39,100 nucleotides of DNA from Nanobdellati archaeon (GTDB lineage: Archaea > EX4484-52 > GLR71), in NCBI GenBank assembly GCA_019429005.1, contig JAHYJR010000008.1:1-39100 (forward strand). The letters are read 5' to 3'. The notes under the pieces are model-generated. The model ran no database searches. It was given only the letters and a program-made list of their open reading frames with translations, and had not been told where the DNA came from. How positions within the stretch are numbered: position 1 is the stretch's first letter; each line of letters opens with the position of its first letter. Shown here piece by piece: positions 1 to 39,100 of the stretch. Position numbers and translations under genes: made by a program.

Positions 1-2
1 GA

Positions 3-368
3 AACCTAAGACGGAAAAGCACACAGATGATAACACCAGTTACAGTTGAAGAGATTGCAAGATACATCAAAGATTCACCCGTATATGGAATTGACGACAA
101 GCCATATGAAGAAAAACTTGATGTGCCAAGTACAGAACCAACAAACAGAAAATTATTTGAACTAACATTTGAAGAAATAAAAAGATTGAATAACGGACAG
201 GATAGCATAAACGCACACTATGACATGAACATATTTGCAGATAATCATTTTGAAAGATGGAATTCAAATTATGAAGCCGTTCGAAGTGAATATATTGAAA
301 GACTCAGAACCAAAAAAAAGACAATTGGTGAATTAATAAAATATCATACATTTTACAAATTTTTATAA
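3..368 (+). CDS. Unrecognised protein, probably the C-terminal part of a gene cut by the window edge
   Basis: The frame is open from the left edge to the TAA at 366-368. The first ATG is at 27, but there is no stop upstream of it, no clear ribosome binding site, and the codons before it also look coding. I therefore treat it as a 3' fragment; if the ATG at 27 is real the product has 113 residues. The visible part is charged and hydrophilic, without membrane segments or cysteines, and ends in a basic stretch (RLRTKKK) followed by an aromatic tail. I do not recognise the family. It lies about 37 bp before idsA on the same strand, in a gap holding an AT-rich TATA-like stretch. Archaeal isoprenoid clusters often carry an RNase J gene next to idsA, but I see no RNase J signature here and do not claim it. 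Confidence 0.6.
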   Translation, partial: NLRRKSTQMITPVTVEEIARYIKDSPVYGIDDKPYEEKLDVPSTEPTNRKLFELTFEEIKRLNNGQDSINAHYDMNIFADNHFERWNSNYEAVRSEYIERLRTKKKTIGELIKYHTFYKFL

Positions 369-405
369 CAATTAAATTATTAAATATTAAAAACCAATTA
401 AAAGT

Positions 406-1425
406 ATGAAAGATTTCAAAGAAGTTCTTATGGCAAATAAACCGATAATATGGGAAGAAGTCCAAAAATACTTAATTAAAGAAAGTCTTTATGGATTTGA
501 TAAACTAGTAAATGATTATCCTACACGACAAGGCAAATATGGTCGTGGCTCACTAATTCTTATGGCTTGCGAGGCTTTTGGCGGAGATATCAAAAAAGCG
601 GTAACAACTGCAGCCGCTATGCAAATGTCTGAAGACTGGCTTCTAGTCCATGATGATTATGAAGACGACTCAGAAGAGCGACGTGGAAAACCAGCATTAC
701 ATAAAATATATGGTAATGAACTTTCAGTAAATGCAGGCGACTATATGCACTTCCTTATGTGGAAAATCCTTTTTGAAAATAGGAAAAATTTCACAGATGA
801 CAAAGTATTCAAGATAATAAAAGAATTTGAACGATTTCTTGACATCACAATCAGGGGCCAACACATTGAAATGTGTACAATAATACAAAAAGACATCGAA
901 ACGCTTACAGATGAAGATTTCATAAAAATAGCATTTGGTAAAACATCAGAATACACAATTTCAGGCCCACTCAGACTTGGTGCAATCATCGCAGACCAAG
1001 ATGAAACTATGCTAAACAAGATATCCGAATTCGGCATCCCTCTAGGCATAGGTTTCCAGATACGGGATGATATACTAGACGTAGTGAACACAGGTTCAGC
1101 TTCATGGGGTAAAAAGATTGGTGGGGACATCAGGGAAGGAAAAAGAACACTTCTTTTAATACATCTAATAAATAACACAGACGGCGAAGAGCACAAAAAC
1201 GTTGTTGACATAATGAAGAAAGAAAGGGTTAATAGAACAGACGAAGATATCAAGTATATAATAGAACTCATGAAAACACGAGGAAGTGTGGCTTATGCTG
1301 AAAAGAAAGCTGAAGAATATGCAGAAAAAAGCATAGAGATATTCAATAAATACTTCTCAGACATACCAAACAAAGAAGACTTCCAATCTGCAATTAATTT
1401 CTTTACAATGAAACGGGATGTCTAA
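406..1425 (+). CDS. idsA: Short-chain trans-polyprenyl diphosphate synthase (geranylgeranyl diphosphate synthase type)
   Basis: This 339-residue enzyme would condense dimethylallyl or longer allyl diphosphates with isopentenyl diphosphate to make the C20 chain of archaeal lipids. The first aspartate-rich motif is at residues 83-94 (HDDYEDDSEERRG, D83-D84-x-x-D87 with the RRG tail). The second is GFQIRDDILD with D221, D222 and D225. Residue 78, five before the first motif, is Trp. A bulky aromatic there limits chain length in archaeal type I GGPP synthases, so a C20 (or C15) product is expected. Length is normal. The ATG at 406 is preceded by a TATA-like stretch at 380-388 and no Shine-Dalgarno, suggesting a very short leader or none; an in-frame ATG lies at 430. 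The gene ends tail-to-tail with fni, the next enzyme of the same pathway, with overlapping stop codons. Confidence 0.93.
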   Translation: MKDFKEVLMANKPIIWEEVQKYLIKESLYGFDKLVNDYPTRQGKYGRGSLILMACEAFGGDIKKAVTTAAAMQMSEDWLLVHDDYEDDSEERRGKPALHKIYGNELSVNAGDYMHFLMWKILFENRKNFTDDKVFKIIKEFERFLDITIRGQHIEMCTIIQKDIETLTDEDFIKIAFGKTSEYTISGPLRLGAIIADQDETMLNKISEFGIPLGIGFQIRDDILDVVNTGSASWGKKIGGDIREGKRTLLLIHLINNTDGEEHKNVVDIMKKERVNRTDEDIKYIIELMKTRGSVAYAEKKAEEYAEKSIEIFNKYFSDIPNKEDFQSAINFFTMKRDV

Positions 1426-1435
1426 AAAGACATCC
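1416..1435. terminator. Perfect hairpin across the overlapping stop codons of idsA and fni
   Basis: GGATGTCT (1416-1423), loop AAAA, and AGACATCC (1428-1435) form an 8-bp perfect stem. T-rich sequence follows on the plus strand (TTTGTTTT), while A-rich sequence on the minus-strand side is weaker. It lies inside the last codons of both convergent genes, so it could stop transcription from both directions. Confidence 0.6.
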
Positions 1436-2501
1436 TTTGTTTTACCCATTCATTGGTCTTTCCGGTTAAAACATAACCTGACTTTTTAAGAGCTTTAATA
1501 TCTTTTGAACCAGTAAGATGCATTACAGTCTTAAGCTCATCAGAAACTTCTAAAATTTTAGCAGATAAAGACTCAGAACTTTTAATTGCATAAGGAAGAA
1601 GTGCTTTTGCAAGAGAAACACCATCAGCACCTAACACAATAGCTCTTGCCGCATCAAGACCCGTATTTATCCCACCACTACCTATAATTTTAATACCAAA
1701 CCCAACTGAACGGGATTCAATAATACTTACAGGCGCAGGAATACCCCAATCCCAAAGCAAATTCCCTAACTTTTGCTTATAAACATCCTTAGCTTTCTCA
1801 GCACGATAACATTCAACAGCAGTCCAACTTGTACCGCTTACACCACTCACTTCAATTGATTTCACACCAACCGCCTTAAGACGCATTGCAACATCCCGCG
1901 ATATACCGCAACCGCATTCCTTAACACTAATATCAAAAGTTTGAGATAAATTTTCAATTGCTTTCAATATCCCTTTAGTATTCTCATCGCCTTCAGGTTG
2001 CACAGCCTCTTGCGGAAGATTCAAGAAAATACTTAATCCGTTCGCACCAATCATATTCATTGCTTTATGAATCTTGTCAACACCAAAACCTTTACTACCC
2101 TTCTGATCAATTAGCTGACCACCACCAATTGATGCCAAAACTACAGGAATATCATAATCTTTCACAACAGAATAAGACTCAATAACATCAGGATTTTCAA
2201 TAGCAGCTCTCTGACTACCAATACAAAAACCAATACCAAGTTCAGATGCAACTTTTGCACAATTTTCATTTAAAATTCTACTACGATTATGTCCACCACT
2301 CATAGCTGCAATAAAAATAGGATGATTAAGTTTTTTCCCGAAAAAATCAATTTTAGTAGAAATCTCACTTCTGTTTATCTCTGGTAACGCATTATGTCTA
2401 AGAGATACATCATTCCAGTAATCATAATTACTATCAACATCTTCATTAAGACAAATATTTATGTGATCAGCTTTTCTCTGTTTAATTAGTTCATCATTCA
2501 T
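1422..2501 (-). CDS. fni: Type 2 isopentenyl-diphosphate delta-isomerase (FMN-dependent)
   Basis: It interconverts isopentenyl and dimethylallyl diphosphate with reduced FMN, feeding the prenyl synthase beside it. Signatures are RKADHINICL near the N-terminus, AAMSGGHNRSR, GIGFCIGSQRAAIENP, EVSGVSGTSW, and a phosphate-binding loop IIGSGGINTGLDAARAIVLGADG near the C-terminus. Start choice: ATGs lie at 2519 and 2501, and a longer frame opens at 2534. I prefer 2501 (MNDELIKQRKADH, 359 aa) because family members start just before the RKADH motif, and because this ATG overlaps the stop of the small upstream frame at 2494-2664 as ATGAATGA, with GGT a few bases upstream. The 3' end overlaps idsA by 4 bp, and the last codons form half of a terminator-like hairpin. 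Confidence 0.93.
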   Translation of the reverse strand: MNDELIKQRKADHINICLNEDVDSNYDYWNDVSLRHNALPEINRSEISTKIDFFGKKLNHPIFIAAMSGGHNRSRILNENCAKVASELGIGFCIGSQRAAIENPDVIESYSVVKDYDIPVVLASIGGGQLIDQKGSKGFGVDKIHKAMNMIGANGLSIFLNLPQEAVQPEGDENTKGILKAIENLSQTFDISVKECGCGISRDVAMRLKAVGVKSIEVSGVSGTSWTAVECYRAEKAKDVYKQKLGNLLWDWGIPAPVSIIESRSVGFGIKIIGSGGINTGLDAARAIVLGADGVSLAKALLPYAIKSSESLSAKILEVSDELKTVMHLTGSKDIKALKKSGYVLTGKTNEWVKQRMSF

Positions 2502-2664
2502 GTTTACCACGATACTCATAGTTTTGATGCTCATTTACAACAGGTTCTTCATCTTTAGCCTTAACTTCCTTTTTTACAACATCTTTCTTTTTTGAAAAAG
2601 AATATGCAAACATTGCAATAAACACAAGCAATACTGCAATATATAACCAATATGAATTAGTATA
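2494..2664 (-). CDS. In-frame continuation of the secreted acidic protein: membrane anchor plus charged tail
   Basis: Directly after the TAA (2665-2667) of the acidic secreted protein, the same frame runs on for 56 codons to TGA at 2494-2496. It reads YTNSYW, then a hydrophobic segment WLYIAVLLVFIAMFAYSF, then a basic stop-transfer KKK and a charged tail. This is what would complete a type I membrane protein: signal peptide, acidic linker, anchor, cytosolic tail. There is no ATG before the middle of the helix; TTG in GCAGTATTG is the only conventional early start. Its stop overlaps the preferred fni start (ATGAATGA). It could be a separate small gene with a weak start, the product of stop-codon readthrough, or the 3' half of a gene broken by one substitution or a sequencing error. 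Confidence 0.55.
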   Translation of the reverse strand, partial: YTNSYWLYIAVLLVFIAMFAYSFSKKKDVVKKEVKAKDEEPVVNEHQNYEYRGKHE

Positions 2665-2865
2665 TTAATCAACACCCGCATCTAAGGTATCACCAACAAC
2701 ACTAGTCTCCTCTGAATCATCAACTGAATCATCAACTGAATCATCAACTGAGTCATCAATAACTTCTGAATTGTCATCCACAGGGACCTCTTCAGCATAA
2801 CACACACCCGAAAATACAAATACTAAAAACAGCACAAAACCAAAAAAAACTAATTGTTTATTCAT
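2665..2865 (-). CDS. Small secreted acidic protein with DDSV repeats
   Basis: The 66-residue product starts MNKQLVFFGFVLFLVFVFSG and has a Sec signal peptide with likely cleavage after CYA-E. A very acidic, Ser/Asp-rich region follows, with four DDSV/DDSE repeats encoded by a 12-bp tandem repeat. The ATG at 2865 is chosen because GTGAT lies exactly 9 nt upstream; the longer MIF- extension is the ribosome binding site read as codons. The product is probably exported, and may be a Ca2+- or cation-binding linker. It ends in TAA, but the frame continues into a convincing membrane anchor (see 2494-2664), so the full protein may be membrane bound. I do not recognise a family. Confidence 0.7.
   Translation of the reverse strand: MNKQLVFFGFVLFLVFVFSGVCYAEEVPVDDNSEVIDDSVDDSVDDSVDDSEETSVVGDTLDAGVD
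2713..2760 (-). repeat. 12-bp coding tandem repeat (DDSV units)
   Basis: Three identical copies of TGAATCATCAAC (plus-strand view) at 2713-2748 are followed by a fourth with two changes (2749-2760). They encode DDSV/DDSE units of the acidic linker and are a likely site of copy-number change. Confidence 0.8.
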
Positions 2866-3101
2866 AAAAATCACATATAATTTAAAAATGATAGCAGATA
2901 AGAATATTTCTACTAATATATTTAATCAGAAAATAAAGTATATATACATTCAAATAAACAATTCTTAAAGGTTTCTATTATTCTGTACACACTATACAAT
3001 AAAGAATAAAACACAATACAATTAATATACTATACAAATAAACGAATAAAACACAAAATTACAAAACTTTTTTAAAAACACGCAAAGAAATATTAACAAA
3101 G

Positions 3102-5120
3102 GTGATTCCCATAAAAAACAGCAAAAAACGTATACTTATAACATCCGCACTCCCCTACATAAACAACACACCTCACTTAGGTAACCTTATAGGATCACAT
3201 TTACCAGCAGATGTTTTTGCACGATTCAACCGAATCCTCGGACATGAAACACTTTTTGTAGGCGGCAGTGACGAACACGGAACACCAACAGAAATCGCAG
3301 CAAAAAAACAAAATATCACACCAAAACAACTCTGTGATAAATACTACCAAATACACAAAGACATATACAGCTGGTTCAATATCTCATACGACATTTTCTC
3401 AAGAACAAGTAACATAACAAACCACAAAACAACAAAAGACATATTCACAAATATAAACAAAAACGGATACATTGAAGAGCAAAATATGGAAATGCCATAC
3501 TGCAAAAAATGCAATATGTATCTCCCAGATAGATATGTTGAAGGTATTTGCCCAAAATGCGGTGCTGAAAAAGCTAGAGGCGACCAATGCGATGCATGCA
3601 CAAGCCCGCTTAACCCAAAAGACCTCAAAAAACCATATTGCATAATATGTAATAGTACTCCAGAAATCAAAACAGTCCCACATCTTTTCTTTAGACTAGA
3701 CAAAATCAAAGACAAATGGGTAAACTGGGCATCTAAAAAACAATTCAAAGAAAATGTCAAGGGTGTTGTAAAAGCCTACATAAAAGATGACATGAAACCG
3801 CGATGTATTACACGAGATCTCTCTTGGGGTGTAAATGTACCGCTTAAAGGATATGAAAATAAAGTTTTCTATGTCTGGTTTGATGCACCAATTGGCTACA
3901 TTTCAGCCACAAAAGAATGGTCTAAACTAAATAATCAGGATTGGGAAAAATGGTGGAAAAATAAAGATACAAAAATATACCATTTCCTTGGTAAAGATAA
4001 CATTTATTTCCACGCAGTATTCTGGCCGTCAATGCTTATTGCAGACGGCACATTAAATCTTCCAGAAAACATTGGAGGTCTTGCAAACCTGAACTACGAA
4101 GGTGGAAAATTCTCAAAAAGCAATAACAGAGGGATCTTTTGCGACAAGGCAATAGATGTAGGATACACTTCAGACATATGGCGATATTATCTTTGTGCTA
4201 TAATGCCTGAACTTAGAGACAGTGAATTCAGTTGGAATCAATTCGCAGAAAAAATCAATTCAGAATTAGTCGGAAACATAGGTAATTTCATACACAGGAC
4301 ACTTACATTCACATACACTAATTTTGAAGGAAAAATACCAAAAGAAAGCACAAACAAAAAAGATCTCAAAATCCTAAACAATATAGAAAAACTTAAAAAA
4401 CAACATATCAATAAAATGGAATCTCTAGAATTCAAAGAAGGATTAAAAACAGTTCTTGAGATATCAAACAATGCAAACCGATATTTCCAAGAATCGGAAC
4501 CTTGGAACTTAATAAAAAATGATAAAAAAAGATGTGAAGAAGTAATTGCAACGTGCATCCATATCTCAACAATATTATCAAAATTATTATACCCATTTAT
4601 ACCAACAGGATCAGAAAAGATATGGAAAACATTAGGAAACCAAAAAGAGATTCTAAACACAGAACTTGATAAAATCAAAATAAACACAGGAAAAACGATA
4701 ATAAAACCTGAGATATTATTTAAAAAAATTGAGGCAAAAGATATGGAAAAACTAAAAGAAGACTTTTCAGGAAATAAAAATGAAACTCTAGAAGATACAA
4801 TATCTATTGAAGATTTTGATAAAATAAAATTAAAGGTCGGCACAATAAAATCTGTAAACGACCACCCTAAAAGAGAGAAATTATACATAATAGAAATAGA
4901 TGAAGGTGCAGACACACCAAGACAAATTGTAGCTGGAATAAAGGCATACTATAAAAAAGAAGATCTTGTTGGGAAACAAGTTATATTTGTATCAAACCTA
5001 AAACCCGTTAAACTCGGTGGTGTAGAATCAAATGGTATGATCATCGCTGCAGATGATGGCAAAGTCGTATGTGTCGTATCACCAGAACAAAAAGTTGAAA
5101 ATGGTGCAACTTTAGGTTAA
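3102..5120 (+). CDS. metG: Methionyl-tRNA synthetase with C-terminal tRNA-binding domain
   Basis: It charges tRNA-Met. The class I catalytic core begins KKRILITSALPYINNTPHLGN (HIGH-type HLGN). Two zinc knuckles follow (CKKC...CPKC and CDAC...CIIC, about residues 124-185), then the KMSKS-type loop GGKFSKSNN. The helical anticodon domain comes next, and an EMAPII/Trbp111-type OB-fold fills roughly the last 105 residues (DKIKLKVGTI...NLKPVKLGGVESNGMI). Length (672) is normal for the fused form. The start is odd. The only conventional start near the conserved N-terminus is GTG at 3102, but that GTG sits inside the Shine-Dalgarno AAAGGTGATT. The place where other genes here have ATG, 9 nt further on, is ATA (3111). 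The gene stands alone between divergent and co-directional neighbours. Confidence 0.95.
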   Translation: MIPIKNSKKRILITSALPYINNTPHLGNLIGSHLPADVFARFNRILGHETLFVGGSDEHGTPTEIAAKKQNITPKQLCDKYYQIHKDIYSWFNISYDIFSRTSNITNHKTTKDIFTNINKNGYIEEQNMEMPYCKKCNMYLPDRYVEGICPKCGAEKARGDQCDACTSPLNPKDLKKPYCIICNSTPEIKTVPHLFFRLDKIKDKWVNWASKKQFKENVKGVVKAYIKDDMKPRCITRDLSWGVNVPLKGYENKVFYVWFDAPIGYISATKEWSKLNNQDWEKWWKNKDTKIYHFLGKDNIYFHAVFWPSMLIADGTLNLPENIGGLANLNYEGGKFSKSNNRGIFCDKAIDVGYTSDIWRYYLCAIMPELRDSEFSWNQFAEKINSELVGNIGNFIHRTLTFTYTNFEGKIPKESTNKKDLKILNNIEKLKKQHINKMESLEFKEGLKTVLEISNNANRYFQESEPWNLIKNDKKRCEEVIATCIHISTILSKLLYPFIPTGSEKIWKTLGNQKEILNTELDKIKINTGKTIIKPEILFKKIEAKDMEKLKEDFSGNKNETLEDTISIEDFDKIKLKVGTIKSVNDHPKREKLYIIEIDEGADTPRQIVAGIKAYYKKEDLVGKQVIFVSNLKPVKLGGVESNGMIIAADDGKVVCVVSPEQKVENGATLG

Positions 5121-5151
5121 ACTATTATATTATAGAACCACAAAGATAACT

Positions 5152-6660
5152 ATGACAAAAAAGACGTTCTGCCTTATAATTCTTGATGGTCTTGGGCTAA
5201 GCAAAAAACGCGAAGGCAATGCATTCACCCTAGCAAAAACACCAACCCTAGATAATCTTCTAAAGACATATCCAAATTCAAGACTCAACACAAGTGGCAA
5301 ATCTGTAGGCCTCCCAAAAGGACAGATGGGCGGTTCTGAAGTAGGACATATACATATCGGCAGCGGACGAATAATATCACAAGAACTTGAAAAAATAAAC
5401 AAGAAAATTGAAGATAATAGTTTTTTCAAAAACAAAACACTTCTTAAAGCGATAACAAACACAAAAAATAATAAATCAGCTCTACACATCTTAGGTCTTT
5501 TATCAGACGGCGGTGTCCATAGCCACATAAACCATCTCTTCGCATTACTTGATCTCTGTAAACAAAATAATGTCAAAAACGTATACATCCACGCAATTCT
5601 TGATGGTCGTGACACACCACCTACAAGCGCAAAAAAATATATCAGACAACTTCAAAAAAAAATAAAAGAAACAGGAATAGGTAAAATTGCAACAATCATA
5701 GGTCGATATTATGCAATGGATCGTGACAACAGATTAGACAGAACAGACCTTTCATATAATGCACTTACAAACAAAATCGGACGATTTGAAACTGACCCGA
5801 TAAAAACAATAGATAACTCATATAAATTAAACGAAACAGATGAGTTCATAAAACCAATTATTCTTGATAAAACAAATATTAAAAAAGACGATTCTATAAT
5901 ATTTTTTAACTTCCGTGCAGACCGTGCACGACAGATAACAAAAATGTTTATAAAACACGATGATTTCAATAAACCACTTGTTTGCAACAATTTTACAACT
6001 TTCACCAAATACGAAAATGACCTTGAAACAAATGTTGTGTTCGCTCAAGAAACTGTTAAAAACACGTTAGCAGAAACCCTATCAAAAGCAAAAATGACAC
6101 AATTGAGACTTGCAGAAACTGAAAAATATGCGCACGTAACCTATTTTTTCAGTGGTGGACAAGAAGACACATTCGAAGGTGAAGACAGAATCCTCATCCC
6201 ATCACCAAAAATTGCAAGCTACGACCTACAACCAGAAATGAGTGCAAAAAAGATCACAGATGCTGCAATTAAAAACATTAAAAATGCAAAATATGATTTC
6301 ATAATCATAAATTATGCAAACGCAGACATGGTCGGACACACAGGAAAACTTGACTGTGCAATAAAAGCGGTTGAAACGCTAGATTCTAAACTTTCTGAAG
6401 TGCTTAAAACCCTAAAAGAAATGAATGGCTCGGCATTAATAATAGCAGACCACGGAAACGCAGAAAAAATGATAGATTACAAGACAAAAAAACCATATAC
6501 GTCCCATACATTAAATCATGTACCATGTATATATGTTGGTAATGAAAAAATAAAATTAAAAGATGGTGCCTTATATAACATAGCACCAACAATACTTGAA
6601 CTTATGAACATCAAAAAACCAAAAGAAATGAGTGAAAACTCATTAATTCAAAAATTTTAA
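5152..6660 (+). CDS. gpmI: 2,3-bisphosphoglycerate-independent phosphoglycerate mutase, bacterial-type iPGM
   Basis: It interconverts 3- and 2-phosphoglycerate. It belongs to the alkaline phosphatase superfamily, with two Mn2+ ions and a catalytic serine. Visible motifs are LIILDGLGLSKKREGNAF at the N-terminus, GGSEVGHIHIGSGRI around the active serine, LSDGGVHSHINHL, ILDGRDTPP, GRYYAMDRDNRLDR, FFNFRADRARQ, NYANADMVGHTG and IADHGNAEKM. At 502 residues it matches the bacterial/plant enzyme rather than the roughly 400-residue archaeal aPGM. The residue before the active serine is Gly instead of the usual Asn (GNSEVGH becomes GGSEVGH). A TATA-like TTATATTATA about 23 nt before the ATG and AAAGAT at 5143-5148 suggest its own promoter. 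Confidence 0.94.
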   Translation: MTKKTFCLIILDGLGLSKKREGNAFTLAKTPTLDNLLKTYPNSRLNTSGKSVGLPKGQMGGSEVGHIHIGSGRIISQELEKINKKIEDNSFFKNKTLLKAITNTKNNKSALHILGLLSDGGVHSHINHLFALLDLCKQNNVKNVYIHAILDGRDTPPTSAKKYIRQLQKKIKETGIGKIATIIGRYYAMDRDNRLDRTDLSYNALTNKIGRFETDPIKTIDNSYKLNETDEFIKPIILDKTNIKKDDSIIFFNFRADRARQITKMFIKHDDFNKPLVCNNFTTFTKYENDLETNVVFAQETVKNTLAETLSKAKMTQLRLAETEKYAHVTYFFSGGQEDTFEGEDRILIPSPKIASYDLQPEMSAKKITDAAIKNIKNAKYDFIIINYANADMVGHTGKLDCAIKAVETLDSKLSEVLKTLKEMNGSALIIADHGNAEKMIDYKTKKPYTSHTLNHVPCIYVGNEKIKLKDGALYNIAPTILELMNIKKPKEMSENSLIQKF

Positions 6661-6677
6661 AAAATACAAACTTTATT

Positions 6678-6944
6678 CTATTTGCTTACTTCATACCGCA
6701 AGCCACCTATTTTTGACGCAACAAAATTATAGATAACTCCAATAAAAACGCCTTTTATAAAACCAAGTACACCGAACATTACAGGCATGACTAACATTAT
6801 TAAAAAAAAACCAGGAACCATACTATAGTCAATCAAAAGACTAGGAATACCTAAAAAAGCAAACAGCAAAAATACAGCAAAACCATAAGCAGCAGAAAAT
6901 ATTTTTCCTAACTGTATAACATCAACACTTTTTATAACAGGCAT
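6678..6944 (-). CDS. Small integral membrane protein
   Basis: The product has 88 residues with three hydrophobic segments: FAVFLLFAFLGIPSLLI, GFFLIMLVMPVMFGVLGF and GVFIGVIYNFVASKIGG. The C-terminal YNFVASKIGGLRYEV resembles the tail of small DUF3566-like archaeal and bacterial membrane proteins, but I am not sure of that link. The ATG at 6944 is chosen because an ATGATT ribosome-binding-like element lies 9 nt upstream; a longer form starts at 6953. It is convergent with gpmI, and the 11-bp repeat array lies immediately upstream of it, where its promoter should be. Function unknown. Confidence 0.7.
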   Translation of the reverse strand: MPVIKSVDVIQLGKIFSAAYGFAVFLLFAFLGIPSLLIDYSMVPGFFLIMLVMPVMFGVLGFIKGVFIGVIYNFVASKIGGLRYEVSK

Positions 6945-7002
6945 AATAATCATCTTTATTATAATTTAAAATAGAAAACATAAATATCTATCATATAATT
7001 AC

Positions 7003-7365
7003 AAAATAAATATAAAATAAATATAAAATAAATATAAAATAAATATAAAATAAATACAAAATAAATATAAAATAAATATAAAATAAATATAAAATAAATA
7101 AAAAATAAATATAAAATAAATAAAAAATAAATATAAAATAAATATAAAATAAATATAAAATAAATATAAAATAAATACAAAATAAATATAAAATAAATAT
7201 AAAATAAATATAAAATAAATATAAAATAAATATAAAATAAATACAAAATAAATATAAAATAAATATAAAATAAATATAAAATAAATATAAAATAAATACA
7301 AAATAAATATAAAATAAATAAAAAATAAATATAAAATAAATATAAAATAAATACAAAATAAATAT
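7003..7365. repeat. 33 exact-length units of an 11-bp A-tract repeat
   Basis: The unit is AAAATAAATAx, repeated 33 times with no insertion or deletion. The first ten bases are identical in every unit by my reading. Only base 11 varies: T in 25 units, C in units 5, 16, 22, 27 and 32, and A in units 9, 11 and 29. The A-tracts therefore recur once per helical turn. The three long minus-strand frames over it (Tyr/Phe/Ile/Leu only) arise because the unit has no stop codon on that strand; I do not regard them as genes. It lies between the methyltransferase end and the small membrane protein start. Confidence 0.97.
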
Positions 7366-7426
7366 AAAAACAATTATAAAATAATTAGTAAATTAATACA
7401 AAATAATACACGCTAAAAAACACACC

Positions 7427-8056
7427 TTATTTTACACCCACCACACACTCAACACCCCAATACACTTTCTCGTGCGATATGTCAGAAAATCCAGCACAAT
7501 CAAAAAAACGTGATGCATATATGGGTCGTGTCCTCATGTTCTTACAGAAAACATCACGAACTACAAAAAATATACGATATAAAAAACGACCAATAACACC
7601 TTGCTCAAAAGTTGTATTAACACCCACAACCTTACCACCTAGTTTAACAAGACGCTTCATCTCAGAAACAGCCTGCTCAATCTCAGCCGTATCAAGAAGA
7701 TCAATAAGGAATGCACTATACACAATATCAAAACTAGCATCTTTAAACGGAAGATTAAGGGTATCTGCCTTTGAAAAACCCAAAGCATTTACACCCTTAT
7801 TCTTAACCCGCCGTACCATTTCCCCTGAAAGCTCTGTACCAAAAACATAAGGTGTTTTTTTAAGAAAATAATTTAACTCTTCACCAATACCAAAACCGAT
7901 ACATAAAACTTTATCAGATTTTGAGGGCTTAGAAATCTTAACACCCCTAAACTTTGGCTTATTATCAATAAGGCTTATAATCCAATAGAATCGACTTAAA
8001 ACATCATAATATAGGCCAACAGATTTATGACTAATATCAGCTCGAGCAATATCCAT
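7427..8056 (-). CDS. Class I SAM-dependent methyltransferase
   Basis: This is a Rossmann-fold methyltransferase of about 209 residues, UbiE/Methyltransf_11-like. Motif I is VLCIGFGIGEELNYF, the acidic ribose-binding position is GTELSG, and motifs II-III are ADTLNLPFKDASFDIVYSAF. The substrate cannot be told from sequence; small-molecule or lipid-headgroup methylation would fit the family. The ATG at 8056 is preferred over GTG at 8065, because GTGAA at 8065 sits 9 nt upstream and looks like the ribosome binding site. It is the last gene after the minus-strand prepilin genes, separated from them by a T-rich terminator. Confidence 0.85.
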   Translation of the reverse strand: MDIARADISHKSVGLYYDVLSRFYWIISLIDNKPKFRGVKISKPSKSDKVLCIGFGIGEELNYFLKKTPYVFGTELSGEMVRRVKNKGVNALGFSKADTLNLPFKDASFDIVYSAFLIDLLDTAEIEQAVSEMKRLVKLGGKVVGVNTTFEQGVIGRFLYRIFFVVRDVFCKNMRTRPIYASRFFDCAGFSDISHEKVYWGVECVVGVK

Positions 8057-8067
8057 ACAGTTCACAC

Positions 8068-8105
8068 TAAAATAAAAAAATTAAAAAAAGAAAAAAAAGA
8101 AAAAT
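8068..8105 (-). terminator. U-rich terminator after the prepilin at 8117
   Basis: The minus strand just past the stop at 8117 is a long T-rich tract broken by single C or A bases, without a stem. This is the usual archaeal intrinsic terminator type. Confidence 0.5.
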
Positions 8106-8116
8106 TGGTGTATACA

Positions 8117-8428
8117 TCAGCAAGCTGCTTGTATACCACCACACTGTGCTTGCCATGCAGTACATGTAACACCATTATATTTCAAACTATCTGCATTATA
8201 TGTACCTTGTGTTGAACAACCAGACATTATCTGAAGATTACAATAAGATACTGCTGTAGAACATTGTGCTGCTACAGAAGATTCATTTGATTGCATATCC
8301 GTTCTCTTGAAAAAGTTTCCAAGACCACCTGACACGATTGTTATCACTACAAGACTTATAACAATCAATACAACTGCTGTTATGACAAGAGTCAAAGCAG
8401 CGCTCATACCTTTATTATTATTGACCAT
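8117..8428 (-). CDS. Prepilin-like protein, KGM class, cysteine-bearing
   Basis: The product has 103 residues. The leader is MVNNNKG, then MSAALTLVITAVVLIVISLVVITIV, so a type III signal peptide cut after Gly7 with one hydrophobic helix. The exterior of about 70 residues carries six cysteines (QCSTAVSYCNLQ...GCST...TCTAWQAQCGG...AAC). It is a clear paralogue of the gene at 8512: both share CSTAVS[YF]CNLQI and end in a cysteine two to six residues after Gly-Gly. GTGATT lies about 10 nt before the ATG, and a strong promoter (BRE plus TATA) lies at 8482-8499. It is likely a pilus or pseudopilus subunit. Confidence 0.8.
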   Translation of the reverse strand: MVNNNKGMSAALTLVITAVVLIVISLVVITIVSGGLGNFFKRTDMQSNESSVAAQCSTAVSYCNLQIMSGCSTQGTYNADSLKYNGVTCTAWQAQCGGIQAAC

Positions 8429-8481
8429 AAAAAATCACAAAATTTAAATTGATTAATAATATGATATAGATTAAGGCACTA

Positions 8482-8499
8482 TATAAATATTTCGGTTAT
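8482..8499 (-). promoter_or_regulatory. BRE/TATA promoter of the prepilin at 8117
   Basis: The minus strand reads ATAACCGAAATATTTATA: BRE CCGAAA followed by TATA box TATTTATA. Transcription should start near 8460, leaving about a 30-nt leader with GTGATT. The identical 18-mer precedes the membrane gene at 37530-38042. Confidence 0.7.
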
Positions 8500-8511
8500 A
8501 TATATATTTAC

Positions 8512-8832
8512 TCAACAAGAACTAGGCAGTCCACCACAAACATCATTCCAACTACCCAAACCAGTACAAGGTTTATTACTATACTCAAGATTATCACCGA
8601 TAAAATTACCGCTTGATGCACATGCAGAATTTATCTGAAGATTACAAAAAGATACCGCTGTAGAACACGTTAAAGCGTTATTAGAATTATTTGATTGTGT
8701 ACTAGTTCTCATAAAGAAATTATCCATACCACTTGAAACAATAGTAATAACAATAAGGCTCACAACAAGCAATATAACTGCAACTATGATGAGCGTCAAT
8801 CCGGCAGTCATACCTTTTTTGTTTTTAAACAT
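8512..8832 (-). CDS. Prepilin-like protein, KGM class, paralogue of 8117
   Basis: The 106-residue product begins MFKNKKG, then MTAGLTLIIVAVILLVVSLIVITIVSSG: type III signal peptide, cleavage after Gly7. The exterior has six cysteines (TCSTAVSFCNLQINSAC...PCTGLGSWNDVCGGLPSSC), in the same order as its neighbour. The ATG at 8832 is preferred to the TTG at 8835, since GTGAT lies about 10 nt before it. A TATA-like TATATTTAAAT at 8870-8880 (minus) gives it its own promoter. Confidence 0.8.
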   Translation of the reverse strand: MFKNKKGMTAGLTLIIVAVILLVVSLIVITIVSSGMDNFFMRTSTQSNNSNNALTCSTAVSFCNLQINSACASSGNFIGDNLEYSNKPCTGLGSWNDVCGGLPSSC

Positions 8833-8884
8833 CAATTATCACATCTTACAATTTTATTATTTTACACCGATTTAAATATATGAT

Positions 8885-11800
8885 TTAAGTCTCAACAGAA
8901 TCTCTCAAAACCCCAAAATATACACACCTCTGATATTCATTATTATCCGGCAAATTACAATCACCTACAAAACAATCAACGAAATTCAGGAAAGATGACA
9001 AAAGCGATGTTCTAACTTCCGTAAAGGAATCATATTTACAAACTTCAGGAGCTTCAAAACCCCCAATATCAACTGGTGCACCAATAGGAATAGCTCCAAT
9101 TATAGATTCATTTATTATAGCACCAGGTCCATCGTTCACCTGAATATAAAATCCAATTGATTTATCTGTTGGATGCCCAAAATTATCAAAATAACCATCC
9201 TCCCTAAGCATAGTCACGCTGATATAAACAATAATAGGATGATCTATCCAATAATACCTAAATGCCCGCATCTCACAATCCTCAACCTGCCAACACGTGC
9301 AGGATTCTCTGATACTAGCAGTCTGATCACAATTTGTATGAATTGAAACTTTTTGATCGCACGCTAATATATTAGTCCAAAAAGGTTGTGGTTTAACACA
9401 AAAATTTGTATTGCCACAACAATCAGAAGGACCTGTATTTGTATAATTACAACAATTACCAATACCATTACAATTATCTTTATTTAAATCGGCAGTATAA
9501 CCAGGATATGAACCATAAATAGTACAATCAGAATCACAAGTATTTGGAAGATCTGCATTAGGTTTCCAACAAACAATATTATTTAAATTATTATCCCACG
9601 TATAATCATTTTCACAACAACCATTATCATTATAACAAGTACTATAACGATTAGGGTTTGCTTTTATTGTATTAGGCTCATTAATATCTTCAGGATATTC
9701 ACAACAACTATTATCCTTCCAACACATTTGAAGAGATTCATTAGTATCTGCTCGTGGTGTAAATGCACGATAATTAGGTGTTACAAAAAATGTTGAATCA
9801 TCATAACAACCCGGAGAATCCACAGTATTCACAATCGAAGCATCACAACATACAGAATTACTACAATTCAAGACATTTAACGGTCGTTTATAATCTAAAA
9901 ATAATTCACTTTTGATATAACTCGCTTTCCACTCTTCCGCTTTTATCAAGCTCTGTGCTTCTGTATCATCTATACTTATACCCAATTCTGCAAAATTAGT
10001 TGGAACAATTTCCATAACAACTTTATAATCGGTCGTACTCAAACTTTCAGCATAGATATCAAGAGCAATTTGTAACCCTTCAAGATTTGCATAATGAGGT
10101 ACATGCTGATTAACACCTGCTTTAGTAAAATCTTTAGAAAAATCCGTAATAATATTTGAAAAATCAGTACAATCTAAATTATTTTTAATATAATTATCTA
10201 CATTACCATATATAAGTTTTAACCAAATAAGGCTATTACTATATTCTTCAACAAGTTGTGCCTCAATAACATCACATACAGACTGCTTTTCCGGAAAACC
10301 GAGATACCTATCAGAAGTCTCAAGAAGTGATAAACTTGGACAATGCTGTCGATACTTAAGGTGTGTAGATGTTATATGAGTATTATATGTTAAACCCGCG
10401 TCATCACAAGTAAGAATATTGTCATCAGTCATATCCCACTGATCTTGCCACTGATCTCTCCAAAGTTCCATTTCTTTGCGTAATACTATTGAAATCTGCT
10501 CACCTGAAGAAGAATCTAATTCATCTTCAACGAGTTCTTTTGCAAAATTATAAAGCTCTGGAAGATTTGTATCCATCGTAATATTATAAAGAAAATTATT
10601 TGTTATTGCCGTATCAGATAACTCTTTAGAGATACCATTATATGACGCACATGTCGCAATAAGTTTCCCACCACCAACATCAACTAAACTCTGTAAAGTT
10701 ACAGTCTCTGCATAATTTTCAGTATATTCTAATCTAATATCTTCAATAATTGGTATATAATTGACATCATAAGAAACCATATCAATCTTATACTTTAAAT
10801 TCGTCAAAACACCTGGATCTGTTCCAGTATCTATAATAGAATCATTTGTAACCTCATGCCATGTTGCACCATCATTAACAGATACATTTACCTTAATATC
10901 GCTAACCTTCGGATATAATTGTATTGCATCCCACGAACCATATAATGTTGATGATGCTGAAATATCACCAATAAATAAAAAGAACTTACCATACCGCACA
11001 TCAACCTCACCAAGGTCAACCCACTCAGAACCCAATCCTGCAGAAACAGATACCTTTCTATCTGGAACGGGATTAGAATATGAATACGTATATGTTAAAG
11101 CATCTGAATCTTTATGTAAAAGTGCTAAAACCTTATATTTGCCATTCAAAACATCAAGACTTATATTTACAATTGGAAGTATTTCGTCTGTACAACCAGC
11201 AATTGAAATATTATTAAAAGGTGAAGGGCTGTATGTTGAACTTGAAATATTAGTCCAATTATCATCTGTACAATTAAGAACATTCGGAAATGTAGTACCT
11301 TCTAAAAAATTATATTCAAACTCATATTCATTAGGCTGTAAATTATAATGTGTCTCGCCATCCCATTTAACTTTAACAAATATAATTGGATTTGTTGCAA
11401 TAATATTTTCAGATTCATAAGTACCATGGAAACTATTTATTATATCAACCTCATTAACCGTACTTGTAAAATATTTGTCTGTAAGATTGCTTTTCTCAAC
11501 CCAGCCAAATGATAATTTTACAAAATCTGTATCAGGATAAGAAATACCACCTTTTGCTAACCAAGTCAAACCATCAGAACTCTCAAAAACATTGTAACGT
11601 CCTCTTAAAACTTCAAACTTTAGGTATTTGTCACTTGGACAAACCACATTTGTCTGATATACAAAATTTGAACTATCTCCAGTACCCCAACTATAACCAT
11701 ATTTTTCACTAACACTATCTTTCAATAAAGTCTCAGAACTATCAGTTACGGCTGCCCAAAAATACACAGGATTAGTGTCTGCAAGATTATTTCCAGAATC

Positions 11801-12616
11801 ACAATTTAATTTTAATTTATAATTGACAACATCACCAATTGGAACCGCTCTTGGAACTTTCTCAATTATTTGATATGAATTATTAAGCAAATCATCAGAA
11901 CCTACCCAACTTATACCCGAACCCATAGAAATCTTATTATTTTCATCCAAAACGATATCCCATTTTGAACTATCAAGACTACCTAAATCAAATATATCAT
12001 ACGACGGCACCAAAACAGGATTAAGCTCCAATTGTGTACCTGTACTTAAAATATTATCAAAAATAGCACCAGTTGTTGACCAATCAGCATCATCATTTGA
12101 TATATCTGTCTTTGGAATATAAAATTGCTTACTTGGTTGTTCATCAGATCCAAAAAGAATATACGGAATTGCAATTTGTTTTTGAAGAATCATTGTAAAT
12201 GCTTTATCTATATTTTTAAGCATATCTGGACCAATATCTGTACCTACAACAGTTTCAGGAAATACAGCACCATCTTCATAAAACCAAAATGGAGCAAAAC
12301 CGTCATAAGTATCTATATCCCCAGAACCCTCTTTTTCTTCCATTGTATCAACATAATACCCTCCAGCTTTAGTCACTTGATCAAGTGCCATCTTAAGAGA
12401 ATACTCACAAATATTTTTTACCTTAAAAGCCCGAACTTCCTGTGTTTTTATATCAGACTGTATGATTTTTTGAGAATTATAATCTGCAATTTCCTCAGAA
12501 CCTATAAAAATCATCCAATTAAAAGTACTCATAATAACATAAAAAATCATTACAATAGCAAGTACAGTCATGATTTCACTCATACCTTTTTTATTTAATC
12601 CACCTTTTTTTTTCAT
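8885..12616 (-). CDS. Giant prepilin-like surface protein with cysteine-rich module (putative adhesin)
   Basis: The product is 1243 residues from the ATG at 12616. Numbering here runs from the longer frame at 12625. The leader KKKGGLNKKG precedes MSEIMTVLAIVMIFYVIMSTF, a type III signal with cleavage after Gly14. Residues 205-400 look like a beta-sandwich of the DUF1349/LamG kind (SSKWDI..., FESSDGLTW). Residues 450-640 are further beta-rich with many N-x-S/T sites. Residues 690-900 are more helical. Residues 920-1120 form a cysteine-rich stretch with repeated C-x(4-5)-CC units (CSNSVCC, CWKDNSCC, CYNDNGCC, CNGIGNCC), and the last 130 residues are mixed. A pilin helix on a protein this large suggests a tip adhesin or minor pilin. 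The start is set by an ATGATT element 9 nt upstream. It follows four other prepilin-like genes in one minus-strand operon. Confidence 0.82.
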   Translation of the reverse strand: MKKKGGLNKKGMSEIMTVLAIVMIFYVIMSTFNWMIFIGSEEIADYNSQKIIQSDIKTQEVRAFKVKNICEYSLKMALDQVTKAGGYYVDTMEEKEGSGDIDTYDGFAPFWFYEDGAVFPETVVGTDIGPDMLKNIDKAFTMILQKQIAIPYILFGSDEQPSKQFYIPKTDISNDDADWSTTGAIFDNILSTGTQLELNPVLVPSYDIFDLGSLDSSKWDIVLDENNKISMGSGISWVGSDDLLNNSYQIIEKVPRAVPIGDVVNYKLKLNCDSGNNLADTNPVYFWAAVTDSSETLLKDSVSEKYGYSWGTGDSSNFVYQTNVVCPSDKYLKFEVLRGRYNVFESSDGLTWLAKGGISYPDTDFVKLSFGWVEKSNLTDKYFTSTVNEVDIINSFHGTYESENIIATNPIIFVKVKWDGETHYNLQPNEYEFEYNFLEGTTFPNVLNCTDDNWTNISSSTYSPSPFNNISIAGCTDEILPIVNISLDVLNGKYKVLALLHKDSDALTYTYSYSNPVPDRKVSVSAGLGSEWVDLGEVDVRYGKFFLFIGDISASSTLYGSWDAIQLYPKVSDIKVNVSVNDGATWHEVTNDSIIDTGTDPGVLTNLKYKIDMVSYDVNYIPIIEDIRLEYTENYAETVTLQSLVDVGGGKLIATCASYNGISKELSDTAITNNFLYNITMDTNLPELYNFAKELVEDELDSSSGEQISIVLRKEMELWRDQWQDQWDMTDDNILTCDDAGLTYNTHITSTHLKYRQHCPSLSLLETSDRYLGFPEKQSVCDVIEAQLVEEYSNSLIWLKLIYGNVDNYIKNNLDCTDFSNIITDFSKDFTKAGVNQHVPHYANLEGLQIALDIYAESLSTTDYKVVMEIVPTNFAELGISIDDTEAQSLIKAEEWKASYIKSELFLDYKRPLNVLNCSNSVCCDASIVNTVDSPGCYDDSTFFVTPNYRAFTPRADTNESLQMCWKDNSCCEYPEDINEPNTIKANPNRYSTCYNDNGCCENDYTWDNNLNNIVCWKPNADLPNTCDSDCTIYGSYPGYTADLNKDNCNGIGNCCNYTNTGPSDCCGNTNFCVKPQPFWTNILACDQKVSIHTNCDQTASIRESCTCWQVEDCEMRAFRYYWIDHPIIVYISVTMLREDGYFDNFGHPTDKSIGFYIQVNDGPGAIINESIIGAIPIGAPVDIGGFEAPEVCKYDSFTEVRTSLLSSFLNFVDCFVGDCNLPDNNEYQRCVYFGVLRDSVET

Positions 12617-12638
12617 AAAAATCATATCAATAATTTAT

Positions 12639-13328
12639 TTAAACAGTACAAATATTATAATTTATAAGTATATCTTCAAATGTGTCGCTATATGCAACAA
12701 CATGAGTATCATACTTATATGCAATACCACAAAGATCTTTAAATTCGTCAGTACAAGTACCATTTATATCCAGTTTATTTTCAATACAAACTTCCATATT
12801 TAATACAGGTATTTCAATCCAACGCGGAGAATCTTCTATAATTTGTGATGCCTGTAATGCAATCCGTATACATCTTTCAAGATCAATAAAATGGGATGGC
12901 ACATTTTCACTTTTATATGCTACAAAATTAGGAGTAACCTTATTATAACCCTCATCTACATCATAACCATAAATAGGTAATTTAACACTATACTGTGTTT
13001 TGACAATACCTATCCATTTACTTAATGGAAACTTATATGGATCTCTAGTATAAACAAGTTCACGATCCTCACAAGAATCTTCATCCTGTTCAATTATACA
13101 TTTTATATATTTAACTTCAACAATTGGACACATATTAAAATTAAGCAAAGTATAAAGCTCAGTCTGTGTCGATGTGATCATATCAGATATGTCCATAATT
13201 CGCTCATATTTCTGCTTATTATATTCAATTATAATTGTACTCATAACAACAACAACCATAACGGCAAGAATTATAACTGCAGGACCTAATATATTTTCAA
13301 GCCCTTTTTTTCGATATAATTTACGCAC
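12639..13328 (-). CDS. Prepilin-like protein with GTG start
   Basis: The product is 229 residues: MRKLYRKKG, then LENILGPAVIILAVMVVVVMSTIII, a type III signal with cleavage after Gly9. The exterior contains CPIVEVKYIKCIIEQDEDSCEDRE and further cysteines (ERCIRIAL, NMEVCIE, GTCTDEFKDLCGIAY). The start is GTG at 13328, because GGTGATT (13332-13338) is a perfect Shine-Dalgarno 9 nt upstream; the apparent GTG start at 13337 is inside that site. It is the fourth gene of the minus-strand prepilin operon. I recognise no domain beyond the pilin-like helix. Confidence 0.75.
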   Translation of the reverse strand: MRKLYRKKGLENILGPAVIILAVMVVVVMSTIIIEYNKQKYERIMDISDMITSTQTELYTLLNFNMCPIVEVKYIKCIIEQDEDSCEDRELVYTRDPYKFPLSKWIGIVKTQYSVKLPIYGYDVDEGYNKVTPNFVAYKSENVPSHFIDLERCIRIALQASQIIEDSPRWIEIPVLNMEVCIENKLDINGTCTDEFKDLCGIAYKYDTHVVAYSDTFEDILINYNICTV

Positions 13329-13343
13329 ATAAATCACCTATCA

Positions 13344-13901
13344 TTAATTCCTAAAACCAAAATCCATTTTTGCAATATAAAAATCATCATCAACCCGTAC
13401 ATTAACAAGTTTAGTTATCTTTTCTTTTTCTGTAAACTCACTCATTATATGAATACCAGAACTTGTAGATAATTCACAAACAGGATTTGATCCAGTACAA
13501 GTCTTCATAACATACAAATTAGTATCAAAAGTTGGATATAATAAATACAAATCGATTGCCCAATCCAACCCTGGACCTATACACTTTTCAATATTAACTT
13601 TAAATTTGCCAGAGGTATCTATTTTTGAATAATTAAATATAAATTTATCACGATTTCCACCATCATCAAGAGATATTAAATCTTTACAACTAAGCATCTG
13701 ATAAAGAGCAATTTGACCAATTGATTTATTGTCAGAATCATCAACACTTTTTGTAAACACATAATTTGTAGATTTCATATGCATTATAAAAAAAACAATA
13801 ACAACCATAAACATTATACCCATTATGGCATCAGTACTGATTGAAAACTGACCTTTTGATGTTTGCCGTCGTGGCATTAATTTCAATTTTTTAAAAAACA
13901 T
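13344..13901 (-). CDS. Prepilin-like protein
   Basis: The product is 185 residues. The leader MFFKKLKLMPRRQTSKG is followed by QFSISTDAIMGIMFMVVIVFFIMHM. Gln at +1 after Gly is typical of archaeal class III signal peptides. The exterior is about 140 residues with cysteines in MLSCKDL, EKCIGPG and KTCTGSNPVCELS, and ends in a beta-rich tail. GTGATATA precedes the ATG. Gaps to its operon neighbours are 6-15 bp, so it is co-transcribed with the giant protein. Family unknown. Confidence 0.75.
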   Translation of the reverse strand: MFFKKLKLMPRRQTSKGQFSISTDAIMGIMFMVVIVFFIMHMKSTNYVFTKSVDDSDNKSIGQIALYQMLSCKDLISLDDGGNRDKFIFNYSKIDTSGKFKVNIEKCIGPGLDWAIDLYLLYPTFDTNLYVMKTCTGSNPVCELSTSSGIHIMSEFTEKEKITKLVNVRVDDDFYIAKMDFGFRN

Positions 13902-13915
13902 TATATCACAAATAA

Positions 13916-14791
13916 CTATTCAGATTTTATACTAAAACTATTTTCAAAATCAAATGTATGGATACTACCATCAAATTTAGAATCGGCTGAAACATAGATT
14001 TTATAAAAAGTATTATCTTGAAAATCATAAACATATTTCAAAACATTAATAGGTCCCTCAGCATAATGTAAAATTTCGGCATAACATCCATTTTTATTTG
14101 CTCCAGAAGTTGCCTGCCCCACAATATCATCAAAGTAAACTTCAGTATAAATCCCTGTTGCTAAATCAGTTATATTTAAAAAAACAGTATCATTTACAAA
14201 TTTCATATTTTTACCAAATATAACAGCAACACAACCAGGTATATTATTTGCAATACTTGAATTAATATTTTCTGTTGGCGTTAATGATAAAGGTGGCGTG
14301 TCAATCTTTGAAACTTTATATGCTGCATTAGCATCATCTGTAACCCAAAAATGAGTCTCATTTTTGCTAAAACAAATTTCACGTTTACTTTTACTTCCTT
14401 CTTCCCAATTAAACATTCTAGGAGTATCCATAAAGATTGTATCTTCAAGAAGATGAACCTTTTTCTGAGCCCAAATATTATGGCCACCATACATAACTTC
14501 AACACGCACACTGTCATGTGTAATTATTATTTTTGCATCAGCTCTTGTATCAACACAAAGTACCCCCTTATCTACAGTTGAAAGCAACATCATAACGGCA
14601 TAAATATTCCCTGCAGACATCTCAACTGCAGCCTGAAGTGTGTCAGCACTTTCAGTCATAATTTCACCAATAACGGGAGTCATAAGTAATAAAGCAACAA
14701 CAATAAGACCAATTTTGATCATAGGATAATCCATAAATCCTTTTTTAGAAACATTAAAAGATTTTAAAAACATCCAAAAATTATAATTCAT
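13916..14791 (-). CDS. Prepilin-like protein with beta-rich exterior
   Basis: The product is 291 residues. The leader MNYNFWMFLKSFNVSKKG precedes FMDYPMIKIGLIVVALLLMTPVIG, which fits a class III signal with cleavage after Gly18. The exterior is about 240 residues with few cysteines, mostly beta-type, with sequons such as NETHF and NITD. Its ATG overlaps the TGA of the upstream repeat protein (ATGA), so the two are translationally coupled. That coupling ties the Ca2+-loop repeat protein to the prepilin operon. Confidence 0.72.
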   Translation of the reverse strand: MNYNFWMFLKSFNVSKKGFMDYPMIKIGLIVVALLLMTPVIGEIMTESADTLQAAVEMSAGNIYAVMMLLSTVDKGVLCVDTRADAKIIITHDSVRVEVMYGGHNIWAQKKVHLLEDTIFMDTPRMFNWEEGSKSKREICFSKNETHFWVTDDANAAYKVSKIDTPPLSLTPTENINSSIANNIPGCVAVIFGKNMKFVNDTVFLNITDLATGIYTEVYFDDIVGQATSGANKNGCYAEILHYAEGPINVLKYVYDFQDNTFYKIYVSADSKFDGSIHTFDFENSFSIKSE

Positions 14792-15993
14792 ACAATATCA
14801 TCCTTTGCTATATATACATTACCTGCAAGAGATATATTAATTTGTTCTATTTGATATGGCCAGATAACAGGAACAGGATACATATAAATCATAAAATCAT
14901 CAAAATCACCATCATCATTCAAATCCATATTAATGGCGGCCTCATACACATTATAAACAATCCTAAAATCATCTATTGACGGTAACATCCCAACACCAAC
15001 TACAAAAGAATAACTATTATAAGCATCATAATATAAAATCACAAAATCATCAATATCACCATCAACATTATAATCTAAACCAACACTACTTTCATTAATA
15101 AAATAAACAAAAATATGAAAATATCTGTTTGGAATTGGTCCAATTATTGGAAGAATTTCTCGAGAACTCATATTATATTTTGCATTAATAACGCCATCAA
15201 AAAAAGCATCACCATCAATATCATAACCTAAATAAGCTTCATTTGTTTGAAAATAAATAAGATTTTTATATAACTTAGGCACATTACCCTCAATACCCGT
15301 ATTTATAGTTCTTCGTAAAACAATATCATAATATTGTATAACATTATCATCAATATCGCCATCCTGATTCAAATCATAACCAGCCCACATTTCGGGTGTT
15401 GAAAAGACTATTTTTGAATCCACCATATGAGGATACATCCCAAATTCATAAGTATTATATACCACTTGAGATGTAATATTATAATACCTAATATAAGTTG
15501 GAACCTGTTCAAGTGATGTAATTTCAAAATCAAACATACGTGTATTGGCAGACAAATCAGTATAAAAAGATTGAAATGCTACAACATCACTAAAAAGAGA
15601 TGGATTGAAACCAGATAAATCTAGAACCGTTTCCGTATTATCTGTTAAATTATAATAAGCCAAAATCAAATCAATCTTATCAAGATCATTATTATAATCT
15701 TTAATTTTAACTTCTTCAGAAACATAATATGCTATAAGATTACTATAAATTGATGGATACATACCCTCAATACCAAGATTAACACGCAAACTTTTTGAAA
15801 AATCAATATCATCAATAGTCTCTATCTTTTTAAAATCACCAATATCTCTACCAATATTAGGTTCAGTATTATCAAAAGAATCTGACAAAAATTGCAACTT
15901 GCCCGTATCAACACCAAATAAAATAACTAATTCAATAATAAATAGAGCAATAAGAACAAACCTACTCTTTTTTGAAAAAATATTGATATGCAT
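14788..15993 (-). CDS. Membrane-tethered beta-propeller-like repeat protein with Ca2+-loop motifs (copy 1)
   Basis: The product is 401 residues: a short basic N-terminus (NIFSKKSRF), one hydrophobic segment (VLIALFIIELVILFGV), then an exterior with about six repeats of 50-60 residues. Each repeat has a GMYPSIY-type strand, a V-x-F strand, an EF-hand-like acidic loop (DLNQDGDIDD, DIDGDAFFDG, DYNVDGDIDD, DLNDDGDFDD) and a YYNITS-type strand. The pattern fits a TolB-like propeller whose blades each carry a dockerin/EF-hand-type Ca2+ loop. It is a paralogue of 18752-19936. The ATG at 15993 lies about 25 nt from the TATA box at 16014-16023 with no Shine-Dalgarno, so it is probably leaderless. It leads the minus-strand prepilin operon and is coupled to the next gene. 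Confidence 0.75.
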   Translation of the reverse strand: MHINIFSKKSRFVLIALFIIELVILFGVDTGKLQFLSDSFDNTEPNIGRDIGDFKKIETIDDIDFSKSLRVNLGIEGMYPSIYSNLIAYYVSEEVKIKDYNNDLDKIDLILAYYNLTDNTETVLDLSGFNPSLFSDVVAFQSFYTDLSANTRMFDFEITSLEQVPTYIRYYNITSQVVYNTYEFGMYPHMVDSKIVFSTPEMWAGYDLNQDGDIDDNVIQYYDIVLRRTINTGIEGNVPKLYKNLIYFQTNEAYLGYDIDGDAFFDGVINAKYNMSSREILPIIGPIPNRYFHIFVYFINESSVGLDYNVDGDIDDFVILYYDAYNSYSFVVGVGMLPSIDDFRIVYNVYEAAINMDLNDDGDFDDFMIYMYPVPVIWPYQIEQINISLAGNVYIAKDDIV

Positions 15994-16013
15994 CAAAATT
16001 ATTTAGGTCTAAT

Positions 16014-16023
16014 CCTATAAATA
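16014..16023 (-). promoter_or_regulatory. TATA box of the minus-strand prepilin operon
   Basis: The minus strand reads TATTTATAGG, centred about 25 nt before the ATG at 15993. That spacing predicts a leaderless mRNA. Confidence 0.6.
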
Positions 16024-16044
16024 CATTAGATATAACTTCATTAA

Positions 16045-16056
16045 ATATAAAAGCAA
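16045..16056 (+). promoter_or_regulatory. TATA box of the plus-strand prepilin operon
   Basis: ATATAAAAGCAA lies about 25 nt before the ATG at 16075, which has no Shine-Dalgarno. The ATAAAAGCAA core recurs in the other divergent promoter of this locus at 19987-20000. Confidence 0.6.
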
Positions 16057-16074
16057 CTCAATCCAAATAAATGT

Positions 16075-16422
16075 ATGACTGTAAATTCACAACCCATAAA
16101 TCTAATAAATATCACTCAAATCACACAACATCTCAAAATAAATCTTATGTTTAAACTAGACCTATTTAAAATAACTTCAAATATAATCTGGACAAAATGG
16201 CTCACATTCACATCAAGTAAACTTGTCATTAAAAACCGTAAAGGTGAAATGACAATAAATAAGATTATTGCAATACTACTCGGCCTTGTTGTTGTAGCTC
16301 TTACTGCAAGCTTATTTATATCCCTGAAAACTAAAGCTACAGGAAGTATAAATTGTATTTGCACACCCGCCTACTCAGGAATAGTACCTCCTGGCTGTAA
16401 AAATACTATAGCCTGCCCATGA
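16075..16422 (+). CDS. Prepilin-like protein with long cytosolic leader
   Basis: The product is 115 residues. A long N-terminus of about 60 residues ends in KLVIKNRKG, followed by EMTINKIIAILLGLVVVALTASLFI. The short exterior carries NCICTPAYSG...GCKNTIACP. Glu directly after the Gly is unusual for the cleavage site. The ATG at 16075 fits the TATA box at 16045-16056 as a leaderless start; an alternative ATG at 16147 would give the shorter leader usual for prepilins. It is the first gene of the plus-strand prepilin series. Confidence 0.6.
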   Translation: MTVNSQPINLINITQITQHLKINLMFKLDLFKITSNIIWTKWLTFTSSKLVIKNRKGEMTINKIIAILLGLVVVALTASLFISLKTKATGSINCICTPAYSGIVPPGCKNTIACP

Positions 16423-16445
16423 TAATAATTTAATGGTAGATAATT

Positions 16446-16703
16446 ATGATATTTAAAAAGAAAAGAAAAGGTATAGAACAGTCAATATGGCTCATAATGG
16501 TAGCCGTCATATCACTTATAATTGCATTAATCATCATAACCATGTTTAGTAGCAGTTTTGAAACAACCCAAAAACATTCTTCAGAATCTATAAATAACAG
16601 TGCAAACAGCCTTGAGTGCACAAGAATCTGCAGAACGTCATGTATAACAAATGGTGAACCTGATAATAGTGGCCCTGGATGTTCAGGATGTACCTGCTTA
16701 TAA
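16446..16703 (+). CDS. Cysteine-rich mini-prepilin (EQSIW family)
   Basis: The product is 85 residues: MIFKKKRKG, then IEQSIWLIMVAVISLIIALIIITMF, a class III signal with Glu at +2. The exterior of about 45 residues carries seven cysteines (LECTRICRTSC...GCSGCTC). It shares RKGIEQ[SG]IWL with the genes at 17005 and 17310, so these are local duplicates. The ribosome binding site is GGTAGAT. It is probably a disulfide-stabilised minor pilin or secreted pseudopilin. Confidence 0.75.
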   Translation: MIFKKKRKGIEQSIWLIMVAVISLIIALIIITMFSSSFETTQKHSSESINNSANSLECTRICRTSCITNGEPDNSGPGCSGCTCL

Positions 16704-16724
16704 CATATTTAATTAGGTAATCAT

Positions 16725-16994
16725 ATGACAAAAAAAGCATTATCTGCAGCAGTATGGTATGTAATGGCAATTATGCTTGCAATACTTATGGTCCTTGTAC
16801 TGGTTAATGTGTTTGGTAAAAGTATGGAAATGGCTGGCAATACAACAAAAGAAACCATAAACATGTCATTCACACCAATCCAATGTATAGCCGAATGTAA
16901 TATATGCTGTTCAGATCCAAACGAACAGGATTGTAGTAATCTACCCTCCGAGTGTTCCTGCGATGATACAGATACAAGAAATCCTGGATGTTAA
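16725..16994 (+). CDS. Cysteine-rich mini-prepilin
   Basis: The product is 89 residues: MTKKA, then LSAAVWYVMAIMLAILMVLVLVNVFG. Ala replaces Gly at the processing site. The exterior holds IQCIAECNICCSDPNEQDC...ECSCDD...GC, the C-x(3)-C-x-x-CC pattern seen in the neighbours. GGTAATC precedes the ATG. It ends 10 bp before the next member. Confidence 0.75.
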   Translation: MTKKALSAAVWYVMAIMLAILMVLVLVNVFGKSMEMAGNTTKETINMSFTPIQCIAECNICCSDPNEQDCSNLPSECSCDDTDTRNPGC

Positions 16995-17004
16995 AGGTGT
17001 TATT

Positions 17005-17286
17005 TTGAAACGAAAAGGTATAGAACAATCAATATGGCTTATAATGGTCGCAATAATATCTTTGATTATGGTACTTATACTTATGACACTTTTTAGCAGT
17101 TCAATGGAAAAAACAGGTGTTGAAAGCCAAAAATCAATAAACTCAACAGGAATATCAATAAAATGCACAATCGCATGTAAACAATGCTGTGTTTCACGGA
17201 TAGAACCAGATTGTAAAGACTTTGTAAATAACAATTACTTAGGTTGCACTTGTGTTGATTCAGACACCTCCGAAGTCGGATGTTAA
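17005..17286 (+). CDS. Cysteine-rich mini-prepilin (EQSIW family), TTG start
   Basis: The product is 93 residues: MKRKG, then IEQSIWLIMVAIISLIMVLILMTLF. The exterior is IKCTIACKQCCVSRIEPDC...GCTCVDSDTSEVGC. The start is TTG at 17005, because AAAGGTG (16993-16999) is a Shine-Dalgarno just upstream and the product then lines up with the paralogue at 16446. A longer frame from 16963 would add residues that overlap the previous gene. Confidence 0.75.
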   Translation: MKRKGIEQSIWLIMVAIISLIMVLILMTLFSSSMEKTGVESQKSINSTGISIKCTIACKQCCVSRIEPDCKDFVNNNYLGCTCVDSDTSEVGC

Positions 17287-17309
17287 CAAATTAAATCAAA
17301 GTGATAATT

Positions 17310-17618
17310 ATGAATTTAAGAAAAAATATAATTGAAAAAAAGCGTAAAGGAATAGAACAAGGTATTTGGCTGATGATGGTCATCGTATTGTGCCTTGTTA
17401 TCGCACTAACACTTATAACAATATTTAGAAGCGGAACAAAAGAAGCTGGAAACCAGACAAGCCAAGGTATAGACCAAAGTGCAGGAGGTGTATATGATGT
17501 TCTTGAAATTTGCGGCTGTGTAGGTGGTGTTTGTACGGCTAGTTGTAATTGTCAACTAAAGTCGTCTTGTCCATCATCACCACCATGTTCCAGTTCATCA
17601 GATTGCACAAGATCATAA
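17310..17618 (+). CDS. Cysteine-rich mini-prepilin (EQGIW family)
   Basis: The product is 102 residues. The leader MNLRKNIIEKKRKG precedes IEQGIWLMMVIVLCLVIALTLITIF. The exterior is CGCVGGVCTASCNCQLKSSCPSSPPC and ends in a Ser/Cys-rich tail. The ATG at 17310 is 9 nt after the GTG of AAAGTGATAATT, so the longer MII- form from 17301 is the ribosome binding site. The third EQxIW duplicate, but its exterior has diverged strongly. Confidence 0.73.
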   Translation: MNLRKNIIEKKRKGIEQGIWLMMVIVLCLVIALTLITIFRSGTKEAGNQTSQGIDQSAGGVYDVLEICGCVGGVCTASCNCQLKSSCPSSPPCSSSSDCTRS

Positions 17619-17628
17619 GTGATTAATT

Positions 17629-17961
17629 ATGAAACAAACAAAACCTCAAAAAAAAGCAATGAGCCAAACAATATGGCTTGTAGTAGTCGTAATTATCTCA
17701 CTTTTATTAGTTCTTGTGCTTGTTGAATTTTTCACAAATGGTAGCGAAAAGATGCGAGATACATCAAGCGATCTTAATGAACAGACAGGAAACGCCATGA
17801 TATGTTCAGTCAAATGCAGTACTTGTTGTACTTTAGAAAGTGCTACGTGTGCAGACAATACGGCTAAAGATAGTGTTCCTGGTATGAGCTATGACAAAAT
17901 GATAGTCAACGGAATTACTTGCCCACTAATGAAAGATTGTGCTTACACTTGTTGCTGTTAA
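17629..17961 (+). CDS. Cysteine-rich mini-prepilin (MSQTIW)
   Basis: The product is 110 residues: MKQTKPQKKA, then MSQTIWLVVVVIISLLLVLVLVEFF. Ala is at -1. The exterior has ICSVKCSTCCTLESATCAD and ends CPLMKDCAYTCCC. AAGTGATT is the ribosome binding site. With its neighbours it makes five consecutive mini-prepilins with C-x(3)-C-x-x-C or CC exteriors. Confidence 0.73.
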   Translation: MKQTKPQKKAMSQTIWLVVVVIISLLLVLVLVEFFTNGSEKMRDTSSDLNEQTGNAMICSVKCSTCCTLESATCADNTAKDSVPGMSYDKMIVNGITCPLMKDCAYTCCC

Positions 17962-17984
17962 AAAAAACTATATTGTGAATGGAT

Positions 17985-18755
17985 ATGAAAATAACACCAA
18001 ACATGATAATCAAACTGTTTCTTTTGCTTTTATGTGGCTACAGCCTTCTTGAATCCGAAAATATAGACCACAAAAAAGACACAACACCAAAAACAACAAA
18101 AAAACGTAAAGGTCAACAAGAAGTCGCAAGTGTGCCAGAAATGGCATTAAGAATCTTAATTCTAGTTTTTATCATAGCTATAATAATTAAATATTGGGTT
18201 GTTGGTATCAATATGATATTACAAGTCCTTTTCAAATTATGGCATTTTATTGATCAATTTAGATGGGGTATCTCGTTAGGATCAACAATAGTTTCATACA
18301 AACATGCAACATATGCAGCAATACTTTTTGCATCTGCGACCGCACTAACTGCCTCAGGTATAGGTATTGGGGCTGCCGCGATTTTAACCGATATGGCAAT
18401 AGACCAATTAATAGAAGCCGGATTATGGGGTGCAATTACACAATTAATAACCACATTCAATATATACTCAGACATTGAATTTGGATCTCCTACAAATAGA
18501 GATGAAGAATGTGTAATTAAATGCTTTAATTATTGTGCAAACACAATCAACTCAGCAATAATTAAATTAAATTACACAGATACGTCAGGAACGGATAAAG
18601 AATGTAAAGATAATTGTAATTGTGGTCTAAGAACATTAGAAAACCAAAATATGGGTGGATATGTAGGAACTTTTGCTGAAATACTCCAAGATAGTGGTAC
18701 AGCAGCAATAGATACAATCACAAAAATAACATCGGGTTTTACAAGTATATTCTAA
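17985..18755 (+). CDS. Prepilin-like multi-helix membrane protein
   Basis: The product is 256 residues from the ATG at 17985 (GTGAAT about 10 nt upstream; another ATG is at 17979). A first hydrophobic stretch (IIKLFLLLLCGYSLL) is followed by a basic run TKKRKG and QQEVASVPEMALRILILVFIIAI, which resembles an internal class III site. There are at least two more hydrophobic segments (TIVSYKHATYAAILFASA, GIGIGAAAILTDMAI) and a cysteine-bearing tail (CVIKCFNYC, CKDNCNCG). It could be a membrane partner of the prepilins rather than a fibre subunit. It ends tail-to-tail with 18752-19936, with overlapping stop codons. Confidence 0.6.
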   Translation: MKITPNMIIKLFLLLLCGYSLLESENIDHKKDTTPKTTKKRKGQQEVASVPEMALRILILVFIIAIIIKYWVVGINMILQVLFKLWHFIDQFRWGISLGSTIVSYKHATYAAILFASATALTASGIGIGAAAILTDMAIDQLIEAGLWGAITQLITTFNIYSDIEFGSPTNRDEECVIKCFNYCANTINSAIIKLNYTDTSGTDKECKDNCNCGLRTLENQNMGGYVGTFAEILQDSGTAAIDTITKITSGFTSIF

Positions 18756-19936
18756 GATGTTAATTTTACCCATTTTATAACATAACTATCTAATAAATAA
18801 TTTTCAAAATCAGTTTCATTTACAGTTTCAAAATTAGTAATAAAATTAGATACTTCATTATTATCATAATTATAGTCATGCCACACCATAAGATCACCAG
18901 TTTCTGTTATAAATGGTCCAGTACCAGAAAGCCCCGTATTAACAACCGTACCCCCTATAATATTTGCATATAATATAATAGTATCTAATATATCACCATT
19001 TTGATTAAAATCAATACCAAACGTTGTTTCTTTTACAGAAAAAGGCATATTATAATTAAAATTAATAGACTTGTAATCATCTTCAGACATTAAAATACCT
19101 GTAGTACCTGTCAATAAATTATAATATCTTAAAATATAAGATATTAAATAGGTGTCAAGATCAACATCATTTTCAACAACAAGTTCATTTGTTATAAATA
19201 CAATATAATCGTCATATATCCTAGAATTAATACCCTCAAGACCGGTATTTACAAGACGACCTGATGTTATATTATAAAATGCAATAACAGAATCCTCAAA
19301 ATCACCATCATTTGTAATGTCATTATCATACGATTCAAGAAGCTGAAATGTTATAATATCTTTAAAAATAAATGGATTAAAACCTTCAATTACAGGTATA
19401 TCAAGAAACTGTTTAGAGGATATATTATAGATTAATATTACAGAATCCTCTTTATCTGCATCAAGATTAAGATCTTTATTTACTTTAACTTCAAAAGCAT
19501 CAAAAACTATTAAATCCTCATAAATTGAAGGATACATACCCTCAATACCCGTATTGAAAAGTTGTCCAGAGGATATATTATAATATTGTATAATTACATC
19601 ATCAAAATCAAAATCATTATTTAAATCTTCAATAGACATTTCTTCAACAGTCATAAAAACAATGATATCACCATATGCTTTTGGCATAATACCCTTAATA
19701 TCTGTTGATACACCTTTCAAATTAGCTTTATTATATATTATATCTTCTGGAAGCCAACTACCATTATCTTCAATAATTGGAATATTTTCAAAATCAGACA
19801 TTAAGTCAAAAAAAGGATCATTATCAATACTTGAATTTTGAGGTGTCCATAAATATACAAATATTAAAAAAACAAATAAAATCAATAGTATTTTATTAAA
19901 AACAGTTAATTTATACTTTTGAGATATCATATCCAT
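18752..19936 (-). CDS. Membrane-tethered beta-propeller-like repeat protein with Ca2+-loop motifs (copy 2)
   Basis: The product is 394 residues. An N-terminal helix (FNKILLILFVFLIFVYLW) precedes about six repeats with acidic loops DLNNDFDFDD, DLNLDADKED, DITNDGDFED and DFNQNGDILD, each followed by I-x-x-YNISSG and a (V/L)NTGLEG turn. It matches the protein at 14788-15993 in layout and motif but differs widely in sequence, so the duplication is old. A TATA stretch at 19956-19966 sits about 25 nt before the ATG without a Shine-Dalgarno, giving a likely leaderless start. It stands alone as a minus-strand gene among plus-strand prepilin genes. A surface-exposed Ca2+-dependent partner of the prepilins is a reasonable guess. 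Confidence 0.75.
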   Translation of the reverse strand: MDMISQKYKLTVFNKILLILFVFLIFVYLWTPQNSSIDNDPFFDLMSDFENIPIIEDNGSWLPEDIIYNKANLKGVSTDIKGIMPKAYGDIIVFMTVEEMSIEDLNNDFDFDDVIIQYYNISSGQLFNTGIEGMYPSIYEDLIVFDAFEVKVNKDLNLDADKEDSVILIYNISSKQFLDIPVIEGFNPFIFKDIITFQLLESYDNDITNDGDFEDSVIAFYNITSGRLVNTGLEGINSRIYDDYIVFITNELVVENDVDLDTYLISYILRYYNLLTGTTGILMSEDDYKSINFNYNMPFSVKETTFGIDFNQNGDILDTIILYANIIGGTVVNTGLSGTGPFITETGDLMVWHDYNYDNNEVSNFITNFETVNETDFENYLLDSYVIKWVKLTS

Positions 19937-19955
19937 ATTAATTAATTGCTTTTAA

Positions 19956-19997
19956 TAATATAAAAAGCTATCAAAAAACTTCAATAATTATAAAAGC
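19956..19997. promoter_or_regulatory. Divergent promoter pair of repeat protein copy 2 and the 20021 prepilin
   Basis: The minus strand carries CTTTTTATATT about 25 nt before 19936. The plus strand carries ATTATAAAAGC about 28 nt before 20021. Inverted copies of AATTGCTTTT flank the pair (19943-19952 and, inverted, 19991-20001). Confidence 0.55.
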
Positions 19998-20020
19998 AAT
20001 TAAAACTAAATACAAAGATA

Positions 20021-21310
20021 ATGATAACTTCCACAATTAAACAAAAAAACAAAAAAAAAGGCTTAACTCCTGCAATTATCGCAATCATGGGTTTCGGACT
20101 AATTCTTACAACATTTGGTATATTTTCATTTATAAAATCAACACAATTAGGTGGCGAATTTATGGAAAATTTAATGGGTTATCAAAATCAAAAATGCGTT
20201 GAATCATACACAAACCCAAAATATACAGAAGACAAAAATGATATGTATGATAAAGCAATAACAAGAGAAACCGCAAAAATGTTATGTGAAATGGAAGCTA
20301 AAAAAACTGATGGTTGGTTAAGATGTTCCTTTGACTGGAATCAAGTTAAAGACAAAATGGTTGGAAACACTCTATATACCGGATTGACTTGCATGGCCAT
20401 ATCTGGAGATAGTAATAATGTTATATGCACAGGTGCTGCTTCTGCATTTTTAGCAGCCGGTGATATATTTAGCACAGCGATAAACACAAAATGCACAACA
20501 ACCGAAGATACATATGCAGGTATAAGGGGTAGTGATGGTTATAAACGAGCAATATTAGTCAAAATCATCGCCGAAGAAGGCGTAGAGACTGTTGGTATCT
20601 TAACTTTAGGTTCTGCAATTAAAGGTGCAATTGATATCACTGAAGCCACACAAGCAAGCAGAAATCTTGCAACAATGTCTGCAGATGATATTGCAACGAA
20701 AGTGACAAGACTAAATTATAAACAATATGTCACAGCAACTGCATATCAATTAAATGGAATAAGAAATGAAATAAAAGCACTAACACTTAAAATAGCTCAA
20801 CAAGAAGCTCTTGTAGGCAAAATGCTTTATGAGGGTTCTTATAGTGCTACACAATTAACAGATGCAAAACTATTATTATCGAGCCACAGAACAGAATATA
20901 AACGATTATTACAGATAAACAGCGAATATTGGAAACAATTTGAAAGACTTAGTAAAATATTACCTACAGGAAATATCGGATCAGTACGAAAAGTAGCAAC
21001 AAACACATTAAGAACTCTTGAAAATACTCAAAATTTAAAAACAGCATACCAAGCCATAGATCTTGCAGCATCTACAACAAATTTTATTGATTCTGTAAAA
21101 AAGGCAGGACCAGCTACTAATTTTTTACGATTCGGAATACCTGCATTAGGTGCTTTAAGTTCCGGTGTTGTAATTGCAGCTGTTGCAAATCCGGGATTAC
21201 TACCAGATCATCTTGAAACAGCATTAAGTTCGGTAAATCCCTTTGAATCAAAATTAAGACTTTTTGATTACGCTTACGATATGGTTCACATTATAAGATC
21301 AGGAGATTAA
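20021..21310 (+). CDS. Large prepilin-like protein, family unknown
   Basis: The product is 429 residues. The leader MITSTIKQKNKKKG precedes LTPAIIAIMGFGLILTTFGIFSFI, a class III signal with cleavage after Gly14. The next 140 residues hold cysteines (QKCVESY, MLCEMEAKK, LRCSFDW, LTCMAI, VICTG, TKCTTTED). A long helical middle (residues 200-340) follows, and then a second hydrophobic segment near the C-terminus (FGIPALGALSSGVVIAAVANPGLL). An Ala/Gly-rich helix EGVETVGILTLGSAIKGAIDI lies at about 188-210. It is likely leaderless or nearly so. It is followed 2 bp later by the gene at 21313. Confidence 0.65.
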   Translation: MITSTIKQKNKKKGLTPAIIAIMGFGLILTTFGIFSFIKSTQLGGEFMENLMGYQNQKCVESYTNPKYTEDKNDMYDKAITRETAKMLCEMEAKKTDGWLRCSFDWNQVKDKMVGNTLYTGLTCMAISGDSNNVICTGAASAFLAAGDIFSTAINTKCTTTEDTYAGIRGSDGYKRAILVKIIAEEGVETVGILTLGSAIKGAIDITEATQASRNLATMSADDIATKVTRLNYKQYVTATAYQLNGIRNEIKALTLKIAQQEALVGKMLYEGSYSATQLTDAKLLLSSHRTEYKRLLQINSEYWKQFERLSKILPTGNIGSVRKVATNTLRTLENTQNLKTAYQAIDLAASTTNFIDSVKKAGPATNFLRFGIPALGALSSGVVIAAVANPGLLPDHLETALSSVNPFESKLRLFDYAYDMVHIIRSGD

Positions 21311-21312
21311 AA

Positions 21313-21762
21313 ATGACCCAAAAAAAAGGCAGCATGTTCACAATGGAAAACACAGTAATACTCATAATTGCAATCTTATCTGTAGCATTCATAATCAAAG
21401 CTGGCTTCGCATACCAAACAAGACTTTATACACCACCAATGTGTGTTGATACAGATATTGAACCACCTGTGACCTATGACATAGATTCCTGTTGGACTGA
21501 TAATAAAACAGGATTTGATTTAAACTATACTTGTAGTATAAATAGACAAATTATTGAATGTGGTAAAATACTTAGTGATTCGGCTGGAACCTGCACATAC
21601 GGTTCAGGCTGCGATTGTGTTAAAGGGGGTCAGATTTATCCAATCCATTCTTGCAGAGATGTTGCAGGAACAAATTACAGCTGTGAAAGAAGCAGAAGAT
21701 CACCATACCCTGAAATGATTACTTGTTCAGGATTATGTCACGAAACAATAGGATGTGTTTAA
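21313..21762 (+). CDS. Prepilin-like cysteine-rich protein
   Basis: The product is 149 residues: MTQKKG, then SMFTMENTVILIIAILSVAFIIKAGF, followed by a compact exterior with about a dozen cysteines (MCVDTD, DSCWTD, YTCSINRQIIECGK, GTCTYGSGCDCVKGG, HSCRD, YSCERS, ITCSGLCHETIGC). AGGAGATT is a good ribosome binding site. A disulfide-rich exterior on a pilin-like stalk fits the rest of the locus. Confidence 0.72.
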   Translation: MTQKKGSMFTMENTVILIIAILSVAFIIKAGFAYQTRLYTPPMCVDTDIEPPVTYDIDSCWTDNKTGFDLNYTCSINRQIIECGKILSDSAGTCTYGSGCDCVKGGQIYPIHSCRDVAGTNYSCERSRRSPYPEMITCSGLCHETIGCV

Positions 21763-21811
21763 AAAAAAATCTTACCGAAAAGTATTAATTAAAATAAATA
21801 TAATGATTATT

Positions 21812-22075
21812 ATGACACCATTAATATTCTTCTTTGAAAATATTAAATTGAGAGCAATATTATTAAAAACTAGAAAAGGTGATACCGGCTGGGGTATGAA
21901 TCAGATGATGACTATAATTCTTATACTTCTTGTACTTGCTATGGGACTTATGGTTTTTAGTAAAGTCAGTGGACAGACAACAGCATGGGGTTGTGATTTT
22001 TCAAACAGCCTCATAAGTAAAGTCGCCGCACTTGAAGTCTTTGGTATGGATTCTGAAACAACACGGGTTTGTTAA
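21812..22075 (+). CDS. Prepilin-like small protein
   Basis: The product is 87 residues from the ATG at 21812, which has an ATGATTATT element 9 nt upstream; a longer frame opens with GTG at 21755. The leader ends LLKTRKG, then DTGWGMNQMMTIILILLVLAMGLMVF. The exterior is short, with WGCDFSNSL and a final Cys. The hydrophobic leader stretch (TPLIFFFENIKLRAILL) is longer than normal. Confidence 0.6.
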   Translation: MTPLIFFFENIKLRAILLKTRKGDTGWGMNQMMTIILILLVLAMGLMVFSKVSGQTTAWGCDFSNSLISKVAALEVFGMDSETTRVC

Positions 22076-22077
22076 TT

Positions 22078-22272
22078 ATGCTAATACGACCATTATTATA
22101 CATAATCGCACGCAAACGAAAAGGTTCAATAGAACTAGATAGTGTTTTTAAGATTGTTCTATCTGTAATAATGCTCGCTGGAGTTCTAATATTCTTACTT
22201 GCTATGAAAGGTGGATTTCTTGATGGTAGTGTCGCAAGTATAAACAGCACATTAAATAAAACATTGATATAG
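22078..22272 (+). CDS. Mini-prepilin without cysteines
   Basis: The product is 64 residues: MLIRPLLYIIARKRKG, then SIELDSVFKIVLSVIMLAGVLIFLLAM and a 20-residue tail with GGFLDGSVASINSTLN. Gly-Ser-Ile-Glu fits the class III site. It starts 2 bp after the previous stop. Very short exteriors like this suggest a structural or adaptor subunit. Confidence 0.65.
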   Translation: MLIRPLLYIIARKRKGSIELDSVFKIVLSVIMLAGVLIFLLAMKGGFLDGSVASINSTLNKTLI

Positions 22273-22284
22273 GTAAAACCCATT

Positions 22285-22482
22285 ATGACAAAACAAAAAA
22301 AAGGTGCAATGGAAATAAATACTATGATGAAAATAATCCTTGTCATTTTAGGAATCGGCGTACTTGCAATATTACTTAGTATTATGAACGGAAATCTTCT
22401 AGGAGATAACGGTGTTGTATCCGAACTTGCAAACGCAAGCAACATGACAAATATGATAAACAAAAATAATTGGCAAATTTGA
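22285..22482 (+). CDS. Mini-prepilin without cysteines
   Basis: The product is 65 residues: MTKQKKG, then AMEINTMMKIILVILGIGVLAILLSIM and a short tail ending in NMTNMINKNNWQI. It resembles the previous gene (GSIELDSVFKIVL against GAMEINTMMKIIL, then GG/NG and N-rich tails), so they are likely a duplicate pair. AGGTAAA is the ribosome binding site. It is the last gene of the plus-strand prepilin series and convergent with the HIT gene. Confidence 0.65.
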   Translation: MTKQKKGAMEINTMMKIILVILGIGVLAILLSIMNGNLLGDNGVVSELANASNMTNMINKNNWQI

Positions 22483-22494
22483 AACAATTAGTTC

Positions 22495-22896
22495 TTAAAA
22501 ATTATCCTTTATTTTCAACGCAATCCTATGATTCTCTTCTTTTGTCACATCCACATGATGCGTTATATCAAAATCCCTACCATATGCAGGTATAAGATGA
22601 ATATGTACATGCGAAATCATGAAACCCTCAACATAAACACAGGTCCTTAAAGAATCAAGTGTCTTATCCATCGCACCTGCAACCTTAAAACACACATCCA
22701 TAAGTTTTTGATACGCCTTAGAACCCATCTTAAATAGATTATCACCTGGATGTTTTTTTGGAATAACAAGAACATGTCCAAGAGAAACTGGATTTACATC
22801 AAGAAACGCTAAAAAAGTATCATCCTCATAAACTTTTTCAGATGGAATCTCACCAGACACAATTTTACAAAATAGACAATCACTAATATCAAACAC
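22495..22896 (-). CDS. HIT-family nucleotide-binding hydrolase
   Basis: This is a histidine triad protein of about 130 residues that hydrolyses nucleoside phosphoramidates or dinucleoside polyphosphates in the cytosol. The N-terminus is the typical SDCLFCKIVSGEIPSEKVYED with the first zinc-type cysteines. The catalytic triad is HVHIHLIPAYG. The start is unusual: family members begin at the residue before SDCLFC, and here that codon is ATT (22887), 9 nt after the GTG of a GGTG ribosome-binding-like site. Conventional starts are only TTG (22899) and GTG (22896), the latter lying inside that site. Confidence 0.9.
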   Translation of the reverse strand: MFDISDCLFCKIVSGEIPSEKVYEDDTFLAFLDVNPVSLGHVLVIPKKHPGDNLFKMGSKAYQKLMDVCFKVAGAMDKTLDSLRTCVYVEGFMISHVHIHLIPAYGRDFDITHHVDVTKEENHRIALKIKDNF

Positions 22897-22913
22897 CAAC
22901 TTTATTATATTAC

Positions 22914-22932
22914 AATAGATAAACTATCTATT
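22914..22932. promoter_or_regulatory. Perfect 8+8 palindrome in the divergent HIT/MFS promoter region
   Basis: AATAGATA, spacer AAC, TATCTATT. It lies between divergent genes, about 40 bp before the MFS start. It could be an operator for a dimeric repressor; no regulator gene is adjacent. Confidence 0.45.
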
Positions 22933-22975
22933 ACAAAATTTACACAACAAACAATAAATATTTTAGGAGATGCTA

Positions 22976-24181
22976 ATGTTTCACAGTATAAGAAACAAAA
23001 ACATATTTCATAATTCATTCTGGATATTAATGTTCATATCCTTGCTTTGGACTATAGGCAATTCAATAATAGAATTTGTATTTCCGACATACCTACAAAG
23101 TATAGGGATCCCCTTCTGGCAAATAGGAATATTATTATCAATAGTATCAATCAGTGGAATGCTTATTGATATGCCGATTGGAAACGTTTCTGATCAATAC
23201 AGCCGGAAAAATATCATGTTTGCTGGACTTGTTATGTCACCAATATTTGTATATTGCATATTCTCTTATACACAAATATCAATACTCATATTCTTTTTCT
23301 TACTATGGGGTATGGCCTTTCAAATATGGAAAGTTCCAAGAGACGTATATCTTGCAGCACTAACAAAAAAGGGCAAACGATCAGAATCATTAGGTATAGA
23401 TCTTGAATTTAGCAATCTAGGATACTTTATTGGGCCCCTGATAGGTGGTATATTATTATCTTATTTTGGAATAATATCTACAATCATATTTTACACAACC
23501 ACTTGTATACTAGCTGCAATTATGGTTATAACACTCCTAAAAACACAGATACATAACAAAAAAACAGGTATTGCTATAGAACAAGAGATGACATTTAAAA
23601 ATACTTATTACAAAGATTTCAAATATATAAAACTTTTAGGATCTAATACATTACTATTATTCATATTCTCAACATTATTTACAACATGGATAGGTGCCCT
23701 TTGGACACTAGTACCATTATTTTATTCAATATCAGGCTTCAATCCAGCATACGGTGGTATGTTAATTTCATTTTTTTATTTACCTTCAATATTCTTAGGA
23801 TTTCCATTCGGTAAACTTGCAGATAAAATAGGGAAAACAAAAATACTGGCTGCGGGATTAATTGTTACAAGTATAGGACTTATTACATTTTCACAAACAT
23901 TCAGTCTTTCAGGACTTATAATTTCTGCACTCATTATATCAATCGGAACAATCATGGCAACACCATCTTTAAATGGTCTTATTATTGATAAATCGTACAA
24001 CCACACTAAAGGTGAAATTACAGGCATTTGGGATTTCTTTATGGATTTAGGTTTTATAATAGGTCCAATAACAGCAGGATTTTTAGCAGAATTTTACGGA
24101 ATAAGATACGCATTTATGTGTTTCGGAGCACTCTTTTTAATTTCAACAATATTGGTATTATTTATTAAAGAAGAAAAATAA
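22976..24181 (+). CDS. Major facilitator superfamily transporter
   Basis: A membrane transporter of about 401 residues with roughly 12 hydrophobic helices in two halves. MFS motif-A-like loops are visible in both: MPIGNVSDQYSRKNIM after helix 2 and FPFGKLADKIGKTKIL in the second half. The substrate cannot be inferred; drug- or sugar-type exporters are the nearest look. The ATG at 22976 follows TTTAGGAGATG; an upstream TTG-type start at 22970 is possible. It stands alone with its own promoter region containing the 22914-22932 palindrome. Confidence 0.88.
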   Translation: MFHSIRNKNIFHNSFWILMFISLLWTIGNSIIEFVFPTYLQSIGIPFWQIGILLSIVSISGMLIDMPIGNVSDQYSRKNIMFAGLVMSPIFVYCIFSYTQISILIFFFLLWGMAFQIWKVPRDVYLAALTKKGKRSESLGIDLEFSNLGYFIGPLIGGILLSYFGIISTIIFYTTTCILAAIMVITLLKTQIHNKKTGIAIEQEMTFKNTYYKDFKYIKLLGSNTLLLFIFSTLFTTWIGALWTLVPLFYSISGFNPAYGGMLISFFYLPSIFLGFPFGKLADKIGKTKILAAGLIVTSIGLITFSQTFSLSGLIISALIISIGTIMATPSLNGLIIDKSYNHTKGEITGIWDFFMDLGFIIGPITAGFLAEFYGIRYAFMCFGALFLISTILVLFIKEEK

Positions 24182-24266
24182 TATTGATTAAATAATATAA
24201 AGGGCTTAAAGAATACAACTAAAAGAAATATGAAATCAAAAAAATAATATAAAAACAATATTAAAT

Positions 24267-24863
24267 TTACCTTTTAACATATCTACCGCGAAGACCAATC
24301 TCTTTAAGTCGCTCCATTACCTCAGATGAATTATTGATTGTCTCAATATAAGATTCTAAAACCAAAGAAAAAGCATCATCAGCAATCTGATAATGTGTAG
24401 ATTCAAAAGCTTCTTTCAATAAATTCAAATCAGTTGCCATATCTTCAACTTTGATTGAATAAAAACCAAGTCCAAAATCAATAAAATAAACTTCATTATC
24501 TGAAAAAATCATATTTGATGTTGTAAGATCACCATGTATAATCTCGGCATTATGAAGTTTTGCTACAGAAATCCCGATTTTTTTGCAAATGTCAGCCATA
24601 TTTTTTGATGTCAATATATTCTTGAGTTTTCCACCCTTTATATGTTCAATCTCAAGCACATATTTCTGTATATCAAACACTTTTGGAACCCGCACTCCCG
24701 CTCTTGCAGCATCTGAAATCAATTTAGCTTCAGCTTTGGTTCGACTTTTCCTGATTGTTTCATCAAGCAATGTTTCTCTATAGCCTTTAGATACACGATC
24801 TTTTACAACAACACCATCTTTACAAGAAATATTCGCCTCTGCGCCGCGTTGTAAAATTTTCAT
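24267..24863 (-). CDS. bud32: KEOPS complex kinase/ATPase Bud32
   Basis: This small kinase of 198 residues works with Kae1, Pcc1 and Cgi121 in threonylcarbamoyl (t6A) modification of tRNAs decoding ANN codons. It shows RKSRTKAEAKLISDAARAGVRVPKVFD (lysine-bearing N-lobe), the catalytic loop HGDLTTSNMIF and the metal-binding IDFGLGFYS, followed by EDMATDLNLLKEAF and a basic C-terminal RGRYVKR. The ATG at 24863 is preferred; the apparent start at 24872 is TTG, inside a TTGATT ribosome-binding-like element. It is not fused to Kae1 here. It is divergent from the HD gene. Confidence 0.93.
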   Translation of the reverse strand: MKILQRGAEANISCKDGVVVKDRVSKGYRETLLDETIRKSRTKAEAKLISDAARAGVRVPKVFDIQKYVLEIEHIKGGKLKNILTSKNMADICKKIGISVAKLHNAEIIHGDLTTSNMIFSDNEVYFIDFGLGFYSIKVEDMATDLNLLKEAFESTHYQIADDAFSLVLESYIETINNSSEVMERLKEIGLRGRYVKR

Positions 24864-24998
24864 AACAATCAACTAATAAAAATAAACAAAAAATGTGAAT
24901 ACCACTATATTTATAGCATATTTATAATCTATTATAATATATTAGATTATTATACCCCATCAATTAGGTATAATACTATTAATTATTAAACAAATAAA

Positions 24999-25007
24999 CT
25001 TTAAATA
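24999..25007 (+). promoter_or_regulatory. TATA box upstream of the HD phosphohydrolase
   Basis: CTTTAAATA is preceded by A-rich CAAATAAA (possible BRE). Transcription would start near 25030, leaving a short leader with GTTGATT before the ATG at 25047. Confidence 0.5.
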
Positions 25008-25046
25008 AATACATAGATATAAGGAAACATCTAAAAGTTGATTTAA

Positions 25047-26225
25047 ATGAAAATAATTAAAGACGCAATCCACGGCGATATATACCTTACAGATTTTGAT
25101 TTAGCTATACTTGATACACCCGAATTCCAAAGACTCCGTCACATAAAACAGCTTGGACTTGCAGATCTTATATACCCTTCAGCGACACACACACGATTCC
25201 AACACAGCTTAGGAACCTTCTATATAACAGCAAAAACCGCTGAATCTCTTGAACTAGATAAAGACACAATAAAAGAGCTTAAAGTGTCAGCATTACTTCA
25301 TGATATCGGACATTTACCATTTTCACACACTTTAGAAAAAACATTAAATCGCTCACAATTTTCAGATCATGTTGATATCAGCCGAGACATCATACTTAAC
25401 AAAATGAGTAAAATACTTGAAGAAAACGGTGTTGACCCTAAAAATGTTGTGAAAAACATTGAAGGAAAAGGTAAATTTGGAAAAATATTTTCATCTGGAG
25501 CCGATGTTGACAAAATGGATTATCTCCTGAGAGATTCATATTTTACAGGTGTAGCATATGGATTATGTGATTTAAGTAGATTATTATCAACATCAATCCT
25601 TGTTGATGACATATTTGCATTCAAACATAAAAGCCTCAGAACAATTGAATCTCTTGTACTTTCACGATTCATGATGTTTTCAGCAGTATATGATCATCCA
25701 GTTAAAAAAGGTGCAGAAAAAATGCTTATGCTTGCTATGGATTCAATGGATAAAAGAAGTCTTAATATAAAAAAACTTATTGAAGGCGACGAAATTGATT
25801 TCTTAAGCATTATGAGACAGCAAGATGGTATTACTAAAGATATGATAAATCGTATAGATAACAGAAATCTTTTCAAAAGAGCAGGTAAAATAACCAAAAA
25901 AGAACTTAAACCCGAACAGCTTGATAAATGTTTTGAAATCAAAAATAATCTAAAAACAATAAGGCGTATAGAAAACGAAATCGCTGAAGCGTTAAAAATA
26001 CCTAAAGGATACATATTAATAGACATATTAAGAAAACCAAAAGGTATCGAAAACATAAAGATATACAAAGACAACGAACTTGTAAACCTTAGCGAAGTAT
26101 CCTTATTTTCAAAAAGTTTATTAAATCTTGGTTGGCAAGATTGGCGTGTTTCTTTTTATTGTCCTAACAAATATAAAGAAATAGTAAGCAATAAAGCTAA
26201 AGATATTTTTATATCATTCCTTTAA
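25047..26225 (+). CDS. HD-domain phosphohydrolase (dNTPase/SAMHD1-like)
   Basis: The product is 392 residues. The HD metal site is spread over HTRFQHSLGT, LLHDIGHLPFSHTLE and GADVDKMDYLLRDSYFTG, as in the archaeal and bacterial relatives of dGTPases and SAMHD1. The N-terminus IKDAIHGDIYLTDFDLAILDTPEFQRLRHIKQLGL is the family hallmark. Expected activity is hydrolysis of (deoxy)nucleoside phosphates; the exact substrate is not visible. The C-terminal 140 residues are variable and charged. It is convergent with nothing nearby; the tRNA-Gln gene follows 55 bp later. Confidence 0.9.
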   Translation: MKIIKDAIHGDIYLTDFDLAILDTPEFQRLRHIKQLGLADLIYPSATHTRFQHSLGTFYITAKTAESLELDKDTIKELKVSALLHDIGHLPFSHTLEKTLNRSQFSDHVDISRDIILNKMSKILEENGVDPKNVVKNIEGKGKFGKIFSSGADVDKMDYLLRDSYFTGVAYGLCDLSRLLSTSILVDDIFAFKHKSLRTIESLVLSRFMMFSAVYDHPVKKGAEKMLMLAMDSMDKRSLNIKKLIEGDEIDFLSIMRQQDGITKDMINRIDNRNLFKRAGKITKKELKPEQLDKCFEIKNNLKTIRRIENEIAEALKIPKGYILIDILRKPKGIENIKIYKDNELVNLSEVSLFSKSLLNLGWQDWRVSFYCPNKYKEIVSNKAKDIFISFL

Positions 26226-26256
26226 TTTCCGCAAACAATATAAAAATAACAAACAA

Positions 26257-26267
26257 TTTTATATAAA
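26257..26267 (+). promoter_or_regulatory. TATA box of tRNA-Gln
   Basis: TTTTATATAAA begins 24 nt before the first tRNA base, the canonical archaeal spacing. ACAAACAA upstream may act as BRE. Confidence 0.7.
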
Positions 26268-26280
26268 CAAAACAATAAGC

Positions 26281-26353
26281 AGTCCTGTGGTGTAGAGGCC
26301 AATCATTCCGGTCTTTGGAACCGGGTACCCAGGTTCGAATCCTGGCGGGACTA
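26281..26353 (+). tRNA. tRNA-Gln (anticodon UUG)
   Basis: The acceptor AGTCCTG pairs with CGGGACT (one T-G pair). The anticodon stem CCGGT/ACCGG encloses the loop CTTTGGA, with anticodon TTG at 26315-26317. The T arm is CCAGG-TTCGAAT-CCTGG, and the discriminator A is at 26353. The body closely follows archaeal tRNA-Gln (GTGGTGTAGAGGCCAATCAT D-arm). CCA is not encoded. A T-rich run after 26353 probably terminates transcription. Confidence 0.97.
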
Positions 26354-26498
26354 TTTTTCTTTTTTAAAAATAATTTATGACAAATAGCTAAACAAATACA
26401 CAAAAGACTATAAATAAACCAAAAAATTAATTTTAAAACAAAAAGTATTTAAACGAGTCTTAAACACAGAAAAAATATTAAAAAATAAAAAAAAGAAA

Positions 26499-26512
26499 AG
26501 GGTTTAAACCCT
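26499..26512 (-). terminator. Terminator hairpin after the MscS-like gene
   Basis: AGGGTTTAAACCCT is a perfect palindrome just past the stop at 26531. It is followed on the minus strand by a long T-rich tract. Confidence 0.6.
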
Positions 26513-26530
26513 CTCCTTAAAGAAACAAAC

Positions 26531-27154
26531 TTATTTCTTTTTCTTTACAACAATATACTCTTTTGAAAGGTCACGCACCGTATCCTTAAGACCAAGACCT
26601 AGAGCAATAGCCATACCCACAGCCACAGATCCTACAATCAGTAATAATATCTGATTAATTAGGATTGGGTTTATTCCAATCAATGGTAATGCTGTTGCAA
26701 TACCAACATATAATACAAGGAAGAAAGTCAAATGACCTGCGATTTTAGTATAAACATCTGTTGTACCAATCACATAATCCTTAATATATATACCGATTCC
26801 ATCTGCTGCAATTATCACAGCGGCTGCACCAACAATTCCTGGTATGAAACCAATTATCTGATTAACAATTCCAGATATTACAGTTACACCAAGTATATTA
26901 GTTGCTTGCTGAATAAATATAAGATATACTACCCATCTTACTATCACAGCTGTAAGTCCACTCACTTCAAATTTGAAATGTTTATGACTTACATATTTAT
27001 CTATTTTTGCTTCTTCTAAAGCTCTTTTAACAACATATCCCAATGTTTTACCTACAACATAACCAATTACCAAAAATACAATTGCGTATATTAGTGCCGG
27101 TACCTTAAGGACAAAACTCTGAGTTAATACTGCTAAAGCATCAACTATCATCAT
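26531..27154 (-). CDS. MscS-related membrane protein with conserved TM-helix repeats
   Basis: The product is 207 residues with about five hydrophobic helices. ALIYAIVFLVIGYVVGKTLGYVVKRALEE and the repeats ...GFIPGIVGAAAVIIAADGIG... and ...IALGLGLKDTVRDLSKEYI match the conserved TM-helix (PF05552-like) arrangement found in small mechanosensitive-channel relatives. The beta and C-terminal domains of full MscS are absent, so gating by tension is possible but not shown. GGTGAT before the ATG and a BRE/TATA at 27191-27205 give a clear promoter with a leader of about 15 nt. Confidence 0.82.
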   Translation of the reverse strand: MMIVDALAVLTQSFVLKVPALIYAIVFLVIGYVVGKTLGYVVKRALEEAKIDKYVSHKHFKFEVSGLTAVIVRWVVYLIFIQQATNILGVTVISGIVNQIIGFIPGIVGAAAVIIAADGIGIYIKDYVIGTTDVYTKIAGHLTFFLVLYVGIATALPLIGINPILINQILLLIVGSVAVGMAIALGLGLKDTVRDLSKEYIVVKKKK

Positions 27155-27190
27155 ACATATATCACCTAAAAGATAATTGATTTTAGAGGT

Positions 27191-27205
27191 TAAATACTTT
27201 TCGGT
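27191..27205 (-). promoter_or_regulatory. BRE/TATA promoter of the MscS-like gene
   Basis: The minus strand reads ACCGAAAAGTATTTA: BRE CCGAAAA then the TATA element. Expected transcript start is near 27169, just before AGGTGAT. Confidence 0.6.
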
Positions 27206-27247
27206 TTTTCAGAAAATAAAAATAACTATTGTCGATTAATACAATAT

Positions 27248-27263
27248 AAAAAATAAAAAAAAA
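27248..27263 (-). terminator. U-tract terminator after S17e
   Basis: An almost unbroken T tract on the minus strand directly after the stop at 27267, with no stem. It fits archaeal oligo-U termination. Confidence 0.45.
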
Positions 27264-27266
27264 GAC

Positions 27267-27458
27267 TTAGAAAGCCTTATTTTTTGCAACTTTAACAATA
27301 TAACCAGCAACTCTATTTACAGTTCTTTTACTACTTATAATCTTAAGAGCTTTAAGTGAATTCTTGTTTTTAACAAATTCTGCACCAAAACGAGAACTAT
27401 CTTGTGTAAATAATTCTTCTGCAATTCTTTTTATTCCCGTTTGTCTAATCCTTCCCAT
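27267..27458 (-). CDS. rps17e: Ribosomal protein S17e (eS17)
   Basis: The product is 63 residues, the usual archaeal size for this small-subunit protein. The hallmark N-terminus MGRIRQTGIKRIAEELF is followed by RFGAEFVKNKNSLKAL and the C-terminal RTVNRVAGYIVKVAKNK (R-N-x-x-A-G-Y-I). GGTG about 13 nt before the ATG is the ribosome binding site, and a CTTAAATA element near 27500-27512 is the likely TATA box. It is a single-gene unit, divergent from nop5. Confidence 0.93.
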   Translation of the reverse strand: MGRIRQTGIKRIAEELFTQDSSRFGAEFVKNKNSLKALKIISSKRTVNRVAGYIVKVAKNKAF

Positions 27459-27580
27459 TAATTATACACCATCTTTTTATTAATAATTATTTAGAATAAT
27501 TATATCTATTTAAGATATTAATTTGTTAAGATTATAAACTTATAAAAGTTTGCACAACTGCTATTATTAAAGGTCGTATT

Positions 27581-28654
27581 ATGAAATATTATATTATAAG
27601 CACACCACTTGCTGTGTTCGCATTCAACGAAAACACAGATATTGAACATAGTATATGGTATAAAGATACAGAAGAAGATAGGCTTGAAGCATTTAATGCA
27701 TCTAAAAGCATGCAATTATCAAAATATGAATCAGACATGATTAAACACATAACTAAAAAAGATAAGACTGCAAAAATTATCTTTGAAAATATGAAAGATA
27801 CCTACGAATCAGAATTTCCAAACATAGGTGGAACTACACTAAGACAAAATTTACGAAATATCATAAACGGTAGCGTAAAATTCAAAAATATCACTGAATA
27901 TTATAATTCGATCTTAAATGTCACATTACTTCTTACAAAAAAGAAAATAAGTGAATCGGTAACAAATGATAAACTAATAATTCAAGCAACAAATGCTATA
28001 GAAGACCTTGAAGAAGCAGCAAACATATTATCTGTTAGATTACGAGAATGGTATGGTTTCCTAAACCCTGAATTATCTCAAAAAATACATCAACATGAAG
28101 CTTTTGTTAATGCGATTATAGATAAACAGGATGAAAAAACATTAATGGGTGCTGAACTAGACCAAGCTGATAAAGATAAAATTGAACAATTCGCAAATTC
28201 ACTCAAAAAAATATATGAAGAAAAACAGAATCTTGAAAATTACATTGAAAAAAAGATTCGTGAAGTACTTCCAAACGCAACATCATTAATTAATCCAACA
28301 CTAACAGCACGACTTCTTGCAACCGCTGGAAGTCTTTCAAAACTTGCAAGATTCCCTTCATCAACAATACAAGTTATAGGTGCAGAAAAAGCACTATTTA
28401 GACATATACGTGGACAAGGCACCTCACCTAAACATGGTCTTATATTCCAATCCCCTTTTGTAAACCAAGCAAAAAGAGATGTTAGAGGAAAAGTTGCAAG
28501 AATGCTCGCAAGCAAATTAAGCATAGCGTTTAAAGTTGATTATTTTAAAGGTAATTTTATAGGTGATACCCTTAAAGAGGATTTTGAAAACAAGATTAAA
28601 AACATCAATATTAAATCAAAAAATAAATCAGAAAAAAAACATAAAAAACATTAG
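27581..28654 (+). CDS. nop5: C/D-box sRNP scaffold protein Nop5 (Nop56/58 homologue)
   Basis: The product is 357 residues. It bridges L7Ae-bound C/D guide RNA and fibrillarin for rRNA and tRNA 2'-O-methylation. The N-terminal fibrillarin-binding domain is followed by a coiled coil at about 115-230. The Nop domain then shows the signature GSLSKLARFPSSTIQVIGAEKALFRHI and GTSPKHGLIFQSPFV. The C-terminus is a basic KSEKKHKKH tail. AAAGGTCGT lies before the ATG, and TATA CTTATAAAAG at 27538-27547. Its TAG stop shares bases with the GTGAT ribosome binding site of fibrillarin, so the two are co-translated. Confidence 0.96.
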   Translation: MKYYIISTPLAVFAFNENTDIEHSIWYKDTEEDRLEAFNASKSMQLSKYESDMIKHITKKDKTAKIIFENMKDTYESEFPNIGGTTLRQNLRNIINGSVKFKNITEYYNSILNVTLLLTKKKISESVTNDKLIIQATNAIEDLEEAANILSVRLREWYGFLNPELSQKIHQHEAFVNAIIDKQDEKTLMGAELDQADKDKIEQFANSLKKIYEEKQNLENYIEKKIREVLPNATSLINPTLTARLLATAGSLSKLARFPSSTIQVIGAEKALFRHIRGQGTSPKHGLIFQSPFVNQAKRDVRGKVARMLASKLSIAFKVDYFKGNFIGDTLKEDFENKIKNINIKSKNKSEKKHKKH

Positions 28655-28662
28655 TGATACTT

Positions 28663-29319
28663 ATGAATGAAATATCAAAAGGAATATACAGGACAAATAA
28701 AGATATCTTAACAATCAATTTAGTTCCTGGATTTAAAAGTTATGCTGAAAAAAGTATCAGGATAGGTAAAGGCGAATATAGAATTTGGGATCCTAAAAAA
28801 AGCAAGCTTTCGGCTGCAATTACAAAGGGATTAAAAGAAATACCACTTTACAAAGGTTCAAAAGTACTTTATTTAGGTATTGCAAGCGGTACAAGTGCAA
28901 GCCATATCTCTGATGTTATCGGCGAAACTGGAATTATATACGGTATTGAATTTGCACCAAGATCAATTAGAGATCTCACATATGTTGCAGAAAAGCGAAA
29001 AAATATAATACCAATATTATCTGACGCACGAATACCTGTAGATTATGCAAGCATTGTTGAACAAGTTGATTTCATATTTGAAGATATAGCACAAAAAGAT
29101 CAAGTTGAAATTTTTACAAGAAACGCAAAAATATTCTTAAAAAAAGGCGGTTATGGAATGATTGCAATCAAATCAAGAAGTATAGACGTATCAAAAAATC
29201 CAGAAATAATCTTTAAAGAATCACGCAAAAAACTTGAGACTGATTTCAATGTAATACAGCAAGTGAACTTAAATCCCTTTGAAAAAGATCATATGTTATT
29301 TTTTGTGAAGATGAAATAA
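28663..29319 (+). CDS. flpA: Fibrillarin-like rRNA/tRNA 2'-O-methyltransferase
   Basis: The product is 218 residues. The catalytic subunit of the C/D-box sRNP, it uses S-adenosylmethionine. It shows the fibrillarin hallmark EYRIWDPKKSKLSAAI, motif I YLGIASGTSASHISDVIG, the ribose-binding region YGIEFAPRSIRDL, DARIP, FEDIAQKDQ and the late AIKSRSIDV (catalytic Lys). The ATG at 28663 is 9 nt after the GTG of TTAGTGATACTT; the start at 28654 is that site read as codons. It is in an operon with nop5, the near-universal archaeal pairing. Confidence 0.96.
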   Translation: MNEISKGIYRTNKDILTINLVPGFKSYAEKSIRIGKGEYRIWDPKKSKLSAAITKGLKEIPLYKGSKVLYLGIASGTSASHISDVIGETGIIYGIEFAPRSIRDLTYVAEKRKNIIPILSDARIPVDYASIVEQVDFIFEDIAQKDQVEIFTRNAKIFLKKGGYGMIAIKSRSIDVSKNPEIIFKESRKKLETDFNVIQQVNLNPFEKDHMLFFVKMK

Positions 29320-29421
29320 GTTATATTATGACAACTTAAATCCTTATAATATAACAAATTTTTTTATATACCTTTTTTGAAATTTTATAAAACGACATAA
29401 ATAGTACTTTAATTCTACTTA

Positions 29422-31587
29422 TTACATCACACTTAATGCCCCATCTATTATGTTTCCAAACATCACTGTTATCACAAAAAGCACAATAGTATATACTAAA
29501 ACACCAGTAATCATAACTTTCCATAAAATGTCTGCTTCTTTAATCTGATCTCCACCATTATCAATTTTATCAATAAATCTAGAAATTATAACGAGAAGCT
29601 GAATTAGATAAATTCCTACAATCACCTGAAGAACCTCTGGAGGTGTAGCATTCTCAAGATCAAACATAAACATGGCATCTGTTGGAAGCGACAAATCCCC
29701 TGTACTAAACACAGCCATTTTTTCTGTAATAACTGCAAGCATACGCATTATAATTTGAGATACACCAACAACAACGCCAGATATTATTGGAATTAAAAGA
29801 TACGCTTGAAACCTCATATTATTTACAGTCTCGGATAGAAGATCTTCAATCTTTTCTTGAGTCGTCCTCAAAGCCCTAAGATACTCCGAAATAATTATCA
29901 TAGTCATTGCTGCCGACTTTGTACCTTTTTTTACAGACTCACTTATAGCGAGCATGATTGTCCGTATCATCTTTGAAGGATAAAATATCAATGCACCGTA
30001 ATCAACATCAAAAAGAGATTGCTTAAATGTCATACTTAAACGATTCATATTTTTTGCACTAATATCAAAAAGCCCTGAAATCTCAAGATCTTTTGTGTCT
30101 TCAGCTGCTTTTATAAGAGATATCTCAAGCGGAGCACCACCTGAAAGACGATTACCTAAAGCAAATAACGCAGCTTCAAACTGATCTTCAATCAAATTAA
30201 TAATCCTAATAAGATCTATTTTTTCAGCACTCCTAAAATAACCATAAACAATAAATCCTGCAGCTACACCCCATATCACAAACATACTATGTAGAAGACT
30301 TGATGCAAAAAAAGATTGAAATATATTTACAGGTTCAATTCCTGCCATTGAAATTTTTAAAAAATACCCCATAAACAAAATCGCTAACGTTGTTGCAACC
30401 GCAAATGGCCAAACTGGTACAACCAAACCCATAAAATGCATCTTATTCACAGGTAATGCCTTAGGATGGTGTGATATATCTGTTGCCGTAGTTGTTGAAG
30501 GCCTTCTACTTAAAATATTTTCAAGTAAGAACAAAAGCACCGATGGAAGAAGTATATTATATCCGAAAAATAAATAAGTTGTAACATTAGGTATAGAATC
30601 CCCCATAAATATAGAAATCAAAGGAAACATAATCATACCCATAACTGGAAGAAGTATACCAAGACCCTGAAGAATCATAATAGGCATATTCAAACTTCTT
30701 GCATACATCTTCATTTTCTCGTCGGTACCCCTTAAAATATTATCAACAGCCCGATCAAGTAATAAACTACGTCTAGTTTCATCCATCTCATGCATTGATG
30801 CTCGTATATATTCAATAGAATCCATAAATTCTCGATTATACATCTTCCATGAAGCAACATAATCCATAAGCCCATCATCAAGATCTTTAATTTCTCCTGA
30901 TTCAAGACGCCATAACATCCTTTTAAAATCATTTGAAAGTTTACCTGTTGTGTTTTTTGCTGCAAACCGTATTGCACCTTCCAGACTAGGATTGGATTTC
31001 ATATATACAACAATATAAAGAACAGCAATAACAAGATTACCGCTTGTCTGAATCCTCAAAGATAGAGAATGATTCATTGGATATATTATAATCAATAATG
31101 ACATAATAGGTCCAAGAACAATCATAAATAATTTAATAAGAATAGGTATGACTGCTGTTGGAATTATTAACGACAAAATAATAGATATAACTGTAATTAT
31201 AGACCCTGTAAGTATAGCAAAAGCCATAACACCTTCAGGTGTAACTTTCAAATTTGAAAAATTTGTAGCATTAATTATCTTTTCTTTTGTGTCGTCATCA
31301 GGTGTCACATGTATAAATTTACCAGAAAATGCACATGCTTTTTCATACCATGTTGAAGGCTCACTATTAAGCTTTTCCTCAGCCATATATTCCTCATATG
31401 CACGAGTAACTAATTTAGGCTCATACTCAGAAGCTTTAGGCTTAAGAAGATCATTATTATAATTTGAAAGAGCAAAATCTAAGGCTTTATCATGTTCTAC
31501 CTTTTTTTTACGCTCAGCGTCCTCTTTCTCTTTTACCCGATTTGTCATCAAATACGTCTTTGTTCTTTTATTTTTTGTTTTACCCAT
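29422..31587 (-). CDS. Type IV pilus/archaellum-type membrane platform protein with two T2SSF-like halves
   Basis: The product is up to 721 residues of the TadC/FlaJ/PilC class. A charged cytosolic N-terminus (1-115) precedes helices at about 120-190, a first cytosolic helical domain 195-300, helices 302-360, helices 385-450, a second cytosolic domain 455-590 (FEAALFALGNRLSGGAPLEISLIKAAEDTKD is typical T2SSF) and final helices 597-720. Two T2SSF domains with two helix groups are longer than FlaJ (about 550). Start: ATG at 31587, or ATG at 31548, which overlaps the ATPase stop as TGATG. Either way it is translationally coupled to the ATPase, as platform and motor genes usually are. Confidence 0.87.
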   Translation of the reverse strand: MGKTKNKRTKTYLMTNRVKEKEDAERKKKVEHDKALDFALSNYNNDLLKPKASEYEPKLVTRAYEEYMAEEKLNSEPSTWYEKACAFSGKFIHVTPDDDTKEKIINATNFSNLKVTPEGVMAFAILTGSIITVISIILSLIIPTAVIPILIKLFMIVLGPIMSLLIIIYPMNHSLSLRIQTSGNLVIAVLYIVVYMKSNPSLEGAIRFAAKNTTGKLSNDFKRMLWRLESGEIKDLDDGLMDYVASWKMYNREFMDSIEYIRASMHEMDETRRSLLLDRAVDNILRGTDEKMKMYARSLNMPIMILQGLGILLPVMGMIMFPLISIFMGDSIPNVTTYLFFGYNILLPSVLLFLLENILSRRPSTTTATDISHHPKALPVNKMHFMGLVVPVWPFAVATTLAILFMGYFLKISMAGIEPVNIFQSFFASSLLHSMFVIWGVAAGFIVYGYFRSAEKIDLIRIINLIEDQFEAALFALGNRLSGGAPLEISLIKAAEDTKDLEISGLFDISAKNMNRLSMTFKQSLFDVDYGALIFYPSKMIRTIMLAISESVKKGTKSAAMTMIIISEYLRALRTTQEKIEDLLSETVNNMRFQAYLLIPIISGVVVGVSQIIMRMLAVITEKMAVFSTGDLSLPTDAMFMFDLENATPPEVLQVIVGIYLIQLLVIISRFIDKIDNGGDQIKEADILWKVMITGVLVYTIVLFVITVMFGNIIDGALSVM

Positions 31588-33809
31588 TCATCCCATAATG
31601 CAAAAATTCTCTGACTATCTAAAGAACCAACCTCTTTTTTAACAGTACTTGAAATCTTATGAAATTTATCATTTGCATTTACTGTAAAATCTGCTTCAAG
31701 TATAGAATAATTTCCAGTCTTTTTAGCATATTTAAGAAGAGTTTCCTTCATATCACTTCTAAGCTTAATATTACCCCACATAGATTCCCAATCATCTCTC
31801 CAATCTTTAACACGCTTTGCAATCTCATTTAAAATCAAACTTTCACCATTTAAAAGACGCTCCGTTGGCTCTAAATGATCCGTTTTTGAATTATATACCA
31901 TAAGTTGCTGAAACCCTTTTTCCCTAAGAGGATTATCATCCCAATCTTTTGTTACTTCGGTTATTTCCATAATTCTTCTAAAAGTGCTAAGACCGTCCGC
32001 ACTCTTAAGACGATTCACAACCGTTATGATATCTGTCGCCTTAAAACTTGTAGCAGGAACACCTAAATCATTTACAACACGATCAAACACACCATACGGT
32101 GAATCTCCATGGATTGTGCCCGCTACAAGATTTGCAAGAGCACCAATACGCATAGATTCATAAAGCGCTTTAGCTTCAACAGAACGTACCTCACCAACAA
32201 TTAAGCAAGAATCGCCTAACCTAAGCGATGTTCTTATAGCTTCATCTGCAGGAAGCTCAGTCTCTACATGTGTCAATATAGAACGCGACTTCAAAGACTG
32301 TATATCATATTTAAGATTCCTTAATGCTTCAATTGGAAGTTCAAGTGTATCTTCAACCGTGATGATACGTACCTTTCGCATTAATTCTGTAAGAGTTGCA
32401 CCAAGAAGAGATGATTTACCTGCAGACCTAGTACCTGCAAAAAGCATTGTACGTGCTCCATCTATAAGAAAGCTTAAAAGACCAGCCGAAAGTGGCGTCA
32501 TCATATTATAATTCATAAAAAGAGGATATGTCCACGGTTTATCCCTATGCCGTCTTAAAACAAATGTAAACCCATCCGGGCTAAGACTATTTGTTAACGC
32601 AGCAACCCTAGCACGAGCACCAGGAACTGAAATTTCTGTATCAAGAACAGGATTTGCTTCATCAAGAGGTCTACCACTTTCAATCCTAAATCTTGTTGCC
32701 CATGCAAGAGCATCTTCTCTTGTCGGAACAATATTTGTCGTACATTCTTCATGAGTACCATGATATACATAAATTGGTGAATACCCCATAGGTGCATTAA
32801 TATAAATATCCTGCACATTTTCATCTGCTAAAATAACCTCAAGAATACCATAACCGGCAGTATATCTTGTAAGAATATTACTTAAAACATCAAGATTTTT
32901 AGAATTCAAAGATACATTCATTTTATCTGAAAGTTCAGAAATCATATCTCGTCCGATATCCATAAATATCTGTCGCATCCGTTTAGGTTCTGCAAATTCG
33001 GTCTTTCTAGGTTTATGCACAGACATATATCTCCTTGCAGCATCAAGAATTGAGTATTGATCTTCTCGTAATTTAAACTCGGGTGGTATAATATGATATA
33101 TCTTTTGAATATCATCATCAGTTTCAATTATCTGTACCTCAGTATCACCGACCATATATTTATCAATAGTCTTACCCTTTGAAGGTGGTGTTATCATATA
33201 CCTTGTAAGCATAAAATTAGGCTTAATCATAGGTCTAAAAAATTCACGATATAACAACCGGTCACCAATAACATGACCCGAAAGACGATTCTTAATAACT
33301 TGTATCAATTCTAAACTTTCAAATACCTCTTTAATTGGCATCAAAACATTATCTAAATATTTAGAAAAACATAAAGACGTTTGTGTATTTACAGCATTCA
33401 AATATTCTTTCACATAACGTATTTCACGAATAATAAAAACATAAGCACCGATAGGATCTTCACGTAACATAACAGTTACAATATTATGCATTTTATCCAT
33501 AGAACTTGATAAAATATTATTACATGAAGCACCACCAAAATTTGATTGTGATAATATTTTTCTACTTTTTAAAAGATACACTAAAATCTCTGCCAACTGA
33601 TTAAGAAGCTTTGTCTGATACTCATTATATTCATATTCACGACTTCCTGCCAAAATTATATTACTGGCACCTTTTGTTTCAATCAATTTATCAATTGTCC
33701 GTGCCATACAAACGGGATAATCTTCAACCGAAGAACCATACATACAATTAAGACAATTAACCTTCAATTGACGTGTATCACTATTATATGTATAATCACA
33801 GACAACCAT
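31548..33809 (-). CDS. Secretion/pilus assembly ATPase (PilT/GspE/FlaI/TadA class)
   Basis: The product is 753 residues. The hexameric AAA-like motor powers assembly of type IV pilus-like fibres at the inner face of the membrane. The catalytic half has the Walker A motif FAGTRSAGKSS (about 457-467), the Asp box ITVEDTLELP (483-492), Walker B CLIVGEVRSVEA (535-546) and the His box GTIHGDSPYGVFDRVVNDLG (564-583). The N-terminal 330 residues are unusually long for FlaI and begin with four cysteines (C4, C19, C22, C34: CLNC then PVC) that could bind zinc. A TATA box at 33829-33840 sits about 25 nt before the ATG with no Shine-Dalgarno, so it is likely leaderless. It is coupled to the platform gene. 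Confidence 0.92.
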   Translation of the reverse strand: MVVCDYTYNSDTRQLKVNCLNCMYGSSVEDYPVCMARTIDKLIETKGASNIILAGSREYEYNEYQTKLLNQLAEILVYLLKSRKILSQSNFGGASCNNILSSSMDKMHNIVTVMLREDPIGAYVFIIREIRYVKEYLNAVNTQTSLCFSKYLDNVLMPIKEVFESLELIQVIKNRLSGHVIGDRLLYREFFRPMIKPNFMLTRYMITPPSKGKTIDKYMVGDTEVQIIETDDDIQKIYHIIPPEFKLREDQYSILDAARRYMSVHKPRKTEFAEPKRMRQIFMDIGRDMISELSDKMNVSLNSKNLDVLSNILTRYTAGYGILEVILADENVQDIYINAPMGYSPIYVYHGTHEECTTNIVPTREDALAWATRFRIESGRPLDEANPVLDTEISVPGARARVAALTNSLSPDGFTFVLRRHRDKPWTYPLFMNYNMMTPLSAGLLSFLIDGARTMLFAGTRSAGKSSLLGATLTELMRKVRIITVEDTLELPIEALRNLKYDIQSLKSRSILTHVETELPADEAIRTSLRLGDSCLIVGEVRSVEAKALYESMRIGALANLVAGTIHGDSPYGVFDRVVNDLGVPATSFKATDIITVVNRLKSADGLSTFRRIMEITEVTKDWDDNPLREKGFQQLMVYNSKTDHLEPTERLLNGESLILNEIAKRVKDWRDDWESMWGNIKLRSDMKETLLKYAKKTGNYSILEADFTVNANDKFHKISSTVKKEVGSLDSQRIFALWDEWVKQKIKEQRRI

Positions 33810-33828
33810 AACTTATATATGATACACG

Positions 33829-33840
33829 TTATAATAAATA
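33829..33840 (-). promoter_or_regulatory. TATA box of the ATPase-platform operon
   Basis: The minus strand reads TATTTATTATAA, centred 25-26 nt before the ATG at 33809. It overlaps the region that must also hold the promoter of the divergent gene at 33866. Confidence 0.5.
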
Positions 33841-33865
33841 TTATTGTATTAAATATGTGATATTA

Positions 33866-34273
33866 ATGGTAGATTTTCAAAACACTCAAGATTTAAAAGA
33901 ATTTATACCAGAGATATCAAAACGAATAAATGAAAATGTACAAAGAATACGGTTACTTGAAGAAAGTATAAACAGCATTGAATCAAGGATAAACACAATT
34001 GAACAAAATTTTATTGAATTCGCTGAAGAAAATAACAAAAATAAAAATCATACAACTTCAGATTTATCTGAAATGCGCGATAAAGTTATCAATCTATCTG
34101 TAGATGTACAAAAAATAAATAGACTTACTGGAAAACTAGCAAACAAAAATGACATAAAAGAAATTCAAGAATATGTTAACCTTATTATGCCAATGACAAG
34201 TAAATTCGTGACAAAAAAAGAAACTGAAACAATGATAAAAGAAGCAATAAATCAGCAAAAATATAATCTTTAA
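33866..34273 (+). CDS. Coiled-coil protein, archaellum FlaC/D/E-like position
   Basis: The product is 135 residues, soluble, with a predicted coiled coil from about residue 15 to 60 (IRLLEESINSIESRINTIEQNF) and a second helical part ending in KETETMIKEAINQQKYNL. No transmembrane segment or cysteine is present. Archaellum operons encode coiled-coil cytosolic proteins (FlaC/D/E) that ring the motor. Position next to the ATPase and coiled-coil character suggest the same role, without clear homology. ATG 33866 lies 9 nt after the GTG of the ribosome binding site (33857). Confidence 0.65.
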   Translation: MVDFQNTQDLKEFIPEISKRINENVQRIRLLEESINSIESRINTIEQNFIEFAEENNKNKNHTTSDLSEMRDKVINLSVDVQKINRLTGKLANKNDIKEIQEYVNLIMPMTSKFVTKKETETMIKEAINQQKYNL

Positions 34274-34284
34274 ATGGTGTTACT

Positions 34285-35055
34285 ATGGATAAATACAAAT
34301 TTGAACTTTTTGGAAAACTGAAAAAACAGACAACAGACCAACAAGCATCAGTCACACAATCTGCAATGACACATAATTTACAAATACCATCAAACACACA
34401 ACAAATACCAACAGAATTAATAACACAATTATCATCACAAGGTTTAAGTGAAGCTGAAATAATTAAACAACTTAAACAAAAAGGTTACTCTTTCGGACAA
34501 ATTGATCAAGCACTTAACGCAACACTAAAATCAAGTATAGATAATCGACCCGTAACACATTTAGGTGTATTTAACAACACACAATTCAATACACAACCAC
34601 AAGCAATACAACAACATCAACAACCAAATATGCAACAACAAATACCACAAAGAACAGATAGTATGCTTGAAGCACATATTGAAACAATTGTTGAAGAAAG
34701 ACTTGAAATGCTTAAAAACACAATTGAATCAATCGAAAATGCTCTTGAGAGAACACACGAAGAGATTGATAACCTAGATATATCAATGAAACAACTTGAA
34801 AAACGTAATCAAGAAACCATTGAAATAATATCTAATAAATTTGACTCTCTTGATACTAAATTTGATAATATTAACCCAAAAATTGTAAGCATTGAAAAAG
34901 CATTCAAAGATGTGATTCCAAATATCATAGACAATATGCGTGAACTAACAGAGATTGTTAAAAAAGAAAAACATGTAGATATCGATATGTCAGAGATAAA
35001 TATAGATAAACCCATAACGTCTAACGAACAAAGAAAAGATACCGAAAACGATTAA
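34285..35055 (+). CDS. UBA-like plus coiled-coil protein
   Basis: The product is 256 residues, soluble. Residues about 42-78 form a small three-helix module (LSSQGLSEAEIIKQLKQKGYSFGQIDQAL) that looks UBA-like. Residues 80-125 are a Gln/Asn-rich low-complexity linker. A long coiled coil runs from about 130 to 215 (EERLEMLKNTIESIENALERTHEEIDNLDISMKQLEK), and the tail is acidic. It starts 11 bp after the previous gene with GGTG as ribosome binding site. By position it may be a FlaC/D/E-like cytosolic ring component or a motor adaptor. Confidence 0.65.
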   Translation: MDKYKFELFGKLKKQTTDQQASVTQSAMTHNLQIPSNTQQIPTELITQLSSQGLSEAEIIKQLKQKGYSFGQIDQALNATLKSSIDNRPVTHLGVFNNTQFNTQPQAIQQHQQPNMQQQIPQRTDSMLEAHIETIVEERLEMLKNTIESIENALERTHEEIDNLDISMKQLEKRNQETIEIISNKFDSLDTKFDNINPKIVSIEKAFKDVIPNIIDNMRELTEIVKKEKHVDIDMSEINIDKPITSNEQRKDTEND

Positions 35056-35076
35056 TATTCGTTCTGAAATACAAAT

Positions 35077-35553
35077 TTAACCGCTACCACCACTAGTATT
35101 ACCACCAATCATCATAACTCCAAGAACCATGACAAAAAGAAGAGCAACTGTTGTGATTGTACCACTATTTACCGCAAACAATTCTGTTATTGATGTGCTT
35201 AAGAAAACAACTATTGTAAGCAAAAGGATTCCAATTGCAATAGCACCCTTATTATCACCGAAGACATCATCAATTTTTATACCAAAAAATGCACCAAAAA
35301 GCACAAATACAAGCATACCACCAATTACGATACTACTTAAACCAAAAAGTGATGAGAAAAACATCCCAAGCGGTGTATAATTAATTATGAAAAAGGATAT
35401 TGAGATTGCTATTATTCCGTTTACACTAGGTTCATCACTCAAATCAGATTTATCTAAAAGTGCATAAAGAATTGCTATAAATAATACAAAAGGAAGAAAA
35501 AAGTCATAGAAACCTATATATCGCAAGTTTCCAATTAGAATATCAAGACCCAT
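35077..35553 (-). CDS. Five-helix membrane protein, divergent member of the tandem family
   Basis: The product is 158 residues with about five hydrophobic helices. It begins MGLDILIGNLRYIGFYDFFLPFVLFIAILYAL and contains NYTPLGMFF and FGLSSIVIGGMLVFVLFGAFFG, which match the NAYTPFG and FGGSSTIIVG blocks of its five neighbours at lower identity. It ends in a Gly/Ser-rich tail. The TATA box at 35573-35584 lies about 25 nt before the ATG, so it is probably leaderless. It is the last of six same-strand paralogues and convergent with the coiled-coil gene. Confidence 0.7.
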   Translation of the reverse strand: MGLDILIGNLRYIGFYDFFLPFVLFIAILYALLDKSDLSDEPSVNGIIAISISFFIINYTPLGMFFSSLFGLSSIVIGGMLVFVLFGAFFGIKIDDVFGDNKGAIAIGILLLTIVVFLSTSITELFAVNSGTITTVALLFVMVLGVMMIGGNTSGGSG

Positions 35554-35572
35554 AAGTATTATATGTCGCCTT

Positions 35573-35584
35573 GATATTTAAATG
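35573..35584 (-). promoter_or_regulatory. TATA box before the divergent five-helix gene
   Basis: The minus strand reads CATTTAAATATC, with CCAAAA upstream as possible BRE, centred about 25 nt before the ATG at 35553. Confidence 0.55.
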
Positions 35585-35599
35585 TTTTGGAATTACTTA

Positions 35600-36193
35600 T
35601 CACTTATAGTTAGGAAATTTCTTTTTAACTGCAGCTTCAATTTCATCTGTACCCTTTCCAACAGCATGTAATTTCTTAATATACGCTTCAACTTGTTCTT
35701 GCTCAGTTTTATCATTACTTGCCCAAAAGACTGCACCTATTATAGCAGCAAGCAATACAAACGTCCATACAGTATCACCGCCAAAACTGCCACTAGCACT
35801 AATGCCAGGACCTGCTATAAACCAGATAATACCCGCAACAATAATCACAATACCCATACCGAGTTTTTCATGACCTTTTGTTAAATCGCTCATGTTAAGA
35901 CCCATCATACCAGCAATCAATATCAAAGCCAATACGCCAACAATGATTGTGCTTGAACCACCAAAGACCATTGTAAGATAATCACCCATAAGATTTCCAA
36001 ATGGTGTGTATGCCACAATAAACATTGACAATGTAAATGCCATTATCTGCTTTAATGATTGCTTTTTACCTAAAACATCTCCGGCCTTAGTTGTAAGAAT
36101 ACCTAAAAATATCGCATAGAAAAGTAAAAATGGTAGAAGAATATCCATAGCACCCATCTGCTTTAGAATCCCCATCAATTGATATAAGTCCAT
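35600..36193 (-). CDS. Five-helix membrane protein, tandem paralogue
   Basis: The product is 197 residues, longest of the family because of a charged C-terminal tail (DKTEQEQVEAYIKKLHAVGKGTDEIEAAVKKKF) that probably lies in the cytosol. The core begins MDLYQLMGILKQMGAMDILL and contains AYTPFG, FGGSSTIIVG and GMMGL, with five hydrophobic helices. The first about 38 codons and 15 bp of leader are identical to 36273-36839. GTGATTATTT precedes the ATG. Confidence 0.75.
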   Translation of the reverse strand: MDLYQLMGILKQMGAMDILLPFLLFYAIFLGILTTKAGDVLGKKQSLKQIMAFTLSMFIVAYTPFGNLMGDYLTMVFGGSSTIIVGVLALILIAGMMGLNMSDLTKGHEKLGMGIVIIVAGIIWFIAGPGISASGSFGGDTVWTFVLLAAIIGAVFWASNDKTEQEQVEAYIKKLHAVGKGTDEIEAAVKKKFPNYK

Positions 36194-36208
36194 AAATAAT
36201 CACATATC
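36084..36208. repeat. 125-bp direct repeat, copy 1 (5' end of the 35600 gene and its leader)
   Basis: It matches 36730-36854 base for base by my reading. The repeat spans the start codons, ribosome binding sites and first about 36 codons of two paralogous genes, including synonymous positions. Confidence 0.85.
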
Positions 36209-36272
36209 GTAAACATACTAGTTTTAAAACGTATTATTATTATTAAATATCTTGATTTATTAAATATTTAAA

Positions 36273-36839
36273 TCACACAGGAGGTATGTCCCCATCAACA
36301 GGCACCTTATTTCGTTTAGCATCATCCTCTAATTTCTTTGCTTTCCTCTGTTCAGCAGTTAAACCGTCACGACTCATAAAAAAAACAATAACAACTATAG
36401 TTTCAAAAATTTGTAAATAAATCAAATTATTAAAATTAAACCCAACATCCAACGGACCTATCATAAACCATATTAAAGCCACAAAACCCATCACAGAACC
36501 CAGAACAAGCACTTCATTACCGCCTGTCAGATCACTCATCTTAAGACCAAGCATACCCGCAAGTAAAATCAAAACTAAAAGTCCAACAATAACTGTACTT
36601 GAACCGCCAAATATCATTGTAAGATAATCGCCCATTAAGTACCCAAACGGTGTGTATGCCACAATAATCATTGACAAAGTAAATGCCATTATCTGCTTTA
36701 ATGCCACTTTTGTGCCTAAAACATCCCCTGCCTTAGTTGTAAGAATACCTAAAAATATCGCATAGAAAAGTAAAAATGGTAGAAGAATATCCATAGCACC
36801 CATCTGCTTTAGAATCCCCATCAATTGATATAAGTCCAT
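36273..36839 (-). CDS. Five-helix membrane protein, tandem paralogue
   Basis: The product is 188 residues. Same start MDLYQLMGILKQMGAMDILL and blocks AYTPFG, FGGSSTVIVG and LLAGMLGL; then helix 5 differs (NNLIYLQIFETIVVIVFFMS) and a charged tail ends in GDIPPV. The 5' 125 bp are identical to its neighbour, while the 3' half has diverged. That fits a recent duplication or gene conversion limited to the first helix. Confidence 0.75.
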   Translation of the reverse strand: MDLYQLMGILKQMGAMDILLPFLLFYAIFLGILTTKAGDVLGTKVALKQIMAFTLSMIIVAYTPFGYLMGDYLTMIFGGSSTVIVGLLVLILLAGMLGLKMSDLTGGNEVLVLGSVMGFVALIWFMIGPLDVGFNFNNLIYLQIFETIVVIVFFMSRDGLTAEQRKAKKLEDDAKRNKVPVDGDIPPV

Positions 36840-36854
36840 AAATAATCACATATC
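36730..36854. repeat. 125-bp direct repeat, copy 2
   Basis: Second copy of the 36084-36208 repeat, covering the start of the 36273 gene and its ribosome binding site. Confidence 0.85.
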
Positions 36855-36923
36855 TAGATTAAGACATATAATAATATACAATCGCTGAATACTTAAAGAT
36901 TTTAAAATTTTGAGAAAAAAAAG

Positions 36924-36943
36924 GGATTCCATTTAAGGAATCC
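36924..36943 (-). terminator. Hairpin terminator after the 36968 gene
   Basis: GGATTCC, loop ATTTAA, GGAATCC form a 7-bp perfect stem. It is followed on the minus strand by CCCTTTTTTTTC. Confidence 0.65.
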
Positions 36944-36967
36944 ATCAATGAGATTATTTTTACTAAA

Positions 36968-37504
36968 TTACTTATCAGGCTCATCAGATCCAGGTGGTGC
37001 AGGTGGTATTACATCATCATCACCCTTACTAGCCCAAAAGACTGCACCGATTATAGCTGCTAACAATACTAAAGTCCATACAGTATCACCCGCGAAACTG
37101 CCACTAGCACTAATGCCAGGACCAGCTATTAACCAGACTATAGCTGCAATAACAATCACAACACCCATACCAAGCTTTTCATGACCACCTGTTAAATCTT
37201 TCATTTCAAGACCCAACATACCTGCAATCAATATCAAAGCTAAGATAGCGACAATGATTGTACTTGAACCGCCAAAGACCATTGTAAGATAATCACCCAT
37301 TAAATACCCAAACGGTGTGTATGCCACAATAAACATTGACAAAGTAAATGCAATTATCTGCTTTAATGATTTCTTTTCACCTAAAACATTTCCAGCCTTT
37401 GTTCTAAGAACACCTAAAAATATTGCATAAAAAAGAAGAAAAGGCAGAAGGATATCCATAGCACCCATCTGCTTTAAGTTTCCCATCAATTGATATAAAT
37501 CCAT
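36968..37504 (-). CDS. Five-helix membrane protein, tandem paralogue
   Basis: The product is 178 residues: MDLYQLMGNLKQMGAMDILL, AYTPFGYLMGDYLTMVFGGSSTIIV, LEMKDLTGGHEKLGMG, ISASGSFAGDTVWTLVLL. The tail is acidic and proline-rich (DDDVIPPAPPGSDEPDK). It is close to 35600-36193 through most of its length. GTGATATT precedes the ATG, and a hairpin terminator follows. Confidence 0.75.
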   Translation of the reverse strand: MDLYQLMGNLKQMGAMDILLPFLLFYAIFLGVLRTKAGNVLGEKKSLKQIIAFTLSMFIVAYTPFGYLMGDYLTMVFGGSSTIIVAILALILIAGMLGLEMKDLTGGHEKLGMGVVIVIAAIVWLIAGPGISASGSFAGDTVWTLVLLAAIIGAVFWASKGDDDVIPPAPPGSDEPDK

Positions 37505-37529
37505 AATATCACTTATTCATTTATCATAT

Positions 37530-38042
37530 TTATTTTGATGCGTAAAGTACAGTACCAATTATGACTGCAAGTAAACCAATTGTTACAACTGTATCACTGA
37601 TACCAACTGTAAACATACCAGGTCCTGCAATGTACCATACAACTGCTGCAAGTGCAAGAAGTACTAAAAAGACATTTCTTTTCATACTTGGATCCTCTTG
37701 ACCATCTGCTTTCCATAATGCATCAAAATTAAGCCCAAGCATTCCTGAAATTAGGATTAAAGCTAAAATTCCAATGATTATTGTACTTGACCCACCGAAA
37801 AGCTGTGTAAGGTATAAACCCATAGTCATACCAAATGGTGTGTAAGCTACAACAAAGAATGACAAGACAAGACTGATGATTTGATAAATCTTATCACCAG
37901 TACCAGATGTTGATCCATCTTTCTTAAAAGGATCTGCTTTTGAAAGCAATCCTAAAAATATTGCATAGAATAGCAAAAATGGCAGAAGTACGTCAAAGAC
38001 GCCTAAATGCTGCATATTTCCCATAAACGAGTATAAATCCAT
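37530..38042 (-). CDS. Five-helix membrane protein, tandem paralogue
   Basis: The product is 170 residues: MDLYSFMGNMQHLGVFDVLL, AYTPFG, LTQLFGGSSTIIIGILALILISGMLGL, and an acidic loop ADGQEDPSM. It forms a second subgroup with 38244-38750 (MDLYSFMGNMQ, GVFDVLLPFLLFYAIFLGLLSK). GGTAGATT precedes the ATG; the BRE/TATA at 38093-38110 is its promoter. Confidence 0.75.
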   Translation of the reverse strand: MDLYSFMGNMQHLGVFDVLLPFLLFYAIFLGLLSKADPFKKDGSTSGTGDKIYQIISLVLSFFVVAYTPFGMTMGLYLTQLFGGSSTIIIGILALILISGMLGLNFDALWKADGQEDPSMKRNVFLVLLALAAVVWYIAGPGMFTVGISDTVVTIGLLAVIIGTVLYASK

Positions 38043-38092
38043 ATTTAATCTACCTAAAAATTATAGTTAAGATTAATTTAAATATCTGAACT

Positions 38093-38110
38093 TATAAATA
38101 TTTCGGTTAT
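38093..38110 (-). promoter_or_regulatory. BRE/TATA promoter of the 37530 five-helix gene
   Basis: The minus strand reads ATAACCGAAATATTTATA, the same 18-mer as the promoter of the prepilin at 8117. Transcript start is expected near 38070. Confidence 0.65.
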
Positions 38111-38160
38111 GTTGTTATTCAAAACAAACATAAATCAATTATAATAGACTAATAAAAACC

Positions 38161-38213
38161 AAAAAAAATCTTAATTCCAATATCTGTGTAGAATAAACTC
38201 CTACACAAATATC
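38161..38213 (-). terminator. Hairpin terminator after the 38244 gene
   Basis: TGTGTAG (38185-38191) pairs with CTACACA (38201-38207), and the stem is extended by ATAT/ATAT beyond one mismatch. An eight-T run on the minus strand follows about 15 nt later (38161-38168). Confidence 0.55.
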
Positions 38214-38243
38214 AAAATTTAACTAAACAAAAACATATTATTC

Positions 38244-38750
38244 TTAATCTGAGTTAGATGCATAAAGCACTGCACCGATTATAACGGCAAGAAGCACAAG
38301 TGTCATAACGGTATCATTTATACCAAAACCCACACTCATACCTGGACCTGCAATAAACCATACTATTGCTGCAATAATTAAAATAACAAAAAAACCAGTT
38401 CTTTTATTTTTAGCTGGATCTGCACCAGCCCATAAAGCAGACACATCAAGCCCAAGCATACCTGCAATAAGAATCATTGCTAAAATTCCAACAATTATTG
38501 TACTTGAACCACCGAAAAGCTGTGTGAGATAAAGACCAAAAGTCATACCAAACGGTGTATAAGCAATAACAAAGAATGCTAAAACAAGACTTACTATCTC
38601 TGCAAGTTTACCTTTACCAGTCGTACCCCCTTTTAAAAAATCAACCTTGCTCAATAACCCTAAAAAGATTGCATAAAACAATAAAAATGGTAGAAGCACA
38701 TCAAAGACGCCTAACTGTTGCATATTTCCCATAAACGAATAAAGATCCAT
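38244..38750 (-). CDS. Five-helix membrane protein, tandem paralogue (first of the row)
   Basis: The product is 168 residues: MDLYSFMGNMQQLGVFDVLL, AYTPFGMTFGLYLTQLFGGSSTIIVGILAMILIAGMLGL, a short cytosolic loop WAGADPAKNKRTG, then two more helices (FFVILIIAAIVWFIAGPG, DTVMTLVLLAVIIGAVLYAS). The ATG at 38750 is 9 nt after ATGATTATT, so the longer form from 38762 is likely the ribosome binding region. The function of the family is unknown; conserved AYTPFG and GGSSTIIVG loops suggest a shared assembly interface. Confidence 0.75.
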   Translation of the reverse strand: MDLYSFMGNMQQLGVFDVLLPFLLFYAIFLGLLSKVDFLKGGTTGKGKLAEIVSLVLAFFVIAYTPFGMTFGLYLTQLFGGSSTIIVGILAMILIAGMLGLDVSALWAGADPAKNKRTGFFVILIIAAIVWFIAGPGMSVGFGINDTVMTLVLLAVIIGAVLYASNSD

Positions 38751-38762
38751 AATAATCATCAA

Positions 38763-39100
38763 ATATTAATTAATACCATTAAGATTCTTGCTATTTATAT
38801 AATTTTTTATGATATTTGAGTTTTGAGATTTTCTTATAAACATAATTTTTGTATTATAGCTTATAAGATAATTTATATTTTGTATATATTATTGATACAA
38901 TTTTTGTATATCTATATATTATAGTATATTAACAAAAAACGATAATTTAGATATACTATAAATATACACATTATAGATATACTATAAATATACACATTAT
39001 AGATATACTATAAATATACACATTATAGATATACTATAAATATACACATTATAGATATACTATAAATATACACATTATAGATATACTATAAATATACACA
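38763..39100. other. AT-rich non-coding region ending in the 26-bp repeat array
   Basis: No gene is seen. The first 185 bases are very AT-rich with TATA-like stretches and probably hold the promoter of the five-helix gene at 38244. The rest is the 26-bp tandem repeat. Confidence 0.7.
38949..39100. repeat. 26-bp tandem repeat running off the window
   Basis: Five full copies (starts 38949, 38975, 39001, 39027, 39053) and a partial sixth from 39079, identical by my reading. The unit begins AGATATACTATAAATATA and ends CACATTAT. Each holds a TATA-like TATAAATA. There are no spacers, so it is not CRISPR. Confidence 0.93.

Follow-up and report, generated by a model that had tools for sequence, protein, structure and literature searches.

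What does a run of about 18 prepilin-like genes build? The window analysed here, a stretch of 39,100 nucleotides from an archaeon of the DPANN phylum EX4484-52, carries between positions 8117 and 22482 a set of 18 open reading frames, from small to giant, with a class III (prepilin) signal, defined for a simple scanner as a basic leader, Gly or Ala, and one hydrophobic helix. Six lie on the minus strand (A1–A6) and twelve on the plus strand (B1–B7 and B9–B13), all of them present with their cleavage sites where a sequence-only reading had placed them (Table 1). Three genes call for correction: B1 has no usual start codon near its site, B7 has an odd leader, and B11 depends on the choice of start; we regard 16 calls as solid and those of B1 and B7 as doubtful. 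The scanner picks up 17 of the 18 candidates and misses A1 (MVNNNKG) because a single basic residue precedes the Gly. Applied to the remaining genes of the window, the same rule returns 0 of 25, and a 300-kb sample of this genome, taken at a distance from the other pilus ATPases, yields 4 among 268 genes; the clustering of prepilins is therefore far beyond chance. Within the block of 20 genes, class III sites fall on 16–17, and A7 and B8 are the two non-prepilins.

Table 1 Features of the window: the two arms of the prepilin locus, their flanks, and the assembly motor
Feature	Position	Strand	Description and basis
gpmI (phosphoglycerate mutase)	5152–6660	+	conserved locus flank
SAM methyltransferase	7427–8065	-	Pfam Methyltransf_11, 5.9e-16
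A1	8117–8428	-	prepilin, NNNKG/MSAAL, 6 Cys; paralogue of A2 (54%) and B2–B6
A2	8512–8835	-	prepilin, KNKKG/MTAGL, 6 Cys; class III scan, paralogy
A3	8885–12625	-	giant prepilin, 1246 aa, LNKKG/MSEIM, 38 exterior Cys; class III site
A4	12639–13337	-	prepilin, 232 aa, YRKKG/LENIL, 8 Cys; F4 position
A5	13344–13901	-	prepilin, 185 aa, TSKG/QFSIS, 4 Cys; F5 position, alignment
A6	13916–14791	-	prepilin, 291 aa, VSKKG/FMDYP, 4 Cys; F6 position, alignment
A7	14788–15996	-	N-terminally anchored repeat protein without Cys; not a prepilin, no class III site
B1	16075–16422	+	candidate small prepilin, NRKG/EMTIN; no usual start codon near site
B2	16446–16703	+	small Cys-rich prepilin, KKRKG/IEQSIW; class III scan, paralogy
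B3	16725–16994	+	small Cys-rich prepilin, TKKA/LSAAVW; class III scan, paralogy
B4	16963–17286	+	small Cys-rich prepilin, LKRKG/IEQSIW; class III scan, paralogy
B5	17301–17618	+	small Cys-rich prepilin, KKRKG/IEQGIW; class III scan, paralogy
B6	17629–17961	+	small Cys-rich prepilin, QKKA/MSQTIW, 10 Cys; class III scan, paralogy
B7	17979–18755	+	doubtful prepilin, 258 aa, KKRKG/QQEVA; class III scan
B8	18752–19936	-	paralogue of A7, not a prepilin; paralogy
B9	20021–21310	+	prepilin, 429 aa, KKKG/LTPAI; class III scan
B10	21313–21762	+	prepilin, 149 aa, QKKG/SMFTM, 12 Cys; class III scan
B11	21755–22075	+	prepilin, TRKG/DTGWG; clean prepilin only with start at TTG 21848
B12	22069–22272	+	small prepilin, KRKG/SIELD, no Cys; ~62 aa family of relatives, hhalign 90%
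B13	22285–22482	+	small prepilin, QKKG/AMEIN, no Cys; ~66 aa family of relatives, 71%
HIT-family protein	22495–22899	-	conserved flank, paired with MFS gene 22970–24181
TadC/T2SSF-type membrane platform	29422–31587	-	T2SSF 1.9e-5, 25.1 bits against cut-off 25.2
T2SSE/TadA-type ATPase with Cys-bearing N-terminal domain	31548–33809	-	T2SSE 1.3e-14
Coiled coils cc1 (33857–34273) and cc2 (34285–35055)	33857–35055	+	divergent from ATPase
M family, six 4–5 TM proteins	35077–38762	-	beside cc2 in three phyla

The seven small pilins A1, A2, and B2–B6 are paralogues of one another, B1 resembles by HMM a ~66 aa family of relatives, and B7 combines a 44-residue leader that has its own hydrophobic stretch with an additional transmembrane segment. 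A7 and B8 are likewise paralogues (27% identical, E 6e-36), both without cysteine; by eye, A7 looks like a beta-propeller. None of the prepilin products matches a Pfam or NCBIfam family over the cut-off, and although an archaeal pilin is among their top PDB matches, its E value is only 0.16. Since pilins diverge fast and are usually poorly conserved, membership in the type IV pilus (T4P) superfamily is compatible with this lack of a described family. AlphaFold models say little past the N-terminal helix: B4 is a single long helix with an unstructured cysteine tail (mean pLDDT 63), and in A5 the N-terminal helix alone is confident (mean pLDDT 47.5).

Cysteine content sets the exteriors apart. 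The earlier description of them as cysteine-rich is right for most, the exceptions being B12 and B13. In pilins of 85–110 aa, the exteriors are 9–14% cysteine, while cysteine makes up 1.2% of a 333-protein sample of the genome, in which no protein exceeds 7.6%. The number of cysteines is even in all 16 exteriors that contain any, and even counts outnumber odd ones by 111 to 8 in the exteriors of relatives; control proteins, at 105 even to 152 odd, have no even excess. This parity, together with its absence from the controls, makes it almost certain, as judged from sequence, that the cysteine-containing exteriors lie outside the cell with their cysteines paired in disulfides. The genome encodes a DsbA-like thioredoxin-fold protein; VKOR was looked for and not found.

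Conservation was followed in 34 genomes, the order, class, and phylum ranks all yielding the identical 34. A search by tblastn with A3, A4, A5, A6, B7, and B9 found these proteins in the window only, the sole exceptions being two weak, local alignments of a single A3 segment to giant ORFs, and so first suggested a species-specific locus. Profile searches overturned this view: the pilin profile matches all 34 genomes, with E values as low as 2e-18 beyond the species itself, and a giant cysteine-rich prepilin family, F3, occurs in 26 of them. Gene content and order recur, as expected of one locus; we looked for the failure of order to persist in any relative, which the sequence-only reading had named as evidence against itself, and found the locus conserved across relatives. 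In particular, the majority of the phylum's taxonomic families share the order A6-A5-A4-A3 (genomes G001, G002, G004, G010, G011, G029, G031, G032, G019, G020, and G024), and families F3–F6 hold up when one taxonomic family at a time is left out. The proteins of the window are tied to these families chiefly by position, with weak sequence support that nearly disappears without the helix. A3 occupies the position of F3 with a weak sequence link (hhalign 14%), A4 aligns with the F4 profile at 49.6% and has the motif TxLYxLLNxNxC in common with it, and A5 and A6 are the best matches in the window of the F5 profile (weak, 6.8%) and the F6 profile (21.7%). Two proteins of relatives considered as counterparts were dropped: a 491-aa protein at the B8 position is prolyl-tRNA synthetase, and a 1340-aa protein is a subtilase.

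The flanks are conserved as well. The gpmI gene adjoins pilin genes in seven relatives (G019, G020, G018, G008, G009, G007, and G006), an A1-like pilin lies beside methyltransferase/gpmI in relatives, and the methyltransferase keeps its position between gpmI and A1 in three genomes of the same taxonomic family (G018, G019, and G020). On the right, the HIT-MFS pair also adjoins the prepilin cluster in G024:C121.

Such conservation bears on whether these proteins polymerise at all. They could instead form a cysteine-rich surface coat of separately anchored proteins with a fast-changing repertoire, as the very low sequence conservation, the span of exterior lengths from 20 to 1200 residues, and the presence in the block of A7 and B8, anchored yet not prepilins, might suggest. 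Two observations argue against a coat: the four larger prepilins keep their order among relatives, and in three phyla prepilins are genetically linked to an assembly ATPase and its platform. We consider a coat very unlikely.

The likely assembly motor lies in the same window. Its TadC-type platform has 9 predicted transmembrane segments and is 36–51% identical to the copies that relatives carry beside or near the ATPase, which is itself present in all 34 genomes of the phylum. The order cc2-cc1-ATPase is kept in three phyla, and five of the six M-family proteins are close paralogues (MDLYxxMGxLxxxGxxDxLLPFLLFYAIFLG). A single gene of the genome encodes a prepilin peptidase of the A24 type (PF01478; C10:122020, 37.6 bits), and a search for the PF06847 peptidase gave no match. 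Against tying the prepilins to this particular motor, T2SSE-like ATPase matches turn up six more times in the genome, in two cases next to PilA-like pilins of the ordinary sort. The solved structures nearest the window's ATPase are 2OAP, CpaF, and FlaI, with Archaeoglobus GspE2 the nearest.

An archaellum or a derivative of one is suggested by the match of the ATPase to the FlaI model and by a very weak FlaC match of cc2. The scores fall far below the archaellum cut-offs (107 bits for the FlaI model, which requires 550), the prepilins have no archaellin match in Pfam or NCBIfam, and FlaH, FlaF, and FlaG were not recognised among the window genes scanned; we consider this reading extremely unlikely.

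In the window and in the nearest relatives, the prepilins are not beside the ATPase, and 7 kb of unrelated genes lie between. The ATPase neighbourhoods of the phylum itself, which hold no prepilin clusters, had suggested that prepilins and motor are not linked, a view given up in the light of other phyla. Nanohaloarchaeota and Aenigmatarchaeota carry the same motor with prepilin clusters immediately downstream of it. Across other DPANN phyla, at least three class III genes lie downstream of the motor in 16 of 36 loci and upstream in 0 of 30; counted per gene, 84 of 411 downstream genes are class III versus 6 of 383 upstream. Profile matches in these phyla reach 2e-8 for F5 and 2e-5 for F6. In some genomes of the taxonomic family f5, a pilin gene is directly upstream of the ATPase. 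In three Nanohaloarchaeota loci (L228, L239, and L241), the prepilin run ends at gpmI, such that the arrangement ATPase-TadC-prepilins-pilin-gpmI there matches gpmI-pilin-prepilins...TadC-ATPase in the window. The locus had been proposed as an undescribed surface or secretion system; with a TadA/GspE2/FlaI-type ATPase and a TadC-type platform 7 kb away, linked to prepilins in other phyla, a system of unknown kind is not supported.

The prepilins and the motor at 29.4–38.8 kb probably constitute one archaeal type IV-filament system of the T4P/Tad type. Each prepilin would insert into the membrane with its class III leader on the cytoplasmic side, the single A24 peptidase of the genome would cleave after KG or KA, the exteriors would fold outside the cell with paired disulfides, and the helices would then be packed into a filament by ATPase and platform. 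Shaft subunits, or alternative ones, may be supplied by A1, A2, and B2–B6, the small cysteine-rich paralogues in tandem. By analogy with GspH-I-J-K or FimU-PilV-W-X, A6-A5-A4-A3, with the giant A3 among them, would form a tip or initiation complex of minor pilins that bears an adhesive exterior. In a DPANN cell, we infer, the likely use of such a filament would be contact with a host or a neighbouring cell.

The same parts could also make a pseudopilus-type secretion machine, in which a short prepilin piston drives proteins or DNA through the envelope. A run of four prepilin genes, one of them large, resembles GspH-I-J-K, the closest ATPase of solved structure is GspE2, and clusters of relatives encode a giant subtilase among other secreted proteins. 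In contrast, seven small pilin paralogues in tandem suggest an abundant shaft, the exteriors are large and fast-evolving in the manner of adhesins, and an outer-membrane-like pore or secretin is not expected in an archaeon; a piston is an unlikely reading. Returning to the filament, we entertain tentatively, as a possibility short of an even chance, that it forms a distinct class of the Nanohaloarchaeota-Aenigmatarchaeota-EX4484-52 branch, a host-holding organelle with a four-part tip and motor parts of its own. The motor parts in question are the 5-TM M-family proteins and the coiled coils, beside a disulfide-clamped pilin set that diversifies rapidly.

Much of archaeal diversity belongs to DPANN, most of whose members are presumed to live attached to other cells; to our knowledge, the surface machines they use are mostly undescribed. 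The locus supplies a candidate list of subunits for DPANN pili together with a rule for recognising them (a class III signal, even cysteines, A6-A5-A4-A3, and gpmI and ATPase-TadC as neighbours) that works in at least three phyla. Nanohaloarchaea archaeon M3_22, whose genome is complete, has one such locus, and pilus composition and host binding therefore become testable.

Among known systems, clade 1 T4P combine several major prepilins with five or more minor ones, whereas clade 4G T4P carry many that are rich in cysteine (PMC4858521); the norm of two to six prepilins assumed in the sequence-only reading is too low in view of both. The locus is like clade 1 of Methanococci and Thermococci in its complexity, its at least five minor prepilins, and its large adhesin-like proteins, and unlike it in that the dedicated EppA peptidase within the locus and the DUF2341 adhesins of clade 1 are both missing here (PMC4858521). 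With clade 4G of Thermoproteales it has in common many unrelated prepilins, two large proteins, very fast evolution, multiple cysteines in nearly all components, and the existence of related loci without an ATPase (PMC4858521); it differs in belonging to another lineage, and no family match was found. The FleN/MinD ATPase typical of clade 4G is absent among the window genes scanned in Pfam. The conserved prepilin run ending in a much larger member may correspond to bacterial GspH-I-J-K and FimU-PilV-PilW-PilX, A6-A5-A4-A3 being likened to these by arrangement, with no sequence similarity shown. Also among the closest known systems are the Tad-like pilus clusters of Nanohaloarchaeota (Nucleotidisoterales) and Undinarchaeota, in which no pilins are annotated (PMC9563170). 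Those clusters and our Nanohaloarchaeota loci are likened by the type of their motor, both having a TadA-type ATPase and a TadC-type platform, whereas the loci described here carry about 10–18 prepilins each, a set that itself appears to be undescribed.

The sequence-only reading had proposed a locus of six minus-strand and twelve plus-strand prepilin-like genes, and all of these ORFs are present. A class III scanner, which looks for a basic leader followed by Gly or Ala and then one hydrophobic helix, matches 17 of the 18; A1 is missed because its leader carries a single basic residue. Elsewhere in the window it matches none of 25 genes, and in 300 kb taken from this genome it matches 4 of 268. 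The assignment stands apart from B1 and B7, whose start codons leave them doubtful, and B11 needs a TTG start. Confident structure prediction is limited to the N-terminal helix (models of B4 and A5). No gene of the block exceeded the cut-off in a Pfam search, and NCBIfam gave no match to the eight block proteins tested. Two ORFs lying amid the prepilins, A7 and B8, were rejected as prepilins; they carry repeats of ~55 residues each (IYxDxIVF...D-N-D-D...YYNISS), and no counterparts were found in relatives.

Coordinates of the locus and of neighbouring or related features
Feature	Position	Strand	Description
Prepilin locus	8117-22482	minus (six), plus (twelve)	prepilin-like ORFs
11-bp tandem repeat	6995-7406		ATAAATATAAA, 37 copies, between gpmI and methyltransferase
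A7	14788-15996	minus	anchored paralogue of B8, no cysteine
B8	18752-19936	minus	anchored paralogue of A7, no cysteine
Tandem 4-5 TM family	35077-38762		linked to pilus motor; six copies (three to five in relatives)
26-bp repeat	38948-39100		perfect, 5.9 copies, no spacers, reaches contig end
L031	G000:C8:30000-49999		single open frame across entire 20 kb (at least 6666 codons)

Cysteine content of the small-pilin exteriors is 9-14%, against 1.2% in a genome sample. With the exterior taken to start 28 residues past the cleavage site, a boundary set before cysteines were counted, the number is even in all 16 Cys-containing exteriors (6, 6, 38, 8, 4, 4, 4, 6, 8, 8, 8, 10, 6, 6, 12, 2). Class III proteins from loci of the same phylum, EX4484-52, divide 111 even to 8 odd, and ordinary proteins of this genome 105 to 152; the binomial value of 2.5e-24 overstates certainty because it treats related sequences as independent. 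The direction is unmistakable: the exteriors are almost certainly extracytoplasmic and disulfide-paired. The genome encodes a DsbA-like protein; a search of it for VKOR found none.

Essentially no match outside the species was obtained by tblastn with the larger proteins, and a profile built from the seven small-pilin paralogues finds relatives, often clustered, in 34/34 phylum genomes. That the genes form one system had been proposed from their clustering, and the same layout recurs in the relatives' clusters: small pilins grouped together, tiny prepilins of ~65 residues, and four larger prepilins in a row, the last of them giant and Cys-rich. The window transcribes these as A6-A5-A4-A3; corresponding runs measure 155-235-214-697 residues in genome G029, 156-401-221-603 in G004, 145-164-231-748 in G032 and 430-180-237-1521 in G019. 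Profile families of the relatives' counterparts (F3-F6) were compared leaving out one taxonomic family per round, giving probabilities of 97.5-99.9% for F3, which matches 26/34 genomes, 80-97% for F4, which fails for family f7, 77-94% for F5 and 64-98% for F6. The window's own A3-A6 are strongly diverged. Among nine window proteins F3, F5 and F6 each rank the one at the expected position first, and F4 ranks A5 first and A4 second, at probabilities of 7-58%; by our own calculation, three of four correct picks have a chance of ~0.005. Without the helix these scores drop to noise, so orthology of A3-A6 to F3-F6 rests mainly on gene order.

The window's likely motor set consists of one ATPase of the TadA/GspE2 type, one platform protein of the TadC type, two coiled-coil and six 5-TM proteins, and the ATPase-platform pair is kept across the 34 genomes. 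Our scan of named genomes gave 293 loci with this ATPase, Aenigmatarchaeota and Nanohaloarchaeota among them, where prepilin clusters, including F5-, F6- and F3-type members, often lie directly downstream of the ATPase-TadC pair. With the downstream count restricted to 36 ATPase loci of these phyla having at least 9 kb there, at least three class III genes occur downstream in 16/36 versus upstream in 0/30, and at least five single N-terminal TM proteins in 20/36 versus 1/30. On the complete chromosome of Nanohaloarchaea archaeon M3_22 (L228) the genes for 5-TM, cc2, cc1 (coiled-coil), ATPase and TadC run in this order into some ten prepilin genes, F6 among them, which are followed by a pilin gene of the family seen in the window and then by gpmI. 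The window has the same elements and outer gene, except that its prepilins and TadC are kept apart by unrelated genes spanning 7 kb. A single ancestral supercluster that became split in the window is the simplest interpretation.

As for flanking genes, gpmI and a methyltransferase adjoin an A1-type pilin in G018, G019 and G020, gpmI accompanies the pilin also in G006, G007, G008 and G009, and HIT and MFS genes occupy the opposite cluster end in G024. The 11-bp repeat keeps three frames open, and the resulting listed ORFs look like artefacts; the 26-bp array may have broken the assembly. Two more T4P-type loci of this genome (L018, L020) hold six to seven ordinary PilA-like prepilins beside other ATPases, so the cell has several pilus systems and one detected A24 prepilin peptidase. 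The L031 frame and a 3474-codon ORF in L029 may encode giant SPEARE-type surface proteins.

For this set, computation establishes that the proteins have the architecture of prepilins, that their exteriors show disulfide parity, that they are conserved and that they are linked to the motor; the products would form a filament with shaft and tip roles and host contact. Our literature search, with most subscription papers outside its coverage, turned up no account of these prepilins as a set. The GTDB phylum EX4484-52 has been placed near Nanohaloarchaeota (PMC9765267), and Tad-like clusters in DPANN have been reported without pilins (PMC9563170). Among archaeal T4P, Makarova et al. (PMC4858521) described complex systems of Thermoproteales that have many Cys-rich prepilins, and they also noted prepilin loci that lack an ATPase; the kind of system is thus already known.
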